A DNA stretch of 64,000 nucleotides from Modicisalibacter luteus DSM 23508 (GTDB lineage: Bacteria; Pseudomonadota; Gammaproteobacteria; Pseudomonadales; Halomonadaceae), in contig NZ_KB900005.1 in the NCBI RefSeq assembly GCF_000378505.1, forward strand, positions 3,543-67,542, written 5' to 3'. This document shows, one piece after another, positions 1 through 64,000 of the stretch (position 1 is its first letter; every line of letters begins with the position of its first letter). The translations under genes were made by a program, and so were the position numbers. The notes under the pieces were generated by a model. That model had not been told where the DNA came from and did no database searches. It saw only the letters and a list, made by a program, of their open reading frames with translations.

Positions 1-477
1 GGTGTCCCGCATGCGGTACGCTCAACATCGCTAGGGGGTAGCTGCTTTTGAGATCGGGTGTCCCGCATGCGGGACGCTCAAGCACAACATGAGATGGCTG
101 TTTTAGTGCTTCCCAGGTGTCCCGCATGCGGTACGCTCAGACACAACATGAGGTAGCTGCTTTTGAGATCGGGTGTCCCGCATGCGGTACGCTCAGACAC
201 AACATGAGGTAGCTGCTTTTGAGCCCAGGTGTCCCGCATGCGGTACGCCCAACATCGCTAAGAGGTAGCTGCTTTTGAGATCAGGTGTCCCGCATGCGGT
301 ACGCTCAACATCGCTAAGAGGTAGCTGCTTTTGAGATCAGGTGTCCCGCATGCGGTACGCTCAACATCGCTAAGAGGTAGCTGCTTTTGAGATCGGGTGT
401 CCCGCATGCGGTACGCTCATCGCTAAGAGGTAGCTGCTTTTGAGATCGGGTGTCCCGCATGCGGTACGCTCAAGCAC
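1..477. repeat. Tandem array, about nine 56-bp units with a CCGCATGCGG core
   Basis: Nine copies begin at about 1, 57, 116, 172, 228, 284, 340, 396 and 449, so the period is 56 bp with small indels. Each unit has GGTGTCCCGCATGCGG followed by TACGCTCA and a more variable part ending in GGTAGCTGCTTTTGA. CCGCATGCGG is a 10-bp perfect palindrome. The array is cut by the window start and may be longer. There is no coding frame because the period is not a multiple of three. Function is unknown; iteron, partition-site or REP-like roles are all possible. Confidence 0.9.
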
Positions 478-522
478 AACACTCAGAGCGGGCCAAGAGG
501 TGTTATCAGGTTGCCAAACGAG

Positions 523-708
523 TTATTTCAGCCCTACGGCTTGAAGGCCTTGTCCGATCCAACTGTAGGGCGTCGCCATGGCTTCAGGCCATAGGTGAAA
601 TGCAGCGATGGTAAAAACGGATCCAAGCACAACACCACTGACAGATGAGCGCACTAGGAAAGCTCCAATAATGATGGCCAGACCGATAGGCGGGATAGGA
701 AGGGGCAT
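523..708 (-). CDS. Small membrane protein (61 aa), unknown
   Basis: The predicted 61-residue protein is mostly hydrophobic: residues 6-20 and about 24-41 could form two membrane segments joined by a short polar turn (VRSSVS). It starts 3 bp after the end of the DsbA-like gene upstream on the same strand, so the two are probably co-transcribed. I do not recognise the family. The coupling to a thioredoxin-fold gene and other small membrane proteins suggests a conjugation or envelope role, but this is inference from context only. Confidence 0.5.
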   Translation of the reverse strand: MPLPIPPIGLAIIIGAFLVRSSVSGVVLGSVFTIAAFHLWPEAMATPYSWIGQGLQAVGLK

Positions 709-711
709 GAA

Positions 712-1677
712 TTATCCTTCTCCTTCTTCCGCTGCTCTGGCTACCAGGCCCTTCATGGCGGAGACAATCGCTTGTGCCGGTTGTGCGCCAGCAATCAGTT
801 GCATATTGCCCGTCTGATTATCGACTACCACTGTTGAAGGGGTACCGGTCATTCCCTGGGAGCGGGCCGTACGGGTCTGCTGGTCGATCCGGTCTAGGTG
901 CCGTCCTTCCTGCATACACATCTGGAACTCGTCTGTATCAGCCCCGACGCTACCTGCCAATTTGGTTAAGTTGCCAGCGCCAGCGCCGTTGCTGCCGGTC
1001 TTTTCATACATTTCTTGTATTGCGACCCAAAAGCCACGATTGCCAAGTTGCTCACCGATGCACTCGGCGGCTTGAGCCTGTTTCACTGACGTGTCGCCAA
1101 GCACGGTCAAATGTCTATATTCCCAGTTCACATTGCCATTGCTGCCATCCACGATGGATTTCGGTGTGTCGTGAAAACGCTTACAGAAGCCGCATTCCGT
1201 ATCGGCGTATTCGACAAGAGTAAATCGGGCACTTTGACTACCATAGATCCACTGTCCCTCCGGAGCTGTCTCTGCCGCAGCGTCGAATGGAGAGTAGCGA
1301 GCATTTATCTCGGCTTGTTGAGCCTCCTCTGCATGAGCTCGGATAGAGGCGCTCACGGCCTCCTGAAACGCCTCTGGACTGGAAAACTGCTGGGCGTTGG
1401 TCTGACGGTCGACCAGGGTGGACACTGCTTCGGTAAGTTGCGCCACGGCCTGTTGGGTATCATCGGCCTTTTGATTCGCGTTCCAGGCGGCGTAGCCAAT
1501 AGAGCCAAATAAACATAAGCCGACCGCTACACCAATGGAAGTGGCAGCAGCTTCGAGTGGGCGGATGTTGAGGACTGGTTCACAGCAATACCTTTTGTCT
1601 AGTTTAGTAATAGGCGAGCAAGCTATCGGCGACACTGAAGGCAGCGTCAAATACCAGCCCGTATATGGCTTGGGCAA
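712..1677 (-). CDS. DsbA/DsbG-type thioredoxin-fold protein, membrane anchored
   Basis: A thioredoxin-like fold is shown by VEYADTECGFCKRFH, containing the CGFC redox motif, and by the cis-proline segment MTGTPSTVVV near residue 276. An N-terminal hydrophobic stretch (AAATSIGVAVGLCLFGSIG) is a likely signal anchor and is followed by a coiled-coil-like segment with alternating Q, A and T. It probably catalyses disulfide exchange or isomerisation in the periplasm. The first ATG overlaps the upstream membrane-protein gene by 74 bp and gives an odd 36-residue leader; no internal ATG lies before the catalytic domain, so the true start may be a non-ATG codon near 1570. Such proteins are common in conjugative plasmids, where they fold transfer proteins; that role here is inference. 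Confidence 0.8.
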   Translation of the reverse strand: MPKPYTGWYLTLPSVSPIACSPITKLDKRYCCEPVLNIRPLEAAATSIGVAVGLCLFGSIGYAAWNANQKADDTQQAVAQLTEAVSTLVDRQTNAQQFSSPEAFQEAVSASIRAHAEEAQQAEINARYSPFDAAAETAPEGQWIYGSQSARFTLVEYADTECGFCKRFHDTPKSIVDGSNGNVNWEYRHLTVLGDTSVKQAQAAECIGEQLGNRGFWVAIQEMYEKTGSNGAGAGNLTKLAGSVGADTDEFQMCMQEGRHLDRIDQQTRTARSQGMTGTPSTVVVDNQTGNMQLIAGAQPAQAIVSAMKGLVARAAEEGEG

Positions 1678-1927
1678 TCACACCAACAACCGCCATCACA
1701 CCGATGGCAACGCTGAACAGCAGTGGCTTGTTCTTGCCATAGGCGATCATGACCGGAACGGTGCCGCAGGCGCCCAGGATGGCACCAGCCCAAAGACCCA
1801 ACTCTGGAAACAGCAAAACCTGAAAGGCGACGGCAAGCACTGTGAGGGTGCCGCAGCGACCGAATGCGGTCTGCTCGACGTCGCTAAAATCCAGGCGGTC
1901 ATCCTGTGCAGTGTCGTTATTTCTCAT
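1604..1927 (-). CDS. Small integral membrane protein (107 aa)
   Basis: A polar N-terminus of about 22 residues is followed by three or four hydrophobic stretches: TLTVLAVAFQVLLFPELGLW, AGAILGACGTVPVMIA, LLFSVAIGVMAVVGVIAQAI and a short C-terminal one. The start overlaps the end of the upstream gene (1917) and the end overlaps the annotated start of the DsbA-like gene, indicating a tight operon. I do not recognise the family. Confidence 0.6.
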   Translation of the reverse strand: MRNNDTAQDDRLDFSDVEQTAFGRCGTLTVLAVAFQVLLFPELGLWAGAILGACGTVPVMIAYGKNKPLLFSVAIGVMAVVGVIAQAIYGLVFDAAFSVADSLLAYY

Positions 1928-2426
1928 CTGTCGTCCTCCGGCCAGTCGAACTGGCGTTCATTTGCGTTGTTATCCGTTCTCGCCCATGCAGGATCAGGGT
2001 CCACCCGTCTGGGATAGCAAGAATCATTTGGGCGAACGTCATCTCGTCAATTACGTCGATCTCTCGGCCAAGCCAGTGCCCAATAATCATTGGCCTAAGG
2101 CGTTCGCCGGCCTCTACGAAGAACCAATGTGGTGAAGTTCTCGCGCTGAGCCCTTTCTCTTGGCTCAAGGTGACGTAAGGGAACGTGTCCGTGAGCCGTT
2201 CATGCAGTCGATGCACGGCAACCGCCCGTTTAGCCAAGCTCCACTGTTCTTCGGTGACGCCCCAAAGCGCCAGATCAATAAAGGAAGCCTCCTGTAGCCG
2301 GTACGTGAGCAAGCCTGTCCTGCGACGTAACAGCTCTTCGACGAATTCCATCACTGCCGGCTCCTGGCCCTCCAACAATGTATTCAGCAACCGCATGCCT
2401 GGTGCCATTTCGCCGATGTAGTTCAT
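1917..2426 (-). CDS. Hypothetical protein (about 169 aa)
   Basis: The preferred start is the ATG at 2426 (MNYIGEMAPGMRLLN). The 32 codons upstream of it read through a diverged copy of the 56-bp repeat, so they are unlikely to be native coding sequence. The protein is soluble, helical and rich in E, R and L in its first half (LLEGQEPAVMEFVEELLRRR), and contains HWLGREIDVIDEMTF in the second half. I do not recognise it. It overlaps the downstream membrane protein gene by 11 bp, so translation is probably coupled. Confidence 0.55.
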   Translation of the reverse strand: MNYIGEMAPGMRLLNTLLEGQEPAVMEFVEELLRRRTGLLTYRLQEASFIDLALWGVTEEQWSLAKRAVAVHRLHERLTDTFPYVTLSQEKGLSARTSPHWFFVEAGERLRPMIIGHWLGREIDVIDEMTFAQMILAIPDGWTLILHGRERITTQMNASSTGRRTTDEK

Positions 2427-2468
2427 ATCACCAATGATACGGATTTCCTTAATAACGCAAGGGGTCGA

Positions 2469-2503
2469 GTGATGCCCTTGCGGGACGCTCTGGCACGACA
2501 TGA
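2469..2503 (+). repeat. Isolated diverged copy of the 56-bp array unit
   Basis: Aligned by eye with the array copy starting at 57, about 27 of 35 positions agree, including TGCGGGACGCTC and the trailing CAACATGA-like end (here CGACATGA). It lies 2 kb away from the array in the same orientation, immediately upstream of a gene start. Confidence 0.6.
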
Positions 2504-2514
2504 CGGCGAGGGAG

Positions 2515-2982
2515 TCAGGCATATTCCTTCGACTGTACTGTGTGTTGCTGGGCTATCACGCGACGTTCTGAAAGTAGCCAGACCTTGATGTAGCGAACTC
2601 GATGTCCCGGTGTGACGGTGCGAACATAGCCGTAGTCCGCAACAGGCTCGGCTCTGGTGTGCCTGAGAATCGTTGCATAGACAGAGAGCTGCATCCTATC
2701 GGCATGTGTGGCCCGCGCCTTGCCGCGTAGCTTGGTGTCGATGGGGACCAGGCAGCCCTTGCGGTTGAGAAACACCTGATCGGGTGTGCCATGAAGTGCG
2801 ACGGGTTGTCGTGTACGTATCGGAGTTTCCGACATGACGAGCTGCCCAAGCATAACGTCTCGAGGCAAGCCCTCGCGGACCGCCCAGTGGACGCTCTTGC
2901 CGAAGACCCGCCGGCTGACCAGATCGATCACGGTAGTCATGACAGCCATTGCCAAAAACACGAGAAACAATTCAGGACCCAT
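2515..2982 (-). CDS. Membrane-anchored PD-(D/E)XK (Cas4/RecB-like) nuclease
   Basis: Starting at the ATG at 2982 (MGPELFLVF) gives about 155 aa. Residues 2-24 form one membrane segment (ELFLVFLAMAVMTTVIDLV). The rest carries the order of motifs seen in Cas4/RecB-like nucleases: GTPDQVFL (motif Asp), VPIDTKLRG (D-x-K), then MQLSVYATILR (the Q-x3-Y helix). All predicted metal-binding and Lys residues are present, so it could be an active DNA nuclease. No CRISPR array or cas gene is nearby, so a link to mobile-element DNA processing is more likely than adaptation. The membrane anchor is unusual. It overlaps the downstream hypothetical gene's longer reading frame only in the disputed leader. Confidence 0.7.
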   Translation of the reverse strand: MGPELFLVFLAMAVMTTVIDLVSRRVFGKSVHWAVREGLPRDVMLGQLVMSETPIRTRQPVALHGTPDQVFLNRKGCLVPIDTKLRGKARATHADRMQLSVYATILRHTRAEPVADYGYVRTVTPGHRVRYIKVWLLSERRVIAQQHTVQSKEYA

Positions 2983-3372
2983 GCCAGCACTCCATAACCG
3001 GACGCTGTGGGAGACGCACCTGGTCGATAAGCCCATCCGTCATTGAGCTCAGGACTGCCCAACTCAGCGGTGCACCTTCTATGCATCGGCCGTGGTAGTC
3101 GAAACGCGTCTGGCCTTCCGTCCCGATAACGCCATGGGGTATGTCGTCCAAATCCCCGAGCCACATTCGTAACCGCAAATCGAGGATTTCGCCCCCGTGT
3201 AACTTCACCCAACAGTGCGGCATGACAATCGCCAGGCTCTGGGTGGGGTGTCACGAACATAGCCGCAATACGCTTGATGGCTGATACCGCCCATAGCAAG
3301 CAATGCACAGATTGCGTAGGTCATTCCGTCGCATTCGTCCGGTGCGTCTTCCAGAGGGAGCAATGCGCACAT
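2972..3372 (-). pseudogene. Probable frameshifted hypothetical gene (two overlapping parts)
   Basis: An upstream part (3372-3205) encodes MCALLPLEDAPDECDGMTY followed by ICALLAMGG and GYVRDTPPRAWR, and stops. A downstream part (3223-2972) in another frame encodes MPHCWVKLHGGEILDLRL and then RMWLGDLDDIPHGVIG. The HCWVKL-x-GG-x-ILDLR style suggests a compact enzyme-like or NlpC/transglutaminase-like fold whose N-terminal half is the upstream part, but I do not recognise the family firmly. Either a one-base indel near 3215-3230 split one gene of about 130 codons, or these are two translationally coupled genes. Confidence 0.45.
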
Positions 3373-3529
3373 GATTTCTTCCAACCATTCGTTTAGGCCT
3401 TCACCTTATTCCATGCGTAATGCCCCTTTGATGCGTGTCTCTGGAGGGGACTGGCAACGACTTGCTCTAGGCCCGACCGGAGTGACACTTGCTAAGCAGT
3501 AATAGTGCAGTTATTGGTTGATATTCTGG

Positions 3530-4410
3530 TTCTGTAACGTCCTAGCAACGGCTCTCCAAGGATCGATATCATGCTGCAAGAAGGTGATCTAAAAATCACA
3601 GCGTATGCGTCCCCACGAGTGGATTAGCAACGTCCTAGCAGCGGCTCTATAAGGCTCAAACTCAAGTCGCAATAATGCGATCACAAAACCCTCGACTTTG
3701 CGTCCCCACGAGTGGATCAGCAACGGCTTAGCAGTGGCTTAGTAGCGGCTCTCTAAAGCTCATAATCAAGCCGCAAGATGTTGATCACAGAATTACAAGG
3801 TTCTCGCGACTATAAGTGGATTAGCAACGTCCTAGCAGCGGCTCAACAGAACCGAGGAACCAAGAGCAAAAAGCAATTCTGTCGTGCCCCAAGGATACGA
3901 TGCGAAGCGTTCTTTCGCATGATTGTAAAGCCATAATTTTCATATCAATTTAGCATACCTTGGGCTCCAGCAGTTAGGATCTTACGCGCAAAAGCAAAAA
4001 GCGCAAGGGACGCTGGAACGGCTTAGCAGCGGCTATGTTGAATGCATATAATGTCTGCATGCTCCGTGGGTTAGGGTTTGTCACGTAGGGACTCTGGAAC
4101 GTACCTGGAGGGATTTAGCAGCGGCTTTATAGATACGATAATGCACCGTGTAAGGCGTCATCATGTGACAGCTACCAGATCGGCTCTATGTTTGGATGAG
4201 TAACGTCCTAGCAACGGCTTAGCAGCGGCTCTCTAAGGCTTGAAATTAAGCTGCAAGATGCTGATCACAGAAGCACAGGGTTCGCGCCACTATAAATGGA
4301 TTAGAAACGTCCTAGCAGCGGCTCTCGAAACACCATAAATCATGTTTTCCAGAGACGATGATGGATGAGAGCTACAAAGCCATACCATGGCGGCCCAGTA
4401 ACGGCTCTGG
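3530..4410. repeat. Degenerate repeat region, about nine units of roughly 90-100 bp
   Basis: The motif AACGTCCTAGCARCGGCTCT recurs, with variants, near 3536, 3625, 3718, 3822, 4015, 4110, 4199, 4302 and 4390. Several units continue with a second shared block resembling AAGCYGCAAGATGYTGATCACA and a third like ACGAGTGGATTAGCAAC. No convincing gene lies between 3400 and 4740. The last unit (near 4390, AACGGCTCTGGAGGGA) matches the unit of the 55-bp array at 7972-8339, so the two repeat regions are related. Confidence 0.8.
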
Positions 4411-4748
4411 AGGGACGCTATGGAGCCATGTGATACGTCGGGAGTGACGCTGTTTTGTAAGGACAACAAGTGCCATGGGTAGTGTCCCTAATTTGAGGCA
4501 AGCTGCGTTGCGCCTCGGGAAAACAGATGGCTATTGCCCAGCTACCAGTGCCCGTCCAGGCCAAGGCCACCGTTACCAGTTGCAGAACCCTTGAGCGATC
4601 GTGAAAGTCTTGCTGGCCACTGCTCAAGTTTTGAGCATCGCAACGGCGCAAATGATGTCTCAGGAAAACATCCCAAAGATCATCGTTTTGTTGTGACAGC
4701 GTTTAGTTATTTCCATAGTTTTATACACGGTTCCTGTGGATAGCAGCT

Positions 4749-5549
4749 ATGCGAAGGTACATGGCGACAGGGAGGTATAAGAGCATTCAGCTCAGCGCCG
4801 TTGCGACGTGTCATAGCCAGTTGGCGTTGGGCAAGATGGCAGTGTCCGGCACATTACCGAACTCGACCCCATCTCCGAGCGAGGCAGGGCATGGCAATGT
4901 CTCTGTCCGGGATGCATGGAACCGCTGTGGGCAAAAATGGGAACATATCGCTCAAGAATGCCTGGTCCCGTCTGATGCGTTAAAAGTGGCGTGCAAGCAG
5001 AGCGATAGAGAGGGCCGTATCTACGCCAGAAATAGGCAGGTCGTTATGGCTTGCGACGAGGTCGCTGTGCGTGACGTACATCTTGAAAACCGACTGGGTG
5101 CGATTGCGATTGTCGTTGATCTCTGCGTAACGGATAATACTGGAACTTTGCTCGTAGTGATTGCGGTCACTCACTACGTGGACGAAGAGAAGAGAGCCAA
5201 AATAGAGGCATTGGGACATCGTTGCTTAGAGATAGACCTAAAGGGCCTCGATCGGCATTGCGACCCTGATGCATTACAGCGTCACCTGCTTTCGGCCAAC
5301 CATGCACGCTGGGTGTACTACCCAGATGTTTCCTACTGGCACCAAATGCTGAGCGACGATCTCCAATCGCTTGTGCAAACCGCTAACAGACGGATCGCTG
5401 AGCGAACGCCACACCGCAGCACGAGCCCAACGGATCTCGGGTCCGACACTGAACAATTGGCGACACCTGGGTCAGGCAGTGCTGAGGAATTAGCCCAGGT
5501 GCTGTGGCGTAAGAACTATTCCCGCAATCGAAGGCGCAGTCGACGCTGA
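4749..5549 (+). CDS. CoiA-like protein with degenerate nuclease core
   Basis: Residues about 115-195 match the CoiA-like/PD-(D/E)XK pattern: AIAIVVDLCV (motif Asp), then VVIAVTHYVDEEKRAKIEAL, then CLEIDLKGLD and a late WVYYP. Functional members usually read VEIAVTH at the second motif; here the Glu is Ile (VVIAVTH), so the nuclease site is probably inactive. The C-terminal tail is basic (NYSRNRRRSRR), which would suit nucleic-acid binding. The N-terminal 60 residues look low-complexity and a later start is possible. It stands alone, downstream of the repeat field. CoiA proteins act in DNA uptake in Firmicutes, but this plasmid-type family has no established role. Confidence 0.55.
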   Translation: MRRYMATGRYKSIQLSAVATCHSQLALGKMAVSGTLPNSTPSPSEAGHGNVSVRDAWNRCGQKWEHIAQECLVPSDALKVACKQSDREGRIYARNRQVVMACDEVAVRDVHLENRLGAIAIVVDLCVTDNTGTLLVVIAVTHYVDEEKRAKIEALGHRCLEIDLKGLDRHCDPDALQRHLLSANHARWVYYPDVSYWHQMLSDDLQSLVQTANRRIAERTPHRSTSPTDLGSDTEQLATPGSGSAEELAQVLWRKNYSRNRRRSRR

Positions 5550-5576
5550 CGCGTCATGACGGCGTCAGCTATTGGC

Positions 5577-5771
5577 TTAGGGCTGTGCTGGATCTTGGAC
5601 CTGCACAGGTGACACCCCTCGCATAGCTTGTTCGTTCGTTGCGTTGTGCGTTTCCGAAATTTGTATTGTCTTTGCTGGCTGGCTTGCGATGGCTTCGGGA
5701 TCGCTTAGATCTTGCGTAGAGAGATAACCGAGAGACAGGGAGAGACACCCAAATGCAGCGGCGGAAAACAA
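5577..5771 (-). CDS. Possible small exported or anchored protein (64 aa)
   Basis: The N-terminus MFSAAAFGCLSLSLGYLS is hydrophobic and could be a signal or lipobox-like segment (FGC), followed by a polar tail with many T, Q and P. It lies convergent to the CoiA-like gene. No family is recognised and coding status is uncertain. Confidence 0.25.
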   Translation of the reverse strand: MFSAAAFGCLSLSLGYLSTQDLSDPEAIASQPAKTIQISETHNATNEQAMRGVSPVQVQDPAQP

Positions 5772-5867
5772 GATTTTATCTATAAACGGCTCAATTTAAT
5801 GAATGCCCACGACGCCGCGCAGAGAAAGGGGATGAAGCAGGCGCTTGACGTGAGTGTGATAGAAATT

Positions 5868-5985
5868 CGGCCTCGTGGGCCGGGGTGGGCTTCCTTGCGA
5901 CACCACAAGCATCCTGCTCATGCATCCTTGGCGCTGGTTCCGTCAGCGTTCTCGCTCTCCCTTGCTTAGCGGTCCCTGCTAAGCG
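5868..5985 (+). repeat. Diverged long repeat, copy A (with copy at 63.64-63.77 kb)
   Basis: This copy shares with 63640-63768 a GGGCCGGG-type hairpin arm, then a CATCCTGC block, then TGCATCCTTGGCGCT, then TCCCTTGCTT and a final CCTGC. Orientation is the same. No coding frame is conserved between the two copies. It may be a shared leader or terminator-associated element. Confidence 0.5.
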
Positions 5986-6931
5986 AGACCATAGTGACAG
6001 GAACAGATTGCCGGCGCATCAGCCTATGTGATTGCTAAATAACTGAAAGGCGAGGACCTTTTAGAGGTAATAACAACGAGGCGGAACTGACCAGCCTTGT
6101 CCTATATCGATCTCTCGAGCTTATCAATGATGAGGTCATCTGGCCGAAGTTTCCGCTGAGGCTGTCGGAGCCCTCTGCGGCAACAGACAGGTGGTTAAGG
6201 ACTCCTCCTTCCTGCATACCCTTCAGACGGCCCAGAATGGCCGTATGAGCTTTTTTTACCCTTGGGCAGGGGGGGTGGAATAGGGTAGGCACCGCAAGGC
6301 TTTCACAGCGCGTCTCTGAGGGAGAGCGCGCAATTCGCGGGTAAGTGCTGGATAGTTTGCTTGGGAGAGCTTATAGCGCCTGTTGAATAAGCGACGGAGC
6401 AACATGGCAATAATACTTTTCAGTTGTCCTTTCCTTAGCCAGGAAAGCGGAATATAGCTAAGCAATAAATAACAAGGTTGACGCCAAGCATCCTGTTGTA
6501 ACGGTATATTGAATGATGATTAGCATAGCTCAATGTTTTAAGCGGTCTACTAAGCAATAGTAGGGCAGGGTAGGTGGGCGCTGCATTGCTAATCTATTAT
6601 AACTCAATTTGGTACATCAAAACATGCTAGCTATTTTTTTGCCATAACAACTGCGGGAATGCCTGGCAACAAATGCCGCAGTAAAATTTGGCTACAGCAT
6701 ATGTAGATGCTTATTGAATACATAGAAGCTGGTTAATGATCCCTAGATCAACATATGATACCTGGAACAACGAATGATCCAGCTTATATCTGAATATCAT
6801 TTATCTCAGTATTGCCTGCCCTGAAAACATCCTCAGTTGTTTGCGCAGTCATCCATGCGGCGTTTATGAGGCGCTGAACAACCCTTGTTAGGATTTGCTG
6901 TGTCAACTCAGCACCTGCTTAATGGCTAGAC
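5986..6931. other. Gene-poor stretch
   Basis: I see no convincing gene. 6035-6465 contains only short open frames without recognisable composition. 6480-6900 is clearly more AT-rich than its surroundings and has no repeat structure that I could detect. Confidence 0.5.
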
Positions 6932-7198
6932 CTAAATAACCAGCGATGCAAAGGCCAGACCCAGGGCTAGGATCGTCAGGCCAGTTACTGATGCCATGAA
7001 AACATGATATTGGCGACGCTCCTTAACTCCGCCTCGCATATGCTTACGAACTGCCGCATTAAAATTGGCATGTTCTATATTGCCTGCCGCTATGTTATTG
7101 GCACGACGCTCCGTCGTGGCAGAAGGTGACCCAGAGGTACCACTAATAGCTGTGGCCGATATGCTTTTGTTCGATAGTGACTTACTGTTAGTTATCAT
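6932..7198 (-). CDS. Small tail-anchored membrane protein (88 aa)
   Basis: Starting at the ATG at 7198 (MITNSKSLSNKS), the first 60 residues are Ser/Thr/Ala-rich and polar, followed by basic RKHMRGGVKERRQYHV and a single C-terminal hydrophobic helix (FMASVTGLTILALGLAFASLVI). That arrangement suggests a C-tail-anchored protein. It lies directly downstream of the frameshifted gene at 7188-7752 and overlaps its end slightly, so it belongs to the same minus-strand unit. I do not recognise the family. Confidence 0.5.
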   Translation of the reverse strand: MITNSKSLSNKSISATAISGTSGSPSATTERRANNIAAGNIEHANFNAAVRKHMRGGVKERRQYHVFMASVTGLTILALGLAFASLVI

Positions 7199-7752
7199 GA
7201 CTGTTCTTTTTATATTGGTAATCTTCATAACTATCCTCGACTAACTTCTTGTACCGGCGCATAAGTCTGCGCATTTGAGTGAGTAACATGGCGCGCTCAC
7301 GCTGCTTGGCGTAATGACCCTCCACATACTCGGCAAAGTTCCTTTTCCCATGACGGGCAACGAGTGAATGTTGATTTGCTGTAGTTAGGATTAGAACTCG
7401 CCGTCCCTTTAGGAAGTTGTTTGGCGTAATACTTCCCTGTAGACGGCCCGCTTCGGGCAGGTCCGGTTGCACGCATCCACACCGCTTGCAGGGAAACATC
7501 AATTACACGGACCCGAGTTTGCAGCGTTGCGTCCTTTGCGCCCGAGTCGATCTCGTCTTGCATGTTGCTCCAGTAGGCATCGCAGATCAGCCGTGCATGA
7601 GCTGCTGCTGCATAGAATTCATGCTCGAGCAATTGAACGATCTCGCTGATCGCCTTGGTAGAAGAGTCTCGTATGTCCGGTAGGGTGAGGCCAGTATCCC
7701 CGGCAGATGTACCTTCCTCAGTGACCCGGCGCAACATCTCAGTTTCTACCAC
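7188..7752 (-). pseudogene. Frameshifted hypothetical gene, about 185 codons
   Basis: The first part (7752 to about 7365) reads MVETEMLRRVTEEGTSAGD, then a helical region (EIVQLLEHEFYAAAAHARL), then KYYAKQLPKGTASSNP and NYSKSTF. The second part, in another frame, continues HGKRNFAEYVEGHYAKQRER and RAMLLTQMRRLMRRYKKL to a stop at 7188. The composition of the two parts joins naturally near 7355-7370, so a single-base indel is the simplest explanation. The basic C-terminal half would suit DNA or RNA binding. The start codon itself lies inside a half-site of the palindromes upstream, implying autoregulation by this protein or a partner. Family unknown. Confidence 0.55.
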
Positions 7753-7935
7753 GCAAATCCCCCTTTTTGGCAGTGGCGGCTAGCGCCCATTTCCTACCCA
7801 TATCTATCTCTTGGTAGACTTTCAGTTTCTACCAAAGGAATGCCAGCCGAACGAGCCGTTTGCTATGGGTAAGTTTACCAATAATTGGTAGAAGCACTAG
7901 AGGGTAGGGGTGTTTCTACCAATATTGGTAGAAAC
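7741..7935. promoter_or_regulatory. Cluster of TTGGTAGAAAC palindromes (putative operators)
   Basis: Three paired sites are present. 7912-7935 is a perfect 24-bp palindrome with half-site GTTTCTACCAAT. 7872-7894 is an imperfect version (GTTTACCAAT / ATTGGTAGAA). 7811-7835 has the half-sites outward-facing (TTGGTAGACT and AGTTTCTACCAA). A fourth half-site, AGTTTCTACCA, lies at 7741-7751 and forms the start codon region of the minus-strand gene. This looks like the operator region of a dimeric repressor, or an iteron/partition site, controlling the gene at 7752. Confidence 0.75.
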
Positions 7936-7971
7936 TAGGTGAAGTGGCTTGTCATAAGGGCGGATTTAATG

Positions 7972-8339
7972 GGCTCCCATATGCCGTTATTCTGGATGGG
8001 GAATGGCTCTGGAGGGATGCAGCAACGGCTCCCATATGCCGTTATTCTGGATGGGGAATGGCTCTGGAGGGATGCAGCAACGGCTCATATATGCCGTGTT
8101 TCTGGATGAGAAATGGCTCTGGAGGGATGCAGCAACGGCTCCCATATGTCGTGATATTGGATGACGAACGGCTCTGGAGGGATGCAGCAACGGCTCTCAT
8201 AGGTCGTGACATTGGATGAGGAACGGCTCTCATAGGTCGTGACATTGGATGAGGAACGGCTCTGGAGGGATGCAGCAACGGCTCTCATAGGTCGTGACAT
8301 TGGATAAGGAACGGCGCTGGAGGGATGCAGCAATGGCTT
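7972..8339. repeat. Tandem array, 55-bp unit, about 6.6 copies
   Basis: Copies begin at 7972, 8027, 8082, 8137 and 8192, then a 33-bp partial unit at 8225 and more from 8258 and 8280. The unit is GGCTCCCATATGCCG, a variable block, then GGCTCTGGAGGGATGCAGCAAC. The unit contains AGCAACGGCT, also the core of the repeat field at 3.5-4.4 kb. Apparent open frames in it are artefacts of the repeat. Confidence 0.9.
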
Positions 8340-8609
8340 GCACATGCCACTTATTCAACGAATTTCTATATAGTCGGCTGAGTGAGAGCGCGTGTTAAGA
8401 TACATTCGTAAAAGGGAAGTTGTCATAGACAGATAGAAGGAATGGTAACAATAGACACCGTAACATAGAGATTGGCCCAACGTAAATATCTGTCAAAATA
8501 ACGGTGAGTAAGTCAATAAATTGACTATTGTCCATGGCCGGGAGGGGCCTGTTACCATAATGCTTAGATAGAATACGACATTATTGTGTTTTCGTTATAT
8601 ATTCTTCTG

Positions 8610-9425
8610 AGAAATCCATATTGACCAAACCATCCGAACCGTTTTGGATTCGATCCTAAATTTGGCGATTGTGTTTGATGCCCCACATGATGGCAATACG
8701 CCGATGTACTGGGCGAGTATCAGCTGGATTAAGCCTCCTTCGGATATCGAAGAAGCGGATCGTGAGGAGGCTTGGTGCCATGCCAAAGGTCTATCCCGCC
8801 ATGAAGACCACTCCTCGTTCTTCTTGCACAGCGCCAACCTTTTAATCCTTGATGTAAATCTCTCCACGAGCCGTTTAACTGTCGACAGGTCAACGATCGG
8901 AGAAGCTCGCTATTCGGCTATAGAGGAGGTGCGACTCCCTCCACTGGTTCTCGGCTGGGAAGATGACGATGCTACGTTTGAAAAGCGTAATCTTCCGGGG
9001 CTGATACAAGTGCTGGATGTCGAGAGGTATGCTCGGGTCGATGATGCGCTGAGCATCTTTTCTCAATTGACAGAATTCGGAGACTCAGGTCGTCAACGGT
9101 TGGAAGCTTTTTTACTGTGGACTCCCCTTACCGCAGCATAATGTCAATGGTAATAAGCGGGGTTTCGCCTACTACGGCCGAAATATGGGACATTGCCGTG
9201 CTTAATTTACACCGGCCCGCATCCGGAATAATGGGTTCGTCACAACGGGCAGATATGTTCTACCATCAGATCACACCATTCCTGCCGTTGCTATTCCGGC
9301 TCTGTTGGGCGAGAAGCCTTATAGATGGCCAAGCCATCAGTACACATGCAAGGACAGCCTTTAGGTTGTACACTGAGTGCCAAGACACCTCTGTAGAGGA
9401 GGGTATACAAGGTGAGAAAAAATAG
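8610..9425 (+). pseudogene. Truncated, frameshifted copy of the membrane/GAF-like protein at 17438
   Basis: The translation parallels residues about 165-426 of the 17.4-kb protein: VLDSILNLAIVFDAPHDG against VLDAILNLAMVFDAPHDS, NLSTSRLTVD against NLSTSRFTVD, LPPLVLGWED against LPLVLGWEE, and RADMFYHQITPFLPLLF against RADMFYHQLAPLLPRLF. The first 160 codons, including both membrane helices, are missing upstream of a stop near 8607. A frameshift in the T run at about 9108-9113 splits the rest into two frames. The remnant retains the order and overlap with the small downstream gene, so a whole cassette was duplicated and then decayed. Confidence 0.85.
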
Positions 9426-9633
9426 AGAAAGACTGATGGGTGCTAATGGCACGTCCGTCACCATGCCCGTTACGGACAAGCCCCGGAAGCGACGGAACAA
9501 GCTCCGGGTGGTAAGTTTTGCTGACACCCAGAAGCCGATGGCCGAGTCAGAAGTTTTCATGAAAGCTTCGGTCCAACGTCACAAGGATACTGTGGAGGCT
9601 GTGCGTCGCCACCGTGAGGAGCTTGTAACCTGA
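9412..9633 (+). CDS. Small basic protein, paralogue of the gene at 18699
   Basis: This 73-residue protein begins at a GTG and overlaps the end of the broken upstream gene by 14 bp, just as the 18.7-kb paralogue overlaps its partner by 20 bp. The N-terminal half is basic and Pro/Arg/Lys-rich (TDKPRKRRNKLRVV). The C-terminal half is conserved between copies: AESEVFMKASVQRHKDTVEA and VRRHREEL against AEPSVFLAAAKRRHRESVAA and VRRHRAEL. It is followed by a strong terminator. Function unknown; it may bind nucleic acid or the membrane partner. It appears intact although its partner gene is broken. Confidence 0.65.
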   Translation: MRKNRERLMGANGTSVTMPVTDKPRKRRNKLRVVSFADTQKPMAESEVFMKASVQRHKDTVEAVRRHREELVT

Positions 9634-9639
9634 ACCACT

Positions 9640-9665
9640 GAAGCCAGCAGCATACTGCTGGCTTC
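9640..9665 (+). terminator. Hairpin terminator after the 9412 gene
   Basis: GAAGCCAGCAG and CTGCTGGCTTC form an 11-bp perfect stem around a CATA loop, followed by a pyrimidine-rich stretch. The intact cassette at 17.1-18.9 kb ends with a similarly placed hairpin. Confidence 0.75.
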
Positions 9666-9963
9666 TCTGCTTGCTGGGTTCGCCAGGAAGCTACCCCTCG
9701 ATGACACGTTCCTGGTCCGTGTGGCTCCAAGGTCAACGATGCCCATCATCCCGTCGCCAAGACTATCCCAACTGCTCGCGCCACCTAGACAGCTGTCACC
9801 ACTCCCAGCGCCGTGTGATTCTATGCCTTGCTTCTGTCTCTCTGTAACAGTGCTAGCAAGCTGACACCTCCCTAGGGGCGTCCTCCAAGAGCTCTTTTCG
9901 ACAGGGGAGCGCCAGCTACCCTATACGATGATTCGCCTTCGATTGCATACATACGGTGGAATT

Positions 9964-10390
9964 ATGACCCGCTTTTCCATAGGCCCCAGCCTGTTGTTAT
10001 GGCTAACGCTCGCCATTGTTCCCTCAGTGGCTGGCGCTGAAACCGTAGAGGAGTGGTTGGAGTCGGTTACACCATCGGAGCAATCCGCTGCCCCCCCAAT
10101 ACTGGCGGGAGCTACTTCGACGGAAGTCCCAGTGTGGTCGAGGAGCCATTTAAACCAACCGCTTGGCACGATGACGAACAGCTGTACATAGCATTCGAGA
10201 TTGCCGCGAACACTGCCTCTATCGAAAACACTTCAAGATCGCGGGGGAGGGGATAGGTAGCCTGCGCATCCCTGAGGGTATCTCATCGCACGACGAGATT
10301 TTTGGTGAAGCGGAGATCTCGCGCGAACAGGTCTTTATAGCGGCTGAAGCAGAGATCGCCGAGGCTGGGCGGTCTCAAGTTCCAAGCGCA
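9964..10390 (+). pseudogene. Frameshifted secreted-protein gene cut by an IS30 fragment
   Basis: The ATG at 9964 starts a good signal peptide: MTRFSIGPSLLLWLTLAIV followed by PSVAGA and ETVEEWLE. A frame change near 10098 continues as PPNTGGSYFDGSPSVVEEPF and DDEQLYIAFEIA, and another near 10230 continues as KIAGEGIGSLRIPEGISSHD and EIFGEAEISREQVF. The three segments have similar composition, so at least two indels have broken the gene. The 3' end runs into the IS30 remnant. Product unknown. Confidence 0.5.
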
Positions 10391-10393
10391 ACA

Positions 10394-10965
10394 CTATTGA
10401 AGTGTGTCTGGTCCAGCGACTGATTTCTTGAAAACGTCCGCGTAAACCTCCAGCGGCGTCCGCCAATCCAATCCCTTGCGTGATCTTGTGTTCAGCGAAT
10501 CAGCAATCGCATCGAGTTCATCCTGGCTGTATACCGAGAGATCAGTCCCCTTCGGCAGGTACTGACGCAGCAGGCCGTTGGTATTCTCATTGGAGCCGCG
10601 CCGCCACGGGCTGTGCGGGTCTGCAAAATAGATCGCACTGCCGGTCCGCTGGGTAATTTCGGCGTGCTTCACCATCTCTCTGCCCTGATCGTAGGTCATG
10701 GAGAGACGCAGGGATCGCGGTACCTCATTCAGCTTGTCGCTGAACCCGGTAGCAGCGGCCGTGGCGGTAGTGCCGTCCAGCTTCACCAAGAGCACCAACC
10801 GGGTGGTGCGCTCCACCAGCGTGCCGACGGCGGATCGGTTGTTGGCGCCCACGATCAGATCACCCTCCCAGTGGCCGGGCATCAGGCGGTCCTCGATCTC
10901 GGGCGGTCGCAGGTGGATGCTGACCAGATCAGGAATCTGGCCGCGTCGATCCTTGCCACGGCTGC
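10394..10965 (-). pseudogene. IS30-family transposase, 5'-truncated
   Basis: The reading frame from about 10965 to 10394 encodes GKDRRGQIPDLVSIHLRPPE and then MPGHWEGDLIVGANNRSAVG, TYDQGREM, ADPHSPWRRGSNENTNGLLR and QYLPKGTDLS, all diagnostic of IS30 transposases. The catalytic DDE positions (GDLI Asp, TYDQG Asp, NEN Glu) are visible, but the whole N-terminal helix-turn-helix half is absent. The 5' break joins directly to a RES-domain fragment at about 10966, so the truncation probably arose through an IS-mediated deletion. Confidence 0.85.
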
Positions 10966-11127
10966 GTAGCCTTGCCTAAAGTCGAAGACTCGCATCAATG
11001 TCACTTCATAACTGACGACCGTTCCGGGGGAGCATGAGCGGCGAGAGCTGGCGATATCCTCGAAGGCCGTCTGCGCTTCACGGGAAAGATAGAGCAGGTG
11101 GTCTGATACGGCTGAATCGCCCACCAT
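10966..11127 (-). pseudogene. RES-domain toxin fragment
   Basis: LLYLSREAQTAFEDIASSR, then PGTVVSYEVTLMRVFDFRQG aligns with the intact RES toxin at 21373-21891 (ALYLALEEVTALKEYRQLS and PPGLIVSYTVNLTTVVDFRH). The sequence stops matching where the IS30 remnant begins, so only the N-terminal third of the toxin remains. It cannot be functional. Confidence 0.7.
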
Positions 11128-11267
11128 ACCTGGCCCGGTGTCAGGCTGACAGCAGGCTCAGCGAAGACTTCCCAGCCTGCACCTTTGACCAATTTCAGTG
11201 CCGAAGCCATCTGCCATACTTTGCGAGCACCTCGGTACTGTCAGACAGGACAGCACGGGCACTTGCA

Positions 11268-12302
11268 TCAAGCGGTACGGAAAGCGTCAGTGAGGTAGCG
11301 CTCATCAAGTCTCCCAGCGATTTCAGCATTGCGAGCGTCGCCACTATGTAGCAGATCTGCATAAGCGAGTAGTGGATGAACCATGCCACTCTCGGGACTC
11401 TCGTCGATCCAGAAGCGCTCCATGATCCGAAGGTTGGGCTCGACACCGGCTGGAGGCTTCCTCAAACGGTGCGCCTGCATCAGTTGGGGCAGGTTCTTTC
11501 TGGGCAGATAGAGCGTGGCGACCTGCGGTTTCAAGTGTCCGCTGTAGTAGCTGCCGGCAATCTCGCCGCCCCACGCTGCGTCCAGGCGGGCAACGCTATC
11601 ATCACCCCACCAGTCCGTGGCCTCGCTGTAGAACTCCCCGATTGCCAGCTTGGAAGCAAGTTTTTCCCCGTAGCCTACGACCCAGCGCTCCATCAGTTTT
11701 CGAGGCTCGGTGATCTTGGTGGTCTTGCGATTCCCCTTCGCAAAGGTCGCTAGGTGGCCCCCGACCTCGAGCGCCTTGAAAACGTTCTCGACGGTACCGT
11801 GGGATACCCCGGTGCGCTGGGCGATGGTGCGGATTGACGCTCCTGTCAGCTCGGGTTGGGTCAACAGGTGATAGATAACCACCAGCCCCTTGCGCTGAAA
11901 GGCTCGCTCAACCGGGTGTGATTCCTGCGCGGCCGCCGTGGCCGTCGTGCGCCGGTTACCTCGGATAAATACCTTGAGTTGGGGCTGATCAATAAAGGCA
12001 TTGCCTGCGGTATCTATGAATTGGATACCCCGTCTCTGAAGCGTCCGGGCGGCATTGGCGTTGAGATAGTCAGCGATCAGCAGTCGGTCAGGGGCGTTGG
12101 TCCATTGGTATGGAAGTGCGGCTATCTGGTGTGACACCCATCGTTTCACTTCGCCACGAAAGCGGTGCCCGTCCAGGTCAGCGAGGTAATCGTCCTGAGG
12201 GGCACCCTTCATGGGTAATCCCAGCGACGCGTTCAGTCCGGTTTCGGATTGGAAAGCGGCGATGGCCTCTTCAGCAATGTGCCAGTCGTGTGACGTTGCC
12301 AT
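11268..12302 (-). CDS. AbiEi-like (type IV antitoxin-type) winged-helix protein
   Basis: The protein of about 344 aa (start MATSHDWHIAEEA at 12302) has the pattern of the large AbiEi-like family: RGIQFIDTAGNAFIDQPQLK near residue 93, then a winged-helix region IRTIAQRTGVSHGTVENVFK, followed by LMERWVVGYGEKLASKL, AAWGGEIAGSYYSGHLKPQV and a C-terminal domain ending in LTDAF. In many genomes such proteins pair with an AbiEii nucleotidyltransferase toxin. None is encoded next to it here; the neighbour downstream is a RES fragment and a broken IS30. It may be an orphan antitoxin or a DNA-binding regulator. A longer start at 12341 is possible. Confidence 0.65.
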   Translation of the reverse strand: MATSHDWHIAEEAIAAFQSETGLNASLGLPMKGAPQDDYLADLDGHRFRGEVKRWVSHQIAALPYQWTNAPDRLLIADYLNANAARTLQRRGIQFIDTAGNAFIDQPQLKVFIRGNRRTTATAAAQESHPVERAFQRKGLVVIYHLLTQPELTGASIRTIAQRTGVSHGTVENVFKALEVGGHLATFAKGNRKTTKITEPRKLMERWVVGYGEKLASKLAIGEFYSEATDWWGDDSVARLDAAWGGEIAGSYYSGHLKPQVATLYLPRKNLPQLMQAHRLRKPPAGVEPNLRIMERFWIDESPESGMVHPLLAYADLLHSGDARNAEIAGRLDERYLTDAFRTA

Positions 12303-12712
12303 GGTGTCCAATAATTCTCTGTGTCCAATAATAATGTACATCTTGAAAAAATGGACAGCAAGGCAATATGGGATTCCTTGGCAGGTACGTGCTCAAGAAG
12401 CAAATCCAGCAAGACTGACTTGTAATCCCCGCCCGGCAAGGCTTACCACTACAGTGCTAAAATGGTTCTATTATAGAAAAGCATATATTCCATGCTGCTA
12501 CGACACTTACAAGCCCTACGCTTGCAGAGACCCTGCCGACAAGCCCTGGTAGGCACCGCATTCCTCCTTTCGGCCGTGGGGCACCCTGCCAAAGCAGATA
12601 TCAATGACTGGCAGTGCCTACCTCAGATTTGTGGACTCATCTACAGATTGGGCTGGGTTTGTCACAGCAGCCAGCGAAGCCTCGAGTGTTTTCAGCAAAA
12701 TTCCGCGAGAAC
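12303..12712. other. Intergenic stretch with a possible secreted-protein remnant
   Basis: From 12492 a plus-strand frame encodes RQALVGTAFLLSAVGHPAKA followed by DINDWQCLPQICG, which resembles a signal peptide plus the first mature residues. The similarity to a real gene ends near the IS200/IS605 left end at about 12700. I cannot name a product. Confidence 0.3.
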
Positions 12713-12732
12713 CCCCGCCCACTCGGGCGGGG
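12713..12732 (+). repeat. Left-end hairpin of the IS200/IS605-type element
   Basis: CCCCGCCC and GGGCGGGG form an 8-bp stem with an ACTC loop. The other end of the element, rebuilt by removing the IS1182 insertion, has the same stem with a GCTA loop. Subterminal hairpins of this kind are recognised by TnpA in IS200/IS605 elements. Confidence 0.6.
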
Positions 12733-12758
12733 AGGTAAGCGGGAGCCGCGCAGCGGCT

Positions 12759-12851
12759 CTATTCTGGCGTCTTCTGTCCTTGCACATAGCTCTTGAGCGT
12801 CTCGATGGTTGCCCCGCCCGCACTACAAGCAAAATACGACCGTGACCACAG
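12759..12851 (-). pseudogene. IS200/IS605 TnpA, C-terminal remnant
   Basis: The minus strand encodes LWSRSYFACSAGGATIETLK followed by SYVQGQKTPE and a stop. This is the typical C-terminus of HUH transposase TnpA (WSRSYF...Q.QKTPE). The rest of tnpA, including the HUH motif and catalytic Tyr, is missing; the fragment is fused head-on to tnpB, so one deletion removed most of tnpA and the start of tnpB. Confidence 0.8.
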
Positions 12852-13809
12852 CGCAGCGCTTTTGCTCAACCTCGGGATATCCACGACCGGGCAGGCGGAA
12901 TTTTTGAACCGCCAATTCGGCACGGTGCGTTTCTGCTACAACACCGGCCTGCGCATCATGTCTCACCGCTACAAGCGCCACGGCCAGTCGCTGAGTGCCA
13001 AACACGATATCAAGAAGCTGTTGCCGGTGGCCAAGAAGTCTCGCCAGTATGGCTGGTTACGCGACGCCGATTCGATGGCCCTCCAGCAGGCGCTCATCAA
13101 CCTCGACAAGGCGTTCCAGCGCTTCTTCGACCCCAAGCAGGCCGCCCCCGAGCCGATCCAATGCGTCGAGGGCAGCAAAATCATCGGTCTCGATATAGGA
13201 CTGTCGCACCTGGCGATTGACTCCACTGGGCGTAAGGTCGCGAATCCTCGCTTTCTCAAAAAGGCGCAGAAGAACCTCAAGCGCAAACAACAGGCGCTGT
13301 CCCGCACGAAGAAAGGCAGCGCCCGCCGAGCGAAGGCGCGACGGCTTGTCGCCAAGGCGCATGAGCGGGTCGCCAATGCCCGCAACGACTTCCAGCACAA
13401 GCTCTCTCGACAGATCGTTGACGACAACCAAGCGGTGATCGTCGAGACGCTGAAGGTCAGCAACATGATGAAGAACGCCGGCCTCGCCAAGCACATTGGC
13501 GATGCGTCCTGGCAAGCCTTGACCACCAAGCTGGACTACAAGGCCAAGGAGCAGGGCAAGCATCTGGTCAAGATCGACCCGTGGTTCGCCAGCTCCAAGA
13601 CCTGCCGTGTATGCCAGCACAAGATGGACGCCATGCCGTTGAACGTCCGGTCGTGGGAGTGCCCCGCCTGCCATACGCTCCATGACCGAGACGTCAACGA
13701 GGCGCTGAACATCAAGCATCAAGGCATTATCAAGTTGAAGGCGGAAGGGCTGTCCGTCTCTGCCCATGGAGGCTCGCGTAAACCCGGCATGTCGCCGGTT
13801 GCTGCCTGA
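12793..13809 (+). CDS. tnpB: TnpB (IS200/IS605 OrfB), internally deleted
   Basis: RuvC-type catalytic residues are visible in GLDIGLSH (Asp), VETLKVSNMM (Glu) and HDRDVNEALN (Asp), together with the zinc ribbon CRVCQ...CPACH. TnpB is an RNA-guided DNA nuclease normally of about 370-450 aa. Here the first 25 codons are antisense to the tnpA remnant, so the authentic N-terminus is lost. A further 80-100 residues are missing between ALINLDKAFQRFF and IQCVEGSKIIGLDIG, where family members carry a beta-rich region before the RuvC domain. The nuclease centre is intact on paper but guide-RNA binding is probably lost. I regard it as a decayed but still open frame. Confidence 0.85.
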   Translation: MSVSMVAPPALQAKYDRDHSAALLLNLGISTTGQAEFLNRQFGTVRFCYNTGLRIMSHRYKRHGQSLSAKHDIKKLLPVAKKSRQYGWLRDADSMALQQALINLDKAFQRFFDPKQAAPEPIQCVEGSKIIGLDIGLSHLAIDSTGRKVANPRFLKKAQKNLKRKQQALSRTKKGSARRAKARRLVAKAHERVANARNDFQHKLSRQIVDDNQAVIVETLKVSNMMKNAGLAKHIGDASWQALTTKLDYKAKEQGKHLVKIDPWFASSKTCRVCQHKMDAMPLNVRSWECPACHTLHDRDVNEALNIKHQGIIKLKAEGLSVSAHGGSRKPGMSPVAA

Positions 13810-13832
13810 GAAGTGGGAAGCCCCGCCCGCTA

Positions 13833-15539
13833 GAGGGTGTCGCGAAAGGGGTAAGGCCGTAAAATGGTTCCTCCCTTGCCCGAGAACTTACCGTGTCGAC
13901 AGCCTGCCTGCCTACGCCTGATGACAGGCAGTTCGCGCTTTTTCAGGAATCGCCTGCCTCGCCTTCTCCGTCTCCCCGCGTGACGGCAACTTCGTCAGGA
14001 CGGCGTTTCATACAGGGCGACGCCACGGCGATTTTCCTGGGCATGACACCGCTTGCAGATCATCTTCGGCAGGCAGGGGTTGATGCCCCTTTTATTGTCG
14101 CCGACCTGTTGGATGCCCAGGACTGGACGCCCTTCGAGGATCGCTATGCCGCAACAGGGCGCGCACCCTATGCGCCACGCGCAATGCTGGGACTAATTCT
14201 CTACGGGATCATGCATGGGGTCTCATCACTGCGCGCATTGGAACGGCTGGCACGCGTCGACCTGGGATGCATGTGGGTGACCGGAGGCATTGCCCCCGAT
14301 CATGCCAATATCGGGCGCTTCATCTGCCTGCATGAACAGGCCCTGGCGCAGGAATTCTTTGAAGCGTTGACACGTACCGTTCTGACCAGGACAGCGACAT
14401 CAGCCACCTGCCTGGCCGATGACGGGACCGTGATTGAAGCTGCTTGCTCTCACTATCATCTGCTCAAGGAGGAGGCGGTACGTGCCAGGGTCAGTGACGC
14501 CCGGACACACCATCAACAGGCTCCTCGGGAGCAACAGGACAAGACCCGGCAGCAGCTGGAAAGGGCGCAGGCCTGTGAGCAGGTGCTTGATGCGCGGATC
14601 GCGGCACGGCGACGATATGGCAAGCGTACCGATACGGTGCGCGTCAGCCTGACGGAGCCAGAGGCCGCCCTGCAGCGGCAGAAGCGTGGACGCGGCTTTG
14701 CGCCGGCATACACGCCCTCCGTCCTGGCCAATGAGGCACGCCTCATCGTGGCACACGCCGTGGATCCCACGAGCGAGACACGCGTGGTCGGTGAGCTGAT
14801 CGATCAGAGCGGGCGTGTGGCACCCGAGCCCCAGCGCGAGCTTCTACTGGATGCCGGCTATTTTGATGATGGGGTGATTGCCGCGACACTGGCTCGCGAT
14901 ATCAGCCTGCTTTGCCCGCCCAAGCCCAGTACCACCGATAAGGCGAATGGCCTGTACCATAAAAGCCAATTCGCTTACGACGCCGAACAGGAGGTTTACT
15001 TCTGCCCGGCAGGGCAACGGCTTCAGCGTATCAGTCGTATTCAGGCCTCGACACGCTCGCGTGAGCAGTCGGTCTATGCCTGTGATACCTGCGCGGCCTG
15101 CTCACAACGGACCGCCTGTACCCGCTCGCCCCGGGGGCGCCGAATCAAGCGTTACCCCGAAGACGAGGCCCGCCTGGCACTGCAACAGATCATGATCCAC
15201 CCGGGTGCCCAAGCGGTATTTCGGCAGCGAAAAGCCATGGTTGAGCCGGTGTTTTCCGCGCTACGTCAGCAACAGGGGCTGTCTCGCTTCCGGCGCCGAG
15301 GGCTGGCTGGCGTCAAACGCGAGTTTGCCTTGCATGCCCTGGCCTACAACCTGGCTCGCGCTGTTGCGCTGAGCCTTTACCGTCTCCTGTGGCTTCGCTG
15401 GTGGCGGTGTCTGGAGGTCTCTGGCCTGACAAGGAAAATGGTCGCCGCTGCCTGCAGGTACGGCATCGTGTCGTGCCAGCCATCGAAATCGCCGAGTCCC
15501 TGTCGATTTATGGGTCGATAAGCGATTTGCGACAGCCTC
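13833..15539 (+). mobile_element. IS1182-family insertion sequence, complete
   Basis: The 1707-bp element has imperfect terminal inverted repeats, GAGGGTGTCGC at the left and the complement of GCGACAGCCTC at the right, flanked by 4-bp direct repeats GCTA. It contains one transposase gene. It sits exactly in the loop of the tnpB element's right-end hairpin. Target duplication and intact ends suggest a fairly recent insertion compared with the decay around it. Confidence 0.85.
13893..15521 (+). CDS. IS1182-family DDE transposase
   Basis: The 542-residue protein has the N-terminal domain APYAPRAMLGLILYGIMHGV, with SSLRALERLARVDLGCMWV and the DHANIGRF segment, a catalytic Asp in CLADDGTVIEA, LLLDAGYFDDG for the second Asp region, a cysteine-bearing insertion (YACDTCAACSQRTAC), and the terminal KAMVEPVFSALRQQQGLSRF with the catalytic Glu. 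Length and order match IS1182 transposases, so the gene is probably functional. The start fits the left terminal repeat 60 bp upstream. Confidence 0.9.
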   Translation: MSTACLPTPDDRQFALFQESPASPSPSPRVTATSSGRRFIQGDATAIFLGMTPLADHLRQAGVDAPFIVADLLDAQDWTPFEDRYAATGRAPYAPRAMLGLILYGIMHGVSSLRALERLARVDLGCMWVTGGIAPDHANIGRFICLHEQALAQEFFEALTRTVLTRTATSATCLADDGTVIEAACSHYHLLKEEAVRARVSDARTHHQQAPREQQDKTRQQLERAQACEQVLDARIAARRRYGKRTDTVRVSLTEPEAALQRQKRGRGFAPAYTPSVLANEARLIVAHAVDPTSETRVVGELIDQSGRVAPEPQRELLLDAGYFDDGVIAATLARDISLLCPPKPSTTDKANGLYHKSQFAYDAEQEVYFCPAGQRLQRISRIQASTRSREQSVYACDTCAACSQRTACTRSPRGRRIKRYPEDEARLALQQIMIHPGAQAVFRQRKAMVEPVFSALRQQQGLSRFRRRGLAGVKREFALHALAYNLARAVALSLYRLLWLRWWRCLEVSGLTRKMVAAACRYGIVSCQPSKSPSPCRFMGR

Positions 15540-15552
15540 GCTAGGGCGGGGA

Positions 15553-15779
15553 GCAGTCACATCATCCTGAATGCAACGAATATTAGCACCGAACATCGTC
15601 ACCGGATTCGGTACACCACGCTGCGCCAGCTCACCTCCGGGCTGAACTACTCACGCGCACGTGACGGGATCTCCTATTTGGAAAAGGAGATCAAGAACAT
15701 GGTGAAGAGTGGTTGTCTCAGCGGCTATGAGCGCGAAGATCACTATCCCAGCGAAGAGGGAAGGGGCGTCCAGCCATGA
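15553..15779 (+). pseudogene. 3' remnant of a hypothetical gene cut by the IS200/IS605 element
   Basis: An open frame with no start downstream of the element boundary encodes ISTEHRHRIRYTTLRQLTSG, LNYSRARDGISYLEKEIKNM and VKSGCLSGYE before a stop at 15779. It overlaps the next gene by 4 bp (ATGA), as expected for the last part of an operon gene. I do not recognise the family. Confidence 0.45.
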
Positions 15780-15925
15780 CCGATGCGACGTTCACGCTTT
15801 ACCCCAGCGACACACTGGTGGCTGAGGTTAAAGCGTCCTCAAAGCGCCAAGGTCATGCTGAGCAGACACTAAAATTGTCGCGCATGTATCGCAAAGAACG
15901 CCAGATGGGACTGCCTTTGGATTAG
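15776..15925 (+). CDS. Small hypothetical protein (49 aa)
   Basis: The ATG at 15776 overlaps the stop of the upstream remnant (ATGA). The product MTDATFTLYPSDTLVAEVKA then SSKRQGHAEQTLKLSRMYRK and ERQMGLPLD is charged and soluble. Translational coupling to the truncated upstream gene supports it being a real gene that has lost part of its operon. Confidence 0.5.
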   Translation: MTDATFTLYPSDTLVAEVKASSKRQGHAEQTLKLSRMYRKERQMGLPLD

Positions 15926-15941
15926 TGTGCCCTTGGGCCGC

Positions 15942-16598
15942 TCAGTACTGCTGGGCGGTAAAAACGACCGTGCCGATGTAGCGGCAATCTTTGGTTAGGT
16001 GGATATAACGCTCGGGCCAGTCTGGATTGAGCGCCTCTAGGTAACGCCTGATGCCTGCTTCCTTGGAGCGACGCAGGACCGCGGCCGGCTCTCCGGGTAT
16101 CTGGGTGAGCACCTTCGCGTTATGTACTACCGGCACGCTGGGGTCGACGAACAGTAGGCTACCTTGGGGAAGCTGTGGCCACGACTCCGTATTCGTCAAC
16201 CGCACGACGAATACATCGGGGCCGCAGGGAATGGGACAGCCCCAATAATTGCGGTTCGTCAGGTCCAGACTGTGGTTGCTGCTATCGTTCCAGGTTGCGG
16301 CTTCGGTCCACGAAATCTCGACGGCCTGGCGAAACGGCAGGTTATCGCCAGCGTTTTGGGAAGGTGGGACAGGAGTGGGATCCTGGGCTTCTTCGTGGCC
16401 GAGCAGCAGTTGGTTGGGCGTAATGCGCAGCGCGGCGGCAAGCATGCAAAGCCGCTCATAGTTCGGGCGCTTGGCATCCGACTCCCATTGCACGATTGCA
16501 GGTCGAGACACCCCTACCTTGATGCCCAGTCTCTCCTGAGTCAGCCCCATCGACTTGCGAGCCTCACGAATACGCTTTCCCAATAGAATATTCTGCAT
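15942..16598 (-). CDS. XRE/S24-like repressor (CI/LexA type) lacking the catalytic Ser motif
   Basis: The preferred start is the ATG at 16598 (MQNILLGKRIREARKSMGLT). Residues 5-60 form a Cro/CI helix-turn-helix (LTQERLGIKVGVSRPAIVQW). The C-terminal half resembles a LexA/S24 domain: PQGSLLFVDPSVPVVHNAKV and LEALNPDWPERYI ending in YIGTVVF. The usual GDSM catalytic box is replaced by RLTNTESWPQL, so self-cleavage is doubtful. It probably represses its own or a neighbouring mobile-element gene. The reading frame stays open upstream into an RES fragment, but that extension is foreign. Confidence 0.75.
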   Translation of the reverse strand: MQNILLGKRIREARKSMGLTQERLGIKVGVSRPAIVQWESDAKRPNYERLCMLAAALRITPNQLLLGHEEAQDPTPVPPSQNAGDNLPFRQAVEISWTEAATWNDSSNHSLDLTNRNYWGCPIPCGPDVFVVRLTNTESWPQLPQGSLLFVDPSVPVVHNAKVLTQIPGEPAAVLRRSKEAGIRRYLEALNPDWPERYIHLTKDCRYIGTVVFTAQQY

Positions 16599-16689
16599 GT
16601 TTATACGTTCCGAACCTAAGCGGAGGTGAGAACACCTGTGCGCCTGGCCGCCACATCCGGCGGACGCAAACCGCACAGTCATCGGCTGA

Positions 16690-16980
16690 CGAATCAATGG
16701 TCCAGTGGGGTCAGTCGATAAGGTCAACTCGAGGACGTGGCGGATTCTGGTCCCGTCCCACTCATGCCCGAGGTGGCGACCCTGCCAAGTGGCAGACACC
16801 ACGGGCGGCCGCAGTACAGCGGCGCACTCACCGCCGGCGTGTCGCACGCTGGGGTAGACGATGCCGTCGCTGTGGCTCTCCCAGGCCCGACGCCCGAAGG
16901 CCTGGCTGGCGCTCCAGTACGATGTCGTGGGCATGTGCTGGCGCTGGTAGTGAACTGGGTGCGGGCATGGGGCATCCTCC
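16690..16980 (-). pseudogene. RES-domain toxin, C-terminal fragment
   Basis: SYWSASQAFGRRAWESHSDG, then IVYPSVRHAGGECAAVLRPP and LGHEWDGTRI are typical of the C-terminal half of RES NAD-consuming toxins, including the catalytic Ser in YPSVR. The N-terminal half is absent. The frame then runs on into the XRE repressor without a stop, giving a spurious fusion. Confidence 0.7.
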
Positions 16981-17136
16981 CTCGCTGCGAATACTGTTTT
17001 AAAGCACAGTATGCGACAAGTCTGTTTATCATCCAGAAACGTTGACCACGGAGCGATATCAGTCGCCTAGTGAACAATTCAGCGAGCCCATAGAATCGGG
17101 ACAGTCCTATTTCTTGAGACGAAAAGCAGGAGAGAT

Positions 17137-17424
17137 GTGATGCCAACACCGGAGTGGCGCTACGAAAAGGCCGAGCGGGTAGTAAAGGCCTTGTGCCGGG
17201 GGCTTGCCGAAGCGGAGTCGGAAACGCTGCAAGGTGAGCTTGCAGTCGCCCTGCATGATTCTCTGAAGCTGCTATGCGATGCGATCGCCGAAGAGACCCC
17301 ATCCCGGGGCAACGTGTGGACCCCGGCCATGGTCGACCTGTTTCGGGAACAGCCCGAGAAATGCGGCCAGTGGCTGGCGCTACTGAACGAGCCCGATTTC
17401 AAACCCGACTATCACACCCAGTAG
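17137..17424 (+). CDS. Cassette gene 1: small soluble protein (95 aa), unknown
   Basis: The product is helical and acidic, with MPTPEWRYEKAERVVKALCR near the start, then GLAEAESETLQGELAVALHD and a tail QWLALLNEPDFKPDYHTQ. It lies 13 bp upstream of the membrane/GAF-like gene with a ribosome site (GTAGGAGGTGG) between them, so the two are almost certainly co-transcribed. I do not recognise the family. No copy of it remains at the duplicated locus near 8.6 kb. Confidence 0.65.
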   Translation: MMPTPEWRYEKAERVVKALCRGLAEAESETLQGELAVALHDSLKLLCDAIAEETPSRGNVWTPAMVDLFREQPEKCGQWLALLNEPDFKPDYHTQ

Positions 17425-17437
17425 GAGGTGGTGCGAG

Positions 17438-18718
17438 ATGGGCGAGTCCTCGCGACAGGGGGAGAAGGGCTCTGCGGGCAGCGCCTGGGTCTGGGTGAAG
17501 GAAAAGTGGCGGTCGTTCGTTCGAGCGGTGGGCGGCAGCAGCCTGGCCGGCACTCTCGTTGTTGGCGGGAGTGCTGCACTGGGTGGCGCGCTGGCGCTGT
17601 TTCCCAACGACATTCGTCGTTCCCTTTTGCAGCTGTGGCGGGCAGTCACCGACCAGGATACGACCTCCCCGCTATGGCCTGCCATTTTCTTCTGTGTCTC
17701 CTTCCTTCACGTCGTAATCATCGCGTGGTTCAAGGAATTTGCACGAGCCGCTGAAGCTCGGGAACTACGCCGGGAGCTGAACGAGCAGATCGATGACCTT
17801 CGTGAGATCACGCGCACGATGCCTCCCCGGGACTACCTGGAACGGTATGGCGAGCAGTCCAGGAAAGTGTCTTTTGAGGCCCAGACGGTGATTCCGGGGA
17901 TAACGCAAGCCATGGAGCGAGGGGAGAATCTCGAAGAGTGGCGGGACACGATCAATAAAGCTGTTCGCGTCGTTCTCGACGCAATACTGAACCTGGCCAT
18001 GGTCTTTGATGCGCCACACGATTCTCGGCGCCCGGTTTACTGGGCCAGCATCTTCTGGATCAAGGCTCCCAATGATGTCGACCACGGGAGTCGTGATGCC
18101 GTCTGGGAGCATGCCTGGGAGTTGTCGCGACATGAGGATGCCGGCTCCTTTTTCTCCCGTTCTGAAGTGTTGCTGGTGCGAGACGTCAATCTGTCGACCA
18201 GTAGGTTCACTGTCGACCAGAAAGACCCTGAGCCGAGCCCGCTTCTCCCCTTGGTGCTGGGCTGGGAAGAAGCCGAAGTACCGGAAGCCCGCAATCTGCC
18301 AGGGCTGGCGCTGGCGCTCGATCGGAGTCGCTATTCGTGGATCTCGGATACGCGGATGGCCATGCCACAGCTCACTGAGTTCGGCCTCTCGGCGAGGGAA
18401 AGGGTAGGTAGCTTCTTTTCAACCAACCTGGAATATCGCAGCCTCATGTCAATGCGCCTGGAGGGGGTTAGCTCGAAAGATGCGGAAATGATGGATGTGG
18501 CTGTGCTCACGCTGCATCGAGATTCACCAGGTATCATGCGATCGCTCGAGCGGGCCGATATGTTCTACCACCAGTTGGCGCCACTGCTCCCGCGGCTGTT
18601 TGAGCTCTGTTACGCACGGCAGACGCTTGATGCGAATGCAGCTGGGGACCTGACGGTGTATACTGAGCTTACCCCCGTTCCTTCGACCAAGGAGGACAGT
18701 GATGCTGAAACGGAATGA
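17438..18718 (+). CDS. Cassette gene 2: membrane-anchored protein with GAF-like sensor domain (426 aa), unknown
   Basis: A polar N-terminus of about 33 residues is followed by two predicted membrane helices (about 38-58, SLAGTLVVGGSAALGGALAL, and about 80-103, LWPAIFFCVSFLHVVIIAWF). Next is a charged coiled-coil-like linker (ARELRRELNEQIDDLREITR), a helical region, and from about 175 an alpha/beta domain with AILNLAMVFDAPHDS, YWASIFWIKAPND, NLSTSRFTVD, LVLGWEEAEVPEARNLPGLA and a C-terminal DVAVLTLHRDSPGIM. The pattern looks like a GAF-type sensor, but no ligand-binding motif is recognisable. Upstream is a 95-aa gene and downstream a basic 71-aa gene overlapping by 20 bp. A decayed copy of genes 2 and 3 lies at 8610-9633. 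Function unknown. Confidence 0.75.
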   Translation: MGESSRQGEKGSAGSAWVWVKEKWRSFVRAVGGSSLAGTLVVGGSAALGGALALFPNDIRRSLLQLWRAVTDQDTTSPLWPAIFFCVSFLHVVIIAWFKEFARAAEARELRRELNEQIDDLREITRTMPPRDYLERYGEQSRKVSFEAQTVIPGITQAMERGENLEEWRDTINKAVRVVLDAILNLAMVFDAPHDSRRPVYWASIFWIKAPNDVDHGSRDAVWEHAWELSRHEDAGSFFSRSEVLLVRDVNLSTSRFTVDQKDPEPSPLLPLVLGWEEAEVPEARNLPGLALALDRSRYSWISDTRMAMPQLTEFGLSARERVGSFFSTNLEYRSLMSMRLEGVSSKDAEMMDVAVLTLHRDSPGIMRSLERADMFYHQLAPLLPRLFELCYARQTLDANAAGDLTVYTELTPVPSTKEDSDAETE

Positions 18719-18914
18719 TCCCCGGCGCGTGACAAGCGGCGGGAGCAAAGAGATCGCCGAACGCCGAGAACGCGTGCGGCCACGCGTTGTGACCGCCGAA
18801 GACATGCGGAAGCCGCCTGCAGAGCCGAGCGTCTTCCTGGCTGCCGCGAAGCGGCGGCATCGTGAGTCCGTTGCAGCTGTGCGGCGCCATCGAGCCGAAC
18901 TCCTCGAGGACTGA
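18699..18914 (+). CDS. Cassette gene 3: small basic protein (71 aa), unknown
   Basis: The gene starts at a GTG 20 bp inside the end of the membrane-protein gene, an arrangement kept in the duplicate at 9412. The N-terminus is Arg/Lys-rich (RRVTSGGSKEIAERRERVRP) and the C-terminus has AEPSVFLAAAKRRHRESVAA then VRRHRAELLED, conserved with the paralogue. It could bind nucleic acid or interact with the membrane partner. A strong hairpin follows. Confidence 0.7.
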   Translation: MMLKRNDPRRVTSGGSKEIAERRERVRPRVVTAEDMRKPPAEPSVFLAAAKRRHRESVAAVRRHRAELLED

Positions 18915-18962
18915 GCGCATCGGCGGTTCCGCTGCCGCCCTCAATTTCTCCATAATCCCCAG

Positions 18963-18988
18963 AAGCCACTCCCATTCAGGAGTGGCTT
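18963..18988 (+). terminator. Hairpin terminator of the three-gene cassette
   Basis: AAGCCACTCC and GGAGTGGCTT form a 10-bp perfect stem around a CATTCA-type loop, followed by TTC. The position matches the terminator after the paralogous cassette at 9640. Confidence 0.75.
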
Positions 18989-19310
18989 TCACGTATCGCG
19001 GAGGTGGAAGCCCGACCGGAACCGGGTGCAGCTCCCCTGGGTTGACCAGTCAGGCTCCGTCAGTCTCCAGCTAGGGGCAGGGCTCAGGGGGAGCCCCCTC
19101 GCCAGTTGGCCACGTGCGACAGAGCCATTGCCGTCTCCCCCTGATACTGCCAGAATTGGCTCTGGCTCTAGCAGGCGCCTCCAACCCGTCATCAGGGAAG
19201 CTGTTATCAGCGCTGCTGCAAGCAAACTCTCATCGCCGTTCATGTTGCGTTCGGGCCTGTGAGGATCGGTTGACGGGTTACGATGTGTCGCAGTGCCGTG
19301 GAGAACCAAC

Positions 19311-20651
19311 ATGCCCGACACTCGTCTAGTGCGTCCCTCTACGATCGCCAGCATCAAGCGCTTGGCCAATAGGCTCAAGCGAGAAAGTGGCATCGCCCAT
19401 CATGAGACGCTGAATCTGGCTGCACGGCAAGGCGGCTTTGCCAATTACCGCCATGCGCAGCAACAGCTAGGTGCCGTCCAGCCCCCGGGCAATACGACTT
19501 CCCGCCAAACATTCTCTCTGTATATTTCTGTTCACTGGCGGGACACACAGGGCAATCGGGGGCGCGAGACTCTCTTCATGACCTTGTCTGCCCCCTGGGA
19601 AGAATTGATTACCCGTCAGGGAATGGGCAGAGTGGGCAAGCTACGCAGCTTGCGCCAGGATGGCCCCAATCACCTTGTCACTCCGCCGTACTGGGACTCA
19701 CCGGAGTCCGCCCGTCAGCACGCCTTCAGAATCGGCCGAGTGCTGCAGTTCATCGATGCAACGCGCCTGTCCCCCTCCAGTAGCCACTCCCGAGTTTACC
19801 CAGGGGGAAGATCGAGCAACGCGATTCCGGGTAACGATCACAGCAGTGTCTGGTATCACAGGCCAAGCGGGGCTTACGTCTTCGTAGACGAGCCTTACGC
19901 AAGCCCTCTGGAGGGGCATCAAGAGGAGCGCCAGCAGTGGGCGGACAGGCATGGCTACGCCATCAAGATGCCCTCGTGGCCTGGCATACATAACCCCGAT
20001 CAATACGGTGGTACAAGGCTGTGCTTGGTCAGTGCGGCGGACAACGCAGCTTTGCTCGATGATCTGGTGAGCGCGCTCGACAGGCTCCCGCGTAATTGGT
20101 TGACGAGCTCTGGTCAGGGGGAGTCCAGCCAAAGCCTGACGAAGTTAGTGCCCCCAGAGGCAGAGCCTGGCGTTTCCAGGGAGCAAGGGGCAAAACACAC
20201 CAAGCCGGCCCGAAAGCGTCGTACCGCCAAGACAGTTGCCTATCGATCGCTTGGCGGCTCGAGCCGTCGCCCGGCTCAGCGTATGTCAATTGCGGGGCAC
20301 GGGGAAATCGGCGTGCTACTCCAGACCATTGCACGCGAGGCTTACCATCGCTGGGGCGTGGTCACGGCCGTGAACCAGGTGCGCAATGAACTCGTTGATT
20401 GGGTACAGGGGGAATATACCCAAGAGGAACTACCTCAGGACGTGTTCCAAGAGCTTTACTATGGGGGAGCGCCCCGGGATGCCCCCATCTCTCGTCGTCC
20501 AGGCATGGAGATCCGCCAGCGTTGGATTGCCGACCTGGAGCGTGCCAAGGCCGTGCTTGCCGACCACTACCCGGATTGTGCACCGGTCTCCTTTCTGATC
20601 AAGAAGCTTGATCGAGCCAAGGGCTCAGTAGAGAAGTGGAATCCCAAGTAG
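19311..20651 (+). CDS. DUF5623-like protein (446 aa)
   Basis: The ATG at 19311 (MPDTRLVRPSTIASIKRLAN) has a GGAG eight bases upstream. The N-terminal segment VRPSTIASIKRLANRLKRES, then HHETLNLAARQGGFANYRHA matches the start of a plasmid- and island-borne family that I recall as DUF5623. The middle contains EPYASPLEGHQEERQQWADR and a basic linker (KHTKPARKRRTAKTVAYRS) precedes a helical C-terminal domain. Biochemical function is not known to me. It stands alone, with a long inverted repeat immediately after the stop codon. Confidence 0.65.
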   Translation: MPDTRLVRPSTIASIKRLANRLKRESGIAHHETLNLAARQGGFANYRHAQQQLGAVQPPGNTTSRQTFSLYISVHWRDTQGNRGRETLFMTLSAPWEELITRQGMGRVGKLRSLRQDGPNHLVTPPYWDSPESARQHAFRIGRVLQFIDATRLSPSSSHSRVYPGGRSSNAIPGNDHSSVWYHRPSGAYVFVDEPYASPLEGHQEERQQWADRHGYAIKMPSWPGIHNPDQYGGTRLCLVSAADNAALLDDLVSALDRLPRNWLTSSGQGESSQSLTKLVPPEAEPGVSREQGAKHTKPARKRRTAKTVAYRSLGGSSRRPAQRMSIAGHGEIGVLLQTIAREAYHRWGVVTAVNQVRNELVDWVQGEYTQEELPQDVFQELYYGGAPRDAPISRRPGMEIRQRWIADLERAKAVLADHYPDCAPVSFLIKKLDRAKGSVEKWNPK

Positions 20652-20653
20652 GG

Positions 20654-20704
20654 GAGTCTCACGATTGAGGGCTGGCGCAACACCAGGCCCTCGATCGTGA
20701 GACT
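20654..20704 (+). terminator. Long 19-bp stem after the DUF5623 gene
   Basis: GAGTCTCACGAT at 20654-20665 and ATCGTGAGACTC at 20693-20704 are the outer arms, and the stem continues through GAGGGC / GCCCTC with a single mismatch, enclosing about 13 nt. It starts 3 bp after the stop codon. It is longer than usual terminators and lacks a clear T tract. Confidence 0.55.
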
Positions 20705-20854
20705 CACTGCCGCCTTTTGCGTGGCCGCTGGGGAAAGACAGGGGGGCGCATGCTCTGGGATGCGAACCGGGAATAGGCACAGGCGCCCCCGCTATGCGAC
20801 TGGGCTCAAAGCGAAAGCTACGGGACCAGTCCCGAAGCATCCACCGAGATGGCA

Positions 20855-21292
20855 CTACCAGCGTGCAGAACGCCGGCAAAACGCACGAATGCGCGCGGCA
20901 ACCCATGCTTCCGTAATCGTCGGCACGACGACGGTGGCACCTCGCCCGCCACCGACCCGCTCAGGCTCAGCCCACCACTGCAGCTGCTTCCGGGCCAACG
21001 ATTGACCAAACACCCGCAACTGCCATGCACGCACGTTGTCCCGCCCGGGACGTGTGTCGGAATTGCTGCGAGAAAGGGCATAGGCGGTCAGGAGCGTCAA
21101 CGCCGCCGCCCGTGCATGGCGCTTCCATCCGTTGACCATCCCGCCTCGCACCTGGGGTGAAATGCCCGTGCTCGCCCGCACAGCGTCGATTTCTTTCAGG
21201 GTTCCCCCGGCCAGTAAGTCGAGGCGCAGCCGCACGTCATCACCGCCCATGGTGATCGCCACTTCGGATGGAATAAGTGCAGCGTAGATCAT
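20855..21292 (-). CDS. Hypothetical protein (145 aa)
   Basis: The frame begins MIYAALIPSEVAITMGGDDV and includes VRLRLDLLAGGTLKEIDAVR, MVNGWKRHARAAALTLLTAY and WAEPERVGGGRGA near the end. Composition is reasonable for a soluble protein but no family is recognised. It lies 80 bp downstream of the RES toxin on the same strand, so it could be an extra member of that unit or a remnant. Confidence 0.35.
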   Translation of the reverse strand: MIYAALIPSEVAITMGGDDVRLRLDLLAGGTLKEIDAVRASTGISPQVRGGMVNGWKRHARAAALTLLTAYALSRSNSDTRPGRDNVRAWQLRVFGQSLARKQLQWWAEPERVGGGRGATVVVPTITEAWVAARIRAFCRRSARW

Positions 21293-21372
21293 CCCGCAGT
21301 TATCGGACTGGTCCTCTAGCTACTTGGCAAGCGCAGCGAATTTTCCCAGAACAATATGAAAGGTTGCCGCAG

Positions 21373-21891
21373 TTACGGCCATGAAGCTTGGTCGACAGGC
21401 AGCCGGCCGTCAGGGTCGTAGGCGTTGAGCCGATCTTGATCGCCCAGCGCGTCGGTGTAGACCACAAGGTTTACGCCGCCCGGGTTAGCGGCCGATGGAA
21501 ACAGGATTCCGCTGGCGCCTGTCTCCAAGGCTAGGTCGCCGAGCAACCAGCTGGGCGGCTCAACGCGCTCGTTAAACCACAGCCTTCGCCAGTCGCAACT
21601 CATTTCCTGCCAAATCGAATCCCAGTCAGCAGAGTATCCGTGGCGGAAGTCCACCACGGTGGTCAAGTTTACGGTGTAACTCACAATCAACCCAGGAGGC
21701 ATCAGCGTGGAGAGCTGCCGATACTCCTTCAGCGCAGTTACCTCTTCCAGCGCAAGGTAAAGGGCAGGAATGCCTATGCGATTCAGGCGCCCACCATGTT
21801 GGGCGGCGCCAGCGCCGCTGGCTGGCTCTATCGCCCAACGAGGGACATGGACACGATATGCTGATTGATCTGGCAAGTTGGTAAGGATCAT
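21373..21891 (-). CDS. RES-domain toxin (NAD+ phosphorylase-type, MbcT-like)
   Basis: The 172-residue protein is full length for this family. It shows YRVHVPRWA near the N-terminus (catalytic Arg region), LYLALEEVTALKEYRQLS (Glu), VVDFRHGYSADWDSIW, and LETGASGILFPSAANPGGVN (catalytic Ser region). Characterised RES toxins such as MbcT degrade NAD+ when not bound by their Xre-type antitoxin. The antitoxin gene is directly upstream with a 4-bp overlap. Two other RES fragments (10966-11127 and 16690-16980) are broken, so this is the only intact copy here. Confidence 0.85.
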   Translation of the reverse strand: MILTNLPDQSAYRVHVPRWAIEPASGAGAAQHGGRLNRIGIPALYLALEEVTALKEYRQLSTLMPPGLIVSYTVNLTTVVDFRHGYSADWDSIWQEMSCDWRRLWFNERVEPPSWLLGDLALETGASGILFPSAANPGGVNLVVYTDALGDQDRLNAYDPDGRLPVDQASWP

Positions 21892-22307
21892 CCGGCCGCG
21901 CCAGCGCTAAGCGATTGGACGTAGCCCAATAGGTCATCGGCTCGCCCATCACTTACCAGCTGCTCAGGTGTCTTGAAATCGAATGCGCTTATCGGCTCAT
22001 TGCGGAACCAGAACGCGGCATCCTGGAAATTGCCATTCACAGCAGCCGCGGCGCCCATGACTCGCACTGCGTCCCGTAGATAGGTCTGCAGCTTCTCGGC
22101 CCCTTGGGCACGGTTCACTGTTACGCGATGGACGTGGGCACGGGCAGCAAGCGTCTGAACGTCCATGCCCAGGGCAAGGCAAAACATCCTAGGACTGATG
22201 ATCGGGCTCTTGTCATAACGTGCGCGAGCTTTCAGATCAGATATGAACTGATCGAAGGTATCGGGAGCATCATAGTCGGACGGTTCGATGATTACTTCAG
22301 CACTCAT
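21888..22307 (-). CDS. Xre/MbcA/ParS-family antitoxin (DUF2384)
   Basis: The 139-residue protein has an N-terminal DNA-binding helical region (MFCLALGMDVQTLAARAHVH) and a C-terminal toxin-binding domain with FWFRNEPISAFDFKTPEQLV followed by SDGRADDLLGYVQSLSAGAA, which is the hallmark of the DUF2384 half. It overlaps the RES toxin gene by 4 bp (ATGA) and should both neutralise the toxin and repress the operon. Confidence 0.85.
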   Translation of the reverse strand: MSAEVIIEPSDYDAPDTFDQFISDLKARARYDKSPIISPRMFCLALGMDVQTLAARAHVHRVTVNRAQGAEKLQTYLRDAVRVMGAAAAVNGNFQDAAFWFRNEPISAFDFKTPEQLVSDGRADDLLGYVQSLSAGAAG

Positions 22308-22550
22308 AGCCTAACCTCCCTACAGGCATGCAGCGAAATTGCTACATAAATGCATCATAGCCATACAGGTAACTTACGTCCAACCCCTCATTCCTTAATG
22401 CAGCATGATCGCCTCGCGAATAGTGCCGCTTCGCTGGCCGACTTTCCGTGAACAGCGCATGGTTGCTGGTGGTAGGCTGGTTGGGAGGCCAACAGGCAAC
22501 TCTCTCAGGATCGCTCCCGATTCCCCACCAATCCTGACAGAGAGGTTTCC

Positions 22551-23229
22551 ATGACCAACCCCAGCCGCCAGGCCACATCGCTCCGACCGGGGCAGTTCCG
22601 CCACCTGATCCGCGTTGCCGGCGTCACCGGGCGTATGCCCGAGCGTGATCAGATGCTGCTCTGGCTGACCCACACCACCGGCATCCGCGTCACTGAACTG
22701 GCGTTGCTCCGTATCGATGATGTGCTGTACCCGAGCGGGGCAATCCGTGATGAAGTCTATCTGCGGGCCGAGATCACGAAAGGCTGTCGGCCGCGCAATA
22801 TCCACCTCACGCATCCGAAGTGCATCGCAGCAATCAATGCCTGGCTTGAGGTGCGTCGGTACCGGGGGTGGGGACTCTCAGGCGACAGTGCATACCGTGG
22901 CTTCCTACCTCACACCAAGCTGGTATTGACGCACAAAGGGAGAAGCTTCGAACTGGCCGTGAAGCGGCGAGAGCTTGATGCTGGCCTCAAGGAGTACCGG
23001 GCCTGTGACGCTCTCCAGCAGACCATGAGCCGCCTGTACCGCCAGGCTGGTATTCAAGCTGGGATCGAGCCACAGCGGCCGACACACGCTGGCTGCAAGG
23101 GTGCTGGCTGCCACCGGCGATGTAGAGACGGTGCAGGCCGTACTGGGCCACCAGGAGCTGGATCACACCAAGCCATACTTGACTGTCGTTCAGGAGACAA
23201 TTCGGCGGGCGTTTGAGATGGCGCTTTAG
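22551..23229 (+). pseudogene. Tyrosine recombinase/integrase with one frameshift
   Basis: The first part encodes the catalytic Arg in THTTGIRVTELALLRIDD and the beta-hairpin Lys region YLRAEITKGCRPRNIHLTHP. Near 23060-23064 an extra G shifts the frame. In the alternative frame the sequence continues GSSHSGRHTLAARVLAATGD, VETVQAVLGHQELDHTKPYL and QETIRRAFEMAL to a stop at 23229, supplying HxxR, the second His and the Tyr nucleophile. All catalytic residues are therefore present across two frames, so the inactivation is recent or a sequencing error. Without the shift it would be a compact recombinase of about 225 aa. Confidence 0.85.
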
Positions 23230-23232
23230 AAT

Positions 23233-23290
23233 GATGACTCCTTTCCATAGTCATCAGGTTGCTTTATCTTGGTGACTAGACGTGATGACT
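23233..23290 (+). promoter_or_regulatory. Operator region of the Phd/PIN toxin-antitoxin operon
   Basis: GATGACT (23233-23239) and AGTCATC (23249-23255) form an inverted repeat, followed by GGTGACT at 23271 and GATGACT again at 23284. Such clustered half-sites are typical of Phd-type autoregulation. Their position argues for a start codon downstream of 23290. Confidence 0.6.
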
Positions 23291-23296
23291 AGGGGT

Positions 23297-23539
23297 ATGA
23301 CCATGCATTCTGAAGAGGTATCAAAATCTCAGTTCAAGGCGCGGGCGCTGGAGTTCTTTCGCCAGGTTGAAGCGTCTGGCGAGGCGGTCATTGTGACTGA
23401 CAAGGGGCGCCCCACTATCGAAGTACGCCGCTATAAGGCAGATCAGCGCTCACCTCTTGAGCGACTGCGCGGCAGCGTTATCGAGCTGGCTGATCCCTTC
23501 GAGCCAGTGGGCGAGGAAGACTGGGAGGCGCTGCGTTGA
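23297..23539 (+). CDS. Phd/YefM-family antitoxin
   Basis: The ATG at 23297 (MTMHSEEVSKSQFKARALEF) gives about 80 aa. The N-terminal DNA-binding fold has VSKSQFKARALEFFRQVEAS and GEAVIVTDKGRPTIEVRRY, which is the classical Phd pattern. The C-terminal tail ADPFEPVGEEDWEAL is the likely toxin-wrapping segment. It overlaps the toxin gene by 4 bp. Confidence 0.85.
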   Translation: MTMHSEEVSKSQFKARALEFFRQVEASGEAVIVTDKGRPTIEVRRYKADQRSPLERLRGSVIELADPFEPVGEEDWEALR

Positions 23540-23937
23540 TCGTCTTGGACACCCACGCCCTGCTGTGGTGGGTCAACGGTGACTCCCAGCTCTCGCAGAG
23601 CGCCCTTGAGACTATTGAGCATGAGCTTCTAGCGGATGATGGCGAAATCCTGATATCGGCAATCTCGGCGTGGGAAATTGCGCTGCTGGTCGAGAAGGAG
23701 CGCCTCACGCTATCGATGGCCATCGACGACTGGCTGGATACCGTAGAGGAGATTGAGGGGGTCCGCATTGTAGCTGTCGACGCTGCCACGGCAGTTGAGT
23801 CAACCCGGCTCCCCGGAGAGTTCCACAAAGACCCGGCAGATCGGATGATCGTGGCATTGGCCAGGCACCACAACGCTGAGCTGATCACTGCGGACGAAAA
23901 GATTACAGCCTACCGGCACGTCAAAACGATCTGGTAG
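23536..23937 (+). CDS. PIN-domain toxin (VapC-like ribonuclease)
   Basis: The gene begins at a TTG overlapping the antitoxin stop (TTGA). PIN-domain acidic residues are present: LDTHALLWWV (Asp), ISAWEIALLVEKERL (Glu), KDPADRMIVALARHHN (Asp) and LITADEKI (Asp). The length, 133 aa, is normal. VapC-like toxins cleave RNA, often tRNA; the target here is unknown. Confidence 0.9.
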   Translation: MIVLDTHALLWWVNGDSQLSQSALETIEHELLADDGEILISAISAWEIALLVEKERLTLSMAIDDWLDTVEEIEGVRIVAVDAATAVESTRLPGEFHKDPADRMIVALARHHNAELITADEKITAYRHVKTIW

Positions 23938-23996
23938 CCGAACTATCGAGGAAAAGCAGAACTGTTCGGCGAGTTCTAACGTTACAGTGAGAAAAG

Positions 23997-24029
23997 CGGC
24001 CCCTGGCGACCATGAGTTGTCAGGGGCCG
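23997..24029 (+). terminator. Hairpin terminator after the PIN toxin gene
   Basis: CGGCCCCTGGCGAC and TGTCAGGGGCCG form a strong stem with one bulge around a CATGAG loop, 60 bp after the toxin stop. Confidence 0.65.
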
Positions 24030-24237
24030 TGTCGTTTATGAGGCGTGTGACTTTGTCACATCGCGGCAAGCCTATAGGGGGCTGCGCAGGGTAGGCGATG
24101 GAATAGCCCGATACCTGTTGACGAGCCCACTATCTGCCGGGCTAGGCCGTTTTCGAGCCGCAGAGCTCCGGCGATCCATTAAGCTGGCAGTTTGCCATCA
24201 CGGCCGCTCCAAGTTTCGCGGTAAGGGAACCGACCCC

Positions 24238-24570
24238 ATGACTAAACAAGTGAAAGATACCCTCATATGGGAGGATGAAACCTTCCTCCTCGAGAAGCCT
24301 CCTGAGCTACCGAAGCATCACGACAAGATCGTGCCAGGGAGGCCCCAGAATGCCGACCCGATGGACGATTATCTCGATATCACTACGAGCACAGCCTGTC
24401 ACCGCGGATACATCGCCACTTGGGAGGTCGTGGAGGGCCAGCTCTACTTGACGGGTCTCGAGGGCAGATTCCAACTCCCCGAGGGACCGGTGCTGGCAGA
24501 TTGGGTTTCTGGCCGCCTGTTGGCGCCAACGAAGCCGTTGGGGGTGCACATAAACATTCGATTACCTTAG
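24238..24570 (+). CDS. Hypothetical protein (110 aa)
   Basis: The ATG at 24238 gives MTKQVKDTLIWEDETFLLEK, then a middle part STACHRGYIATWEVVEGQLY and a conserved-looking end LTGLEGRFQLPEGPVLADWV followed by SGRLLAPTKP. Beta-rich proteins with CxRGYxxTWE and FADWxSGRL segments occur widely next to toxin or effector genes, but I cannot assign a function. Confidence 0.6.
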   Translation: MTKQVKDTLIWEDETFLLEKPPELPKHHDKIVPGRPQNADPMDDYLDITTSTACHRGYIATWEVVEGQLYLTGLEGRFQLPEGPVLADWVSGRLLAPTKPLGVHINIRLP

Positions 24571-24820
24571 TTTATATCATGTTATTAGTGCGTAACATCA
24601 TGATTTTAATAATTAAGTAATATATAACAGTTTAGGTTACGGATGTTGGATGAAATGGTTGGTGGAGCCTCCCAGCCCCACCGACCTGAAATTGTACTTA
24701 TGGTCGATAGCGACGTCCTAGTTCCTAGTTCTTCTTGTGCCTGGTTGACAGCAGTAGGTCCGGCAAGGTTCTCTCCGCAATGTTGGGGTACTTGAAAAAA
24801 CGGGGTGGCAAAATTGAGCG

Positions 24821-25447
24821 CTATCGCTCTTGTAGGGCCAAGTGCACGCCGAGAGCACAAAAGAGGCTGCCGACGATCCTGTTCTGCCACTTTGCCATCA
24901 TGGGACTGTGCCTCAAGAAGGCGCCTACGTTGCCGGCGGCACAAGCATAGACGGTCGTCACAGCCGCTCCGATCGCCACGAAAAGCAAGCCCAGCACACC
25001 CAGTTGTAATGAGACACTGCCCGTCTCCGTTTGTACAAACTGGGGGAGGAAGGCCAGGAAGAACATGGCCAATTTGGGATTTAAAGCTTCACAGAGCACC
25101 CCCTGTTTGAATGCCACCCTAGGCGAAATGCGCCCCTCTGCGGGCAGCTCAAAAGAATGGGTAGGCCCCAGAATCGCTCTCAGCCCAAGGTAGATCAGGT
25201 AAGCCGCCCCCATGTATTTCATGATCGTGAAAGCGACGGCGGACGCCATCAGAATGGCCGAAACGCCAAGTACCGCTAAGACCGTGTGCAGGAAATCACC
25301 GGCTGCGATCCCCAAGCTGGTGGCGACCCCAGCGCGGGTTCCCGAGCTAACAGAGCGCGCTGTCGTCAGCAGTACGGCAGGACCAGGCAGTGCCGAAAAG
25401 CCGGCGACTATAGCCGCGTAAGTTATCAAAGCAGAAGCATCAAACAA
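24821..25447 (-). CDS. LysE/RhtB-family exporter
   Basis: The 208-residue membrane protein has six hydrophobic segments, including the diagnostic start AIVAGFSALPGPAVLLTTAR, SLGIAAGDFLHTVLAVLGVS and KQGVLCEALNPKLAMFFLAF, then LPQFVQ. The family exports amino acids and related metabolites. It follows the MFS gene by about 130 bp on the same strand and may share regulation with the DHDPS-like/MFS unit under the MocR regulator. Confidence 0.85.
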   Translation of the reverse strand: MFDASALITYAAIVAGFSALPGPAVLLTTARSVSSGTRAGVATSLGIAAGDFLHTVLAVLGVSAILMASAVAFTIMKYMGAAYLIYLGLRAILGPTHSFELPAEGRISPRVAFKQGVLCEALNPKLAMFFLAFLPQFVQTETGSVSLQLGVLGLLFVAIGAAVTTVYACAAGNVGAFLRHSPMMAKWQNRIVGSLFCALGVHLALQER

Positions 25448-25580
25448 TTTTGGTCCACCTCATCAAGTGATATTCGGCTGGGGGTTGTTTCAGCCTGCTG
25501 TTGTGAAGGGGGCAACCCACTATTAGGGATTCCCTTCCATGTCCTGGTCTCTGAAAATCGACTGCAGACTCTCTGCCTGC

Positions 25581-26807
25581 CTATGCCGCTCCAGATCGTT
25601 CCATGCACCGCTCAACGAACGACAGCGCTACTGCACAGCCAATCAGCCCGATTCCAACCATCAGCGGGATGCGTACATCCCAATCTGTCATTGCGCCGGC
25701 AGCAGCGGTGCCGGCGGAACCAGCCGTGATCTTCATCGCCGCCACCCATAGAAAGACCTGGCCGCGCCCCTTTGTCGGCGCATACTCCGTCCGTGCTGCC
25801 AGCGTGGCGGCAAAGAAAAACGCATTGATAATTCCCGCCACCCAAAAGGTCGCGATGGCGATGAACAACGTGGGACTCACCATTACCGCAAACAACCCAG
25901 CCATGACGCACAGGGCCAACACTGACATCAAGTGGTCCGGGCTGCCTCGCAATGGCCGCAGCATGACGCCTATTGATCCGGTGAGATTCCCTATCCCATA
26001 AGCTGCCGTCATGGCCCCCGCGCTGGCGGCTGGGGTACCCATCAGGGTCGTCATGTGAACGGCGGTGATGGGCAGGGCCGCCATACTGAAGGCGACCAGC
26101 ATGGTCATGTACAAGGTTCGACGCAGCGGGCCATCCTTTACCATCAGAGCGATGGTGCTCCAGGCACTCGGCACGCTCTGGACATCGCCTCCGTGCTCGG
26201 GGGCGCTGTAAGGAAGCCGCATGACCAGCCAGGCGGCACAAAAGGCCGCCACCGCCAGGCAGAAAGCGGCCAATCCCGGGGAGGCCCATGAAGAGACAGC
26301 GGCCACAATTGAGGGGCCGACCGTCCCGCCGACGCCGTAGGTGGCGACGTCCCAGCCCTGCGCGCGACGTTGGCTGTGCTGATCACTGCCGGCGATCGCC
26401 GGCAACCGGCTGCTGATACCGCCCGTCAGTAATGGGCCGCAGCAGCCTGAAATCGAGAGCAGTAAGCCGGTAAGAATAGCCGGGGTGTGGCCATAGCTAA
26501 GGACTGCCGCCGCCAAGGCGAACGAATAAAGGACACAGGCGAAAGCGATAACCTTGCGACCGTCGTCGGCCAGGTCGATGCGTCGTGCCACAAAAGGTCC
26601 AAGCAGGTGCGGCGCAGTGATGCAGGCAGCCAACAAGCCGGCCAGACTGCCGCCACCGCCTTGTGTGGTGACCAACAGTACGATGGCAACCACGGCGCCG
26701 CCATCGGCCGTGCGCGCTAATGCAGCGGCCATGACATAGCGGGCAAGACCGAACCGCCCGGTAGAGCCCCAGCTCGCTGTATTCACAGAAAAAGCTCTCC
26801 GTGCCAA
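25581..26807 (-). CDS. MFS transporter
   Basis: About 12 hydrophobic segments in 408 aa, beginning RYVMAAALARTADGGAVVAI and including IRAL-free loops such as FVARRIDLADDGRKVIAF, the usual motif-A region. The paired GPLLTGGISSRLPAIAG and a central loop give the six-plus-six layout of the major facilitator superfamily. It lies 41 bp downstream of the aldolase gene, so they are probably an operon. Substrate unknown. Confidence 0.8.
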   Translation of the reverse strand: MARRAFSVNTASWGSTGRFGLARYVMAAALARTADGGAVVAIVLLVTTQGGGGSLAGLLAACITAPHLLGPFVARRIDLADDGRKVIAFACVLYSFALAAAVLSYGHTPAILTGLLLSISGCCGPLLTGGISSRLPAIAGSDQHSQRRAQGWDVATYGVGGTVGPSIVAAVSSWASPGLAAFCLAVAAFCAAWLVMRLPYSAPEHGGDVQSVPSAWSTIALMVKDGPLRRTLYMTMLVAFSMAALPITAVHMTTLMGTPAASAGAMTAAYGIGNLTGSIGVMLRPLRGSPDHLMSVLALCVMAGLFAVMVSPTLFIAIATFWVAGIINAFFFAATLAARTEYAPTKGRGQVFLWVAAMKITAGSAGTAAAGAMTDWDVRIPLMVGIGLIGCAVALSFVERCMERSGAA

Positions 26808-26848
26808 GGCTCACGCCCCCACAAACTGACCCAGTGCAACGCGGCCCA

Positions 26849-27742
26849 TCAGGCCAGCTCAAGCTCATCAAGTAGCACAGCGAGCCGTTGCCGGCCGGAC
26901 CCTTCCAGTGCCTTGAGCGGAAGCGGCAGGGAGGGATGCTCTATTAGCCCTTGCAATTCCGCAGCGGCCGCGACGACACGCAGGCTACCCCCGTGCTGGC
27001 CGAACAGTGCCCACAGCGGTTGCAGTCGTTCGGATAGACGCGTGGCTTCCTGCGTATCACCAGCCTGTGCAGCGCGAGTGATGGCCAACGCCGTCTTAGG
27101 GAATAGGCCGCCGATCACTGAATACCAAGCCTCGCAACCCGCATTCAGCCCCGTTGCAGCGAAGGCATCACCGCTGACGCCGAGCGTCACGTGTGGTGGA
27201 ATCAGGGCGCGCAGACGCTCGACATGCGCCTTGGCGGCTTCGGGGTCCGCCGGAACACCGGGAATCTTGATGGAACGCACGTTGGGTAGCTGGGCGATAC
27301 GCCCATACAGGTCGTCACTGAACTCAAAATGTGTTGTGCCAGGGTTGTCGTACACACATAGCGGAACGGATAGGGAGCGGTTCACGGTCTCATAGAGATC
27401 GAAGACTTCATCGGTGGATAGTTTCTGGTACGACATTGGGGCCAGCAGCACCGCGCTCGCACCCGCTTTCTGCGCATCTTCGGCCAGGGCTAACACATCA
27501 CGCGTGCGCAAAGCGCCGATGCCGACAATCACTGGCACGTTGCCAGCATGCTTCACTGCCAGTTGCGCGACACGCGCACGTTCGGCTCGCGTAAGGTAGG
27601 CATAGTTGCCGGTCGATCCCAGGGCACCGATGGAATCAACGCTGGCCTCAGCCAGACGCTCGACCAGTCCGGCAAACGCCGCTTCGTCAATGCCGCTCTC
27701 GTTCATGGGGGTCAAAGGAAATGCGCTGAGGCCGGAAAACAT
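26849..27742 (-). CDS. DHDPS/NAL-family aldolase
   Basis: A 297-residue TIM-barrel protein of the dihydrodipicolinate synthase/N-acetylneuraminate lyase family. The Schiff-base Lys is in VRSIKIPG, the catalytic Tyr in LCVYDNPGTT, and the substrate loop in GALGSTGNYAYLTRAER (GSTGE-type). The distal sequence suggests a non-DapA member that cleaves or condenses pyruvate with an aldehyde. Its position next to two transporters and a MocR regulator points to catabolism or detoxification of a specific small molecule, not lysine synthesis. Confidence 0.85.
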   Translation of the reverse strand: MFSGLSAFPLTPMNESGIDEAAFAGLVERLAEASVDSIGALGSTGNYAYLTRAERARVAQLAVKHAGNVPVIVGIGALRTRDVLALAEDAQKAGASAVLLAPMSYQKLSTDEVFDLYETVNRSLSVPLCVYDNPGTTHFEFSDDLYGRIAQLPNVRSIKIPGVPADPEAAKAHVERLRALIPPHVTLGVSGDAFAATGLNAGCEAWYSVIGGLFPKTALAITRAAQAGDTQEATRLSERLQPLWALFGQHGGSLRVVAAAAELQGLIEHPSLPLPLKALEGSGRQRLAVLLDELELA

Positions 27743-27808
27743 GGTCGATTGTCCTTATGTCGATATAAGTGAAAAGGCCGCTATGTTTCTTTCGTTAGGC
27801 CTACGGTA

Positions 27809-27838
27809 ACATTGTCACAGACTACATATACATTGTCA
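27809..27838 (+). promoter_or_regulatory. MocR-type operator: two ACATTGTCA direct repeats
   Basis: ACATTGTCA occurs at 27809-27817 and 27830-27838, 21 bp apart (two helical turns), in the 106-bp gap between the aldolase and the regulator genes. Direct repeats with this spacing are typical of MocR/PdxR binding sites. The site overlaps the probable promoters of both divergent units. Confidence 0.65.
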
Positions 27839-27848
27839 TAGGACAAAA

Positions 27849-29153
27849 TTGAAGATAACCGGTAAGACTTCTCTGGAAATTTCCGACTGTATCCGTGCAA
27901 TGGTGCAGAAAGGTGACCTGCTGCCCAACGACTCGCTGCCGCCTGTCCGTGAGCTGGCGGCCACACTCGATGTGAACCGCAATACGGTCGCGGCGGCCTA
28001 CCAGCGTCTGGCGAAAGCGGGCATCGCCGTCACGCAGGGACGCCTGGGCACGACCATCTGCTCGCCGCCCCAGGCAGGCGAGCAGGAAGGATTGAGTCCC
28101 GAAACAGCATTGGTCGATCTCGCCCACGGAAACCCCAATCCGCAATGGTTACCCGAGCTGAAGGGGCTACTGGCCGAATGCTTGCCTAAGCCGTTTCTGT
28201 ATGGTGAGGACACGATCCTTCCCGAACTTCGCCAATGGGGGCTTGATTGGCTTAAGCCGGATTGCCCGTCCCATCACGAGCTGGAGCTGACGCATGGCGC
28301 TGTCGACGCCATTGAACGCCTGGCGGTTGCGCATCTAGTGCCCGGCGACCAAGTGGCCGTGGAAGACCCTTGCTTTCTAGGCACCATCAATGCGCTGCGC
28401 TTGGCAGGTATCCAGACCGTGGGCGTCGAAATCGACGACGCGGGTATGCGCCCGAAGGCATTAGAGGAGGCCTTGGATAAGGGCGTGCGGGCGGTACTGA
28501 TCACGCCGCGTGCTCACAATCCGACGGGATGCAGCCTGTCCAAGCATCGCGCAGACGCTTTGAAACGGGTTCTCGCAGCGCATCCGAATGTGTTGGTCAT
28601 CGTCGATGACCACTTTGCTCTGCTGGCCGAGACGCCGTATCACTCCATCATCCCGACCACCACATCCCGTTGGGCGCTGATACGCTCTGTCTCCAAAGGC
28701 TTGGGGCCGGATCTACGCCTTGCCTTCTTGGCCTGCGATTCGGCAACGGCGGATCGGCTGCGAACCCGGCTAGCCCCTGGAATGACCTGGGTGAGTCACA
28801 TTCTTCAGGCGATCGTTAGCGCCTGCTTGACGTCAAAGGATGTGCGGAAACGACTCGAAAAAACGTGCAGCGAGTACGCACGACGCCGCGACGAGTTGAG
28901 TACGGCCTTACAAGCTCAGGGAATTGACGTACTGCCTGCCTCGGGCGGATTCAATTTATGGGTGCCGCTGCCCCAGGACGCGAAGGATGTGGCCTACGCC
29001 CTCGCCAAGAAAGGCTGGCTGGTTCGGCTGGGCAGCGCTTTCGAAGTGCAAGGCTCTGTTGAGGCAATCAGGATCACGGTGTCCACGTTACAGGATGGCC
29101 AGGCGAAACGCTTTTCGGAGGATCTTAAATCGTGCCTTGCACGTAAGCCATGA
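27849..29153 (+). CDS. MocR-type regulator (GntR HTH plus aminotransferase domain)
   Basis: The N-terminal winged helix has LLPNDSLPPVRELAATLDVN and RNTVAAAYQRLAKAGI. The C-terminal fold-type I aminotransferase domain has VDLAHGNPNPQWLP, LTHGAVDAIERLAVAHLVPG, VEDPCFLGTINALRLAG, ITPRAHNPTGCSLSKHRADA, VDDHFALL and the Schiff-base region RSVSKGLGPDLRLAF with its Lys. Such proteins sense PLP or amino-compound derivatives and control adjacent genes. The start codon is TTG, 11 bp downstream of the second operator repeat. It is divergent from the aldolase unit, its probable target. Confidence 0.9.
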   Translation: MKITGKTSLEISDCIRAMVQKGDLLPNDSLPPVRELAATLDVNRNTVAAAYQRLAKAGIAVTQGRLGTTICSPPQAGEQEGLSPETALVDLAHGNPNPQWLPELKGLLAECLPKPFLYGEDTILPELRQWGLDWLKPDCPSHHELELTHGAVDAIERLAVAHLVPGDQVAVEDPCFLGTINALRLAGIQTVGVEIDDAGMRPKALEEALDKGVRAVLITPRAHNPTGCSLSKHRADALKRVLAAHPNVLVIVDDHFALLAETPYHSIIPTTTSRWALIRSVSKGLGPDLRLAFLACDSATADRLRTRLAPGMTWVSHILQAIVSACLTSKDVRKRLEKTCSEYARRRDELSTALQAQGIDVLPASGGFNLWVPLPQDAKDVAYALAKKGWLVRLGSAFEVQGSVEAIRITVSTLQDGQAKRFSEDLKSCLARKP

Positions 29154-29524
29154 CGGGAGGCAAGCAGGGCCTATCAGCACTGGCAGTTAGAAATGCCCGT
29201 TGCGGGGAGCCACATCACACGGTGCGATCCTGATGCACCGGAGCAATTTACGTTTAGGTGGTCTCAGACAATCAAATGTTCCAGTGGAAAAGTAATTTGG
29301 CACTTTACTCTAGTAAGCTCGCATCAGCTAGGTAATCCGGATACCCAAAAAGAGTAGAAAAGGAGCAACGGGCTGGTCGTGTCAGCTCGCTTGGCCTAGC
29401 GTTTTTTTATGGACATATGGGGGCGGAATGTCCACACATTATCCGTGTCCATACGGACAATTATAGAAACACCCGCAAAGTCAGTAAGGCGCCGGTTGCA
29501 GGCTGTATCCATATCAGCGTCACT

Positions 29525-29712
29525 AACGACTACCTGGGGGCAGAGATCACCAAGGGCTGCCGGGCACGGAATGTCCACTTAACGCATCCTAAGTGCATCG
29601 CAGCGATCGATGCCTGGCTCAACGTTCGCAGGCGCCGTGGCTGGGGACTGTCCAGAGATGGCAGTTGCCGGGGCTTCCTGCCTCACACAAAATTGGTGCT
29701 AATTCACAAATT
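29525..29712 (+). pseudogene. Integrase fragment, paralogue of 22551-23229
   Basis: DYLGAEITKGCRARNVHLTH, then PKCIAAIDAWLNVRRRRGWG and GFLPHTKLVLIHK parallels the middle of the frameshifted integrase at 22.5 kb. The two are clearly related but diverged at nucleotide level (roughly three-quarters identical by eye), so this is an older paralogue. Both ends of the gene, with the catalytic Arg and Tyr parts, are missing. Confidence 0.75.
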
Positions 29713-29912
29713 CCGGTGCTCCCTTAACGGTTAGAATTGTTTTATCGCGGCTAAATCAAACGTTTACTGAATTTACCTTTTTAGCGATTTCCCATCTTGC
29801 AGATTTAGTACTACAGCCCTAACTGCTGTGAAGCGGTTTCCATGCCTCGCCATACCAGGCAAGCCAGTAACTTCCTGAGCCCGCATGCCGATCTACCATG
29901 AAACCTCGAGGG

Positions 29913-30190
29913 TACGGTAGTGCTTCAGCGGTGAGAGCACTTCAAGCCGTGAATTATGGAAGGCTCGAAACTCGAGCATGAAAGCCGAAGCCATCTTTAG
30001 TAGGCTGAAGTTACTAAATGTGACATGCGGGATTCCTGCGTAGCCAAATGGCGACTCCGGCAGCCCCATAGCCGAGAAGGCGGCACATTTGATACTGCCG
30101 GGTGGTAGCGTGCTAGCAGATAGGGAAATCCATACTGGATCGGGTTCCGGTCAGTAGAACACCCGTGGATGAGAGCTTGCCACCGGTAGA
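29913..30190 (+). ncRNA. Hairpin-rich non-coding stretch, possible structured RNA
   Basis: Six or more short complementary pairs follow one another: AGTGCT/AGCACT (29919/29936), GCTCGA/TCGAGC (29963/29972), TTTAGTA/TACTAAA (29996/30012), GCGGG/CCTGC (30027/30035), GCC/GGC (30043/30050) and CGGCA/TGCCG (30081/30096), with further ATCCA/TGGAT and GTTC/GAAC pairs downstream. No reading frame covers the region. Such dense consecutive stems are seen in group II intron domain I and other large RNAs, but I recognise no diagnostic motif. The strand is assumed from the neighbouring genes. Confidence 0.35.
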
Positions 30191-30280
30191 TATCGACCCA
30201 AAGCGGACATTCCATTGGAATGAAGGTGCAATCTGGGATTTCAGGAATGGCTTGAGTAAAGAAGAGAAAGAGTAAAGACA

Positions 30281-30714
30281 ATGGAGGAGGGGCTGAATAC
30301 AAAGCCTAGTAAAATTTTAGACAACCAACACTTAATGAAGGATTTACCGATGGCAAAATTGGCTGGGATGCTTTTATTGGTAAGCACACAAGAAGAATTG
30401 CATTTGCAGCAGCTGTTTCCACGAGCTTGCCGAAGGGGCGAGAACTTGACAAAAATGGCAGAAGGCTTCCAACACCCTACAGCTTATTTACGGAGTGGTG
30501 CAAAGCATATTTAACCGGAGAGTGGGCAACAACAAAGGTTAGCGGTGGTTTTCTCTTATGTATTTCTACAAATGAAGACGCTAGGGCTATACAGGACGAG
30601 TTCAAAATAATAGGGCAAGCCAAGCATACACCAGCTGGAAAGGATACCTACCCAATAGGCTATAGAGATTCACAGTATGCAGCACTTGCGGGCGATCTCG
30701 GGTACGTTCTGTGA
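30281..30714 (+). pseudogene. Frameshifted AT-rich hypothetical gene
   Basis: A 5' frame from 30281 (MEEGLNTKPSKILDNQHLM) gives way near 30335 to another frame: EGFTDGKIGWDAFIGKHTRR, IAFAAAVSTSLPKGRELDKN, TPYSLFTEWCKAYLTGEWAT and CISTNEDARAIQDEFKIIGQ to GYRDSQYAALAGDLGYVL. The second part is a convincing protein without a start codon of its own. Base composition is clearly more AT-rich than most of the window, suggesting transfer from another host. Family unknown. Confidence 0.55.
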
Positions 30715-30816
30715 AAGTTCCTAACAAGCCCAGCCACGGCGACGGCTTTTCCGTTGTGGCTTCGCCTTCACTACAAAGCCGCGCGTGCTGGCGGCATTAT
30801 ATCAGGATTGCCTGAA

Positions 30817-30849
30817 CGTCCCCTTCTGGCCGAAAGCCGTTGTTTCAGG
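30817..30849 (+). repeat. Direct repeat flanking the ars/chr module, left copy
   Basis: CGTCCCCTTCTGGCCGAAAG followed by CCGTTGTTTCAGG resembles TGTCCGCTTTTGGCCGAAAG followed by CTGCTGTCTGG at 37002-37032, in the same orientation. I recall similar GGCCGAAAG-containing segments in other proteobacterial intergenic regions. Confidence 0.55.
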
Positions 30850-31027
30850 CGTCAGCGTGTGTAGCCGGATGCTCGCTGCGATCGGTTTAAAGGCTATTCC
30901 ATCGCGTGGTGGGCAAATCTCTAGGAGAAACCTCTCTTCACTGTAAGAGCGCCGGCCAAATGGTCGGTTTTTTGGTTTCGGTCGACCCAGTTTCCCGTGT
31001 TGCCATATTCTTGTCATGCCTTGGGGG

Positions 31028-31051
31028 CATATATGTTATTTTGTATATATG
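31028..31051 (+). promoter_or_regulatory. Probable ArsR operator upstream of arsC
   Basis: CATATAT (31028-31034) and ATATATG (31045-31051) are inverted arms around a 10-bp AT-rich centre, 16 bp before the arsC start. ArsR-family regulators bind imperfect AT-rich palindromes in this position. Confidence 0.55.
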
Positions 31052-31067
31052 GATATGGAGATATGAG

Positions 31068-31493
31068 ATGGCCAAGCAACGTATTCTCTTTCTATGCAAT
31101 GCCAACTCTGCACGCTCTCTCATGGGCGAAGCATTGCTTCGGCATCTGGCAGGTGATCGCTATGACGCCTTCAGTGCAGGCGTGGAGCCGGATGCCCCCA
31201 AGCAGGCAGCACTCGATGCTCTTGCTCAGGTAGGCATCGATACCACGGGGCTCGCGAGTGAGCCACTAGAAGCCTATGCCGATCAATATTTCGATGCGGT
31301 GATCATCCTCTGTGAGAAAGCCCAGCAGCGCTGTCGCGAATGGCAGGGCAAGACTGAGGAACTGCTGTTTTGGGATATACGGGATCCGCGAGTGATTAAC
31401 CGTGACAATGCGTACCAGCAGACGTTGCAAGAGATCCGTACACGACTGCAACTCTGGTTGGATGTGAGATCACGAGACGACATTGAAAGGTGA
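31068..31493 (+). CDS. arsC: Arsenate reductase, low-molecular-weight phosphatase type (ArsC)
   Basis: The ATG at 31068 starts MAKQRILFLCNANSARSLMG, with the phosphatase loop C-x5-R (CNANSAR). Later are FSAGVEPDAPKQAALDALAQ, IILCEKAQQRCREW (the second redox Cys region) and FWDIRDPRVI. The 141-residue length is normal for the thioredoxin-linked class. It reduces As(V) to As(III). It is first in the ars cluster and an AT-rich palindrome lies just upstream. A longer frame reaching back to 30906 has no support. Confidence 0.9.
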   Translation: MAKQRILFLCNANSARSLMGEALLRHLAGDRYDAFSAGVEPDAPKQAALDALAQVGIDTTGLASEPLEAYADQYFDAVIILCEKAQQRCREWQGKTEELLFWDIRDPRVINRDNAYQQTLQEIRTRLQLWLDVRSRDDIER

Positions 31494-31509
31494 ACCATTG
31501 GCAACACTG

Positions 31510-31850
31510 ATGCCCACGCAATTGTTCAAGTGCCTTAGCGATGAAACCCGCCTAGCGCTGATGCTGCTCATTCACGCGGAAGGTGAGCTTTGTGTTTGTG
31601 AGATGACGCACGCGCTGGACCAGTCCCAGCCCAAGATATCCCGGCACTTGGCCCAGTTGCGTGCGTGTGAGCTTCTTCAGGACCGTCGCCAAGGATAGTG
31701 GTCTATTACCGCTTGATGCCGAGTCTACCGGATTGGGCACTGGGTGGGCTTAACGCAGCGGCGGTAGGGGCTTCCCTGCAACTGGCCGCCTTGCGCGAGC
31801 GGCTTGCCTCCATAGGCAACCGTCCGACTCGCCAAGCTGAGTGCTGCTAA
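31510..31850 (+). pseudogene. arsR: ArsR-type repressor, frameshifted
   Basis: MPTQLFKCLSDETRLALMLL, then GELCVCEMTHALDQSQPKIS and RHLAQLRACELLQDRRQG form a typical ArsR winged helix with the metal-binding ELCVCE box. A stop follows at about 31698, but the next frame continues VYYRLMPSLPDWALGGLNAA to a stop at 31850, the normal C-terminal end. One missing base near 31690-31702 explains this. If real, the operon may be constitutive. Confidence 0.85.
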
Positions 31851-31894
31851 CTCGGTTTCGGAGAAACGACACCAAAACACGGCAGGAGAGCCTT

Positions 31895-32911
31895 ATGACA
31901 CTTCGTATTGGCATCAACGGTTTCGGTCGCATCGGGCGTCTTGCACTGCGCAGCCTTTGGCCTTATCGCGAAAAGGCATCGTTGGAGATCGTGCGCATCA
32001 ACGATCCAGGCGGTAGCACTGAAACCTTCGCCCATCTGCTTGAGTTCGACTCGGTGCATGGCCACTGGGCACCGGGGGCGGGCATCACTGCCGGTAACGA
32101 AGCCATCACGGTCGATGGCATTACGATCCCCTTCAGCGGCAATCGTGTACTCGCCGATAGTGACTGGGCACAGTGCGATGTGGTGATCGAAGCCTCCGGT
32201 GTGATGAAAACAGCCGACTGATTGCAGGCCTATCTCGATCAGGGCGTGGCTCGCGTCGTGGTCACGGCCCCGCTCAAGGATGAAGGCGTACTCAACGTGG
32301 TAATGGGCGTCAACGACGATGCCTACAATCCCGATAAACACCGTATCGTCACGGCGGCGAGCTGCACTACCAACTGCCTGGCACCGGTAGTCAAGGTCAT
32401 CCATGAAAACTTCGGGATCCGCCATGGCTCGATGACGACCGTGCATGACCTCACCAATACACAGTCGATTCTCGACTCTCCGCATAAAGACTTGCGCCGC
32501 GCTCGGGCCAGCGGTATGAGCCTGATACCGACCACCACCGGTTCGGCCAAGGCGATCACCGCCATTTTTCCGGAGTTGACCGGCAAGCTGAATGGCCATG
32601 CCATTCGTGTGCCGTTGGCCAATGCTTCGCTAACTGACATGGTATTCGAAGTCGAGCGCGAAACCTCCGTCGAGGAAGTCAACGGCGTGCTTGAAAAGGC
32701 GGCTCAGGGGCCGCTGGCTGGTATTCTCGGTTTCGAAACGCGTCCGTTAGTATCCATCGACTACCGCACCGACCCTCGCAGTTCCATCGTCGATGCGCTC
32801 TCGACGCTGGTCGTCAATGGCACCCATGTAAAAATCTATGCCTGGTACGACAACGAATGGGGCTACGCCAACCGGGCGGTAGAACTGGCTATCAAGATAG
32901 GGCGAGGTTAA
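31895..32911 (+). pseudogene. gapdh: ArsJ-associated GAPDH with in-frame TGA
   Basis: The N-terminal part has the NAD-binding MTLRIGINGFGRIGRLALRS and the later part the catalytic segment [20 protein letters not shown], with [32 protein letters not shown] and [16 protein letters not shown]. In ars clusters this enzyme makes 1-arseno-3-phosphoglycerate, which ArsJ exports. A TGA at 32219-32221 interrupts the frame between SGVMKTAD and LQAYLDQG while both sides remain in the same frame. No base is lost, so it is a nonsense mutation or a read-through codon. A selenocysteine role is unlikely because this position is not catalytic. Confidence 0.85.
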
Positions 32912-32923
32912 CGGGAGTCAGGC

Positions 32924-34177
32924 ATGTTATTACCCGAGCGACTGCGTGCCCTACCGCTCGAAGTGCGCCAATATTTGCTGGTGACTGGCAACTACTGGGC
33001 CTTCACCCTGACCGACGGCGCGCTACGCATGCTGGTGGTGCTGCACTTCCACCAGTTGGGCTATTCGCCGCTGGAAGTGGCGATGCTCTTCCTGTTCTAC
33101 GAGGCCTTCGGCGTGGTCACCAACTTCGTCGGGGGCTGGTTGGGCGCGCGACTGGGACTCAACCGCACCATGAACGTAGGCTTGGGGCTGCAGATCGTCG
33201 CGCTGGGCATGCTGCTGGTGCCGACCGCGGCATTGACGGTACCCTGGGTCATGTCGGCCCAGGCGCTTTCGGGGATCGCTAAAGATCTCAATAAGATGAG
33301 TGCCAAGAGCGCGGTCAAGGTCTTGGTGCCCAAGAACAATGTCAATGCCCAGGGCGCGCTGTATCGCTGGGTGGCGATACTCACTGGCTCGAAGAATGCG
33401 CTCAAGGGAGCCGGGTTCTTCGTCGGTGGCTTGCTGCTGACGCTGATCGGTTTTCGCGCTTCCATCCTGGTCATGCTAGGTATGCTGGTGGCCGTACTGG
33501 CCCTGTCGCTGTGGCGGCTACGCGCCGACCTAGGACGAACTAAGGCTAAGCCCAAGTTTCGTGAAGTCTTCTCCTCGTCACGTGCGGTCAATGTCCTGGC
33601 CGCAGCGCGGCTGTGCCTGTTCGCCTCGCGCGACGTGTGGTTCGTGGTGGCATTGCCGGTATTTCTCTACGACCTGCATGGCTGGGATCACTGGGCAGTG
33701 GGTACGATGCTGGCCGCCTGGGTAGTCGGCTATGGCGGTGTCCAGACCCAGGCCCCTCATATCACCCGTCTATTTCACGGCAGCGCACGGGGCATTACCG
33801 CCGGCTGGGCACTGGCACTGACTGCCGTGCCAGCCGTCCTGGCGCTTCTCCCGCTCGATGCTGCCGTGGCCTGGCTGGTAGCGGGACTACTAGCCTTCGG
33901 TGTGGTCTTCGCTGTCAACTCCAGTTGGCATAGCTATCTGATCGTGCGTTTCGCGCGGGAAGAGGGCGTATCGATGGACGTCGGCTTCTATTACATGGCC
34001 AATGCCATGGGTCGGCTGCTCGGCACGGTGCTGTCGGGCTGGCTTTACCAGGCGCAGGGCCTGGCGGCGTGTCTGTGGGTCTCGGCAGGGCTAGTGCTGT
34101 TGAGCGCGATTATGGCGCTAGGGTTGCCGGCGGAGCGGGTAAAAGCTGAAAGCGATAAGTACGCTTCGGGAAAGTAA
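32924..34177 (+). CDS. arsJ: ArsJ, MFS exporter of organoarsenical
   Basis: The 417-residue membrane protein starts LPERLRALPLEVRQYLLVTG and has about 12 hydrophobic helices, with IAKDLNKMSAKSAVKVLVPK and ALYRWVAILTGSKNALKGAG, both typical of ArsJ. Together with GAPDH it removes arsenate as 1-arseno-3-phosphoglycerate. It lies 13 bp after the GAPDH stop and appears intact. With a broken GAPDH partner its use would depend on the chromosomal enzyme. Confidence 0.9.
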   Translation: MLLPERLRALPLEVRQYLLVTGNYWAFTLTDGALRMLVVLHFHQLGYSPLEVAMLFLFYEAFGVVTNFVGGWLGARLGLNRTMNVGLGLQIVALGMLLVPTAALTVPWVMSAQALSGIAKDLNKMSAKSAVKVLVPKNNVNAQGALYRWVAILTGSKNALKGAGFFVGGLLLTLIGFRASILVMLGMLVAVLALSLWRLRADLGRTKAKPKFREVFSSSRAVNVLAAARLCLFASRDVWFVVALPVFLYDLHGWDHWAVGTMLAAWVVGYGGVQTQAPHITRLFHGSARGITAGWALALTAVPAVLALLPLDAAVAWLVAGLLAFGVVFAVNSSWHSYLIVRFAREEGVSMDVGFYYMANAMGRLLGTVLSGWLYQAQGLAACLWVSAGLVLLSAIMALGLPAERVKAESDKYASGK

Positions 34178-34264
34178 TACAACCTATACCTCAGGGTAGG
34201 CGCTATCTCATGCGTATATCTCATAGTTTGGCCAATGCGTTGACACGTTCTCTACGATAATTGC

Positions 34265-34292
34265 TATCGAAAATCGATATCGGCTTTCGATA
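34265..34292 (+). promoter_or_regulatory. Probable PadR operator
   Basis: TATCGAAA (34265-34272) and TTTCGATA (34285-34292) are perfect inverted arms 12 bp apart, ending 10 bp before the padR-like start codon. The position suggests autoregulation of the padR-chrA pair. Confidence 0.6.
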
Positions 34293-34301
34293 AGGAATGT
34301 T

Positions 34302-34619
34302 TTGGAACATCAAGAGCTGCTGGCGGGCCTGATCCGCCTACATGTCCTGCATCATGCCGCAGAGCATGAAATCTATGGCCAATGGATGATCGATGGGTTG
34401 GCACACCACGGTTATCGGCTGAGTCCCGGGACCCTCTACCCCATGCTGCACAGTCTGGAGCGCAAGGGATATCTCGTTTCTCGCGAAGAGCGGAAAGGAA
34501 GCTCACGGCGCAAGCTCTACCGGGCGACCGACAAGGGCCGCGAGGGGCTGGCCGTGGCCAAGAGACAACTCCGAGAATTCACGGGGGAAGCCATGCAAGA
34601 CAACATCGAGAAGGAATAG
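34302..34619 (+). CDS. PadR-family transcriptional regulator
   Basis: The 105-residue protein starts at TTG and has the PadR winged helix: LHVLHHAAEHEIYGQWMIDG, then YRLSPGTLYPMLHSLERKGY, LVSREERKGSSRRKLYRATD and KGREGLAVAKRQL. It ends 5 bp before the chrA start, so the two are one operon. PadR-type regulators near chrA are known to respond to chromate or related stress; here that is inference. Confidence 0.85.
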   Translation: MEHQELLAGLIRLHVLHHAAEHEIYGQWMIDGLAHHGYRLSPGTLYPMLHSLERKGYLVSREERKGSSRRKLYRATDKGREGLAVAKRQLREFTGEAMQDNIEKE

Positions 34620-34624
34620 GAACC

Positions 34625-35830
34625 ATGACACAGCAAGCTGTGACGGCAGGGCGCGTCCGCGAAGTTTTCAGGGCTTTTCTCCTGCTCGGCCTGACGTCCT
34701 TCGGAGGTCCTATTGCACACCTAGGCTATTTCCGCACAGAGTTCGTAGCGCGTCGTAAATGGCTGACAGAACAAGCCTATGCGGATTTGGTGGCCCTTTG
34801 TCAGTTCCTGCCGGGCCCTGCCAGCAGCCAGGTGGGATTTGCCTTGGGCCTCATGCGTGGCGGGCCTTGGGGCGCCGCTGCCGCCTGGCTAGCCTTTACC
34901 CTACCTTCTGCGATGATTCTTGTGTTGTTTGCCTATGGCGCTTTCCTGATGGAAGGGGCCATAGGCAGCGGCATTATTCATGGCCTCAAGCTAGTGGCCG
35001 TCGCAATCGTTGCCAATGCCGTTTGGGGGATGGCCAGGAATCTATGTCCCGATCGTCAGCGAGCCACCATTGCGCTTGCGGCTGTGCTGATCGTGGTGCT
35101 GTTCAGTGGTCCTTTGGGACAGGTTGCAGCTATTGTGGCAGGAGGGCTGGCTGGCATATGGTACTGTCGTGGCCAAGCCTCTTTCCCGGATAGCCATTTG
35201 AATTTTTCCGTTTCGCGCAAGGCTGGCGGTGTCGCCTTTCTCCTATTCCTCATCTTTCTAGTTGGGCTGCCCTTTATGACATGGGCGACAGGCAGCCAGA
35301 CGCTGGATGTTATCGATGCCTTCTATCGTGCCGGCGCCTTGGTGTTCGGAGGGGGGCATGTCGTACTGCCTCTCCTAGAGGCCGAAGTGGTTCAGCCTGG
35401 TTGGGTCACTTCAGATGAGTTTCTGACAGGCTATGGCGCGGCTCAAGCGGTGCCTGGTCCGCTTTTCACTTTCTCCGCATATCTGGGAGCTATCTTGGAG
35501 CCCGAGCCCAATGGGCTAGTAGGAGCGGGGCTTGCATTATTAGCGATATTTGTGCCGGGTTTTCTGTTGCTGATCGCGATATTGCCGTTCTGGGGAGCGT
35601 TTCGTCAGTATGCGACTGCCCAGGCCGTCATGCGTGGCGCCAATGCGGCTGTCGTAGGCATTCTGGGCGCAGCGCTTTATGAGCCCGTATGGACGAGTGC
35701 CGTGTTGGGGGCCCATGACTTTGCCATGGCCCTTACCGGGTTCGTTTTGCTCACGGCATGGAAAATTCCGCCCTGGCTCGTGGTGATTATCGTGGGGCTC
35801 GGCGGTCTAAGCGTCAGCCTGCTTCTCTAA
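34625..35830 (+). CDS. chrA: ChrA chromate transporter
   Basis: The ATG at 34625 (MTQQAVTAGRVREVFRAFLL) gives 401 aa, normal for a two-domain ChrA. The N-terminal half has SFGGPIAHLGYFRTEFVARR then CQFLPGPASSQVGFALG, and the second half repeats the theme in FGGGHVVLPLLEAEVV and GYGAAQAVPGPLFTFSAYLG. Hydrophobic segments cover most of the remainder. It exports chromate from the cytoplasm and is co-transcribed with the padR-like gene. Confidence 0.9.
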   Translation: MTQQAVTAGRVREVFRAFLLLGLTSFGGPIAHLGYFRTEFVARRKWLTEQAYADLVALCQFLPGPASSQVGFALGLMRGGPWGAAAAWLAFTLPSAMILVLFAYGAFLMEGAIGSGIIHGLKLVAVAIVANAVWGMARNLCPDRQRATIALAAVLIVVLFSGPLGQVAAIVAGGLAGIWYCRGQASFPDSHLNFSVSRKAGGVAFLLFLIFLVGLPFMTWATGSQTLDVIDAFYRAGALVFGGGHVVLPLLEAEVVQPGWVTSDEFLTGYGAAQAVPGPLFTFSAYLGAILEPEPNGLVGAGLALLAIFVPGFLLLIAILPFWGAFRQYATAQAVMRGANAAVVGILGAALYEPVWTSAVLGAHDFAMALTGFVLLTAWKIPPWLVVIIVGLGGLSVSLLL

Positions 35831-35912
35831 GCGGGACGAGGGCGAGAGAAGCGATTGACCACGCCTAGTAGGGCTAAAGGCCTAACCTTTACGAGACGAG
35901 AGACATTTCGCC

Positions 35913-36529
35913 ATGAGCGGTGACAATTTAAGCCTGGCTTATGCATTGCGTGGTCTGCCTGACCGTCTGCCGGCAGGACGCCCTACATTGAACGATATTC
36001 TGAGCGCACTGGTGACTGTGGGCTTGCGCTCATTTTGTTGATTTTTTCGATCCCAGCCATTATCCCGACGCCAGGTATCCCTGCTGGTATGATATTCGGC
36101 TCGGCGCTTGCGCTGATCGGCGGACAGATGGTGATCGGCGCGAAGCGTGTCCGCTTGCCGTCTTTCATAGCTCAGCGGCGTGTCGGGCAAGACGTGCTGC
36201 GCAAAGTCTTCCAGCGCGCTACGCCATTTATAAAAAAACTAGAACGCCGCCTGAATATTCGTCTGGCCGGGATGATGTCCCCCTTAGCCATACGAGTTAT
36301 CGGGGAGTTATTGTTGTCATGGCGGTGCTGGTTGCCTTGCCCATCCCATTTGGGAATACCTTGCCTGGCTTGGCGGTTCTGGCTCTACCGCTAGGCCTCG
36401 CGAGGCAGGATGGAATTGCAGTACTCGTTGGCTTGAGCCTTGAGCCTTGAGGTGCTGGCTTGCGGTGTCTCTGTGGCACTAGTACACGGCAGTCTGTGGC
36501 TGTTTGATACTGGTCTACGCGTGGCATGA
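35913..36529 (+). pseudogene. ExoD-family gene, multiply frameshifted
   Basis: The start at 35913 reads MSGDNLSLAYALRGLPDRLP then AGRPTLNDILSAL, stops, and resumes in another frame as IFSIPAIIPTPGIPAGMIFG and LALIGGQMVIGAKRVRLPSF, then ERRLNIRLAGMMSP. After about 36310 the match shifts frame again (VALPIPFGNTLPGLAVLALP). The IPALIPTPGIPAGM-type segment is diagnostic of ExoD. At least two indels break it, so it cannot make a functional protein. Confidence 0.75.
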
Positions 36530-36671
36530 ATAAGCGAGCTTGCAGCGATTGATTTGTATCAATCGATGTAGCCGTCCCAAGAATCCTATCTTGGTAGATG
36601 TTGGTTCTTCATGCTGCTTGGCGACTTTGCGCTCGGTAGGTGAGTAGCCTGCCGAGCACTAGTGGATCTAT

Positions 36672-36946
36672 TTAGCGCGACGTTATCGCCGGTAGCCAGA
36701 ACGCCAGCGTAACGAGCGTGGCCAGCAGCACCGGGGGCGTCATCACTAGCCCGACCTTCATGTATTACCCCCAACTGATGCGATACCCCATGCCAGCCAG
36801 CACGTGCAGCCAGAGGAGTGTGGCGAGGCTGCCAATGGGCGTGAACCTGGGCCCCAGATCATTCCGATGACATTGGCGTAGACCATGTGCTTCTGTGTCA
36901 GTCTAGCTACAGTGCGTGGGTGATCGATCGCCGATTTACCGACCAA
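36672..36946 (-). pseudogene. arsB: ArsB arsenite pump, C-terminal remnant
   Basis: On the minus strand [13 protein letters not shown], then in a shifted frame [26 protein letters not shown] and VGLVMTPPVLLATLVTLAFW followed by LPAI match the last two helices of ArsB. Only about 85 codons remain and at least one frameshift plus a stop interrupt them. It is opposite in orientation to the arsC-arsJ genes, so it comes from a different or rearranged arsenic operon. Confidence 0.75.
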
Positions 36947-37001
36947 GGTCGAGGGCGTGCTGTTTCATCAGCGAGGCAAAAGTGACCCTGACGGCGCTGA
37001 G

Positions 37002-37032
37002 TGTCCGCTTTTGGCCGAAAGCTGCTGTCTGG
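37002..37032 (+). repeat. Direct repeat flanking the ars/chr module, right copy
   Basis: TGTCCGCTTTTGGCCGAAAG followed by CTGCTGTCTGG; see the copy at 30817. The two copies bracket the arsC-to-arsB interval of about 6.2 kb in the same orientation. Confidence 0.55.
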
Positions 37033-37383
37033 CTGGCCATCGAGCGGTTAGTTTGTTCGAGGGCTTTTACAGTATCCGGACGCTTAGTGACGGCTTGGAG
37101 CTGACCTAGGCCATCTGTGAAGATGTCCGGTACCAGATAAACTAAGTGGTGTAGGACAACTTCTCTCAGAGCTGGGCTGGGATCGGTCCTGGCCAGCTCC
37201 TCGGCGGGTTTCCCTTCTGGATTCCCTGCTGGGTCAGGCTGCGCACTTGACCGCCGGGTGGGGCCCCACTCAGCCAAATATGATGAACTTCCAAGCGACT
37301 CACGGTCGTCCCCGACCCAGACGCATCACGGGCCCAGTTGACCAGCCCGCGACGGTTCGAGCGGTATAGCCCGTATACGTTGA

Positions 37384-37794
37384 TTAATGATATCGGGGCA
37401 AGACGATGGCACTGTGGCCGATGCACACGTTATGACCGATCGTGACGCGATCCTTGGAACGCCAGACGAAAGCGCTATCATCGACGTCCTGGCTGGTATC
37501 GCTGAACCCGAATTTGCCGGGCCGGTAGGTGAAGTGGTGCAGAGTCGGCCGCCACCAAGGATGATTGCTGGGATTGATCCTGACGCTGGCGGCGATTGAG
37601 GTAAACTTGCCAATACCGGAATACATCACATCGCAATCACGCTCGATATAACTGTAACTGCCTACATCGCTATGGTTGAGCACACAGCGGTCGCCAATTT
37701 CCGTCCATTTCCCTAAATGAGTCGCATGCAGGCGCACTGTCGAGGCCACTATAGGGCTGGGTGCAAGCACTTCTGAAGCGGGCTGGGTCGACAC
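37384..37794 (-). pseudogene. Phosphonate-cluster hexapeptide transferase, C-terminally truncated
   Basis: Left-handed beta-helix repeats are visible: GKWTEIGDRCVLNHSDVGSY, IERDCDVMYSGIGKFTSIAA, VRINPSNHPWWRPTLHHFTY and the late VTIGHNVCIGHSAIVLP. This matches the transferase found at the end of many phn operons (TIGR03308-type as I recall). The usual last 70 or so residues after the final VLPG repeat are absent; the frame stops at PRYH instead. It begins 29 bp after phnP and is the last gene of the operon. The exact acceptor is not known. Confidence 0.7.
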
Positions 37795-37823
37795 GTTATT
37801 TCCTTGTGTTCAGAGCCGGGTGG

Positions 37824-38588
37824 TCAAAGTTCGAATTCCCGACCATCTGCTGCCAATGACACGTTGGGCGGTAAGCACAGTGGGTTGTGCATGGCATAAG
37901 CGTCGAGTTCGTGGCTGAGATGGGTCAGCCAGGCCTGGTCAGGGGCCAGGCGCTCAATGATGGACAAGGCCATGTCGAGGTTGTTGTGGTTGCGTGGCTC
38001 GCGATGGGTGGCGGGGTGAGTGGCGTCGAGGATCACCACACTGGGCTGCCACTGGCGCAGAAAGCGCTCGGTGTCGGCGGGCAGGCCGAGCGTATCGGTC
38101 AGATAGGCCAGCTTCGTACCGAGCCCGGCGATGCAGTAGCCCAGCGTGGGCTTGCTGTGGTTGAGGGGGACCGGAATGACTTCCAGGCCATTCAGGGCTA
38201 ATGGCCGGAACGGTTTGAGCCCAGGCTGGAAGGCCAGCACGCCGGCATTCTTGTGGAGATCGGCACATCCTTGGGCATCCTTGGGGCCATAGACCGGTAT
38301 CGGTTCGCCCGCCCCCCAGCGTAGATGGAAAAGCCCCTGGACGTGATCGGCATGGTAGTGCGTTAGCAGGATGGCCGCGGGACGCTCGCGCTCGCAACTC
38401 TCCGCGAGGTCCATGCGTCCGGCATCCAGCAGAATGCGGGCCCCGTCGACACGGACCTCGGCACAGCATGGTCCGCGTCGATGACAGTTCAACACACGGG
38501 CACGCTGGCAGGCGGGACAGCTGCAACCGAATCTCGGCACCTGTGCGCTATCGCCGGTGCCAACGAATCGAAACCTCATGATGTGCAT
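37824..38588 (-). CDS. phnP: PhnP, phosphoribosyl cyclic phosphodiesterase
   Basis: A metallo-beta-lactamase-fold protein of about 250 aa with the zinc motif LLTHYHADHVQGLF, GCSCPACQRARVLN near the N-terminus (the extra zinc site of PhnP), VILDATH and WLTHLSHELDAY. It hydrolyses 5-phosphoribosyl 1,2-cyclic phosphate to ribose 1,5-bisphosphate in the C-P lyase pathway. Its start overlaps the end of phnN by 4-13 bp. Confidence 0.9.
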   Translation of the reverse strand: MHIMRFRFVGTGDSAQVPRFGCSCPACQRARVLNCHRRGPCCAEVRVDGARILLDAGRMDLAESCERERPAAILLTHYHADHVQGLFHLRWGAGEPIPVYGPKDAQGCADLHKNAGVLAFQPGLKPFRPLALNGLEVIPVPLNHSKPTLGYCIAGLGTKLAYLTDTLGLPADTERFLRQWQPSVVILDATHPATHREPRNHNNLDMALSIIERLAPDQAWLTHLSHELDAYAMHNPLCLPPNVSLAADGREFEL

Positions 38589-39118
38589 TCCGACACGAGC
38601 AAGGCCTGCAACGTGGCAACGGCATGATGTAGTTCGCGACTGTTATCGATGTGGGCAACCCCGTCGAGTGTCGCTTCCAATTGTTGGTGACGGTGCAAGC
38701 GTGACTCGATCTCTTCCCGCGTCTCCCTGCCGCGCCGGATCAGACGCTCCCGTAGCACTGAAGGCTTCGCAGTCACCTGCACTGGCAGTAACCGGTCCTG
38801 GAAACGCTCACGTGCCGTGGCCAGGGCACGGCGACTACCGTTAACGATTACCACCTGATCGCGCTCCAGCCAGGCCGAGATCTCGATGCCCAGGCCATAA
38901 TCGAGACCATGCGCGTGCCAGTCGAGGCAGAACAGACCCAGGCGCCGCCGCCAGGCAAACTCCACTTCTGATAGGCCCACGCAGTTCTCGCTCGTGCCGC
39001 TGGGCCGCGTGATATAACGGTGGGCCACCAGCCATTGGGGATGATGCTGACGCACTGCACCGAGCAAGGTGTCCTTGCCGACGCCGCTGCCGCCCATCAG
39101 GTAAACGAGTCGGCCCAT
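38576..39118 (-). CDS. phnN: PhnN, ribose 1,5-bisphosphokinase
   Basis: The ATG at 39118 gives MGRLVYLMGGSGVGKDTLLG with a P-loop (GGSGVGKDT), followed by YITRPSGTSENCVGLSEVEF and LPVQVTAKPSVLRERLIRRG, then RETREEIESRLHR. The guanylate-kinase-like fold and 180-residue length match PhnN. It phosphorylates ribose 1,5-bisphosphate to PRPP, the last step of the pathway. Start and stop are two bases from those of phnM and overlap phnP. Confidence 0.9.
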   Translation of the reverse strand: MGRLVYLMGGSGVGKDTLLGAVRQHHPQWLVAHRYITRPSGTSENCVGLSEVEFAWRRRLGLFCLDWHAHGLDYGLGIEISAWLERDQVVIVNGSRRALATARERFQDRLLPVQVTAKPSVLRERLIRRGRETREEIESRLHRHQQLEATLDGVAHIDNSRELHHAVATLQALLVSECTS

Positions 39119-39120
39119 GA

Positions 39121-40263
39121 TCAGTGCACCTGCCTTCCTTGGGACCACACCCGTTGCACCATCGGATGGTCGTCGACTAGGCGTACGCGCAACAGGTCGG
39201 CACGCAACCCCGAGGCGAGACGACCTCTGTCGTTTAGGCCCACGGCCTCGGCCGGTTGGCGAGATGCCGTAGCTACCGCTTGCGGCAGGGTATAGCCGCC
39301 TTCCATCTGTGCGATCCTGAAGACGGCATCGAGCAGGGCTGCCGGATAATAATCGGAGGATAGAATATCGAGCACGCCCCGCTCGACCAACGCCGCCGCC
39401 GCGATATTGCCTGAGTGCGAGCCGCCGCGGACCACGTTGGGAGCGCCCATCATCACTGCCATACCGGCGCGATGCGAGGCCTCGGCGGCCTCACTCGTAG
39501 TAGGAAACTCGGCAACTCGCGTCCCGTACTCTCGGCTCTCGGCGACGTGCTCCAGGGTGGCGTCGTCGTGACTGGCCAGCGCCAGCCCCCGCTTGTGGCA
39601 TTCGGCAGCGATGGCCTGGCGGTATTGAGCACTGTAACGGGCACTATTCGCGAGCTGTTCCGCGACAAATACTTCGAGTTCGGCGTCGTTGAGGCCGTAC
39701 TTGCCCTGATAGTAGGTACGATAGGCCTCAAACGAGGCGAACTGGCGCTGGCCGGGGGCATGATCCATTAGGGACACCAGGCCGAGGAGCGGCAGGTCAG
39801 CCAAATCTTGGAAGCGCTGTAATGTCTCGGGCTGGCTGACTTCGCAGCGTAGGTGCAGACGATGGTCGACCCGGGCTAGCCCATCGGCGACGATGTCGCC
39901 GATGGCCGCACACATCTCATGCAGCGCCAGATGACGCATGCTGTCCTTGTGGACGTCGCCGATCGATACGGCGTCAAACACCGTAGTAATGCCGCTGGCC
40001 GCCATCTGCGCATCGTGGGCGAGCGCCGCTTGGCGGCCGGGCCAGGCGACCTTGGGACGGGGCTGGAAATACTTTTCCATATTATCGGTATGCAACTCGA
40101 CCAAACCGGGCAACAAATAATCGTTGTCACAGTCGATTGCTGGCGGCAGCTGGCTGGGGGCGGTATCAATGTCGGCGATCAAGCCGTCACGGATCACCAG
40201 GCTGCCTGATATCACCTCGTCGTCGAGTACCAGCCGTGCATGGGTAAGAATCTGTTCGCTCAT
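39121..40263 (-). CDS. phnM: PhnM, triphosphate phosphonohydrolase-type amidohydrolase
   Basis: The 380-residue amidohydrolase has LLPGLVELHTDNMEKYFQPR near the N-terminus (metal ligands), SHDDATLEHVAESREYGTRV and ILSSDYYPAALLDAVFRIAQ. PhnM removes diphosphate from the ribosyl triphosphate phosphonate intermediate before C-P bond cleavage. It overlaps phnL by 4 bp. Confidence 0.9.
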   Translation of the reverse strand: MSEQILTHARLVLDDEVISGSLVIRDGLIADIDTAPSQLPPAIDCDNDYLLPGLVELHTDNMEKYFQPRPKVAWPGRQAALAHDAQMAASGITTVFDAVSIGDVHKDSMRHLALHEMCAAIGDIVADGLARVDHRLHLRCEVSQPETLQRFQDLADLPLLGLVSLMDHAPGQRQFASFEAYRTYYQGKYGLNDAELEVFVAEQLANSARYSAQYRQAIAAECHKRGLALASHDDATLEHVAESREYGTRVAEFPTTSEAAEASHRAGMAVMMGAPNVVRGGSHSGNIAAAALVERGVLDILSSDYYPAALLDAVFRIAQMEGGYTLPQAVATASRQPAEAVGLNDRGRLASGLRADLLRVRLVDDHPMVQRVWSQGRQVH

Positions 40264-40985
40264 GAGGGCTGCCCCGGGAAATGCGTGGTCTTGGCCATCA
40301 GATGGTCGTCGAGTGGTAGTAGGCGATCCGCAACCTGGCTGCGCACATCTTCATCATGAAAAATGCCGAGCATGGCGGTGCCACGTGCCTTGGCTTCATG
40401 AATCAGCGCAACTACCTCGGCGCGGTTGGCAGCATCGAGCGAGGCTGTGGGCTCATCGAGCAACAGCAAAGGATGCTCGCCAATAAAGCCTCGGGCGATA
40501 TTGACGCGCTGCTGCTCGCCGCCGGAGAAAGTGCCTGGCGGTAGCTGCCACAACCGCTCCGGCAGGTTGAGACGGGACAGTAGCGTCTCGGCCTTCGTGC
40601 GGGCATCCCAAGCATCGGCGCCACGTGCCAGTAACGGTTCCATTACCACCTCGACGGCACTGACCCGGGGTACCACGCGCAGGAACTGGCTGACGTAGCC
40701 GATCACGTCGCGGCGTAGGGGATGCCAGGCATGAGCGGGCAGATCGGTCAGTTCCAGCGGCCCGTCGCTGAAGTGCAGGCGGATACTGCCGCGCCGGGCA
40801 AGGTAATTGCCGTAGAGCATCTTAAGCAGCGTGCTCTTGCCGATGCCGCTGCGCCCGGCCAGCACCAGGCATTCGCCGGCACGCAGTTCGAGCGACAGGT
40901 CATGCATGACTTCCAGTGCGGTGCCGCCTTGGCCATGCAGTACGAAGCCCTTGTGCAGATTCTCGACAGTGAGTAAGGCATTCAT
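40260..40985 (-). CDS. phnL: PhnL, ABC-type ATPase of the C-P lyase complex
   Basis: Walker A is VLAGRSGIGKSTLLKMLYG, the signature is FSGGEQQRVNIARGFIGEHP, and Walker B is LLLLDEPTASLDAA. The protein is 241 aa. PhnL is required in vivo and works with the C-P lyase core, although it is not a membrane importer subunit. It lies 11 bp after phnK. Confidence 0.9.
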   Translation of the reverse strand: MNALLTVENLHKGFVLHGQGGTALEVMHDLSLELRAGECLVLAGRSGIGKSTLLKMLYGNYLARRGSIRLHFSDGPLELTDLPAHAWHPLRRDVIGYVSQFLRVVPRVSAVEVVMEPLLARGADAWDARTKAETLLSRLNLPERLWQLPPGTFSGGEQQRVNIARGFIGEHPLLLLDEPTASLDAANRAEVVALIHEAKARGTAMLGIFHDEDVRSQVADRLLPLDDHLMAKTTHFPGQPS

Positions 40986-40996
40986 GGTCTGGCTCC

Positions 40997-41803
40997 TTAA
41001 GGGGTCAGCACCGACGACACCAGCAACTGCGTATAGGCGTGCTGCGGGTCGTCGAGAATCTGATCGGTCAGGCCGGCTTCCACCACCCGGCTACGGCGCA
41101 TCACCAGCAAGCGGTGTGAGAGCAGGCGTGCCACGGCGAGGTCGTGGGTAACGAGTACGACCGACAGGCCGAGCTGGCGCACCAAAGTGCGGATCATGTC
41201 GAGCAGGCGCGCCTGTACGGACACGTCGAGCCCGCCAGTAGGCTCGTCCATGAATACCAGCCGCGGCCGAGTCACTAGGGTGCGAGCGATCTGCAAACGC
41301 TGCTGCATGCCGCCGGAGAAAGTTCGCGGTGCATCATCGATGCGCCCGGGATCGAGCTCCACCTGCCCCATCCAGTCCTGGCCAGCGGCGCGTAACTGAC
41401 CGTAATGACGCTGGCCCAGTGCCATCAGACGCTCGCCGATGTTGGCGCCGGCGGACACACCCATGCGCAGGCCATCACGCGGGTTCTGATGGATCAGCCC
41501 CCACTCCAGGCGTAGCAGTGCGCGGCGGCGTGCTTCACTGATGGCATAAAGATCCAGCGTGTCGTCGTTTGCAGAATGGTAAGCCACGTGGCCGGCATCG
41601 GGTGCCTCCAGGCCGGCCAGCACCCGCAACAGCGTCGACTTGCCGGAGCCGGACTCGCCGACGATGCCCAGCACCTCGCCGGCATGTAGGCGAAAGTTGA
41701 TCTCCTGGCAGCCCTTGTCAGGTCCATAGAGGCGGCTGACGTTATGTACATCCAGCAGGGCGGGACGTTCCAGGTCGGGTCTAGGAAGGACGGAACGATT
41801 CAT
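40997..41803 (-). CDS. phnK: PhnK, ABC-type ATPase of the C-P lyase complex
   Basis: Starting at the ATG at 41803 (MNRSVLPRPDLERPALLDVH) gives about 268 aa. Walker A is [19 protein letters not shown], the signature FSGGMQQRLQIARTLVTRPR and Walker B LVFMDEPTGGLDV. PhnK binds the PhnGHIJ core. A longer frame to 41926 overlaps phnJ and is not supported, because ATGA links the two genes. Confidence 0.9.
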   Translation of the reverse strand: MNRSVLPRPDLERPALLDVHNVSRLYGPDKGCQEINFRLHAGEVLGIVGESGSGKSTLLRVLAGLEAPDAGHVAYHSANDDTLDLYAISEARRRALLRLEWGLIHQNPRDGLRMGVSAGANIGERLMALGQRHYGQLRAAGQDWMGQVELDPGRIDDAPRTFSGGMQQRLQIARTLVTRPRLVFMDEPTGGLDVSVQARLLDMIRTLVRQLGLSVVLVTHDLAVARLLSHRLLVMRRSRVVEAGLTDQILDDPQHAYTQLLVSSVLTP

Positions 41804-42633
41804 GCCACCTCCCCGCGGCGTGTCATGCAGTAATCGGTATCGGAACAGACAAACATGCGGTTGCCGGCGTCGTCGGTAATGACTTCGTCGAGGTAGCTGG
41901 TCTCGCTGCCACACAGTGCGCAGCATTCATCCCAGGCCTGGATCTCGAAGGGGTGGTCCTCGAAATCGAGACTCTCCACCCGGGTATAGGGCGGAATGGC
42001 GTAGAGGCGTTTCTCTCGGCCTGCGCCGAACAGCATCAGGGCCTCATTCATGTGCAGCTTGGGATTGTCGAACTTAGGGATAGGCGAAGGATCCATCACA
42101 TAGCGATCGTCAACCTTGACCGGGTAGGCATAAGTGGTGGCGATATGGCCGTAGCGGGCAATGTCCTCGTAGAGCTTGACGTGCATCACGCCGTACTCCT
42201 CCAGGGCATGCATGAGCCGGGTCTCCTGTTCGCTGGGCTCGATGAAGCGCAGCGGCTCGGGTATCGGTACCTGGAAGACCAGGATCTGGCCATGGCTGAG
42301 CGCGGCTTCGGGGATTCGGTGACGAGTCTGGATGACGCTGGCCGAGGTCGTCGCCGTAGTGGTTTCGACCCCGGCGACCCGCTGGAAGAAGGCGCGGATA
42401 CTGACTGCATTGGTGGTGTCGTCGGCACCTTGGTCGATCACCTTGAGCACGTCATCGCTGCCCAGGATGCTGGCTGTGAGCTGCATGCCGCCGGTTCCCC
42501 AGCCATAGGGCATGGGCATCTCGCGGCCGCCGAAAGGCACTTGGTAGCCGGGAATCGCCACCGCCTTGAGCAGCGCACGGCGGATCATGCGCTTCGTTTG
42601 TTCGTCCAGATAGGCGAAGTTATATCCGTTCAC
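41800..42633 (-). CDS. phnJ: PhnJ, radical SAM C-P lyase
   Basis: The 277-residue protein starts at GTG. Cysteines for the Fe-S cluster are arranged as C-x2-C-x21-C-x5-C (CALC..CSDTDYC), the characteristic PhnJ spacing, and the glycyl region GGREMPMPYGWGTGGMQ is near the N-terminus. It cleaves the carbon-phosphorus bond with S-adenosylmethionine. It overlaps phnI by 1 bp and phnK by 4 bp. Confidence 0.95.
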   Translation of the reverse strand: MNGYNFAYLDEQTKRMIRRALLKAVAIPGYQVPFGGREMPMPYGWGTGGMQLTASILGSDDVLKVIDQGADDTTNAVSIRAFFQRVAGVETTTATTSASVIQTRHRIPEAALSHGQILVFQVPIPEPLRFIEPSEQETRLMHALEEYGVMHVKLYEDIARYGHIATTYAYPVKVDDRYVMDPSPIPKFDNPKLHMNEALMLFGAGREKRLYAIPPYTRVESLDFEDHPFEIQAWDECCALCGSETSYLDEVITDDAGNRMFVCSDTDYCMTRRGEVA

Positions 42634-43727
42634 TAGATGACCTCCTCGTCGGATGCCGCTTTCTGGCTTGCCGCATGGGCACGGCGCAGCCGGCGCAACA
42701 GCTCCAGTTCGGATTGGAAATCGACGTAGTGCGGCAGCTTGAGATGCGAGACGAAGCCTGAGGCCTCCACGCTGTCGGCGTGAGCTAGAACAAATTCGGC
42801 CTGTTGGGCCGGGCTATTGACCGGTTCGCCGAGCTCTTCGGCACGCAGGGCGCGATCGACCAGCGCCATGGCCATGGTCTTGCGTTCGTTGTGGCCAAAG
42901 GACAGTCCATAGCCGCGCGTAAACTGGGGCGCGACCTCACGCGAGCCACCGAACTGGTTGATCATCTGACATTCGCTCACAGGGATTTCACCGATGCAGA
43001 TGCGCTCGCCGAATTCCTCTACGAAAATCTCGACCTCCACCTGGCCGATACGAATCTCGCCGGCGAAGGGATGGTTGCGCCCATAGCCGCGTTGAGTGGA
43101 GTAAGCCAGCGAGAGCAGATACCCTTCGTCGCCACGCGCCAACATCTGCAGGCGCGCGGCGCGATCGACGGGATAGTCCGGCGGGTCGCGGGTGATATCG
43201 TAGGGCTCGCTGCCATCATCGGCCTCGCGCTCGATCAACCCTTCGGCATTGAGCAGTTCGAGGATCTGCGGGCAACTCTCCAGCGCCTGTTCGGCACGGG
43301 CTGGCGTGGGTATTTCTCCCTCTGCCAACTGCATGAAATCCAGTAGACGGTGAGTGTAGTCATACGTCGGGCCGAGAATCTGACCGCCTGGAATGTCCTT
43401 GTAGGTGGCGCTGATCCGACGCTCGATGCGCATAGCGCTGGTATCGACCGGTTCACTCACCGCCAGCCGCGGCAGAGTGGTGCGGTAGGCACGTAGCAGG
43501 AACACCGCTTCAATCGTGTCGCCACTAGCCTGCTTGAGCGCGAGCGCAGCGAGCTCAGGGTCGAACAGCGAGGCCTCGCTCATCACGCGATCGACTGCCA
43601 GGCGCAGCTGTTCCTGAATCTGCTCGACCGACAGCTCGGCTAGCTCACGATCGCCACGCCGGCGATCGCCCAATAATTGATGGGCGTTGGCAATCGCCTG
43701 TTCGCCGCCTTTCACTGCGACATACAT
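42633..43727 (-). CDS. phnI: PhnI, nucleosidase/core subunit of C-P lyase
   Basis: The ATG at 43727 begins MYVAVKGGEQAIANAHQLLG. Typical segments are RRISATYKDIPGGQILGPTY, DYTHRLLDFMQLAEGE, TQRGYGRNHPFAGEIRIGQV and EVAPQFTRGYGLSFGHNERK. With PhnGHL it attaches the phosphonate to ribose triphosphate by displacing adenine from ATP. Length (364 aa) is normal. It overlaps phnH by 16 bp. Confidence 0.93.
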   Translation of the reverse strand: MYVAVKGGEQAIANAHQLLGDRRRGDRELAELSVEQIQEQLRLAVDRVMSEASLFDPELAALALKQASGDTIEAVFLLRAYRTTLPRLAVSEPVDTSAMRIERRISATYKDIPGGQILGPTYDYTHRLLDFMQLAEGEIPTPARAEQALESCPQILELLNAEGLIEREADDGSEPYDITRDPPDYPVDRAARLQMLARGDEGYLLSLAYSTQRGYGRNHPFAGEIRIGQVEVEIFVEEFGERICIGEIPVSECQMINQFGGSREVAPQFTRGYGLSFGHNERKTMAMALVDRALRAEELGEPVNSPAQQAEFVLAHADSVEASGFVSHLKLPHYVDFQSELELLRRLRRAHAASQKAASDEEVI

Positions 43728-44329
43728 GAACGATCCTCCTTCAGGCACTTTTCGATCCGGCTGCTACGGGGAATGGCAGTCAGCCGAGCGTCGCAGGCCA
43801 GCAGGGCATCGAGGCCACGGGGAAACTGGGTGTGATTGCGAGCCAGGCATCCCATCAGAGCCTCTCCATCGCCAACATCGAGCCAGCGTCGTTCTGGAAT
43901 GCCCGGGCCGCTGATTTGCCAAGGGCCTTGGTCGTTCAAGCTGTCGAGTGAAACCAGCAGGGTCGTGCTGCGGTCGGGATACTCGTCGCTACCGGTGGCG
44001 AAGGCGATTTCGGTGTGCAGCGTGGTGGGAGTCACCACGGCGAAATCGGCGCTTGCCGGGTCATCGGCCAGACGGCAGCCGGTATGGAAGGAGAGCGCTT
44101 CGCGCAGCGCCGGCGTGTCGAGTTCGCGGGCGATCCAGACGCGCGTATCGAGATCGCACAGCGTCAGCAGGGCGCCCCACAGTGCGGCGCCGATCGGGGC
44201 CACTTCCGGCGGAGCGTCGAGGTCCAGGTTATGCAGCGTACCGGGTTCCGACATCGCCTGGAGAATCTGGCGGAACAGCCGCTGGCTGTCGTGTACGGGA
44301 TCGGTCAGGCCGGGCCAGAGCATGCTCAT
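43712..44329 (-). CDS. phnH: PhnH, C-P lyase core subunit
   Basis: The 205-residue protein begins MSMLWPGLTDPVHDSQRLFR with the characteristic MSEPGTLHNLD, and later WGALLTLCDLDTRVWIA, GSDEYPDRSTTLLVSLDSL and ISGPGIPERRWLDVG. It is a PLP-transferase-like fold without a cofactor and is part of PhnGHIJ. It overlaps phnG by 4 bp. Confidence 0.92.
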   Translation of the reverse strand: MSMLWPGLTDPVHDSQRLFRQILQAMSEPGTLHNLDLDAPPEVAPIGAALWGALLTLCDLDTRVWIARELDTPALREALSFHTGCRLADDPASADFAVVTPTTLHTEIAFATGSDEYPDRSTTLLVSLDSLNDQGPWQISGPGIPERRWLDVGDGEALMGCLARNHTQFPRGLDALLACDARLTAIPRSSRIEKCLKEDRSCMSQ

Positions 44330-44757
44330 TCCCCTCTTACCATGGTGAAGAAATCCACGCGGGTAGCCGCGGCGGTGCGCGAGGCTTCGGCGTTGCGAGT
44401 GGCGAGCTCGTCGGCGAGCGGTGCAATAAGCTCGGCGTCGATACGTTCGCGTAGGTCATCTTGCTGGGCGCAGGCGTCGATAAGCGCGATCAGCTCGGCG
44501 TGGTGAAAGTCGCGGCCGCGTACCCAGCCATGGCCTAACGGGCCATCTTCCAGCGTCACGCTGGCGCGGGTCATGGTCATTTCCCCCAAGTTGAAGGCAT
44601 TGCCGGTGGCGCCCATACGGCCGCGAACCATGGCCATGCCGGTTTCCGGACCGCGTACGCGGCGATGGGGTCGATCGATACCAAGCGCGGTCCAACGGGA
44701 CTTCAGCCGCTCGCGAGGCGTCAGCGCCAATATCCGCTGTCGTTGGGATCGGGTCAT
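44326..44757 (-). CDS. phnG: PhnG, C-P lyase core subunit
   Basis: The 143-residue protein has the conserved RPHRRVRGPETGMAMVRGRM, then GATGNAFNLGEMTMTRASVT and GHGWVRGRDFHHAELIALID. It binds PhnI in the core complex. It overlaps the phnF stop by 4 bp, showing that the regulator and core genes are one transcript. Confidence 0.92.
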   Translation of the reverse strand: MTRSQRQRILALTPRERLKSRWTALGIDRPHRRVRGPETGMAMVRGRMGATGNAFNLGEMTMTRASVTLEDGPLGHGWVRGRDFHHAELIALIDACAQQDDLRERIDAELIAPLADELATRNAEASRTAAATRVDFFTMVRGE

Positions 44758-45491
44758 AGGGAGACCTCGTCGATGTCATTAAAATCAATGTGATAGGCGA
44801 ACCGGTCGGCCCGGGCGCGGCCGACCGAAATTTCCACCAGCGTGCCGTTGGCATCCACGTTGTCACTGGTAAGTTGAAGCAGTGGAGCATTAAGCGGGCA
44901 GCGGAGCAGTCGCGTATCGTCGCGGTTGGCGCTGCCGGCCTCGATGCGTACTCGGCGACGGTACAAGCGCAGGCCGTAATGCTGACTGAGCAGTGCTCGT
45001 GTCGATCCGCCGCGGTAACGGTGCGTCCAGTTCGGAAGGCGGTGGTCGTCGAACCAGTGACGCAGGAACAGTACGGGCGAATCGTCGACATGGCGCAGGG
45101 TGTCGACGCACAGCAGTGGCTCGTCTGAGCGTCGGCCAAAGCGTTGAGCGATGGCTTCGGGAGGCAAGCGCAAACCCTGTTCCAAGCACTGGGTTTGCGT
45201 GGCAACACCCTGTTCGGCGAGGTTCTGGGTGACCTTGCTGCCGGCATTGACGGCATAGTCGAGCCGGCGATCGACAACCTGGGTGCCGCGCCCCTGATGG
45301 CGGGTCACCATGCCGGCGGCGACCAACTCGTCCAAGGCCCGGCGAATAGTATGGCGATTGACATCGAAGCGCTTGGCCAGCGCCGCCTCGGCAGGCAGCA
45401 GGTCGCCGGGTTGATAACTGGCTCGAACCTCGCGCGCCAAAATATCGGCGAGCGTGCGGTAGCGCGGTGCCTGGGTGAGTTGTCTAGACAT
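44754..45491 (-). CDS. phnF: PhnF, GntR/HutC-family regulator
   Basis: The GntR winged helix is DILAREVRASYQPGDLLPAE and AALAKRFDVNRHTIRRALDE, and the C-terminal UTRA domain has SVGRARADRFAYHIDF. It probably represses phn genes until phosphonate or phosphate state changes. A TGTCTAGACA palindrome covers its own start codon (45481-45490), and a matching one lies before phnC. Confidence 0.9.
   Translation of the reverse strand: MSRQLTQAPRYRTLADILAREVRASYQPGDLLPAEAALAKRFDVNRHTIRRALDELVAAGMVTRHQGRGTQVVDRRLDYAVNAGSKVTQNLAEQGVATQTQCLEQGLRLPPEAIAQRFGRRSDEPLLCVDTLRHVDDSPVLFLRHWFDDHRLPNWTHRYRGGSTRALLSQHYGLRLYRRRVRIEAGSANRDDTRLLRCPLNAPLLQLTSDNVDANGTLVEISVGRARADRFAYHIDFNDIDEVSL
45480..45491. promoter_or_regulatory. 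Probable PhnF operator on the phnF start codon
   Basis: TTGTCTAGACAT contains the palindrome TGTCTAGACA; its complement reads ATGTCTAGACAA, the first four codons of phnF. The same core occurs upstream of phnC at 48346-48357. Confidence 0.7.
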
Positions 45492-45518
45492 GTTGCTTCC
45501 TGATAAAGCGTGGCCGGA

Positions 45519-46313
45519 TCAGATGAAGCGTTTGCGCAGGGTCTGTGAAGCCATGTCCAGCGCCGTCACGGCCACGATGATCACCAGCATGATCGTGGCG
45601 GTCTCGGTGTACTGGAAACCGCGCATGGTTTCCCACAGCGACACACCGATGCCGCCAGCACCGACCATGCCTAGCACCGTGGCCGAGCGTATGTTCGACT
45701 CGAAGCGGTAAAGACTGACCGAGATCCACAGCGGTAGGACCTGCGGAATCAGGCCGAAGATAATCTCCTCGATCCGGCCGGCACCGGTGACCCGGATGCC
45801 TTCCATGGGACCGGCCTCGGTGGCTTCGACGGCCTCGGAGAAGAGCTTGGCAAGCACGCCCGTGGTATGGATAAAAAGCGCCAGCGTGCCGGCGAACGGA
45901 CCCAGCCCGACGGCGACCACGAACAGCATAGCGAAGACCAGTTCATTGATGGCGCGGCAGGCATCCATCAAGCGTCGCATTGGCTGGTAGACCCACCAGG
46001 GGACAAGGTTATCGGAGGACAGCAGGCTGCACGGGATGGCAAACACGATAGCCAGTAGCGTGCCCCAGATGGCGATCTGTATGGTGACCAGCATCTGCTC
46101 GATGTAGTGGCCAAGGTTGGTGAAGCTAGGCGGTACAAAGTCGCTGGCCAGCGTTGCCATATTGCCGGCGTTCTCGACCAGTAACCCTGGCTGCATTTCG
46201 GTGCCCTGCCAAGCCCAGCCGAGCACGACCAGGGCTGCGCTCCAGCCAGCCAGGTTGAGCCAGCTGCGCTTACCCATAGTAGTGGCTGTTATCGAAGGTG
46301 TCTGGGTAGTCAT
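45519..46313 (-). CDS. phnE: PhnE, phosphonate ABC transporter permease
   Basis: The ATG at 46313 begins [17 protein letters not shown]. The protein has about six membrane helices, starting [19 protein letters not shown], with the permease loop [20 protein letters not shown] and [20 protein letters not shown]. It carries phosphonate across the inner membrane with PhnC and PhnD. It is 27 bp before phnF. Only one phnE is present. Confidence 0.92.
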
Positions 46314-46360
46314 GGGGGCTCCAGGCGAAGGGCGCACGGCCCTTCGCGTCGCTTATTAAA

Positions 46361-47392
46361 TTATTGGGTAACCATAGCCGTGGTGTTCTCGGCCGCTTTC
46401 CGCTGGGCGGCTTCGCGGGCCTGCAGACGCTTGTCGAGTGAATGCAGCTCGGCGTCCAGGTCGGCGAGGCGCGCCTGCTTGTCATTGGCATCCAGGGAGT
46501 CGTCGGCAGCGATCTGGGCGCGCTGCTTGAACAGTGCTAACTGACGAATCGGCAGCAGCTGATCGTTATCGGACGGCTCGAAGTGCGACCACTGCAGCGG
46601 GGCGAGCTTTTCCTTCTGAGCCGGGGTGTCGCCGTAGGCCATGAAGAACTCGCGCATGCGTGTCTTCAGGTCCTGGGGCAGGTCCTTGCGCCAGACCAGC
46701 GGGTCGGAAGGAATCAGCGGCGACTTCCAGATCACCTTTAATTGTTCGGCCTTCTCGGGATGCGCCATCTCGAGACGGCCCATGCTTTCGGTGTTAAAGG
46801 TGGCGACATCGACCTGTTTGTTGGCTACCGACAAGGCGTTGGTCTCGTGGTTGGAGTTCAGCGTGCGCTTGAAGGCCTGGGTCGGGTCGATGCCGTTCTT
46901 GGCGAAGATGTAGTAGCCCGGCACCAAATAGCCTGAGGTGGAGTTGGGATCGCCGTTGCCGAAGGTCAGCTCGGAGGCGTTGGCGAGAATTTCGTCAACG
47001 CTGCCATAGGGGCTGTCCTTGTGCACGATCATTAGGCTCCAGTAGCCCGGTTGGCCGTTTTCCGGCACGGTCTGGGCAAAGATTTCCCCGTTGGCGCGGT
47101 CGACCGCTTCCATCGCAGACTTGTTGCCATACCAAGCTAGGTCGATCTTGTCGAAGCGCATGGCCTGGATCACGGCGGCGTAATCGGTGGCGAAGAATGG
47201 CTTGACCTCGACACCCAGTGCTTCGGACATGTCGGCCAGGAACGGCTTCCACAGCGGTGCTTGGTTCTGGCTCGATTCCGTGGAGATAATGCCGAAGTTG
47301 AGCGTGTCGTCGGCAGCCAAAGCCTGTTGGGCCATCAGGCCAAGGCCGGCAATCAGAGGAAGGGCCAGACGGTTGAGGGAACGCAGCTTCAT
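46361..47392 (-). CDS. phnD: PhnD, periplasmic phosphonate-binding protein
   Basis: The ATG at 47392 starts MKLRSLNRLALPLIAGLGLM followed by AQQALAA, a clear signal peptide. The mature protein has LNFGIISTESSQNQAPLWKP, ATDYAAVIQAMRFDKIDLAW and YGNKSAMEAVDRANGEIF, all typical of PhnD, then SGYLVPGYYIFAKNGIDP. It delivers phosphonates to PhnE/PhnC. A 40-residue helical tail rich in Ala, Lys and Gln is present. Confidence 0.93.
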   Translation of the reverse strand: MKLRSLNRLALPLIAGLGLMAQQALAADDTLNFGIISTESSQNQAPLWKPFLADMSEALGVEVKPFFATDYAAVIQAMRFDKIDLAWYGNKSAMEAVDRANGEIFAQTVPENGQPGYWSLMIVHKDSPYGSVDEILANASELTFGNGDPNSTSGYLVPGYYIFAKNGIDPTQAFKRTLNSNHETNALSVANKQVDVATFNTESMGRLEMAHPEKAEQLKVIWKSPLIPSDPLVWRKDLPQDLKTRMREFFMAYGDTPAQKEKLAPLQWSHFEPSDNDQLLPIRQLALFKQRAQIAADDSLDANDKQARLADLDAELHSLDKRLQAREAAQRKAAENTTAMVTQ

Positions 47393-47461
47393 GGTCGTGC
47401 TCCTGGGTCGTTGACTACTAATCAAGGGTTGTGTGATGGCCTGTCTGGCCTAAGGACGGGT

Positions 47462-48292
47462 CTAGCCCGTAGCCGCGCGCAGCATCACGGGTTGTACGGA
47501 TCCGTCCGACGGCTGATAGAGCTCGTTGAGCCCCGCATTTTCGTACAGTGCCTGCAGGCGGGCGTCGGTGAGCTGGGTGATCGGACCGTCGTAGTAGAGC
47601 CGGCCCTGCCTGAGTGCGATTGCTCGCTGGCAGTACTCGCGAGCGTAATCAACCTGGTGGAGGGTGATCACGACGGTACGGCCATCTTCTTCGTTGATAC
47701 GCTTGAGTATGTCCATGACTTCTCGCGCACTGCGCGGATCGAGCGAGGCGATCGGCTCATCGGCGAGAATAAGCTCGGCGTCCTGCATCAGAGCGCGAGC
47801 GATAGCGACGCGCTGCATCTGACCGCCCGATAGGGTGTTGGCGCGCTGGCCGGCAAGCTCTTCGAGGCCGACACGCTTTAAGGCATGTAAAGCCATAGCT
47901 CGCTCCTCGGCAGAGAAACGACCCAGCAAGGCTCTCCAACGGGGCATGCGACCTAGTCGACCCACCAATACGTTGGTCAGGACGCTGAGACGTCCGGCCA
48001 GGTTGAACTGCTGAAAGATGTAGCCGGTACGGCAGCGCTCGGCACGGCTGGCACTGATGAGCTTTCCATGGCGTTGGATATCGCGCCCCAGCGCATGAAC
48101 ACAGCTATTGCCTTGCCGGTTGGCACGCGTGAGCCCGACCAGGTGACGCATCAGGGTGGACTTGCCCGATCCGGAGGGGCCAATGAGAGCGACTCGCTCA
48201 CCTTGGCGAATTTCGAAACCGATATCCTGCAGAACCGGATGATGGCCGAACGTCTTGCTGAGCTGTTGAACAGCGATAGTGGTCAGCGACAT
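47462..48292 (-). CDS. phnC: PhnC, ABC ATPase of the phosphonate importer
   Basis: Walker A is [20 protein letters not shown], the signature [20 protein letters not shown] and Walker [15 protein letters not shown]. The 276-residue protein supplies ATP hydrolysis for phosphonate uptake. It is the first gene of the operon and the TTGTCTAGACAA site lies 54 bp upstream of its start. Confidence 0.93.
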
Positions 48293-48635
48293 AACGCCTC
48301 CTTGATCTAGTAGGCGCTAGTCTGGCGCGGTTATGTGAACATGAGTTGTCTAGACAATTTCTTTTTGATGAAAATTTACAAGAAAGAGAAAGTGTAATCT
48401 GTGGTAGCTATTCTTCTCGAAAGTAATGAAATCAGGTTGTTGAAAATCATCGAGCTAATTCTGTCATTTAATTGACACGTAAGAGACACATACCAGTCGC
48501 TCGGTATAAGAGAAATGGAGAAGGCTTGAGCCCGAAAGCTTCTACGCTCTTTCAGAAGCGACAGTTTTAATTTTAGCCGCATTGAGGCACAAAGGCCGGA
48601 TCGGCTAGGTTCTCCATTAGGCTGGCAAGCCTACC
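48293..48635. other. Upstream region of the phn operon
   Basis: Apart from the TTGTCTAGACAA site, an inverted repeat TGTCATTTAATTGACA lies at 48462-48477. Its CTGTCAT half resembles half of a Pho box, but the second half is inverted, not direct, so I do not call a PhoB site. No gene is seen. Confidence 0.4.
48346..48357. promoter_or_regulatory. Probable PhnF operator upstream of phnC
   Basis: TTGTCTAGACAA is a perfect 12-bp palindrome located 54 bp before the phnC start, in the expected promoter region. The TGTCTAGACA core is the same as at the phnF start codon. Confidence 0.75.
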
Positions 48636-49631
48636 TGTGTGGTCCCGAAGAGTAATGGATTATCTTACGAACCATTATCGGAGGATGACCCATGGCTCAG
48701 ATTCTTCATAAACGCGCCACGACCACGCACGCCATTCGAGCAGAGATACAGCGATCGACGGAGTCGGCCACGACGTTGAGCCGGCGCTACGGGATCAACC
48801 CCAAGACCGTGCGAAAGTGGCGCAGCCGGGATACCGTCGAGGACACCCGGATGGGACCCAGGGCGCCTCGCTCCACGTCGTTGACGCCCCTAGAGGAAGC
48901 CGCTGCCGTCACTTTCCGGCAGAAGACCCTGTTACCCCCTCGATGACTGCCTGCATGCGCTTCAGCGAGAGATCCCTTCGCTAACCCGCTCAAGCCTGCA
49001 CCGGCTCTACCAGCGGCACGGCATCAGCCAGTTGCCAAGGGCTGGCGACCAGAAACGCGAGAAAAAGCCGTTCAAGCGTTACCCGATCGGCTACCTGCAC
49101 ATCGATATCAGTGAAATCCGCACGGGTGAGGGCAAGGCCTACCTGTTCGTCGCCGTGGACCGGACCTCCAGGTTCGTTCATGCCCAGTTGTATCGACAAA
49201 TGACGAGGCAAATCGCCGCCGACTTCCTCGAAGATACGCTGCAGGCCTTGCCTTACCGCGTCCATACGGTGCTGACGGACAATGGGGTGCAGTTCGCGAA
49301 GAAGGCCGGGACAGAAGCCTACAAGCCACATATCTTCGATGTCGTCTGTTACCGCCACGGTATCGAGCATCGGCTGACGAAGCCCTTCCACCCCTGGACC
49401 AACGGACAGGTGGAACGGATGAACCGCACCATCAAGGAGGCAACGACCCGGGCGTTCCATTACACCTCGCTGGGTCAGCTCCAGTCCCACCTGGATGATT
49501 ACCTGTGGGCCTATAACAGTGCCCGGCCACTCAGGGCGCTCAGGGCAAAACACCGATTGGATTTATCCTTGAGCAATGGCAGAAAGAGCCCGAGAGGTTT
49601 TATGACGAACATTACTTCACGGGACCAAACA
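48636..49631 (+). mobile_element. IS481-family element, decayed
   Basis: Terminal inverted repeats are visible: TGTGTGGTCCCGAAGAGTAAT at the left (48636) and, on the other strand, TGTTTGGTCCCGTGAAGTAAT ending at 49631. They enclose the frameshifted transposase. The element is about 1.0 kb. I did not find an unambiguous target duplication. Confidence 0.75.
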
Positions 49632-49636
49632 TGTAA
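48692..49636 (+). pseudogene. IS481-family transposase with two frameshifts
   Basis: The N-terminal helix-turn-helix part is RATTTHAIRAEIQRSTESAT then LSRRYGINPKTVRKWRSRD. A C-run at 48935-48939 shifts the frame; the next frame continues LDDCLHALQREIPSLTRSSL. The catalytic core has HIDISEIRTG (Asp), VLTDNGVQF (Asp) and GQVERMNRTI (Glu). A second shift near 49545 hides the normal C-terminus GKTPIGFILEQWQKEPERFY. Active-site residues are intact, but the gene cannot be translated whole. Confidence 0.88.
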
Positions 49637-49641
49637 CGACA

Positions 49642-49693
49642 CTGAGCCAGGCATGCTGTTCCTGAGGATATGTATCTTCTCGTCACGAAGTAT
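49642..49693 (+). repeat. Diverged repeat, copy A (with 61096)
   Basis: CTGAGCCAGGCATGCTGTTC, then CTGAGGATATGTATCTTCTC and a GTATG end match 61096-61150 at most positions. Both copies are followed about 25-40 bp later by GGGTTACC or GGGTAACC. Confidence 0.6.
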
Positions 49694-49699
49694 GCCGTG

Positions 49700-50123
49700 A
49701 CCTTCGGGCCTCTTGGGTTACCAGCCTTTCATTGCTGCGATAGGAGCGGCTGGAAGGACTTGGCGAATGTGCACTGAGATAAAAGCTACGAGCTTTACGG
49801 CAGCGATACCGGATCAAGCCTCGGGAATTAAGACAGCCTCGAAAGAGCCGAAGAGGAGCGGCGGCACATGAATCTCCAGACCAGGCGGCGAAGCAGGGCG
49901 GTGCGGACGCCGATCCAAGCGTGGAGTGGCTTTAGTGCGCAGTCTGTGGAAGGTGGTGCCTCACTCTGCTGCACGCTCGCATGCAGGGGTAGGCCATGCC
50001 TACCTCATCGAAAGAGCGATTCATAATGAGCCGCGAAAACAGAGGGTTATTCGCGGCCCTGATTATGCATTTGCGGCCGAGCTGGACTGCTAACCTGTCC
50101 CGCCGTTAAGTGAGATTTTTTGT
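49700..50123. other. No gene seen
   Basis: This 420-bp interval holds only short frames with no recognisable protein and no repeat that I could detect apart from the end of the 49642 copy. Confidence 0.4.
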
Positions 50124-50327
50124 TTGAATAAGATTTATCATCCCGCTTTCCTGCGTCAGCGCGTTGACTACCAAGTCAGCACACAGTATTGGGGAGTGAT
50201 GGTCATGCTCGGTGACTTGACCGGCAGCCTGACTAAAGAGGCTTTCGATACCTACCCAGAGGCAGAGGCCAAGGCTGCGGAGTTAAACAAATTTGAGAAG
50301 GAGGAGCGAATCCGGAACCTCCTATAG
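50124..50327 (+). CDS. Small hypothetical protein (67 aa)
   Basis: Starts at a TTG and reads MNKIYHPAFLRQRVDYQVST, QYWGVMVMLGDLTGSLTKEA, then FDTYPEAEAKAAELNKFEKE and a charged end. Composition is protein-like, with a helical charged C-terminus. No ribosome site is obvious. Function unknown. Confidence 0.45.
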   Translation: MNKIYHPAFLRQRVDYQVSTQYWGVMVMLGDLTGSLTKEAFDTYPEAEAKAAELNKFEKEERIRNLL

Positions 50328-50334
50328 TTGCCCA

Positions 50335-50810
50335 TATGGGGCAGGGTCTCAGTGTGCACTGCCTGGCCCGGCTCATTGCTTCCTGTGCAGGTATTGTGTT
50401 GATCCGTTGTTTTGACGCATCGCTGGTTCCCGCATACGGGGCAGAGGGGCAGTTGCCACCGAGCATGCAGCTCATGGTGTAGCATTGCTCGAGCATCGTT
50501 TCCAGCGAGGCGATTCGGATGAGTAGATTATCCACGTAGCCACGGTTATCGCCTAGCTTCTCCACAATGAAGCCTTTCTGAGCTTCGAGCGATCCGCCTT
50601 GGCTTGCTCCGAGCTCAGCGCATTACAGGCCGTAGCCTGAGGCTTGTAGGTGGCGCTCTTGCTCTCAAGCTGAGCCTGCAGGGCTTCGACTTGCTCCAAC
50701 CTGTCTTTCCTTTCGTTTGCCCAACTGGTCGCTAGTACTGACAGCAGCATGGTGACCAGTATACCGGATCGCAAAGAGCGAGCGTGGCCAGACGCCAGGC
50801 GATCATTCAT
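50335..50810 (-). pseudogene. Frameshifted small membrane protein with coiled coil
   Basis: The ATG at 50810 gives MNDRLASGHARSLRSGILVT then MLLSVLATSWANERKDRLEQ, one membrane segment plus a coiled coil (VEALQAQLESKSATYK). The frame stops at about 50553, but the next frame continues SLEAQKGFIVEKLGDNRGYV, DNLLIRIASLETMLEQCYTM and SCMLGGNCPSAPYAG, which joins naturally. A one-base indel near 50590-50600 is the simplest explanation. Small membrane/coiled-coil proteins of this style occur in phage lysis modules, but I do not claim that role. Confidence 0.5.
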
Positions 50811-51035
50811 GTGCCACACGCGATCAAGAATAGCAGGGCGTCGAACATCCGCCCGGTTATGGTGTCTCACACCTTCGAGCATCGCCATACCAGGAGCAAA
50901 GCTAGTGGGATTTGCATAGCGGCTCAGATGAGGTCGAGTGTCATAGGCTTTGAACCCGGCGCCCTGCCAGACGGGCCGCACGTTAACGGGTTTCAGCCCC
51001 CAGAATCGTGTTATGTACCTTAGATCTCGCCTCAC

Positions 51036-51264
51036 CTTGGTGATCGCGCCATTCTGGTCGGCATTGAGCCTTGCGTTCTGGCGATAGGCAATACCGGTAT
51101 CGAACAGAACGGACCCGCCTGGCCTGCCTACGTACTAGAGACGCAGGATCGCCATATACATGTCGCTGAGCGTGAAGCTGCGGCGGCGGTAGGGCTCGGA
51201 GTAGGCCTCGACATAATCAAGCTATCGTACGGCACTCATGGAAGCCAGCGCCTCGTATAATTTT
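51036..51264. other. Remnant coding stretch, minus strand
   Basis: The minus strand encodes KLYEALASMSAVR, a stop, and LDYVEAYSEPYRRRSFTLSD then MYMAILRL, which looks like the broken end of a gene, but I cannot name it. Confidence 0.3.
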
Positions 51265-51339
51265 CCCAGCCCCAGCCCCAGCCCCAGCCCCAGCCCCAGC
51301 CCCAGCCCCAGCCCCAGCCCCAGCCCCAGCCCCAGCCCC
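51265..51339. repeat. Hexanucleotide (CAGCCC)n microsatellite, about 12 units
   Basis: An uninterrupted run of CAGCCC of about 75 bp. Because the period is six, it never shifts a frame; on the minus strand it would encode a Gly-Leu run. No credible gene contains it. Confidence 0.9.
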
Positions 51340-51722
51340 CGGCCGTGGCCGTAGCCGCCATGGGACGAGTGATGATCTATCACCCGTTGAGTATGAACGG
51401 CGTTACTTCCAGAGCCTGACGGATGTCTACAAGACCTGGGGCGATTCAAAGATATAGTCGATGAACTCCTCGTCGACCTTCTGTCCACAGGCAAATTTTA
51501 CCGGCTGAGGCGTATACGCAGCCTGCCCCAACTGGGAACTTCGCGGAGAAATTGGATGGGTTACCTCGGGAATGGAAGCTATTAAATCTTGATGGCGTGA
51601 GGAGCTATCTACTACGTTGCCTAATGTCGCTCAGGCATTGGCAGTCAGGCTCCTCGTGGCCAGGCAGTTTCCAAGGACGGAGAAAGCTAATGCTTGTGGC
51701 AAGCTCAGCGTGTGAAAAGACG

Positions 51723-51752
51723 GCCCCAGCTGTGCAGCTCGGGCTTTTCTTT
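51723..51752 (+). terminator. Rho-independent terminator
   Basis: GCCCCAGCT / AGCTCGGGC forms a stem with a GTGC loop, followed by TTTTCTTTT. This is a classical plus-strand terminator, although I do not see the gene it ends. Confidence 0.7.
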
Positions 51753-51761
51753 TGCCCAGCA

Positions 51762-51791
51762 CAAAGCCCCGCCGGTTAGGGCAGGGCTTTG
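51762..51791. terminator. Hairpin downstream of the 51810 gene
   Basis: CAAAGCCCCGCC and GGGCAGGGCTTTG form a stem of about 11 bp around GGTTA. It lies 19 bp after the stop of the minus-strand gene. Confidence 0.6.
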
Positions 51792-51809
51792 TAGCAATCA
51801 GCGTAGTTA

Positions 51810-52064
51810 TCAAGACTTTCTCTTCTCGCCTTGATCCTTCTCTTTGTGGTGGCTGTCGTCATGTGCCGCCTCTTTGCGCTGCTGATCTTTCGTGGCGTTT
51901 TCTTCAGCGGCTTCATGTTTATCCAGTGCCTGGTCGGCGGACTCGCTCGCCTCAATATGATCCTCCGGCGCGCGGATCTCTTTCTGTTCCTGTTTCTCTT
52001 CCTGTGCCCAGGCCGGCATTGCGGAGAGGGCGGCGAACGCAACACAAAAAATCCGTTTCAGCAT
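51810..52064 (-). CDS. Small exported acidic/basic protein (84 aa)
   Basis: A clear signal peptide, MLKRIFCVAFAALSAMPAWA, is cut before QEEKQEQK. The mature part is almost entirely charged (IRAPEDHIEASESADQALDK, HEAAEENATKDQQRKEAAHD) and probably unfolded. An AAGGAGAC ribosome site precedes the ATG. Function unknown; it may be periplasmic. Confidence 0.65.
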   Translation of the reverse strand: MLKRIFCVAFAALSAMPAWAQEEKQEQKEIRAPEDHIEASESADQALDKHEAAEENATKDQQRKEAAHDDSHHKEKDQGEKRKS

Positions 52065-52148
52065 AGGGGTCTCCTTACATGGTGGCTCCTTGATGCTAAC
52101 ACGCGATCACTTCGTGTTGCCCAGCGCCGTAAACGCAGAGCAATATAA

Positions 52149-52173
52149 AAGCCCCGTCATTTAGGCAGGGCTT
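52149..52173. terminator. Hairpin upstream of the 52064 gene start
   Basis: AAGCCC / GGGCTT arms with a short bulged middle enclose CATTTA. Similar AAAAGCCC-type hairpins recur in this window (51762, 63176, 63476). Confidence 0.45.
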
Positions 52174-53081
52174 CGAACAATTAAGGCTGTTCAGGGCGTA
52201 GCCTCGCGCAGCTTAACAATGAGCTGATATTTCGGCCTTCATTTGGTCAAGCGGCGTTTTTAAGATAATTGCGCATCAGCCTATTTGATTGGTAGCTATG
52301 TCTGAAATAGGGCTCATGGCTTCGCTTTCAAGCTGGGAAAGGATGCTCTCCGTGCAATGACCAGACCTTGTCCCAGCCGTTCCGGCGTAAGCAACATATC
52401 GACTACATCGTCGAGGTACTGGTTGGTTTCTCCGGTGTCGTTGATGCTCGGCCAGTGGCCAATAGCCGCCAGGGAAGGCTGCTCCCTCTCCATGCACTTG
52501 ATCACTGGCACATAGTGATCGTTATGGCTGCCGCCACTCTTCGCGCCGCTGGGCTGCACGGCTTCCTCGAGATCTGCACAAGCCTGGGGAATGAAGCTCG
52601 GTTTCGAAGGCCTGCGCCCATGCCAACCTCGGGTTGTGATCGATATAGCTCATCGCTTGCCCTCACTGTGTCGTCCTGCTGATGTCTGTGCTTCTTTGGC
52701 CGTGACCTATGCTCGTGCTCACGTTCCAGAACGTATAGAGCGCTTCCTCGCCGTGCTGCGCTTTGCTGACTATGTAGTGCCCGTTGTCGCTAACGTAGTG
52801 ATAATCGGGGCGCGGCGCCCATTGCATGACGGCTTTCCTTAAGGTAGCGCATAGTGAGCCGGCCTGATGCCACAAGAGCGACGAAGCTGGAGGAAGCGCA
52901 AGGGGGGCAGATTGATGTGCTAATGGCCGAGTGCATCGAGACCCGGCTCAAGCACATGTCAGACCTCAAGACACGGGCTCGCATGAATGCCTAGCGCCGC
53001 ATGACTTCGGTCTGCAAACGCATTCATCTGGCGGGTTGTATACCTGTATGCAAGAGTTCCTTGGGCCCCGCTCTATCCCGA
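52174..53081 (-). other. Gene-poor stretch with possible gene remnants on the minus strand
   Basis: The minus strand holds MEREQPSLAAIGHWPSINDT then GETNQYLDDVVDMLLTPERL (near 52500-52380) and, further upstream, MQWAPRPDYHYVSDNGHYIV then SKAQHGEEALYTFWNV (near 52826-52690). Both look protein-like and could be parts of one or two broken genes, but neither has a recognised family. Confidence 0.3.
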
Positions 53082-53396
53082 TTAGGTAGCAGCTTTCATC
53101 GTAACGATACCTGCGACTATCAGCAGCGCGGCAATAACGCGAAGCGGTGATATGGCTTCATCCAAGAACCAGACGCCAACGATAAAGGCACCCACGGCAC
53201 CGATGCCGGTCCAGACCATATAGGCTGTCCCAAGCGGCAAGCTTCGCATCGCGATCGCTAGCAAACCGAATGATCCGGCCATCGTGATCAACATTACGAC
53301 TGTGGGCATTAGGCGCGTGAAACCTTGGGATTGCTTCATTGCTAACGCCCACACGATTTCAAGCAGCCCGGCCAAACTGAGGATTAACCAAGACAT
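53082..53396 (-). CDS. gdx: Gdx/SugE guanidinium exporter (SMR family)
   Basis: The ATG at 53396 (MSWLILSLAGLLEIVWALAM) puts the conserved Glu at position 13, as in Gdx proteins. Four membrane helices are predicted; GTAYMVWTGIGAVGAFIVG and the W-x-x-G-A pattern separate the Gdx/SugE subgroup from QacE-type pumps. It exports guanidinium in exchange for protons. A guanidine-II-like riboswitch lies directly upstream. The 104-residue length is normal. Confidence 0.9.
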   Translation of the reverse strand: MSWLILSLAGLLEIVWALAMKQSQGFTRLMPTVVMLITMAGSFGLLAIAMRSLPLGTAYMVWTGIGAVGAFIVGVWFLDEAISPLRVIAALLIVAGIVTMKAAT

Positions 53397-53404
53397 GGAG
53401 GTCT

Positions 53405-53466
53405 CTCTCAAGCTCTCGGGGCGTCCCGAAGTTTAAGCCCTGTATGGGGGAAAGTCGTCCTTCCAG
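53405..53466 (-). promoter_or_regulatory. Guanidine-II (mini-ykkC) riboswitch candidate
   Basis: On the minus strand two hairpins precede gdx. The first, GGAAGGACGACTTTCC (53464-53449), has a six-pair stem closed by G-C around an ACGA loop. The second, TCGGGACGCCCCGA (53429-53416), has an ACGC loop on a five-pair stem. The consensus is two hairpins with ACGR loops, linked by a short spacer, as here (about 19 nt). The second loop departs at its last base. The position immediately upstream of a guanidinium exporter supports the call strongly. Confidence 0.75.
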
Positions 53467-53668
53467 GCCAGGATTATAGAAATGTCTTTTTTCAGGGCAA
53501 GCCTAAACGTCATCATCGCCATGCTCTCCCAGACGTCACAAGCATGGGGCTACACGTACCCAGACATGAGCCACCGCCGAAGCCCCGCTACGGCAGCGTG
53601 AAGCGACACCAGCGCGCCGCGGCTACGGCCAGGGCGCGCCGGCGGGCGAAGCGATTGGGGCGATCAAG

Positions 53669-53887
53669 CTAGATTCTAGAATAGTGGATCGTTCTCTCGC
53701 GTGGCGGAAAGGTCTCGCGTTCGTCAATCACTCCGTACTGAGCCACCGCACGCCCCTTGCTGTCTCTCTGTTCAACGATACAGTAGCCTGTATCTCGCCC
53801 CCCTTTCTCCCAAGAGGTGCAGTTGAGAATAACCAGCTTATGGGTGTCAGGTATCCCGATTTTATCCCGGTAGTCTTCGACCGACAT
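53669..53887 (-). CDS. Hypothetical protein (72 aa)
   Basis: MSVEDYRDKIGIPDTHKLVI, then LNCTSWEKGGRDTGYCIVEQ and RDSKGRAVAQYGVIDERETF. Beta-rich, soluble and compact. AAGGAGGCGC precedes the ATG. Family not recognised; it forms a minus-strand group with the genes at 53960 and 54473. Confidence 0.6.
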   Translation of the reverse strand: MSVEDYRDKIGIPDTHKLVILNCTSWEKGGRDTGYCIVEQRDSKGRAVAQYGVIDERETFPPRERTIHYSRI

Positions 53888-53959
53888 AAGCGCCTCCTTT
53901 GCGTCTTGATTTATTACCTTCGCAACGATGCCGTACAGCTGGGCGAAGCGGATAGGTTA

Positions 53960-54271
53960 TTACTGGGCCAGCGCTTCCACATGGGGGAATCGAGGGATTA
54001 CCTCATGATGGCCAGCAATCAGACTCATGGTTGACGAGGGGAGTTCGCAGAGGCTTGCCCCGATGCAGTTAAGGAGCTCAGAAGCATATTTCTGCGTTGC
54101 ATGGGTGAAATAGTAGTTGGTCGCTCCCCGCTCATGGTTGAACTCGCTGAACATTGCCATGTCTCGCGGGCCTCTGTTGCTCATAAACGCCCGCTGAAAT
54201 GCTGCCATCAGCTCGACTTCAAACGTGCTTGTCGCCTGCTCGTTCGTGGCCTCGAGTTTGAACCAGGGCAT
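53960..54271 (-). CDS. Hypothetical protein (103 aa)
   Basis: MPWFKLEATNEQATSTFEVE, then LMAAFQRAFMSNRGPRDMAM, FSEFNHERGATNYYFTHATQ and KYASELLNCIGASLCELPSS. The FHERG-YYFTHAT style and end suggest a small alpha/beta protein. It is preceded by a ribosome-site-like GAGAGGTAGG. No function known. Confidence 0.6.
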   Translation of the reverse strand: MPWFKLEATNEQATSTFEVELMAAFQRAFMSNRGPRDMAMFSEFNHERGATNYYFTHATQKYASELLNCIGASLCELPSSTMSLIAGHHEVIPRFPHVEALAQ

Positions 54272-54472
54272 TTTACCTACCTCTCATTGTATGAGTTCGC
54301 ATTGAACAGGATTCAAGGCCACCCAAGCGGTGGTCTTTCTCGTTTCACAAGGGAGAAACAGGGAACGGAGCCTAGGACTGTTCGCCCACGAGTTGGTCGT
54401 CGATAGTCTTGCCGGGGGACGGTGCCAGCGAAGGCATCGTACAGGCCCTCGATCGCTCTGCTCACGGTGAGC

Positions 54473-54748
54473 TTAAGAAGCGTTCTGGTAAGTCACCGCT
54501 TGGGTAGGCTCACTGACTGCAAATTCAGCGATCAGTCGCCCTGCTTCAAAGCTGATCACGTCACGAATATAGCCATCATATGTGCATATAAACGCTTGGC
54601 AGTACCGGCAATGAAGGCTGGCAGCCGGCTTGGGTTCGCCTTCCCAGAAGTTGGCTCCGCTGCACTCTGGACAAAAGACTTTTCTAGAACGATTAAGGAT
54701 AGGGGTTTCCTGCTTACTCACAATGTCGCTACATGATATCAGGCGCAT
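54473..54748 (-). CDS. Small zinc-ribbon protein (91 aa)
   Basis: Two CxxC pairs are visible, FCPECSGANFW and LHCRYCQAFICTY, spaced about 20 residues apart, which predicts one zinc ribbon. The C-terminal half is hydrophobic/charged mixed (IRDVISFEAGRLIAEFAVSE). Genes with this pattern occur in mobile elements, often with DNA- or RNA-binding roles, but I cannot say more. Confidence 0.55.
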   Translation of the reverse strand: MRLISCSDIVSKQETPILNRSRKVFCPECSGANFWEGEPKPAASLHCRYCQAFICTYDGYIRDVISFEAGRLIAEFAVSEPTQAVTYQNAS

Positions 54749-54820
54749 AGAAAGCCCTCCTTAACTTAAGTTTTTGTCTTTCAAGCATTTTTTATCCTTC
54801 CTTTCGAGCAGGTGAAAAAC

Positions 54821-55072
54821 ATGTGGTTCAAATCCCTACACCTCTACCGCGTCCATGATGCCGTTACCCTCGCCCTGCCCGTCTTGGGCGAAGCGCTTCA
54901 GGAGCAGGGCTTCCGCCCGTTAGGTGGCGTCGAAGCCAAGCGCATGGGCTGGATTGCCCCGGCTGGGCGCGGCAGCGAGGCCTTCGTCCATGAAGTGAAT
55001 GGTCAGCGTCTGCTGTCGGCGCAGCGTCAAGAGTGCTTGCTGCCGGCATCGGTCAGCGTCCGGCTTGGCTAG
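54821..55072 (+). pseudogene. rdgC: RdgC, N-terminal fragment
   Basis: MWFKSLHLYRVHDAVTLALP, then LGEALQEQGFRPLGGVEAKR and MGWIAPAGRGSEAFVHEVNG, QRLLSAQRQE match the first quarter of RdgC, a recombination-associated protein normally of about 300 aa. The frame ends at 55072 and no further RdgC sequence follows. Plasmid-borne RdgC copies modulate RecA activity; this one is non-functional. Confidence 0.8.
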
Positions 55073-55203
55073 CACTTGGCGACCAAGTGGAGATCAAGGC
55101 GGTCCGCGGCGATGAGAGCGTGGCCCGCGGTCAGCAGTGGGATCTGGCTAGCGAAGATCCTGTCCTGAGGACCATGCCGCCTGCGGGCGGTTTTCCTGCC
55201 TAA
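55070..55203 (+). pseudogene. C-terminal remnant of an unknown gene
   Basis: An open frame without a start codon encodes GDQVEIKAVRGDESVARGQQ and WDLASEDPVLRTMPPAGGFP to a stop at 55203. It follows the rdgC break directly, so a deletion has joined two genes. Confidence 0.4.
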
Positions 55204-55218
55204 CGAAAGGAGAGCGAC

Positions 55219-55281
55219 ATGGATATCTTGGAAGTGAACGACGTTCAGCGTACAGGGAGCGAACAGCTGGCTCGCTTCTAG
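55219..55281 (+). CDS. Very short ORF (20 aa) with strong ribosome site
   Basis: AAAGGAGAGCGAC precedes ATG and the frame MDILEVNDVQRTGSEQLARF ends in TAG. The ribosome site is one of the best in the region, but the peptide is probably the truncated start of a larger gene or a leader. Confidence 0.3.
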   Translation: MDILEVNDVQRTGSEQLARF

Positions 55282-55302
55282 AGCGAAGGACAGGCACGAC
55301 AC

Positions 55303-55737
55303 ATGGAGTCAGCGTTGAGCAAGATATTTCCTGAACTGGAGATAGCAGCGTTGGTATCTACGCCCGAGCCAGAGCAGGCTGAAGCCCCCCTACCCATTCG
55401 TGTCCGCGAGAAATCGGAATGGGATGCTGGCATGGTTCTAGAGGCATGGGTCAAAAACACGACAGGACGCAAACAGCCCCTGAGTGTTCGACTATCGCTG
55501 GCATCCGCTATCGAGGAGGTATGGGGCGGGACGTATGAGGTAAACGGTAGCGATTACATGATTACATCCGACAAGGCTATCGAGCCTGGCGAAGAGTGGG
55601 ATCCCACGATCAAGGTCTTGGGTAGTGATCATGGCTACCAATTCAAGGGCACAAAAAACGGGCAGGGGCCGGCGCAGAAGGAGACAGAGCCCTTGCAGAC
55701 AGAACTACTGCTCAGAGCCGGCGGCAGTGTCTGCTAG
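55303..55737 (+). CDS. Hypothetical protein (144 aa)
   Basis: MESALSKIFPELEIAALVST, then REKSEWDAGMVLEAWVKNTT, YEVNGSDYMITSDKAIEPGE and KVLGSDHGYQFKGTKNG. Beta-rich, soluble, with a Pro/Glu-rich linker. No family recognised. It begins 21 bp after the short ORF, in the same orientation. Confidence 0.5.
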   Translation: MESALSKIFPELEIAALVSTPEPEQAEAPLPIRVREKSEWDAGMVLEAWVKNTTGRKQPLSVRLSLASAIEEVWGGTYEVNGSDYMITSDKAIEPGEEWDPTIKVLGSDHGYQFKGTKNGQGPAQKETEPLQTELLLRAGGSVC

Positions 55738-55819
55738 AGCCCCAACACGCCAACCCCCCATAGCCCGGGGCTGGGCTCCAGATCAGTCGGCTTGCTGTCG
55801 TTCATGTTTCTGAGTCGTA

Positions 55820-57853
55820 TCAGCGCTGCTTGAGTTGATCACGCCCCGCATCCTTGGCTTCGTACATAGCCTCGTCGGCTCGTGCCAGAAAGCGCTTGCG
55901 GTTATCCCCTGAACGCCAGGCGGTCATGCCTATGCTGACCGTGACTGGGGGCAGCCCCTCGAGACGAATCTCTCGCACGATACGGTTGAGTCGTTCGCCC
56001 AGGCGGCAAGCATCGGTTTCGTCGGTACTCCCTGCAAGAATCACGAACTCTTCACCGCCCCAGCGACAGAGAGCGTCTGTAGGCCGAAGCGTATCCTTAA
56101 CCGCCTTGGCGACAGTCTGCAGGACTTCGTCACCCGCTTCATGCCCGTAGGTATCGTTGAAATTCTTGAAGTGATCGATGTCGAACAACAGCACAGATAG
56201 CGGTCGGTCGTAGCGTTCCGCGGCGGCGATTTCCTCGTCCAGCTTGCCTTCCAGTCGATAACGATTCAGGGCACCAGTCAGGGCATCGTGATGAGCTTGG
56301 AATGCCAATTTTTTGCTGGCCTCACGCAGCGCTTCCTGGTTTCTCTGAAGCTCCGTATTGAGTGCCTGGATCCGCTGTGCCGTGGACACCACAGACAGAT
56401 CCTCAGCCAGATCCATCGCCGTCGAAACCTCAATATCTTCCCATGGCTCACAAGAACCGGCGACTTCCTCGCGCCAAAGGTCATGGAGCTCGACGGCTGT
56501 CGCCAACTGGCCTGGCTTGCGAGGCTGGCGAGCTGTCTCGGGCATCCCTGCCCAGGCATGCGTCGCGGCTTGCTCAGCCCGGAATATCAGCAGCCAGCCG
56601 CAGGCCTTGCCGCCGAGAGGCAAGGGGGCAGCGAGTAGGCCGGGAAGGTCGCTAAGCGCGAATCCTTCAACAAGAGGATCTTCCTGGGCGCGCTGGGTGA
56701 ACCAAGGTTCATGGTGATTGGTATGGTTTTCGAGGCGATGGCCCAAGGCTTTCAGGGTTACCAGACCCGGGGTGTCGCCATACAGTGCTGTGCCGTCGGG
56801 CTGAGCGATAGCCAAGCCTCTAGCTCGGAAAAGCTCGCACCATTCCTGACCATGATCCGATAGCAGGCTAGCTGTAGAAGGCAACAGACTCAATTTGGCA
56901 TTCAATAGTTCGCGGCTGTCCTGAACGCGTTGGCGAAAATCGCGCTCAAGCCGGGCCTTCAACAGATGCAGCCGCTGCGTGGCCATTCGCACTATGCTCT
57001 GCATGGCATCCAGCAGGGCTGGGGAAAGGTACCGAGGCTCGGCAGCATAGCAAATGACCAGCCCCCAGATATTGTGCTGGCCGTGGATCGGGATGGATAG
57101 CAGCGATCGTGTATTTATGGCTCGAAGATGGCGTATCTGCTCGTCCGGCAATGTTCGAAGTAGCGTGTAGCTAAGGTCGGGCTGCTCACCTGTTGCCGAA
57201 TCTCTTTCAGGCCTCAGCGGTACCGGATGCGCCTCGATGTCATGAATCCAGCGCATCGAGACCTTATGGAACTGATCGATCAAATAGGGCGGGAAGCCGT
57301 GGGCGGGAAAGCGCATGCCCTCCAGGCTCTCCATACGTCCGGCGTTGTTCTCGGCGATGATGGCGCCATGCCCCTGGGGGTCGAAGGCACAGAGCATGAC
57401 CCGGTCAAAGTCGATCAAATCCTGGACCGCGGACAGCAGCACGGATGCCAGTATGTCAGGATGTTGGGCCAGGGTGAGCCTGCGAAGCCAGCGATTCACG
57501 GCGCTGAGCAAGCGCCGATCACAGTGCTGCGAGAGTGGCATGATCTCTAATAACAAACGGTCGCCGCAGGGCCGGGTCTCCAGATGCAGTTCCCGTTGCA
57601 TGCCATTGACCGCTGCTATATAGGCGACAGACTCTCCAATCAGAACGTCGTTTGACTCCTCGCGCTGTCCCAGTAGACGGGAATGACATTCCTTCCCGAT
57701 CACATCGATCAGCGGCGACCCGATAGCCTGTTCGGCCGGCACTCCAATAATGTCTTCCGCATTGGCACTGGCCTGGATTACCTGCGCCAGCTCGTAGTCG
57801 ACAATCAGAATGCATCCGTGGGGTTGAACAAGGAGAGGCAAGGCACTAGTCAT
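55820..57853 (-). CDS. Phytochrome-like diguanylate cyclase, chromophore site degenerate
   Basis: The 677-residue protein has a PAS domain (about 1-110, LLVQPHGCILIVDYELAQVI), a GAF domain (about 130-310), a PHY-like domain and a C-terminal GGDEF domain. The GGDEF motif is WGGEEFVIL, an active variant, and the inhibitory site RPTD lies five residues upstream, so it should make cyclic di-GMP under feedback control. In true bacteriophytochromes a Cys near the N-terminus binds biliverdin and the GAF has PASDIP and CHH-type segments; here the N-terminus lacks the Cys, the PASDIP region reads PAHGFPPYL and the His region reads ICYAAEP. Light sensing is therefore doubtful. Confidence 0.85.
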   Translation of the reverse strand: MTSALPLLVQPHGCILIVDYELAQVIQASANAEDIIGVPAEQAIGSPLIDVIGKECHSRLLGQREESNDVLIGESVAYIAAVNGMQRELHLETRPCGDRLLLEIMPLSQHCDRRLLSAVNRWLRRLTLAQHPDILASVLLSAVQDLIDFDRVMLCAFDPQGHGAIIAENNAGRMESLEGMRFPAHGFPPYLIDQFHKVSMRWIHDIEAHPVPLRPERDSATGEQPDLSYTLLRTLPDEQIRHLRAINTRSLLSIPIHGQHNIWGLVICYAAEPRYLSPALLDAMQSIVRMATQRLHLLKARLERDFRQRVQDSRELLNAKLSLLPSTASLLSDHGQEWCELFRARGLAIAQPDGTALYGDTPGLVTLKALGHRLENHTNHHEPWFTQRAQEDPLVEGFALSDLPGLLAAPLPLGGKACGWLLIFRAEQAATHAWAGMPETARQPRKPGQLATAVELHDLWREEVAGSCEPWEDIEVSTAMDLAEDLSVVSTAQRIQALNTELQRNQEALREASKKLAFQAHHDALTGALNRYRLEGKLDEEIAAAERYDRPLSVLLFDIDHFKNFNDTYGHEAGDEVLQTVAKAVKDTLRPTDALCRWGGEEFVILAGSTDETDACRLGERLNRIVREIRLEGLPPVTVSIGMTAWRSGDNRKRFLARADEAMYEAKDAGRDQLKQR

Positions 57854-58454
57854 AACTGAGGTCCGTGACTTGAGGGCTATGGCGCATCATATGCCTGCCA
57901 TAGGCAAAGGTAAGCCCCGTATAGAAGGAGAAATAGATGGTATTTCCTCACCAGTTCTTCTCATTGTGCATGAACGTAACAATTTTCTTTGGCGCACCTC
58001 CCTTGGATAAGAGGTGAACTACATGGCCGTTGGCAGCGAAATGGCGCATCTCTTCATCCTCCATCCTTAAGGGGAGCCCTGTCAGGAGGATAGCGCTGAC
58101 ATACAGGCAAAAGGCGCTCGGACATCGGCCCCAGCCCGACAAACCGAGGCAGACCGGATACAAAACGCCACCTCCTAACCGATCGTCAGGGAGTGCCCTT
58201 GGCCGTTCAGCTGTCGGCTTCACGGCAGCTCATTGATGGCTGCTGACAAACGGCCCATCCGGTGGTCCCGAGGAAACGTAACTTGGCGATCTATTTATAT
58301 GGCCTGATGATCGGCAACCAGCCTAGTGCATCTCAACTTTATACTTCCGGTGCATGATGGCTTGGCCTGGTTGAGTCAGATTGGTTTATTTTTAGTGTTG
58401 GGCCTGCTAGTTGTAAGAGGCCGGATGATGGATTAAGCCGTAGGAGCTATCCTC
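57854..58454. other. Intergenic stretch
   Basis: I see no convincing gene. Short frames at 57948-58236 have poor composition. The interval ends at the left terminal repeat of an IS481 element. Confidence 0.45.
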
Positions 58455-59527
58455 TGCTGGCAGCGCGTGAACTCATTGCTCAATTCATCCAGGAGCAGCG
58501 AGATGGGTATCAAACTGCATAAGACGGCGACCACCACACCGCGCATCCGCAAGGAGATCCAGCAGGCACCCGCCTCGGTCAGCGATAGCGAACTGGCTCG
58601 GCGTTATCATGTCTCGTGTCCCACCATTGCCCGGTGGCGTTATCGCAGCACGCAACACGACCGACCCCACACGCGACATAACCTGCTCGCGACGCTGTCT
58701 CCCGTCCAGGAAGAGATCGTGGTGGCTCTGCGCGACTACCTGCGTCTGAGCGTTGATGACCTGCTGGTCGTGGCAAAGGAATTTCTTCACCCCGACCTCT
58801 CACGCTCAGCGCTGCAACGCCTCTTGAGGCGACGGGGCCTGCCCAGCCTGGCGACGTTGGAAAAGCAGGAGAGAGCGGCTCAACAATCGTCTCACAAGCC
58901 CTTCAAAGCCTATGAGCCGGGCTATGTTCATGTCGACGTCAAGCATCTGCCTCAAATGCCCGATGAAGACCACAAGCGTTACCTCTTCGTGGCGATCGAC
59001 CGCGCGACGCGCTGGGTTTACCTGGAGGTTCGCCAGCATCAGTCCGCACAGGATGCCGAGGCCTTTCTGCAACACGTTCGCGAGCGGGCGCCGTTCAGGA
59101 TCAGGACCCTGCTGACGGACAACGGCAAGACCTTTACCGACCGCTTCGCCGCGGGGGGTGAGCGGCAGCCCAGCGGCAAGCACCGGGTGGACCGGTTCTG
59201 TCTCCAGCATGGCATCGACCATCGGCTGATCCCGCCTTACCGGCCACAGACCAATGGCATGGTGGAGCGTTTCAATGGCCGCGTGAGCGACATCCTGAAT
59301 ACGCATCGGTTCGACTCGCGGGAAGATCTGGAAACCACACTCAAACGCTACAACTGGCTTTATAACCACCACATCAATCAAAAGGCCTTGCATCATCAGA
59401 CGCCGGTCGGTGCAATGAAGCAATGGCAGAAGGACCGGCCCGAATTATTTTGGAAGCGCGTAATCAATCACCCGGGCCCCGACAGCTAGTCACTCCAGCG
59501 ATATTTTGAGTATGCGCTGCCAGCGTC
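58455..59527 (+). mobile_element. IS481-family element, apparently complete
   Basis: A left TGCTGGCAGCGCGTGAACTC and, on the opposite strand, a right TGACGCTGGCAGCGCATACTC form imperfect terminal repeats around an intact transposase gene. The ends differ in sequence from the IS481-like element at 48.6 kb, so they are distinct elements. Boundaries are approximate. Confidence 0.6.
58503..59489 (+). CDS. IS481-family transposase
   Basis: The ATG at 58503 (MGIKLHKTATTTPRIRKEIQ) begins a 328-residue transposase. The helix-turn-helix is ARRYHVSCPTIARWR. The catalytic Asp residues lie in YVHVDVKHLPQMPDEDHK and LLTDNGKTFTD, and the Glu in TNGMVERFNGRVS. It ends with QKALHHQTPVGAMKQWQKDR. The gene looks intact and could mobilise the related fragments. 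Confidence 0.92.
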   Translation: MGIKLHKTATTTPRIRKEIQQAPASVSDSELARRYHVSCPTIARWRYRSTQHDRPHTRHNLLATLSPVQEEIVVALRDYLRLSVDDLLVVAKEFLHPDLSRSALQRLLRRRGLPSLATLEKQERAAQQSSHKPFKAYEPGYVHVDVKHLPQMPDEDHKRYLFVAIDRATRWVYLEVRQHQSAQDAEAFLQHVRERAPFRIRTLLTDNGKTFTDRFAAGGERQPSGKHRVDRFCLQHGIDHRLIPPYRPQTNGMVERFNGRVSDILNTHRFDSREDLETTLKRYNWLYNHHINQKALHHQTPVGAMKQWQKDRPELFWKRVINHPGPDS

Positions 59528-59733
59528 ACTGGTGGGGCCCGCCCTGATTTTGTTGCTCGCCCCTTGGCGGTAGTGTTAACCAGCCATGCTCGCGACTGTG
59601 CAAACATTACTGGCCGTACCCACCGGACCGAGCTAGATACGCCTGCTTTGGCCGGTAGCAGTCAAGATTCTGAAGTGGTCCAATTGGAGCGGAAACCTCG
59701 ATAAGCCTCATAATAAAGGCAGTGGAGGTGTTC

Positions 59734-59853
59734 ATGACCAAGAAGACTCGACGTCGGTTTTCCGATGAATTCAAGGCGGATGCGGTGAGTCTGGTGATCG
59801 GCCGGAGGTATTCCGTATCCGCTCTCCCTGTCGACAGTACTGTTACCAGTTAA
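59734..59853 (+). pseudogene. IS3-family OrfA fragment
   Basis: The ATG at 59734 starts MTKKTRRRFSDEFKADAVSL, the typical OrfA N-terminus, but the match ends after YSVS and the frame stops at 59853. TGAAGTGGTCC at 59671 resembles an IS3-type left end. Only this 5' portion of the element remains. Confidence 0.75.
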
Positions 59854-59935
59854 CAAGCAAGCCCAGTACAGCTAAGAAACTGTTATGGCAACATGTTGGC
59901 CCCCCAGCCTCTGCTCGGGAGGCAACTGCTGGGCG

Positions 59936-60679
59936 TCATACGACACCGGCCTCTTCCAGGTGAAGGTAGAAAGGATCGAAATCACCCGCTTCCTTCAGCT
60001 TCTCCCAGTCAGGGACGATCACCTGTTTTCCCTTGGTCTGGACCAGACCATCGGCACGAAGCGCCTGAAGGACCCGGTTCATATGGACCGAGCTGGTCCC
60101 AATCGCGTCCGCCAGCTCAGCTTGGGTAATCGGTAGATCGAAGATGCCGCCTTCTACAAGCCCCACCGCCTTCAGGCGAATCAGGAGCTCACAGAGAAGA
60201 TGGGCCATCCGGGTGTAGGCCTCGCGCCGTCCGACATTGAGCAGCCATTCCCGAAAGATCGAGCCATCTACCAGCGTCTCGCGCCAGAAGGCGGCGGCGA
60301 TACGTGGGTAGCGCTCGCACAGGTGGCGCACGTCATCATGCTGAATGAACCCGACCGTGCAGGGGCTGATCGGGGCAATGCTGATGTCCATGGCCTTTAG
60401 GTGTAGGCTTTGCAGGTCAGGAATATCACCAGGAACATATAGGGCCATAATCTGGCGCTTGCCCTCGGAGGTCAGCTTGTAGACACAGCTGAAGCCCTCC
60501 AGAATCAAGCAGCACTGGGAAGGTCGGTCACCGACGCGCACGATGTCTTGATCGGCCTTGAGGGTTATAACCTGTATTGGCAAGTTCAGGAGCGCCTGCT
60601 TCTCCTCGTCGGCGAAGGTGAAGATGGTTTCCAGCTTGCGGATCATCAGGGTATTGGGAAAATGAGAACCTGCGATCAT
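59936..60679 (-). CDS. Crp/Fnr-family transcriptional regulator
   Basis: The ATG at 60679 (MIAGSHFPNTLMIRKLETIF) has a GGAGCG six to eleven bases upstream. The cNMP-type domain has ALLNLPIQVITLKADQDIVR and PSQCCLILEGFSCVYKLTSE, and the C-terminal helix-turn-helix is ITQAELADAIGTSSVHMNRV. There are no clustered cysteines for an iron-sulfur cluster, so it resembles the broad Crp-type group. The target genes are unknown; it is alone between IS remnants and a repeat. Confidence 0.85.
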   Translation of the reverse strand: MIAGSHFPNTLMIRKLETIFTFADEEKQALLNLPIQVITLKADQDIVRVGDRPSQCCLILEGFSCVYKLTSEGKRQIMALYVPGDIPDLQSLHLKAMDISIAPISPCTVGFIQHDDVRHLCERYPRIAAAFWRETLVDGSIFREWLLNVGRREAYTRMAHLLCELLIRLKAVGLVEGGIFDLPITQAELADAIGTSSVHMNRVLQALRADGLVQTKGKQVIVPDWEKLKEAGDFDPFYLHLEEAGVV

Positions 60680-61095
60680 GCTTGCGCTCCTGTTGAGACA
60701 GGAATGAAGCTTATGGCCACAGTGTCTCTGCTCGGTTGATTTGATCCGTATTTCAGGCGCGGGATTATGGCTCACTTCCAGAGGCCGAGCCAGAGGGGGA
60801 ATGATATTGTTCCAAGTCAGTGAACGCCCCATCGATGCCAGGATGGGCTCGGGACGCTATCTTGATGGGGTCTAAGTTCGCTTCCCCTTTCTTCGCTGCT
60901 ACATCTGAAGACTACATATCTCGCCTTTCAGCTTCGGCCCTCTCTATACGTCGTAATTGCCTAGGCTTGATTCGGTATCGCTGTGATAAACTTCATAGCT
61001 CTTGTAAGAGCTATCCTGGCTGAGAGCTTCCTTGATAACTATGGCTCCTTGAGCATTGTTATCCCTCGCGATCATTGGGGTGTCGTACAATGGCC

Positions 61096-61150
61096 CTGAA
61101 CCGGGCATGACACTCCTGAGGGATATGTAGCTTCTCATCATGAGGTATGG
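61096..61150 (+). repeat. Diverged repeat, copy B (with 49642)
   Basis: CTGAACCGGGCATGACACTC, then CTGAGGGATATGTAGCTTCT and CATCATGAGGTATGG match the 49642 copy. No reading frame is conserved. It lies between the Crp gene and the LuxR gene. Confidence 0.6.
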
Positions 61151-61232
61151 GGAGATGGGTAACCGAGGCAGGCGTTCAGCGGTGCCGAACGCCCATGTCA
61201 GTACGCATTCGATGTGTACGCGGAGGGATGGC

Positions 61233-61895
61233 CTAGTGCTGGTTATGGCATAAGGGCGCAATGCCGAGATTCTGACGGGCCCAGTTCATTGCCTGGATGC
61301 GGTTACGCACCTTGATCTTGCGAAAGATATTTTGGGTATGCGATCTTACTGTGTGTTCGCTGATGAATAGTCGATGGGCAATGATTATATTTGACGCACC
61401 GGAACCGAGCAAACCAATGATCTCTAGTTCCCGTTGAGTCAGTCCGCAGACGGGGCGATAGTTGTTCAGCTGTCGATGCCGGTAGAACTTGATCAAACGT
61501 GTCATCAGCGCACGCGACATCCATAGCTCACCCTTGAAAAGTGCGCCAATTCCTTTGCAGATCATATCCGGACTGTCGTGGCGGTAGAAGACGCCCCGCA
61601 GGCGTAGCGAATCGAGCATATCAGCAGCATGCTCTTCGCCGCGACAGTTGAATGCAGCCAATATCATCGACTGGCTCTCGTCAACACGCTCTTGCCACTG
61701 CTGCAAGTCTGCTTCATTAACATGGTCTGTGTCGAGTAGTACCATCTGGGGTGCGACATCGTAAATATCAGAAACTTTACTTGGCGCTACTATCATTACC
61801 CCTAAGCCTAGTTTCTCTCCCACATATTCTGTGAATATACGAGACTGAGGATTAGGATTGGTGACTAATAATAATTTTTCATTATTTAATCTCAT
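61233..61895 (-). CDS. CsgD/LuxR-type response-regulator-like activator
   Basis: The 220-residue protein has an N-terminal receiver-like region without the phosphorylation Asp pattern (LLLVTNPNPQSRIFTEYVGE, MVLLDTDHVNEADLQQW) and a C-terminal LuxR helix-turn-helix: LTQRELEIIGLLGSGASNII, IAHRLFISEHTVRSHTQNIF and RKIKVRNRIQAMNWA. CsgD homologues regulate curli and biofilm genes and respond to cyclic di-GMP networks. The diguanylate cyclase 3.4 kb upstream is a possible functional neighbour. Confidence 0.85.
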   Translation of the reverse strand: MRLNNEKLLLVTNPNPQSRIFTEYVGEKLGLGVMIVAPSKVSDIYDVAPQMVLLDTDHVNEADLQQWQERVDESQSMILAAFNCRGEEHAADMLDSLRLRGVFYRHDSPDMICKGIGALFKGELWMSRALMTRLIKFYRHRQLNNYRPVCGLTQRELEIIGLLGSGASNIIIAHRLFISEHTVRSHTQNIFRKIKVRNRIQAMNWARQNLGIAPLCHNQH

Positions 61896-62040
61896 GCCGC
61901 GCTCCCTTGCGTAAATTATTCCTAGTATTTATGCAAACCTTTGTAGCCATCCGGCAATACTTTGATCAGTAGGTTTTGCTAAAAATACGCATAATTAGGT
62001 AAGCTGATAGGACTAAGCTTTATATGTGTTTCCGATTAAA

Positions 62041-62379
62041 TTACTCATGCTCTTCTTGTCTTGGAGCTGAAGCGATTGTTTCTGTTGTGGTTAATTCAAC
62101 ACAATCTTCAAGTACCGAATAGCTCTCTCCGCCAGACATGGCGACAGCTACACAATGCTTCTTTATTTCTTCAGGGATACCACCCCAATGCCCCATAAGC
62201 TGCTTGTAAGCGTCCTTTTCAATATCTATGCAGCCGTCATATACCTCTTCGTTGCCACCTTCATATTCAGCGGCTTCCAAACAATACCCTTCAGAAGCGA
62301 GGCTTGGGAGATCGTTAGCATCCGCACTAACAGCGAAGCACAGCGTTATGACGATGCCGGAAAGCGTCAATGACTTCAT
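62041..62379 (-). CDS. Small exported protein (112 aa)
   Basis: A signal peptide, MKSLTLSGIVITLCFAVSADA, precedes a mature part with four cysteines (GYCLEAAEYEGGNEEVYDGC, HCVAVAMSGGESYSVLEDCV) suitable for two disulfides. The mature protein is acidic and probably periplasmic. Function unknown. Confidence 0.7.
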   Translation of the reverse strand: MKSLTLSGIVITLCFAVSADANDLPSLASEGYCLEAAEYEGGNEEVYDGCIDIEKDAYKQLMGHWGGIPEEIKKHCVAVAMSGGESYSVLEDCVELTTTETIASAPRQEEHE

Positions 62380-62632
62380 AAGTTACCATCCCTACTTATG
62401 CTGTTACAAATGTTACAATCAAGCGTGGCATCCACGCCTAAGGCATGCAAGTGTTGCCGGCAGGGTTATTAAGGGTAATTAGGAATAGTCACTACGCACC
62501 TTATAAGGGAAAGGTATTGGTTCACCCCCTATCGGGAGCGCCATCCAGCACATTCCAGAGCCTTTGGAAAAGCCCGCCTACGGCTCGTTTCCCCGCCAAG
62601 CTGAAAACAGACACCATAAGGACACCTCGAGA

Positions 62633-62954
62633 ATAAAGCGGACACTGGCTGCGATTGCCGCCTGCCTTCTCACTCCTTCGCCCTGGCCGACTACAGCAGC
62701 GCTAAAGTTACCGAGGTCACCAACATCTATGATGCCGATACGTTCCGAGCCTACGTCGAAGGCTGGCCGCGATCATCGGCAAGCCCTCAATGCTCCGGAG
62801 CTTCGTAGCCGATACGGCACGGAAGCAGAAAAGGAAAGGGAAAAGACGCTGGCCAGGCAGGCCAAGCAGTACACGGAGGCGTTGCGTAGCGCGCATAAAT
62901 CCAGCTGCGCCCCCTGAGCGGGGCAACTTCTATCGGGTGCTGGCTGAGGTGTAA
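62633..62954 (+). pseudogene. Thermonuclease-like (SNase-type) exported protein, broken
   Basis: A leader KRTLAAIAACLLTPSPW is preceded by ATA where an ATG would be expected, so even the start is altered. After a frame change VTEVTNIYDADTFRAYVEGW appears, then LNAPELRSRYGTEAEKEREK then LARQAKQYTEALRSAH, and finally RGNFYRVLAEV. These are the ordered pieces of a staphylococcal-nuclease-like domain: the VYDGDT-type loop, the NTPELRGKC-type segment (Arg/Glu active site region) and the RGKYFRxLADV end. At least three frame changes break it. Confidence 0.7.
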
Positions 62955-63175
62955 ACCTGATAACAGGCTGATGCAGGCGGGACTAGTAATACCGCGAGGA
63001 AGGACAAGGCGGTAAGGCGTGGTGTAGCAAGAAGCCCATCCTTGGGGCGGCCATCCATAGCCGCACTCCTCAAGAGCTTCGTGCCCGGCCACCACTATGA
63101 CAGATAGCGAAAGGGCTCAAGTAAGCCTATGCCTAGGGATGACGTGAGAAATTACCCTGTTCTGTGTAAGAAAAA

Positions 63176-63196
63176 GCCCCGGCTATTTGCCGAGGC
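63176..63196. terminator. Hairpin GCCCCGGC/GCCGAGGC
   Basis: The arms at 63176-63183 and 63189-63196 pair at seven of eight positions around a TATTT loop, preceded by AAAAA. On the minus strand this gives a stem plus T-run. Confidence 0.6.
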
Positions 63197-63475
63197 TTGT
63201 GACGCGGACTGCAGACGAGCCCGAAGGCACGCGTAATAAGGCGTCGTGGAGCCAATATACCGATGCGTTCAGACGCCAAAGTTAAGAAAAGCCTTACGTT
63301 CTATGGCCATTTGTAGCCATAGGCTAACAGGCGTAGCTCACCCGGATTGATAAAGGAAACCTCGCCTTTCGAGACGCGGAATCACGTGATAGGTGATACC
63401 GCTGTTTACTGGCTTGACGCTAAGGGCTTCCTGTAGCTGATGGCTCACTTCCATCGGGTCAGCTCCAACGAAAAA

Positions 63476-63494
63476 GCCCTGCACATGGCAGGGC
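63476..63494. terminator. Hairpin GCCCTGC/GCAGGGC
   Basis: A perfect seven-pair stem around ACATG, preceded by AAAAA on the plus strand, so on the minus strand a T-run follows. It would terminate minus-strand transcription. Confidence 0.6.
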
Positions 63495-63633
63495 GTAGTT
63501 GTGTGACGCACTATTTGAACGAAACCTAGAGTCAGGCACGTGTAGCTCGAGCATCACTACCAGTAACGTAGATCGGAGAAATAGTCCGTTACTTCTCTTG
63601 TCGCCCTGGCCCGGCAAACTCACCAACAAAAAC

Positions 63634-63656
63634 AGCCCGACCACTAGGGCCGGGCT
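63634..63656. terminator. Hairpin AGCCCG/CGGGCT
   Basis: AGCCCGACC and GGGCCGGGCT pair with one mismatch around ACTA, preceded by AACAAAAAC. It directly precedes the long repeat copy. Confidence 0.5.
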
Positions 63657-63689
63657 GCGTAGCGCTGCATATCCATGCTTCCCTCACAG

Positions 63690-63768
63690 GCGTCCTGCCC
63701 GTGCATCCTTGGCGCTTGAGCCTTCCCTGTGCTCGTCTTCCTTGCTTGGGCCTCCTGCCCAATGACCC
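63690..63768 (+). repeat. Diverged long repeat, copy B (with 5.87-5.99 kb)
   Basis: GTCCTGCCCGTGCATCCTTG then GCGCTTGAGCC and CTTGCTTGGGCC correspond to ATCCTGCTCATGCATCCTTG then GCGCTGGTTCC and CTTGCTTAGCGG in the copy at 5.9 kb. The preceding GGGCCGGG hairpin arm is also shared. Confidence 0.5.
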
Positions 63769-63839
63769 TAAGTGTAGCAGACTATGCTTAGGTATGAAGT
63801 AATTCAGGTTAATCTTGCTTGTAAGAGATAGCTGACAGT

Positions 63840-64000
63840 TTCAATGGCCGCATCAGCGATGTGCTTGCGACTCGGCGGTACGAATCGAGCGAAGACCAGG
63901 AACAGATGCTGAAACGCTATTGCTGGTTATACAATTATCATATTCCGCAAAAGGCTCTGTACCAGCACCGCTGGCTGGTGCGATCGCCCAACTTGGGACC
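63840..64000 (+). pseudogene. IS481-family transposase, C-terminal part, cut by window end
   Basis: FNGRISDVLATRRYESSEDQ, then LKRYCWLYNYHIPQKALYQH matches the end of the 58.5-kb transposase (FNGRVSDILNTHRFDSREDL and KRYNWLYNHHINQKALHHQT). The match begins abruptly at about 63840, so the gene is 5'-truncated. It runs past the window end. Confidence 0.8.

Follow-up and report, generated by a model that had tools for sequence, protein, structure and literature searches.

Membrane effectors of the Pycsar and CBASS systems combine a membrane hairpin with a ligand-binding domain, and SLATT proteins carry a helical extension after their hairpin. SLATT proteins have been classed as effectors with two transmembrane helices in nucleotide-centred conflict systems (Burroughs et al. 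2015, cited in PMC7159879), and those parts of PMC7159879 that deal with them predict signal-responsive pore formation. Here we describe a gene pair that invites comparison with these systems, and for which searches by topic and protein accession found no published description, as far as titles and the openings of abstracts go. The pair lies in a stretch of 64,000 nucleotides from Modicisalibacter luteus DSM 23508 (contig NZ_KB900005.1), called the window below. A first-pass annotation had described three genes at 17137-18914 as one tightly coupled unit, of a kind that might serve in defence or signalling. All three open reading frames are present in the sequence. Comparison with other loci indicates, however, that the conserved unit is the pair of gene 2 and gene 3, not three genes, so that the interpretation stands for the membrane protein with its GAF domain and for the recurring gene order, but not for the three-gene unit.

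Gene 2 (17438..18718, forward strand) encodes a membrane protein of 426 amino acids, which we characterized by hydropathy and with an AlphaFold model. The two membrane helices noticed earlier are recovered by hydropathy at residues 36-54 and 79-97. Among 16 gene-2 proteins, two helices are counted at the threshold used in 12, a single one in three (from Vibrio campbellii, V. penaeicida and V. rotiferianus), and three in the Polaromonas protein. The supposed coiled coil appears as a long helix at residues 80-127, a feature of the structural model rather than a coiled-coil prediction; the N-terminal part of the model is of low confidence (pLDDT 33-68). What had been called a sensor-like domain has GAF topology in the model (residues 131-402, 17828..18643, forward strand; pLDDT 52-89 by blocks across residues 131-400). 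Its best solved match is 3ci6, the GAF domain of a PTS protein (Z 13.0, rmsd 3.1, 161 of 166 residues), and all 50 structure matches listed are GAF, phytochrome, PDE6, fRMsr or similar entries, including 3p01, 3w2z and 4mcw, whose titles do not name the domain and which we take to be GAF entries. Judged by the fold of the model, gene 2 belongs to the GAF domain superfamily, whereas assignment at the level of Pfam fails: the gathering score for GAF is not reached, the best values being E 0.0035 for PF01590 (one of 11 members) and 0.015 for PF13185 (two of 11). Foldseek alone gave no match to the model at E 0.001, a viral library gave one weak match (a Gordonia phage membrane protein, E 0.004), and sequence-only searches of the PDB returned matches at chance level (E 0.29; best E 0.1, to G-alpha and 14-3-3 helices). 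As no enzymatic, kinase, cyclase or DNA-binding output domain was recognised with Pfam and NCBIfam across 11 homologues, the hairpin, or a bound partner, is the sole evident output of gene 2.

Gene 3 (18702..18914, forward strand) encodes a basic protein of 70 amino acids (net charge +8). From its ATG at 18702 it overlaps gene 2 by 17 nt; the overlap of 20 nt given previously applies only if translation starts at GTG 18699. The model has a disordered N-terminus followed by one long C-terminal helix that ends in VRRHRAELLED. Conservation of a VRRHRxEL end, claimed on first inspection, is borne out by a second small gene in the window (VRRHREEL) and by ten further relatives in the family, whose sequences contain the motif or a variant like VRCHRKAL or VGRRRKEL. 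A strong hairpin lies 3' of gene 3 (18962..18989, forward strand; -31.8 kcal/mol for an 86-nt stretch, z -6.0, 0 of 200 shuffles as good), where a single terminator had been proposed. The hairpin is likely to be that terminator, albeit unproven, because the T run is short and a consensus terminator scan listed nothing. No model scored above cut-off for the three window proteins (Pfam, PHROGs, PADLOC) or for 11 gene-2 homologues (Pfam, NCBIfam), in line with the initial impression of unrecognised families; a housekeeping homologue did not appear, and membership in a housekeeping family was rejected.

Gene 1 (17140..17424, forward strand) encodes an acidic protein of 94 amino acids. We place its start at ATG 17140, where a mechanical list of open reading frames has GTG 17137. 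The spacing of 13 nt to gene 2 was given correctly, and GAGGTGG follows directly 3' of the gene 1 stop. By sequence comparison, gene 1 nonetheless belongs to a separate family of plasmid cargo: four Pseudomonas megaplasmids that lack the pair encode proteins with 48-60% identity to it, and plasmid searches found no gene-2 match in Pseudomonas plasmids. When gene 1 and two of its Pseudomonas relatives were compared with 30 other loci that hold the pair, remnants of it or a small gene on its own, the best match had E 0.17. A search of 151 genomes of the host family returned its own genome and a weak partial match in genome G464 (31% over 52 aa, E 6e-4), and one congener has no more than a 107-bp relic of the junction between genes 1 and 2. 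The three-gene unit was rejected because gene 1 has no match at the 30 other loci and lives apart on Pseudomonas plasmids; we propose that it is an unrelated passenger ahead of the pair in this genome.

Upstream of gene 1 lies a perfect LexA-type palindrome, TACTGT-N8-ACAGTA (16992..17011, 128 bp before the gene 1 ATG), a possible SOS operator. Such palindromes occur four times in the 4.53-Mb genome, against about 0.5 expected from base composition, and the reversed control pattern occurs at one place; a CTGT-N8-ACAG box within 400 bp upstream was reached in one of 300 base shuffles. Upstream of the host's own lexA, 42 nt from the ATG, stands a box with one mismatch, which fits the box type of the palindrome. 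In Halomonas LBP4 a perfect CTGT-N8-ACAG stands between umuD and gene 2, and the operon of locus L024 has a box with one mismatch (26 of 300 shuffles as good). No box with zero or one mismatch was found in the 10 other operons scanned, and SOS control was rejected as a conserved trait. For the unit in the window, the palindrome makes such control possible.

The order of central gene and small gene, which might have been peculiar to this genome, was found again on plasmids, in a phage and on other contigs. Homologues of gene 2 with 19-38% identity occur in Halomonas, Marinobacter, Shewanella, Vibrio, Polaromonas and Janthinobacterium, none outside the window exceeding 38%, and the loci compared include homologues of the central protein with E 1e-81 and 2e-69, which speaks against gene 2 being a chance open reading frame. 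At all 16 intact loci, a raw count, a small open reading frame starts between -23 and +64 nt from the gene 2 stop; 12 loci are distinct once near-identical ones are merged (three of V. cholerae/V. parahaemolyticus, two of V. penaeicida/V. rotiferianus and two of Marinobacter, each set counted as one). Five of the 12 are on plasmids, including large IncC-typed Vibrio plasmids, with some loci near replication or partition genes; another is in a Vibrio phage with HP1-type tail genes, near one phage end, and one pair locus sits in an insert flanked by direct repeats. Overall, the pair is distributed sporadically. Homologues of gene 3 itself stand 3' of gene 2 homologues in Halomonas LBP4 and in genome G479. 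Homology between small proteins was found within four separate groups: the Halomonas family, Vibrio/Shewanella, V. penaeicida with an IMG-VR contig, and Marinobacter with genome G086. Across groups these proteins are diverse (27-128 aa, net charge -15 to +10) and mostly basic; that of V. penaeicida has 27 aa, the phage one is strongly acidic, and those of Polaromonas and Marinobacter are near neutral. The small proteins of Polaromonas, Janthinobacterium and the phage showed no relation to any other among the groups compared, and a likeness seen by eye between the first two was dropped, as BLAST between them found nothing. A DNA-level search of 15942-19600 and a search with gene 3 gave no match in plasmids, and the plasmid match NZ_CP053812 stands outside the loci compared. 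Scans of viral contigs yielded one contig with the queries A2 and A5, and none with P0002, the phage protein or the Janthinobacterium protein. A scan of genome contigs, which found four loci, used a single narrow pattern and is therefore no census.

The region of the pair in the window contains broken genes and transposase genes. A decayed second copy of gene 2 (8620..9335, forward strand; 52-58% identical), which the first-pass annotation had not listed, matches residues 172-326 and 323-401 in two frames, and its N-terminal half was not found. Its small gene (9412..9633, forward strand) is an open frame, 65 aa from ATG 9436, that ends in VRRHREELVT and is 50% identical to gene 3 over 48 aa. 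Some loci have recognised defence or toxin-antitoxin genes beside them, a context proposed at the outset as support for a system: AbiEi, RES and Phd-PIN in the window, Ppl and putAbiC elsewhere.

Small genes also outlast their partners. With a cut-off of E 1e-5, 12 of 275 genomes of the host family have the small gene and three of 275 have gene 2; seven more genomes have weaker small-gene matches (E 1e-5 to 0.01). In the nine genomes with the small gene and no gene 2, eight have an open frame and one (G001, left out of the small-protein alignment) has an internal stop. The small gene is likewise open at three loci with a broken gene 2, namely the second copy in the window, genome G086 and a V. 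fluvialis plasmid, whose gene 2 contains IS3 and IS110. Most orphans have good ribosome sites. Those of G547, G558 and G552 resemble the paired gene of LBP4, and those of G492 and G521 that of G479, which fits repeated loss of gene 2. Orphan-orphan dN/dS, estimated for seven of the eight open orphans (G538 was left out), is 0.08, 0.11 and 0.18 in one group and 0.29 and 0.64 in two other pairs; dS could not be used for the LBP4/G547 pair or for the two window copies, and several other dS values lie near 2, at saturation. By these ratios, orphan small genes are mostly under purifying selection.

The frequent retention of the partner when the sensor is lost suggests a toxin-and-guard style of defence against stress or viruses. 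We tentatively favor, at somewhat short of even chances, a mobile two-gene system of effector and partner that resembles toxin-antitoxin or abortive-infection pairs. Gene 2 would be a GAF sensor that the long helix connects to a membrane hairpin of two helices, and gene 3, or the equivalent small open reading frame, would encode a small, mostly basic helical partner, translated from the shared transcript, that silences gene 2 in the manner of an antitoxin or immunity protein. When phages infect, DNA is damaged or the element is lost, a change in a small-molecule ligand of the GAF domain might release or activate gene 2, which would disturb the inner membrane and stop growth; in this genome the SOS response may also induce the unit. 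We infer that gene 2 is toxic and that its partner inhibits it, and likewise the topology, the ligand and the role in defence. Several findings speak against an effector with a dedicated partner: genome G328 has two decayed gene-2 copies without a recognisable small gene, the small proteins vary widely from group to group, a small gene with a function of its own would also be expected to persist as an orphan, and the neighbours scanned or read yielded no known defence gene at most loci.

Alternatively, the two genes could form a non-toxic membrane signalling pair, in which the GAF domain would sense a metabolite or nucleotide and relay its state along the long helix to the small protein, either a soluble adaptor or a regulator that binds nucleic acids and controls genes of the plasmid or the host. 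Sensing is the usual task of GAF domains, most of the small proteins are basic, the model of gene 3 has a single long helix, and purifying selection on most orphans is what one would expect of a free-standing regulator. Since no DNA-binding family was recognised in the window small protein (Pfam, PHROGs, PADLOC), the 27-aa version of V. penaeicida is short for a regulator, and among the neighbours read no target gene recurred next to the pair, we consider this reading rather unlikely. A role in exclusion or maintenance of plasmids or prophages, with a membrane protein that keeps related elements from entering or becoming established and a small protein that tunes it or protects from it, is improbable. 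A sensor domain is unusual for exclusion proteins, and the copies in Shewanella and G479 apparently lie between chromosomal genes (pntB-like, Lin0512); the plasmid loci, some of them near replication or partition genes, and the locus near a phage end would suit this role. The roles might also be reversed, the small peptide being a toxin that binds membranes or nucleic acids and the GAF membrane protein its sensor-antitoxin. Most small proteins are indeed short and basic, and the toxins of some toxin-antitoxin types are of similar size. This is nevertheless very improbable, because a free toxin is not expected to be under purifying selection, and the small gene is open without gene 2 in eight genomes and at the three loci with a broken gene 2. 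That the genes are mere debris of a mobile region, chance neighbours with no joint function, is hardly credible despite the broken and transposase genes and the decayed copy in the window, since the conserved order (identical at 12 distinct loci whose central proteins are so divergent outside the window) largely refutes it, and chance pairing was rejected on the small open reading frame at 16 of 16 loci, the homologous small genes in four groups and the purifying selection on most small-gene pairs.

The effector and partner reading can be taken further. It is conceivable, if doubtful, that this is a new immunity or addiction pair whose GAF domain senses a molecule of infection or damage and gates the hairpin, whose tiny helical partner restrains it, and whose orphan partner genes have spread in the Halomonas family as anti-addiction protection from incoming elements with the pair. 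If so, a GAF-gated membrane effector with a dedicated small partner would join the repertoire of bacterial conflict, effector-less partner genes (nine genomes, against three with the pair) would be a natural case of anti-addiction, and the ligand of the GAF domain would indicate which signal is sensed.

How does the pair compare with known systems? By analogy, gene 2 resembles the membrane effectors of Pycsar and CBASS in having a membrane hairpin and what may be a ligand-binding domain, but no cyclase or CD-NTase gene was seen in the neighbours read, and none of the three window proteins matched the anti-phage models of PADLOC 2.0.0 at E 1. With SLATT proteins, as portrayed in the relevant parts of PMC7159879, it shares two membrane helices and, putatively, a place in mobile conflict operons. 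It differs from them in its fused GAF domain. No gene for a nucleotide-signal enzyme was seen beside the pair among the part of the neighbours read or searched with hmmscan, and neither the three window proteins nor 11 gene-2 members had a SLATT Pfam model among their matches, down to a limit of E 1. The fold is that of GAF signalling proteins (phytochromes, PDE6, the PTS protein of 3ci6, fRMsr), which gene 2 departs from in that no output domain of the kinase, cyclase or DNA-binding kind was recognised; none of 11 members examined contains a simple NKFDE-type pattern, and no cysteine column is invariant. From type II toxin-antitoxin pairs it is set apart by a large protein that is a membrane GAF protein, by a partner that comes second and is mostly basic, and by the lack of a match to a toxin-antitoxin family (Pfam and PADLOC for the window proteins, Pfam and NCBIfam for the gene-2 homologues). 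Like type II toxin-antitoxin and abortive-infection pairs, on the other hand, it joins a larger gene to a small partner, leaves orphan partners and is distributed on mobile elements, and the type II layout of adjacent genes with one small partner is found at all 16 intact loci, 12 of them distinct.

The three ORFs named by the first-pass annotation are present as claimed, at 17140-17424 (gene 1, a small acidic protein), 17438-18718 (gene 2, a membrane protein) and 18702-18914 (gene 3, a small basic protein); the window is taken from contig C17 of a 4.53 Mb genome that belongs to the same family as Halomonas sp. LBP4. The gap of 13 nt between genes 1 and 2 is also as described. Genes 2 and 3 do overlap, but by 17 nt, the 20 nt given earlier holding only from an alternative GTG start, and the putative terminator behind gene 3 is a strong hairpin that the consensus terminator scan nevertheless did not list.

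The description of the central protein as two membrane helices with a sensor-like domain agrees with our analysis. Hydropathy places the helices at residues 36-54 and 79-97, and in the AlphaFold model (7-row alignment, mean pLDDT 66.7; block values are 33-68 as far as residue 130 and 52-89 from 131 to 400) the second continues as a long helix to residue 127. VIA-align matches residues 131-402 to 3ci6 (Z 13.0, rmsd 3.1, 161 of 166 residues), and its 50 listed rows are GAF, phytochrome, PDE6, fRMsr and similar entries, if the few titles without a domain name are, as we assume, GAF entries. As Foldseek alone gave no match to the model at E 0.001, the GAF assignment is based on VIA-align and topology. 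Pfam, PHROGs and PADLOC scans of the three proteins found nothing above cut-off, nor did Pfam and NCBIfam scans of 11 gene-2 homologues (best GAF match, E 0.0035). At the threshold used, hydropathy predicts two membrane helices in 12 of 16 homologues, one in three and three in one; a simple NKFDE-type pattern occurs in none of 11 members. With no domain recognised beyond these, the only evident output of gene 2 is the membrane hairpin or a partner. Elsewhere in the window, 55820-57853 encodes a phytochrome-type PAS-GAF-PHY protein with a GGDEF (diguanylate cyclase) domain.

The gene-2 family looks rare. Matches were found in 3 of 97 relatives (one being a 24-aa relic in the congener G001), 3 of 275 family, 3 of 293 order, 2 of 369 class and 3 of 398 phylum genomes, in samples that overlap and count the window's own genome. 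Two queries gave 7 and 9 matches among 72,556 plasmid records, and 0 and 1 among 50,697 phage records. Closest to gene 2 are the proteins of G479 (38% identity) and Halomonas sp. LBP4 (36%; NZ_PDOG01000005.1, G500), followed by Marinobacter (24%) and Vibrio plasmids (22-23%). Further homologues occur in Shewanella SR44-3, a second Marinobacter, one IMG/VR contig, plasmids of Polaromonas and Janthinobacterium, and Vibrio phage 10N.261.55.B9_PE003, and fragments in G328 and G086.

In all 16 intact homologues compared (12 distinct), a small ORF, its start picked by eye from ORF lists and annotation, begins at a point from 23 nt ahead of the gene-2 stop to 64 nt beyond it. The weight of the proposed pairing rests on homology among the small proteins, not on ORF position. 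In the window, LBP4 and G479, all from what we take, by the name of LBP4, to be the Halomonas family, the small proteins are homologous and their genes overlap gene 2 by 14-23 nt. Vibrio and Shewanella have a 50-aa small protein in common (60-68% identity), V. penaeicida and the IMG/VR contig one of 27 to 40 aa (E 3e-4), and Marinobacter and G086 another (46% over 39 aa); those of Polaromonas, Janthinobacterium and the Vibrio phage showed no relationship to the other small proteins compared. The gene 3 model (3-row alignment) has a disordered N-terminus and a single helix, 42-69.

The three-gene cassette stands only as far as this pair, whose order recurs at 12 distinct loci, whereas relatives of gene 1 sit apart, on four Pseudomonas megaplasmids including pQBR57 (48-60% identity; L042:5001-5285, L043:4001-4285, L044:5001-5285, L045:4001-4276), about 12 bp 3' of hypothetical genes that differ by plasmid group. 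Plasmid searches found no gene 2 on these four. Of the gene 1/gene 2 junction, G001 retains a relic of 107 bp (93% identical, with the first 24 codons of gene 2), on a different contig from its small-gene match and adjoining the same RES, integrase and Phd-PIN stretch as in the window. Because G001 keeps this relic, a second species of the genus once had the junction too. Gene 1 is best regarded as a passenger.

At E 0.01 the small protein matched 19 of 275 family genomes; tightening the cut-off to E 1e-5 left 12, of which 3 have gene 2 in a search that likewise covered 275 genomes. Four gene-2 proteins used as tblastn queries detected no remains of gene 2 around the small genes of the other nine (G547, G558, G552, G492, G521, G530, G538, G024, G001), matches at E 0.11 and 0.41 being taken as noise. 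The frame is open in eight of the nine, the G001 match having an internal stop, and most open ones have a good ribosome site (weak in G547 and G552). Pairwise dN/dS (NG86) is 0.08-0.18 in G547/G558/G552, 0.29 for G530/G024 and 0.64 for G492/G521. These orphans differ in their closest paired gene (LBP4 at 58-72%, G479 at 48-51%), and we draw no conclusion from a tree of 12 small proteins in which no branch was well supported. The small gene is also open beside damaged gene 2 in the second copy in the window (8620-9633; gene 2 in two frames, N-terminal half missing), in G086 (where it starts at GTG and lacks a good ribosome site) and on a V. fluvialis plasmid (gene 2 interrupted by IS3 and IS110). 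Against retention counts G328, with two decayed gene-2 copies and no recognisable small gene. As the partner is retained without the effector, a toxic partner is disfavoured and a protective or independent one favoured. Tandem repeats of about 55 bp (7972-8338) lie immediately 5' of the second copy.

The stretch 16992-17011 is a LexA-type palindrome, TACTGTTTTAAAGCACAGTA, of a kind that occurs four times in the genome against about 0.5 expected. Another of the four is 15 bp before a radical-SAM gene that we take to be of the PA0069-type family, for which LexA control is known, and 42 nt ahead of the ATG of lexA itself there is a box with one mismatch. LBP4 has a box in the interval from umuD to gene 2, which may serve umuD. 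One of 13 operons scanned has a one-mismatch box and 10 have none with 0-1 mismatch; SOS control of the window cassette is therefore a local possibility, not a family trait.

Within about 6 kb of the window cassette are AbiEi, a RES gene and the gene next to it, an integrase-like ORF, Phd-PIN and an in-frame fusion of an XRE-S24 gene with a RES fragment. More widely, 10394-23937 is a decayed island rich in toxin-antitoxin genes (AbiEi, RES gene and fragments, XRE-S24, Phd-PIN, integrase-like ORF) with transposase-like ORFs, part of it common to G001 at 84-94% DNA identity. By reading only, 30906-48292 carries arsenic-resistance genes (GAPDH/ArsJ-like) and then a phosphonate C-P lyase operon. 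Elsewhere, V. penaeicida and V. rotiferianus have Ppl in divergent orientation to gene 2, putAbiC lies 1.6 kb upstream in Janthinobacterium and a DinG helicase upstream in V. campbellii, and UmuC- or S24-type genes are near the pair in LBP4, V. campbellii and Polaromonas. The G479 pair is carried by an insert of about 1.9 kb, flanked by perfect direct repeats of 111 bp (L019:8041-8151, 10056-10166). One repeat falls within a Lin0512 gene, in its 3' part; among the ORFs listed inside the insert none is of integrase size, and the insert looks like a minimal mobile cassette. With part of the neighbours scanned, an association with defence genes is no more than a lead.

Read most economically, gene 2 would be a membrane effector gated by its GAF domain, and the small partner would keep it silent; toxicity and a defence role we infer. 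The first-pass annotation, which saw here a possible undescribed defence or signalling system, was accurate in its observation and is borne out in part in its interpretation. We found no earlier description of the pair in the portions of the literature available to us. PMC7159879 counts GAF among the nucleotide-binding domains of conflict systems and treats SLATT 2TM proteins as pore formers predicted to respond to nucleotide signals. The likeness of the pair to SLATT is one of analogy, Pfam having given no SLATT assignment. Our verdict is that the pair is a candidate membrane sensor-effector with a small partner.
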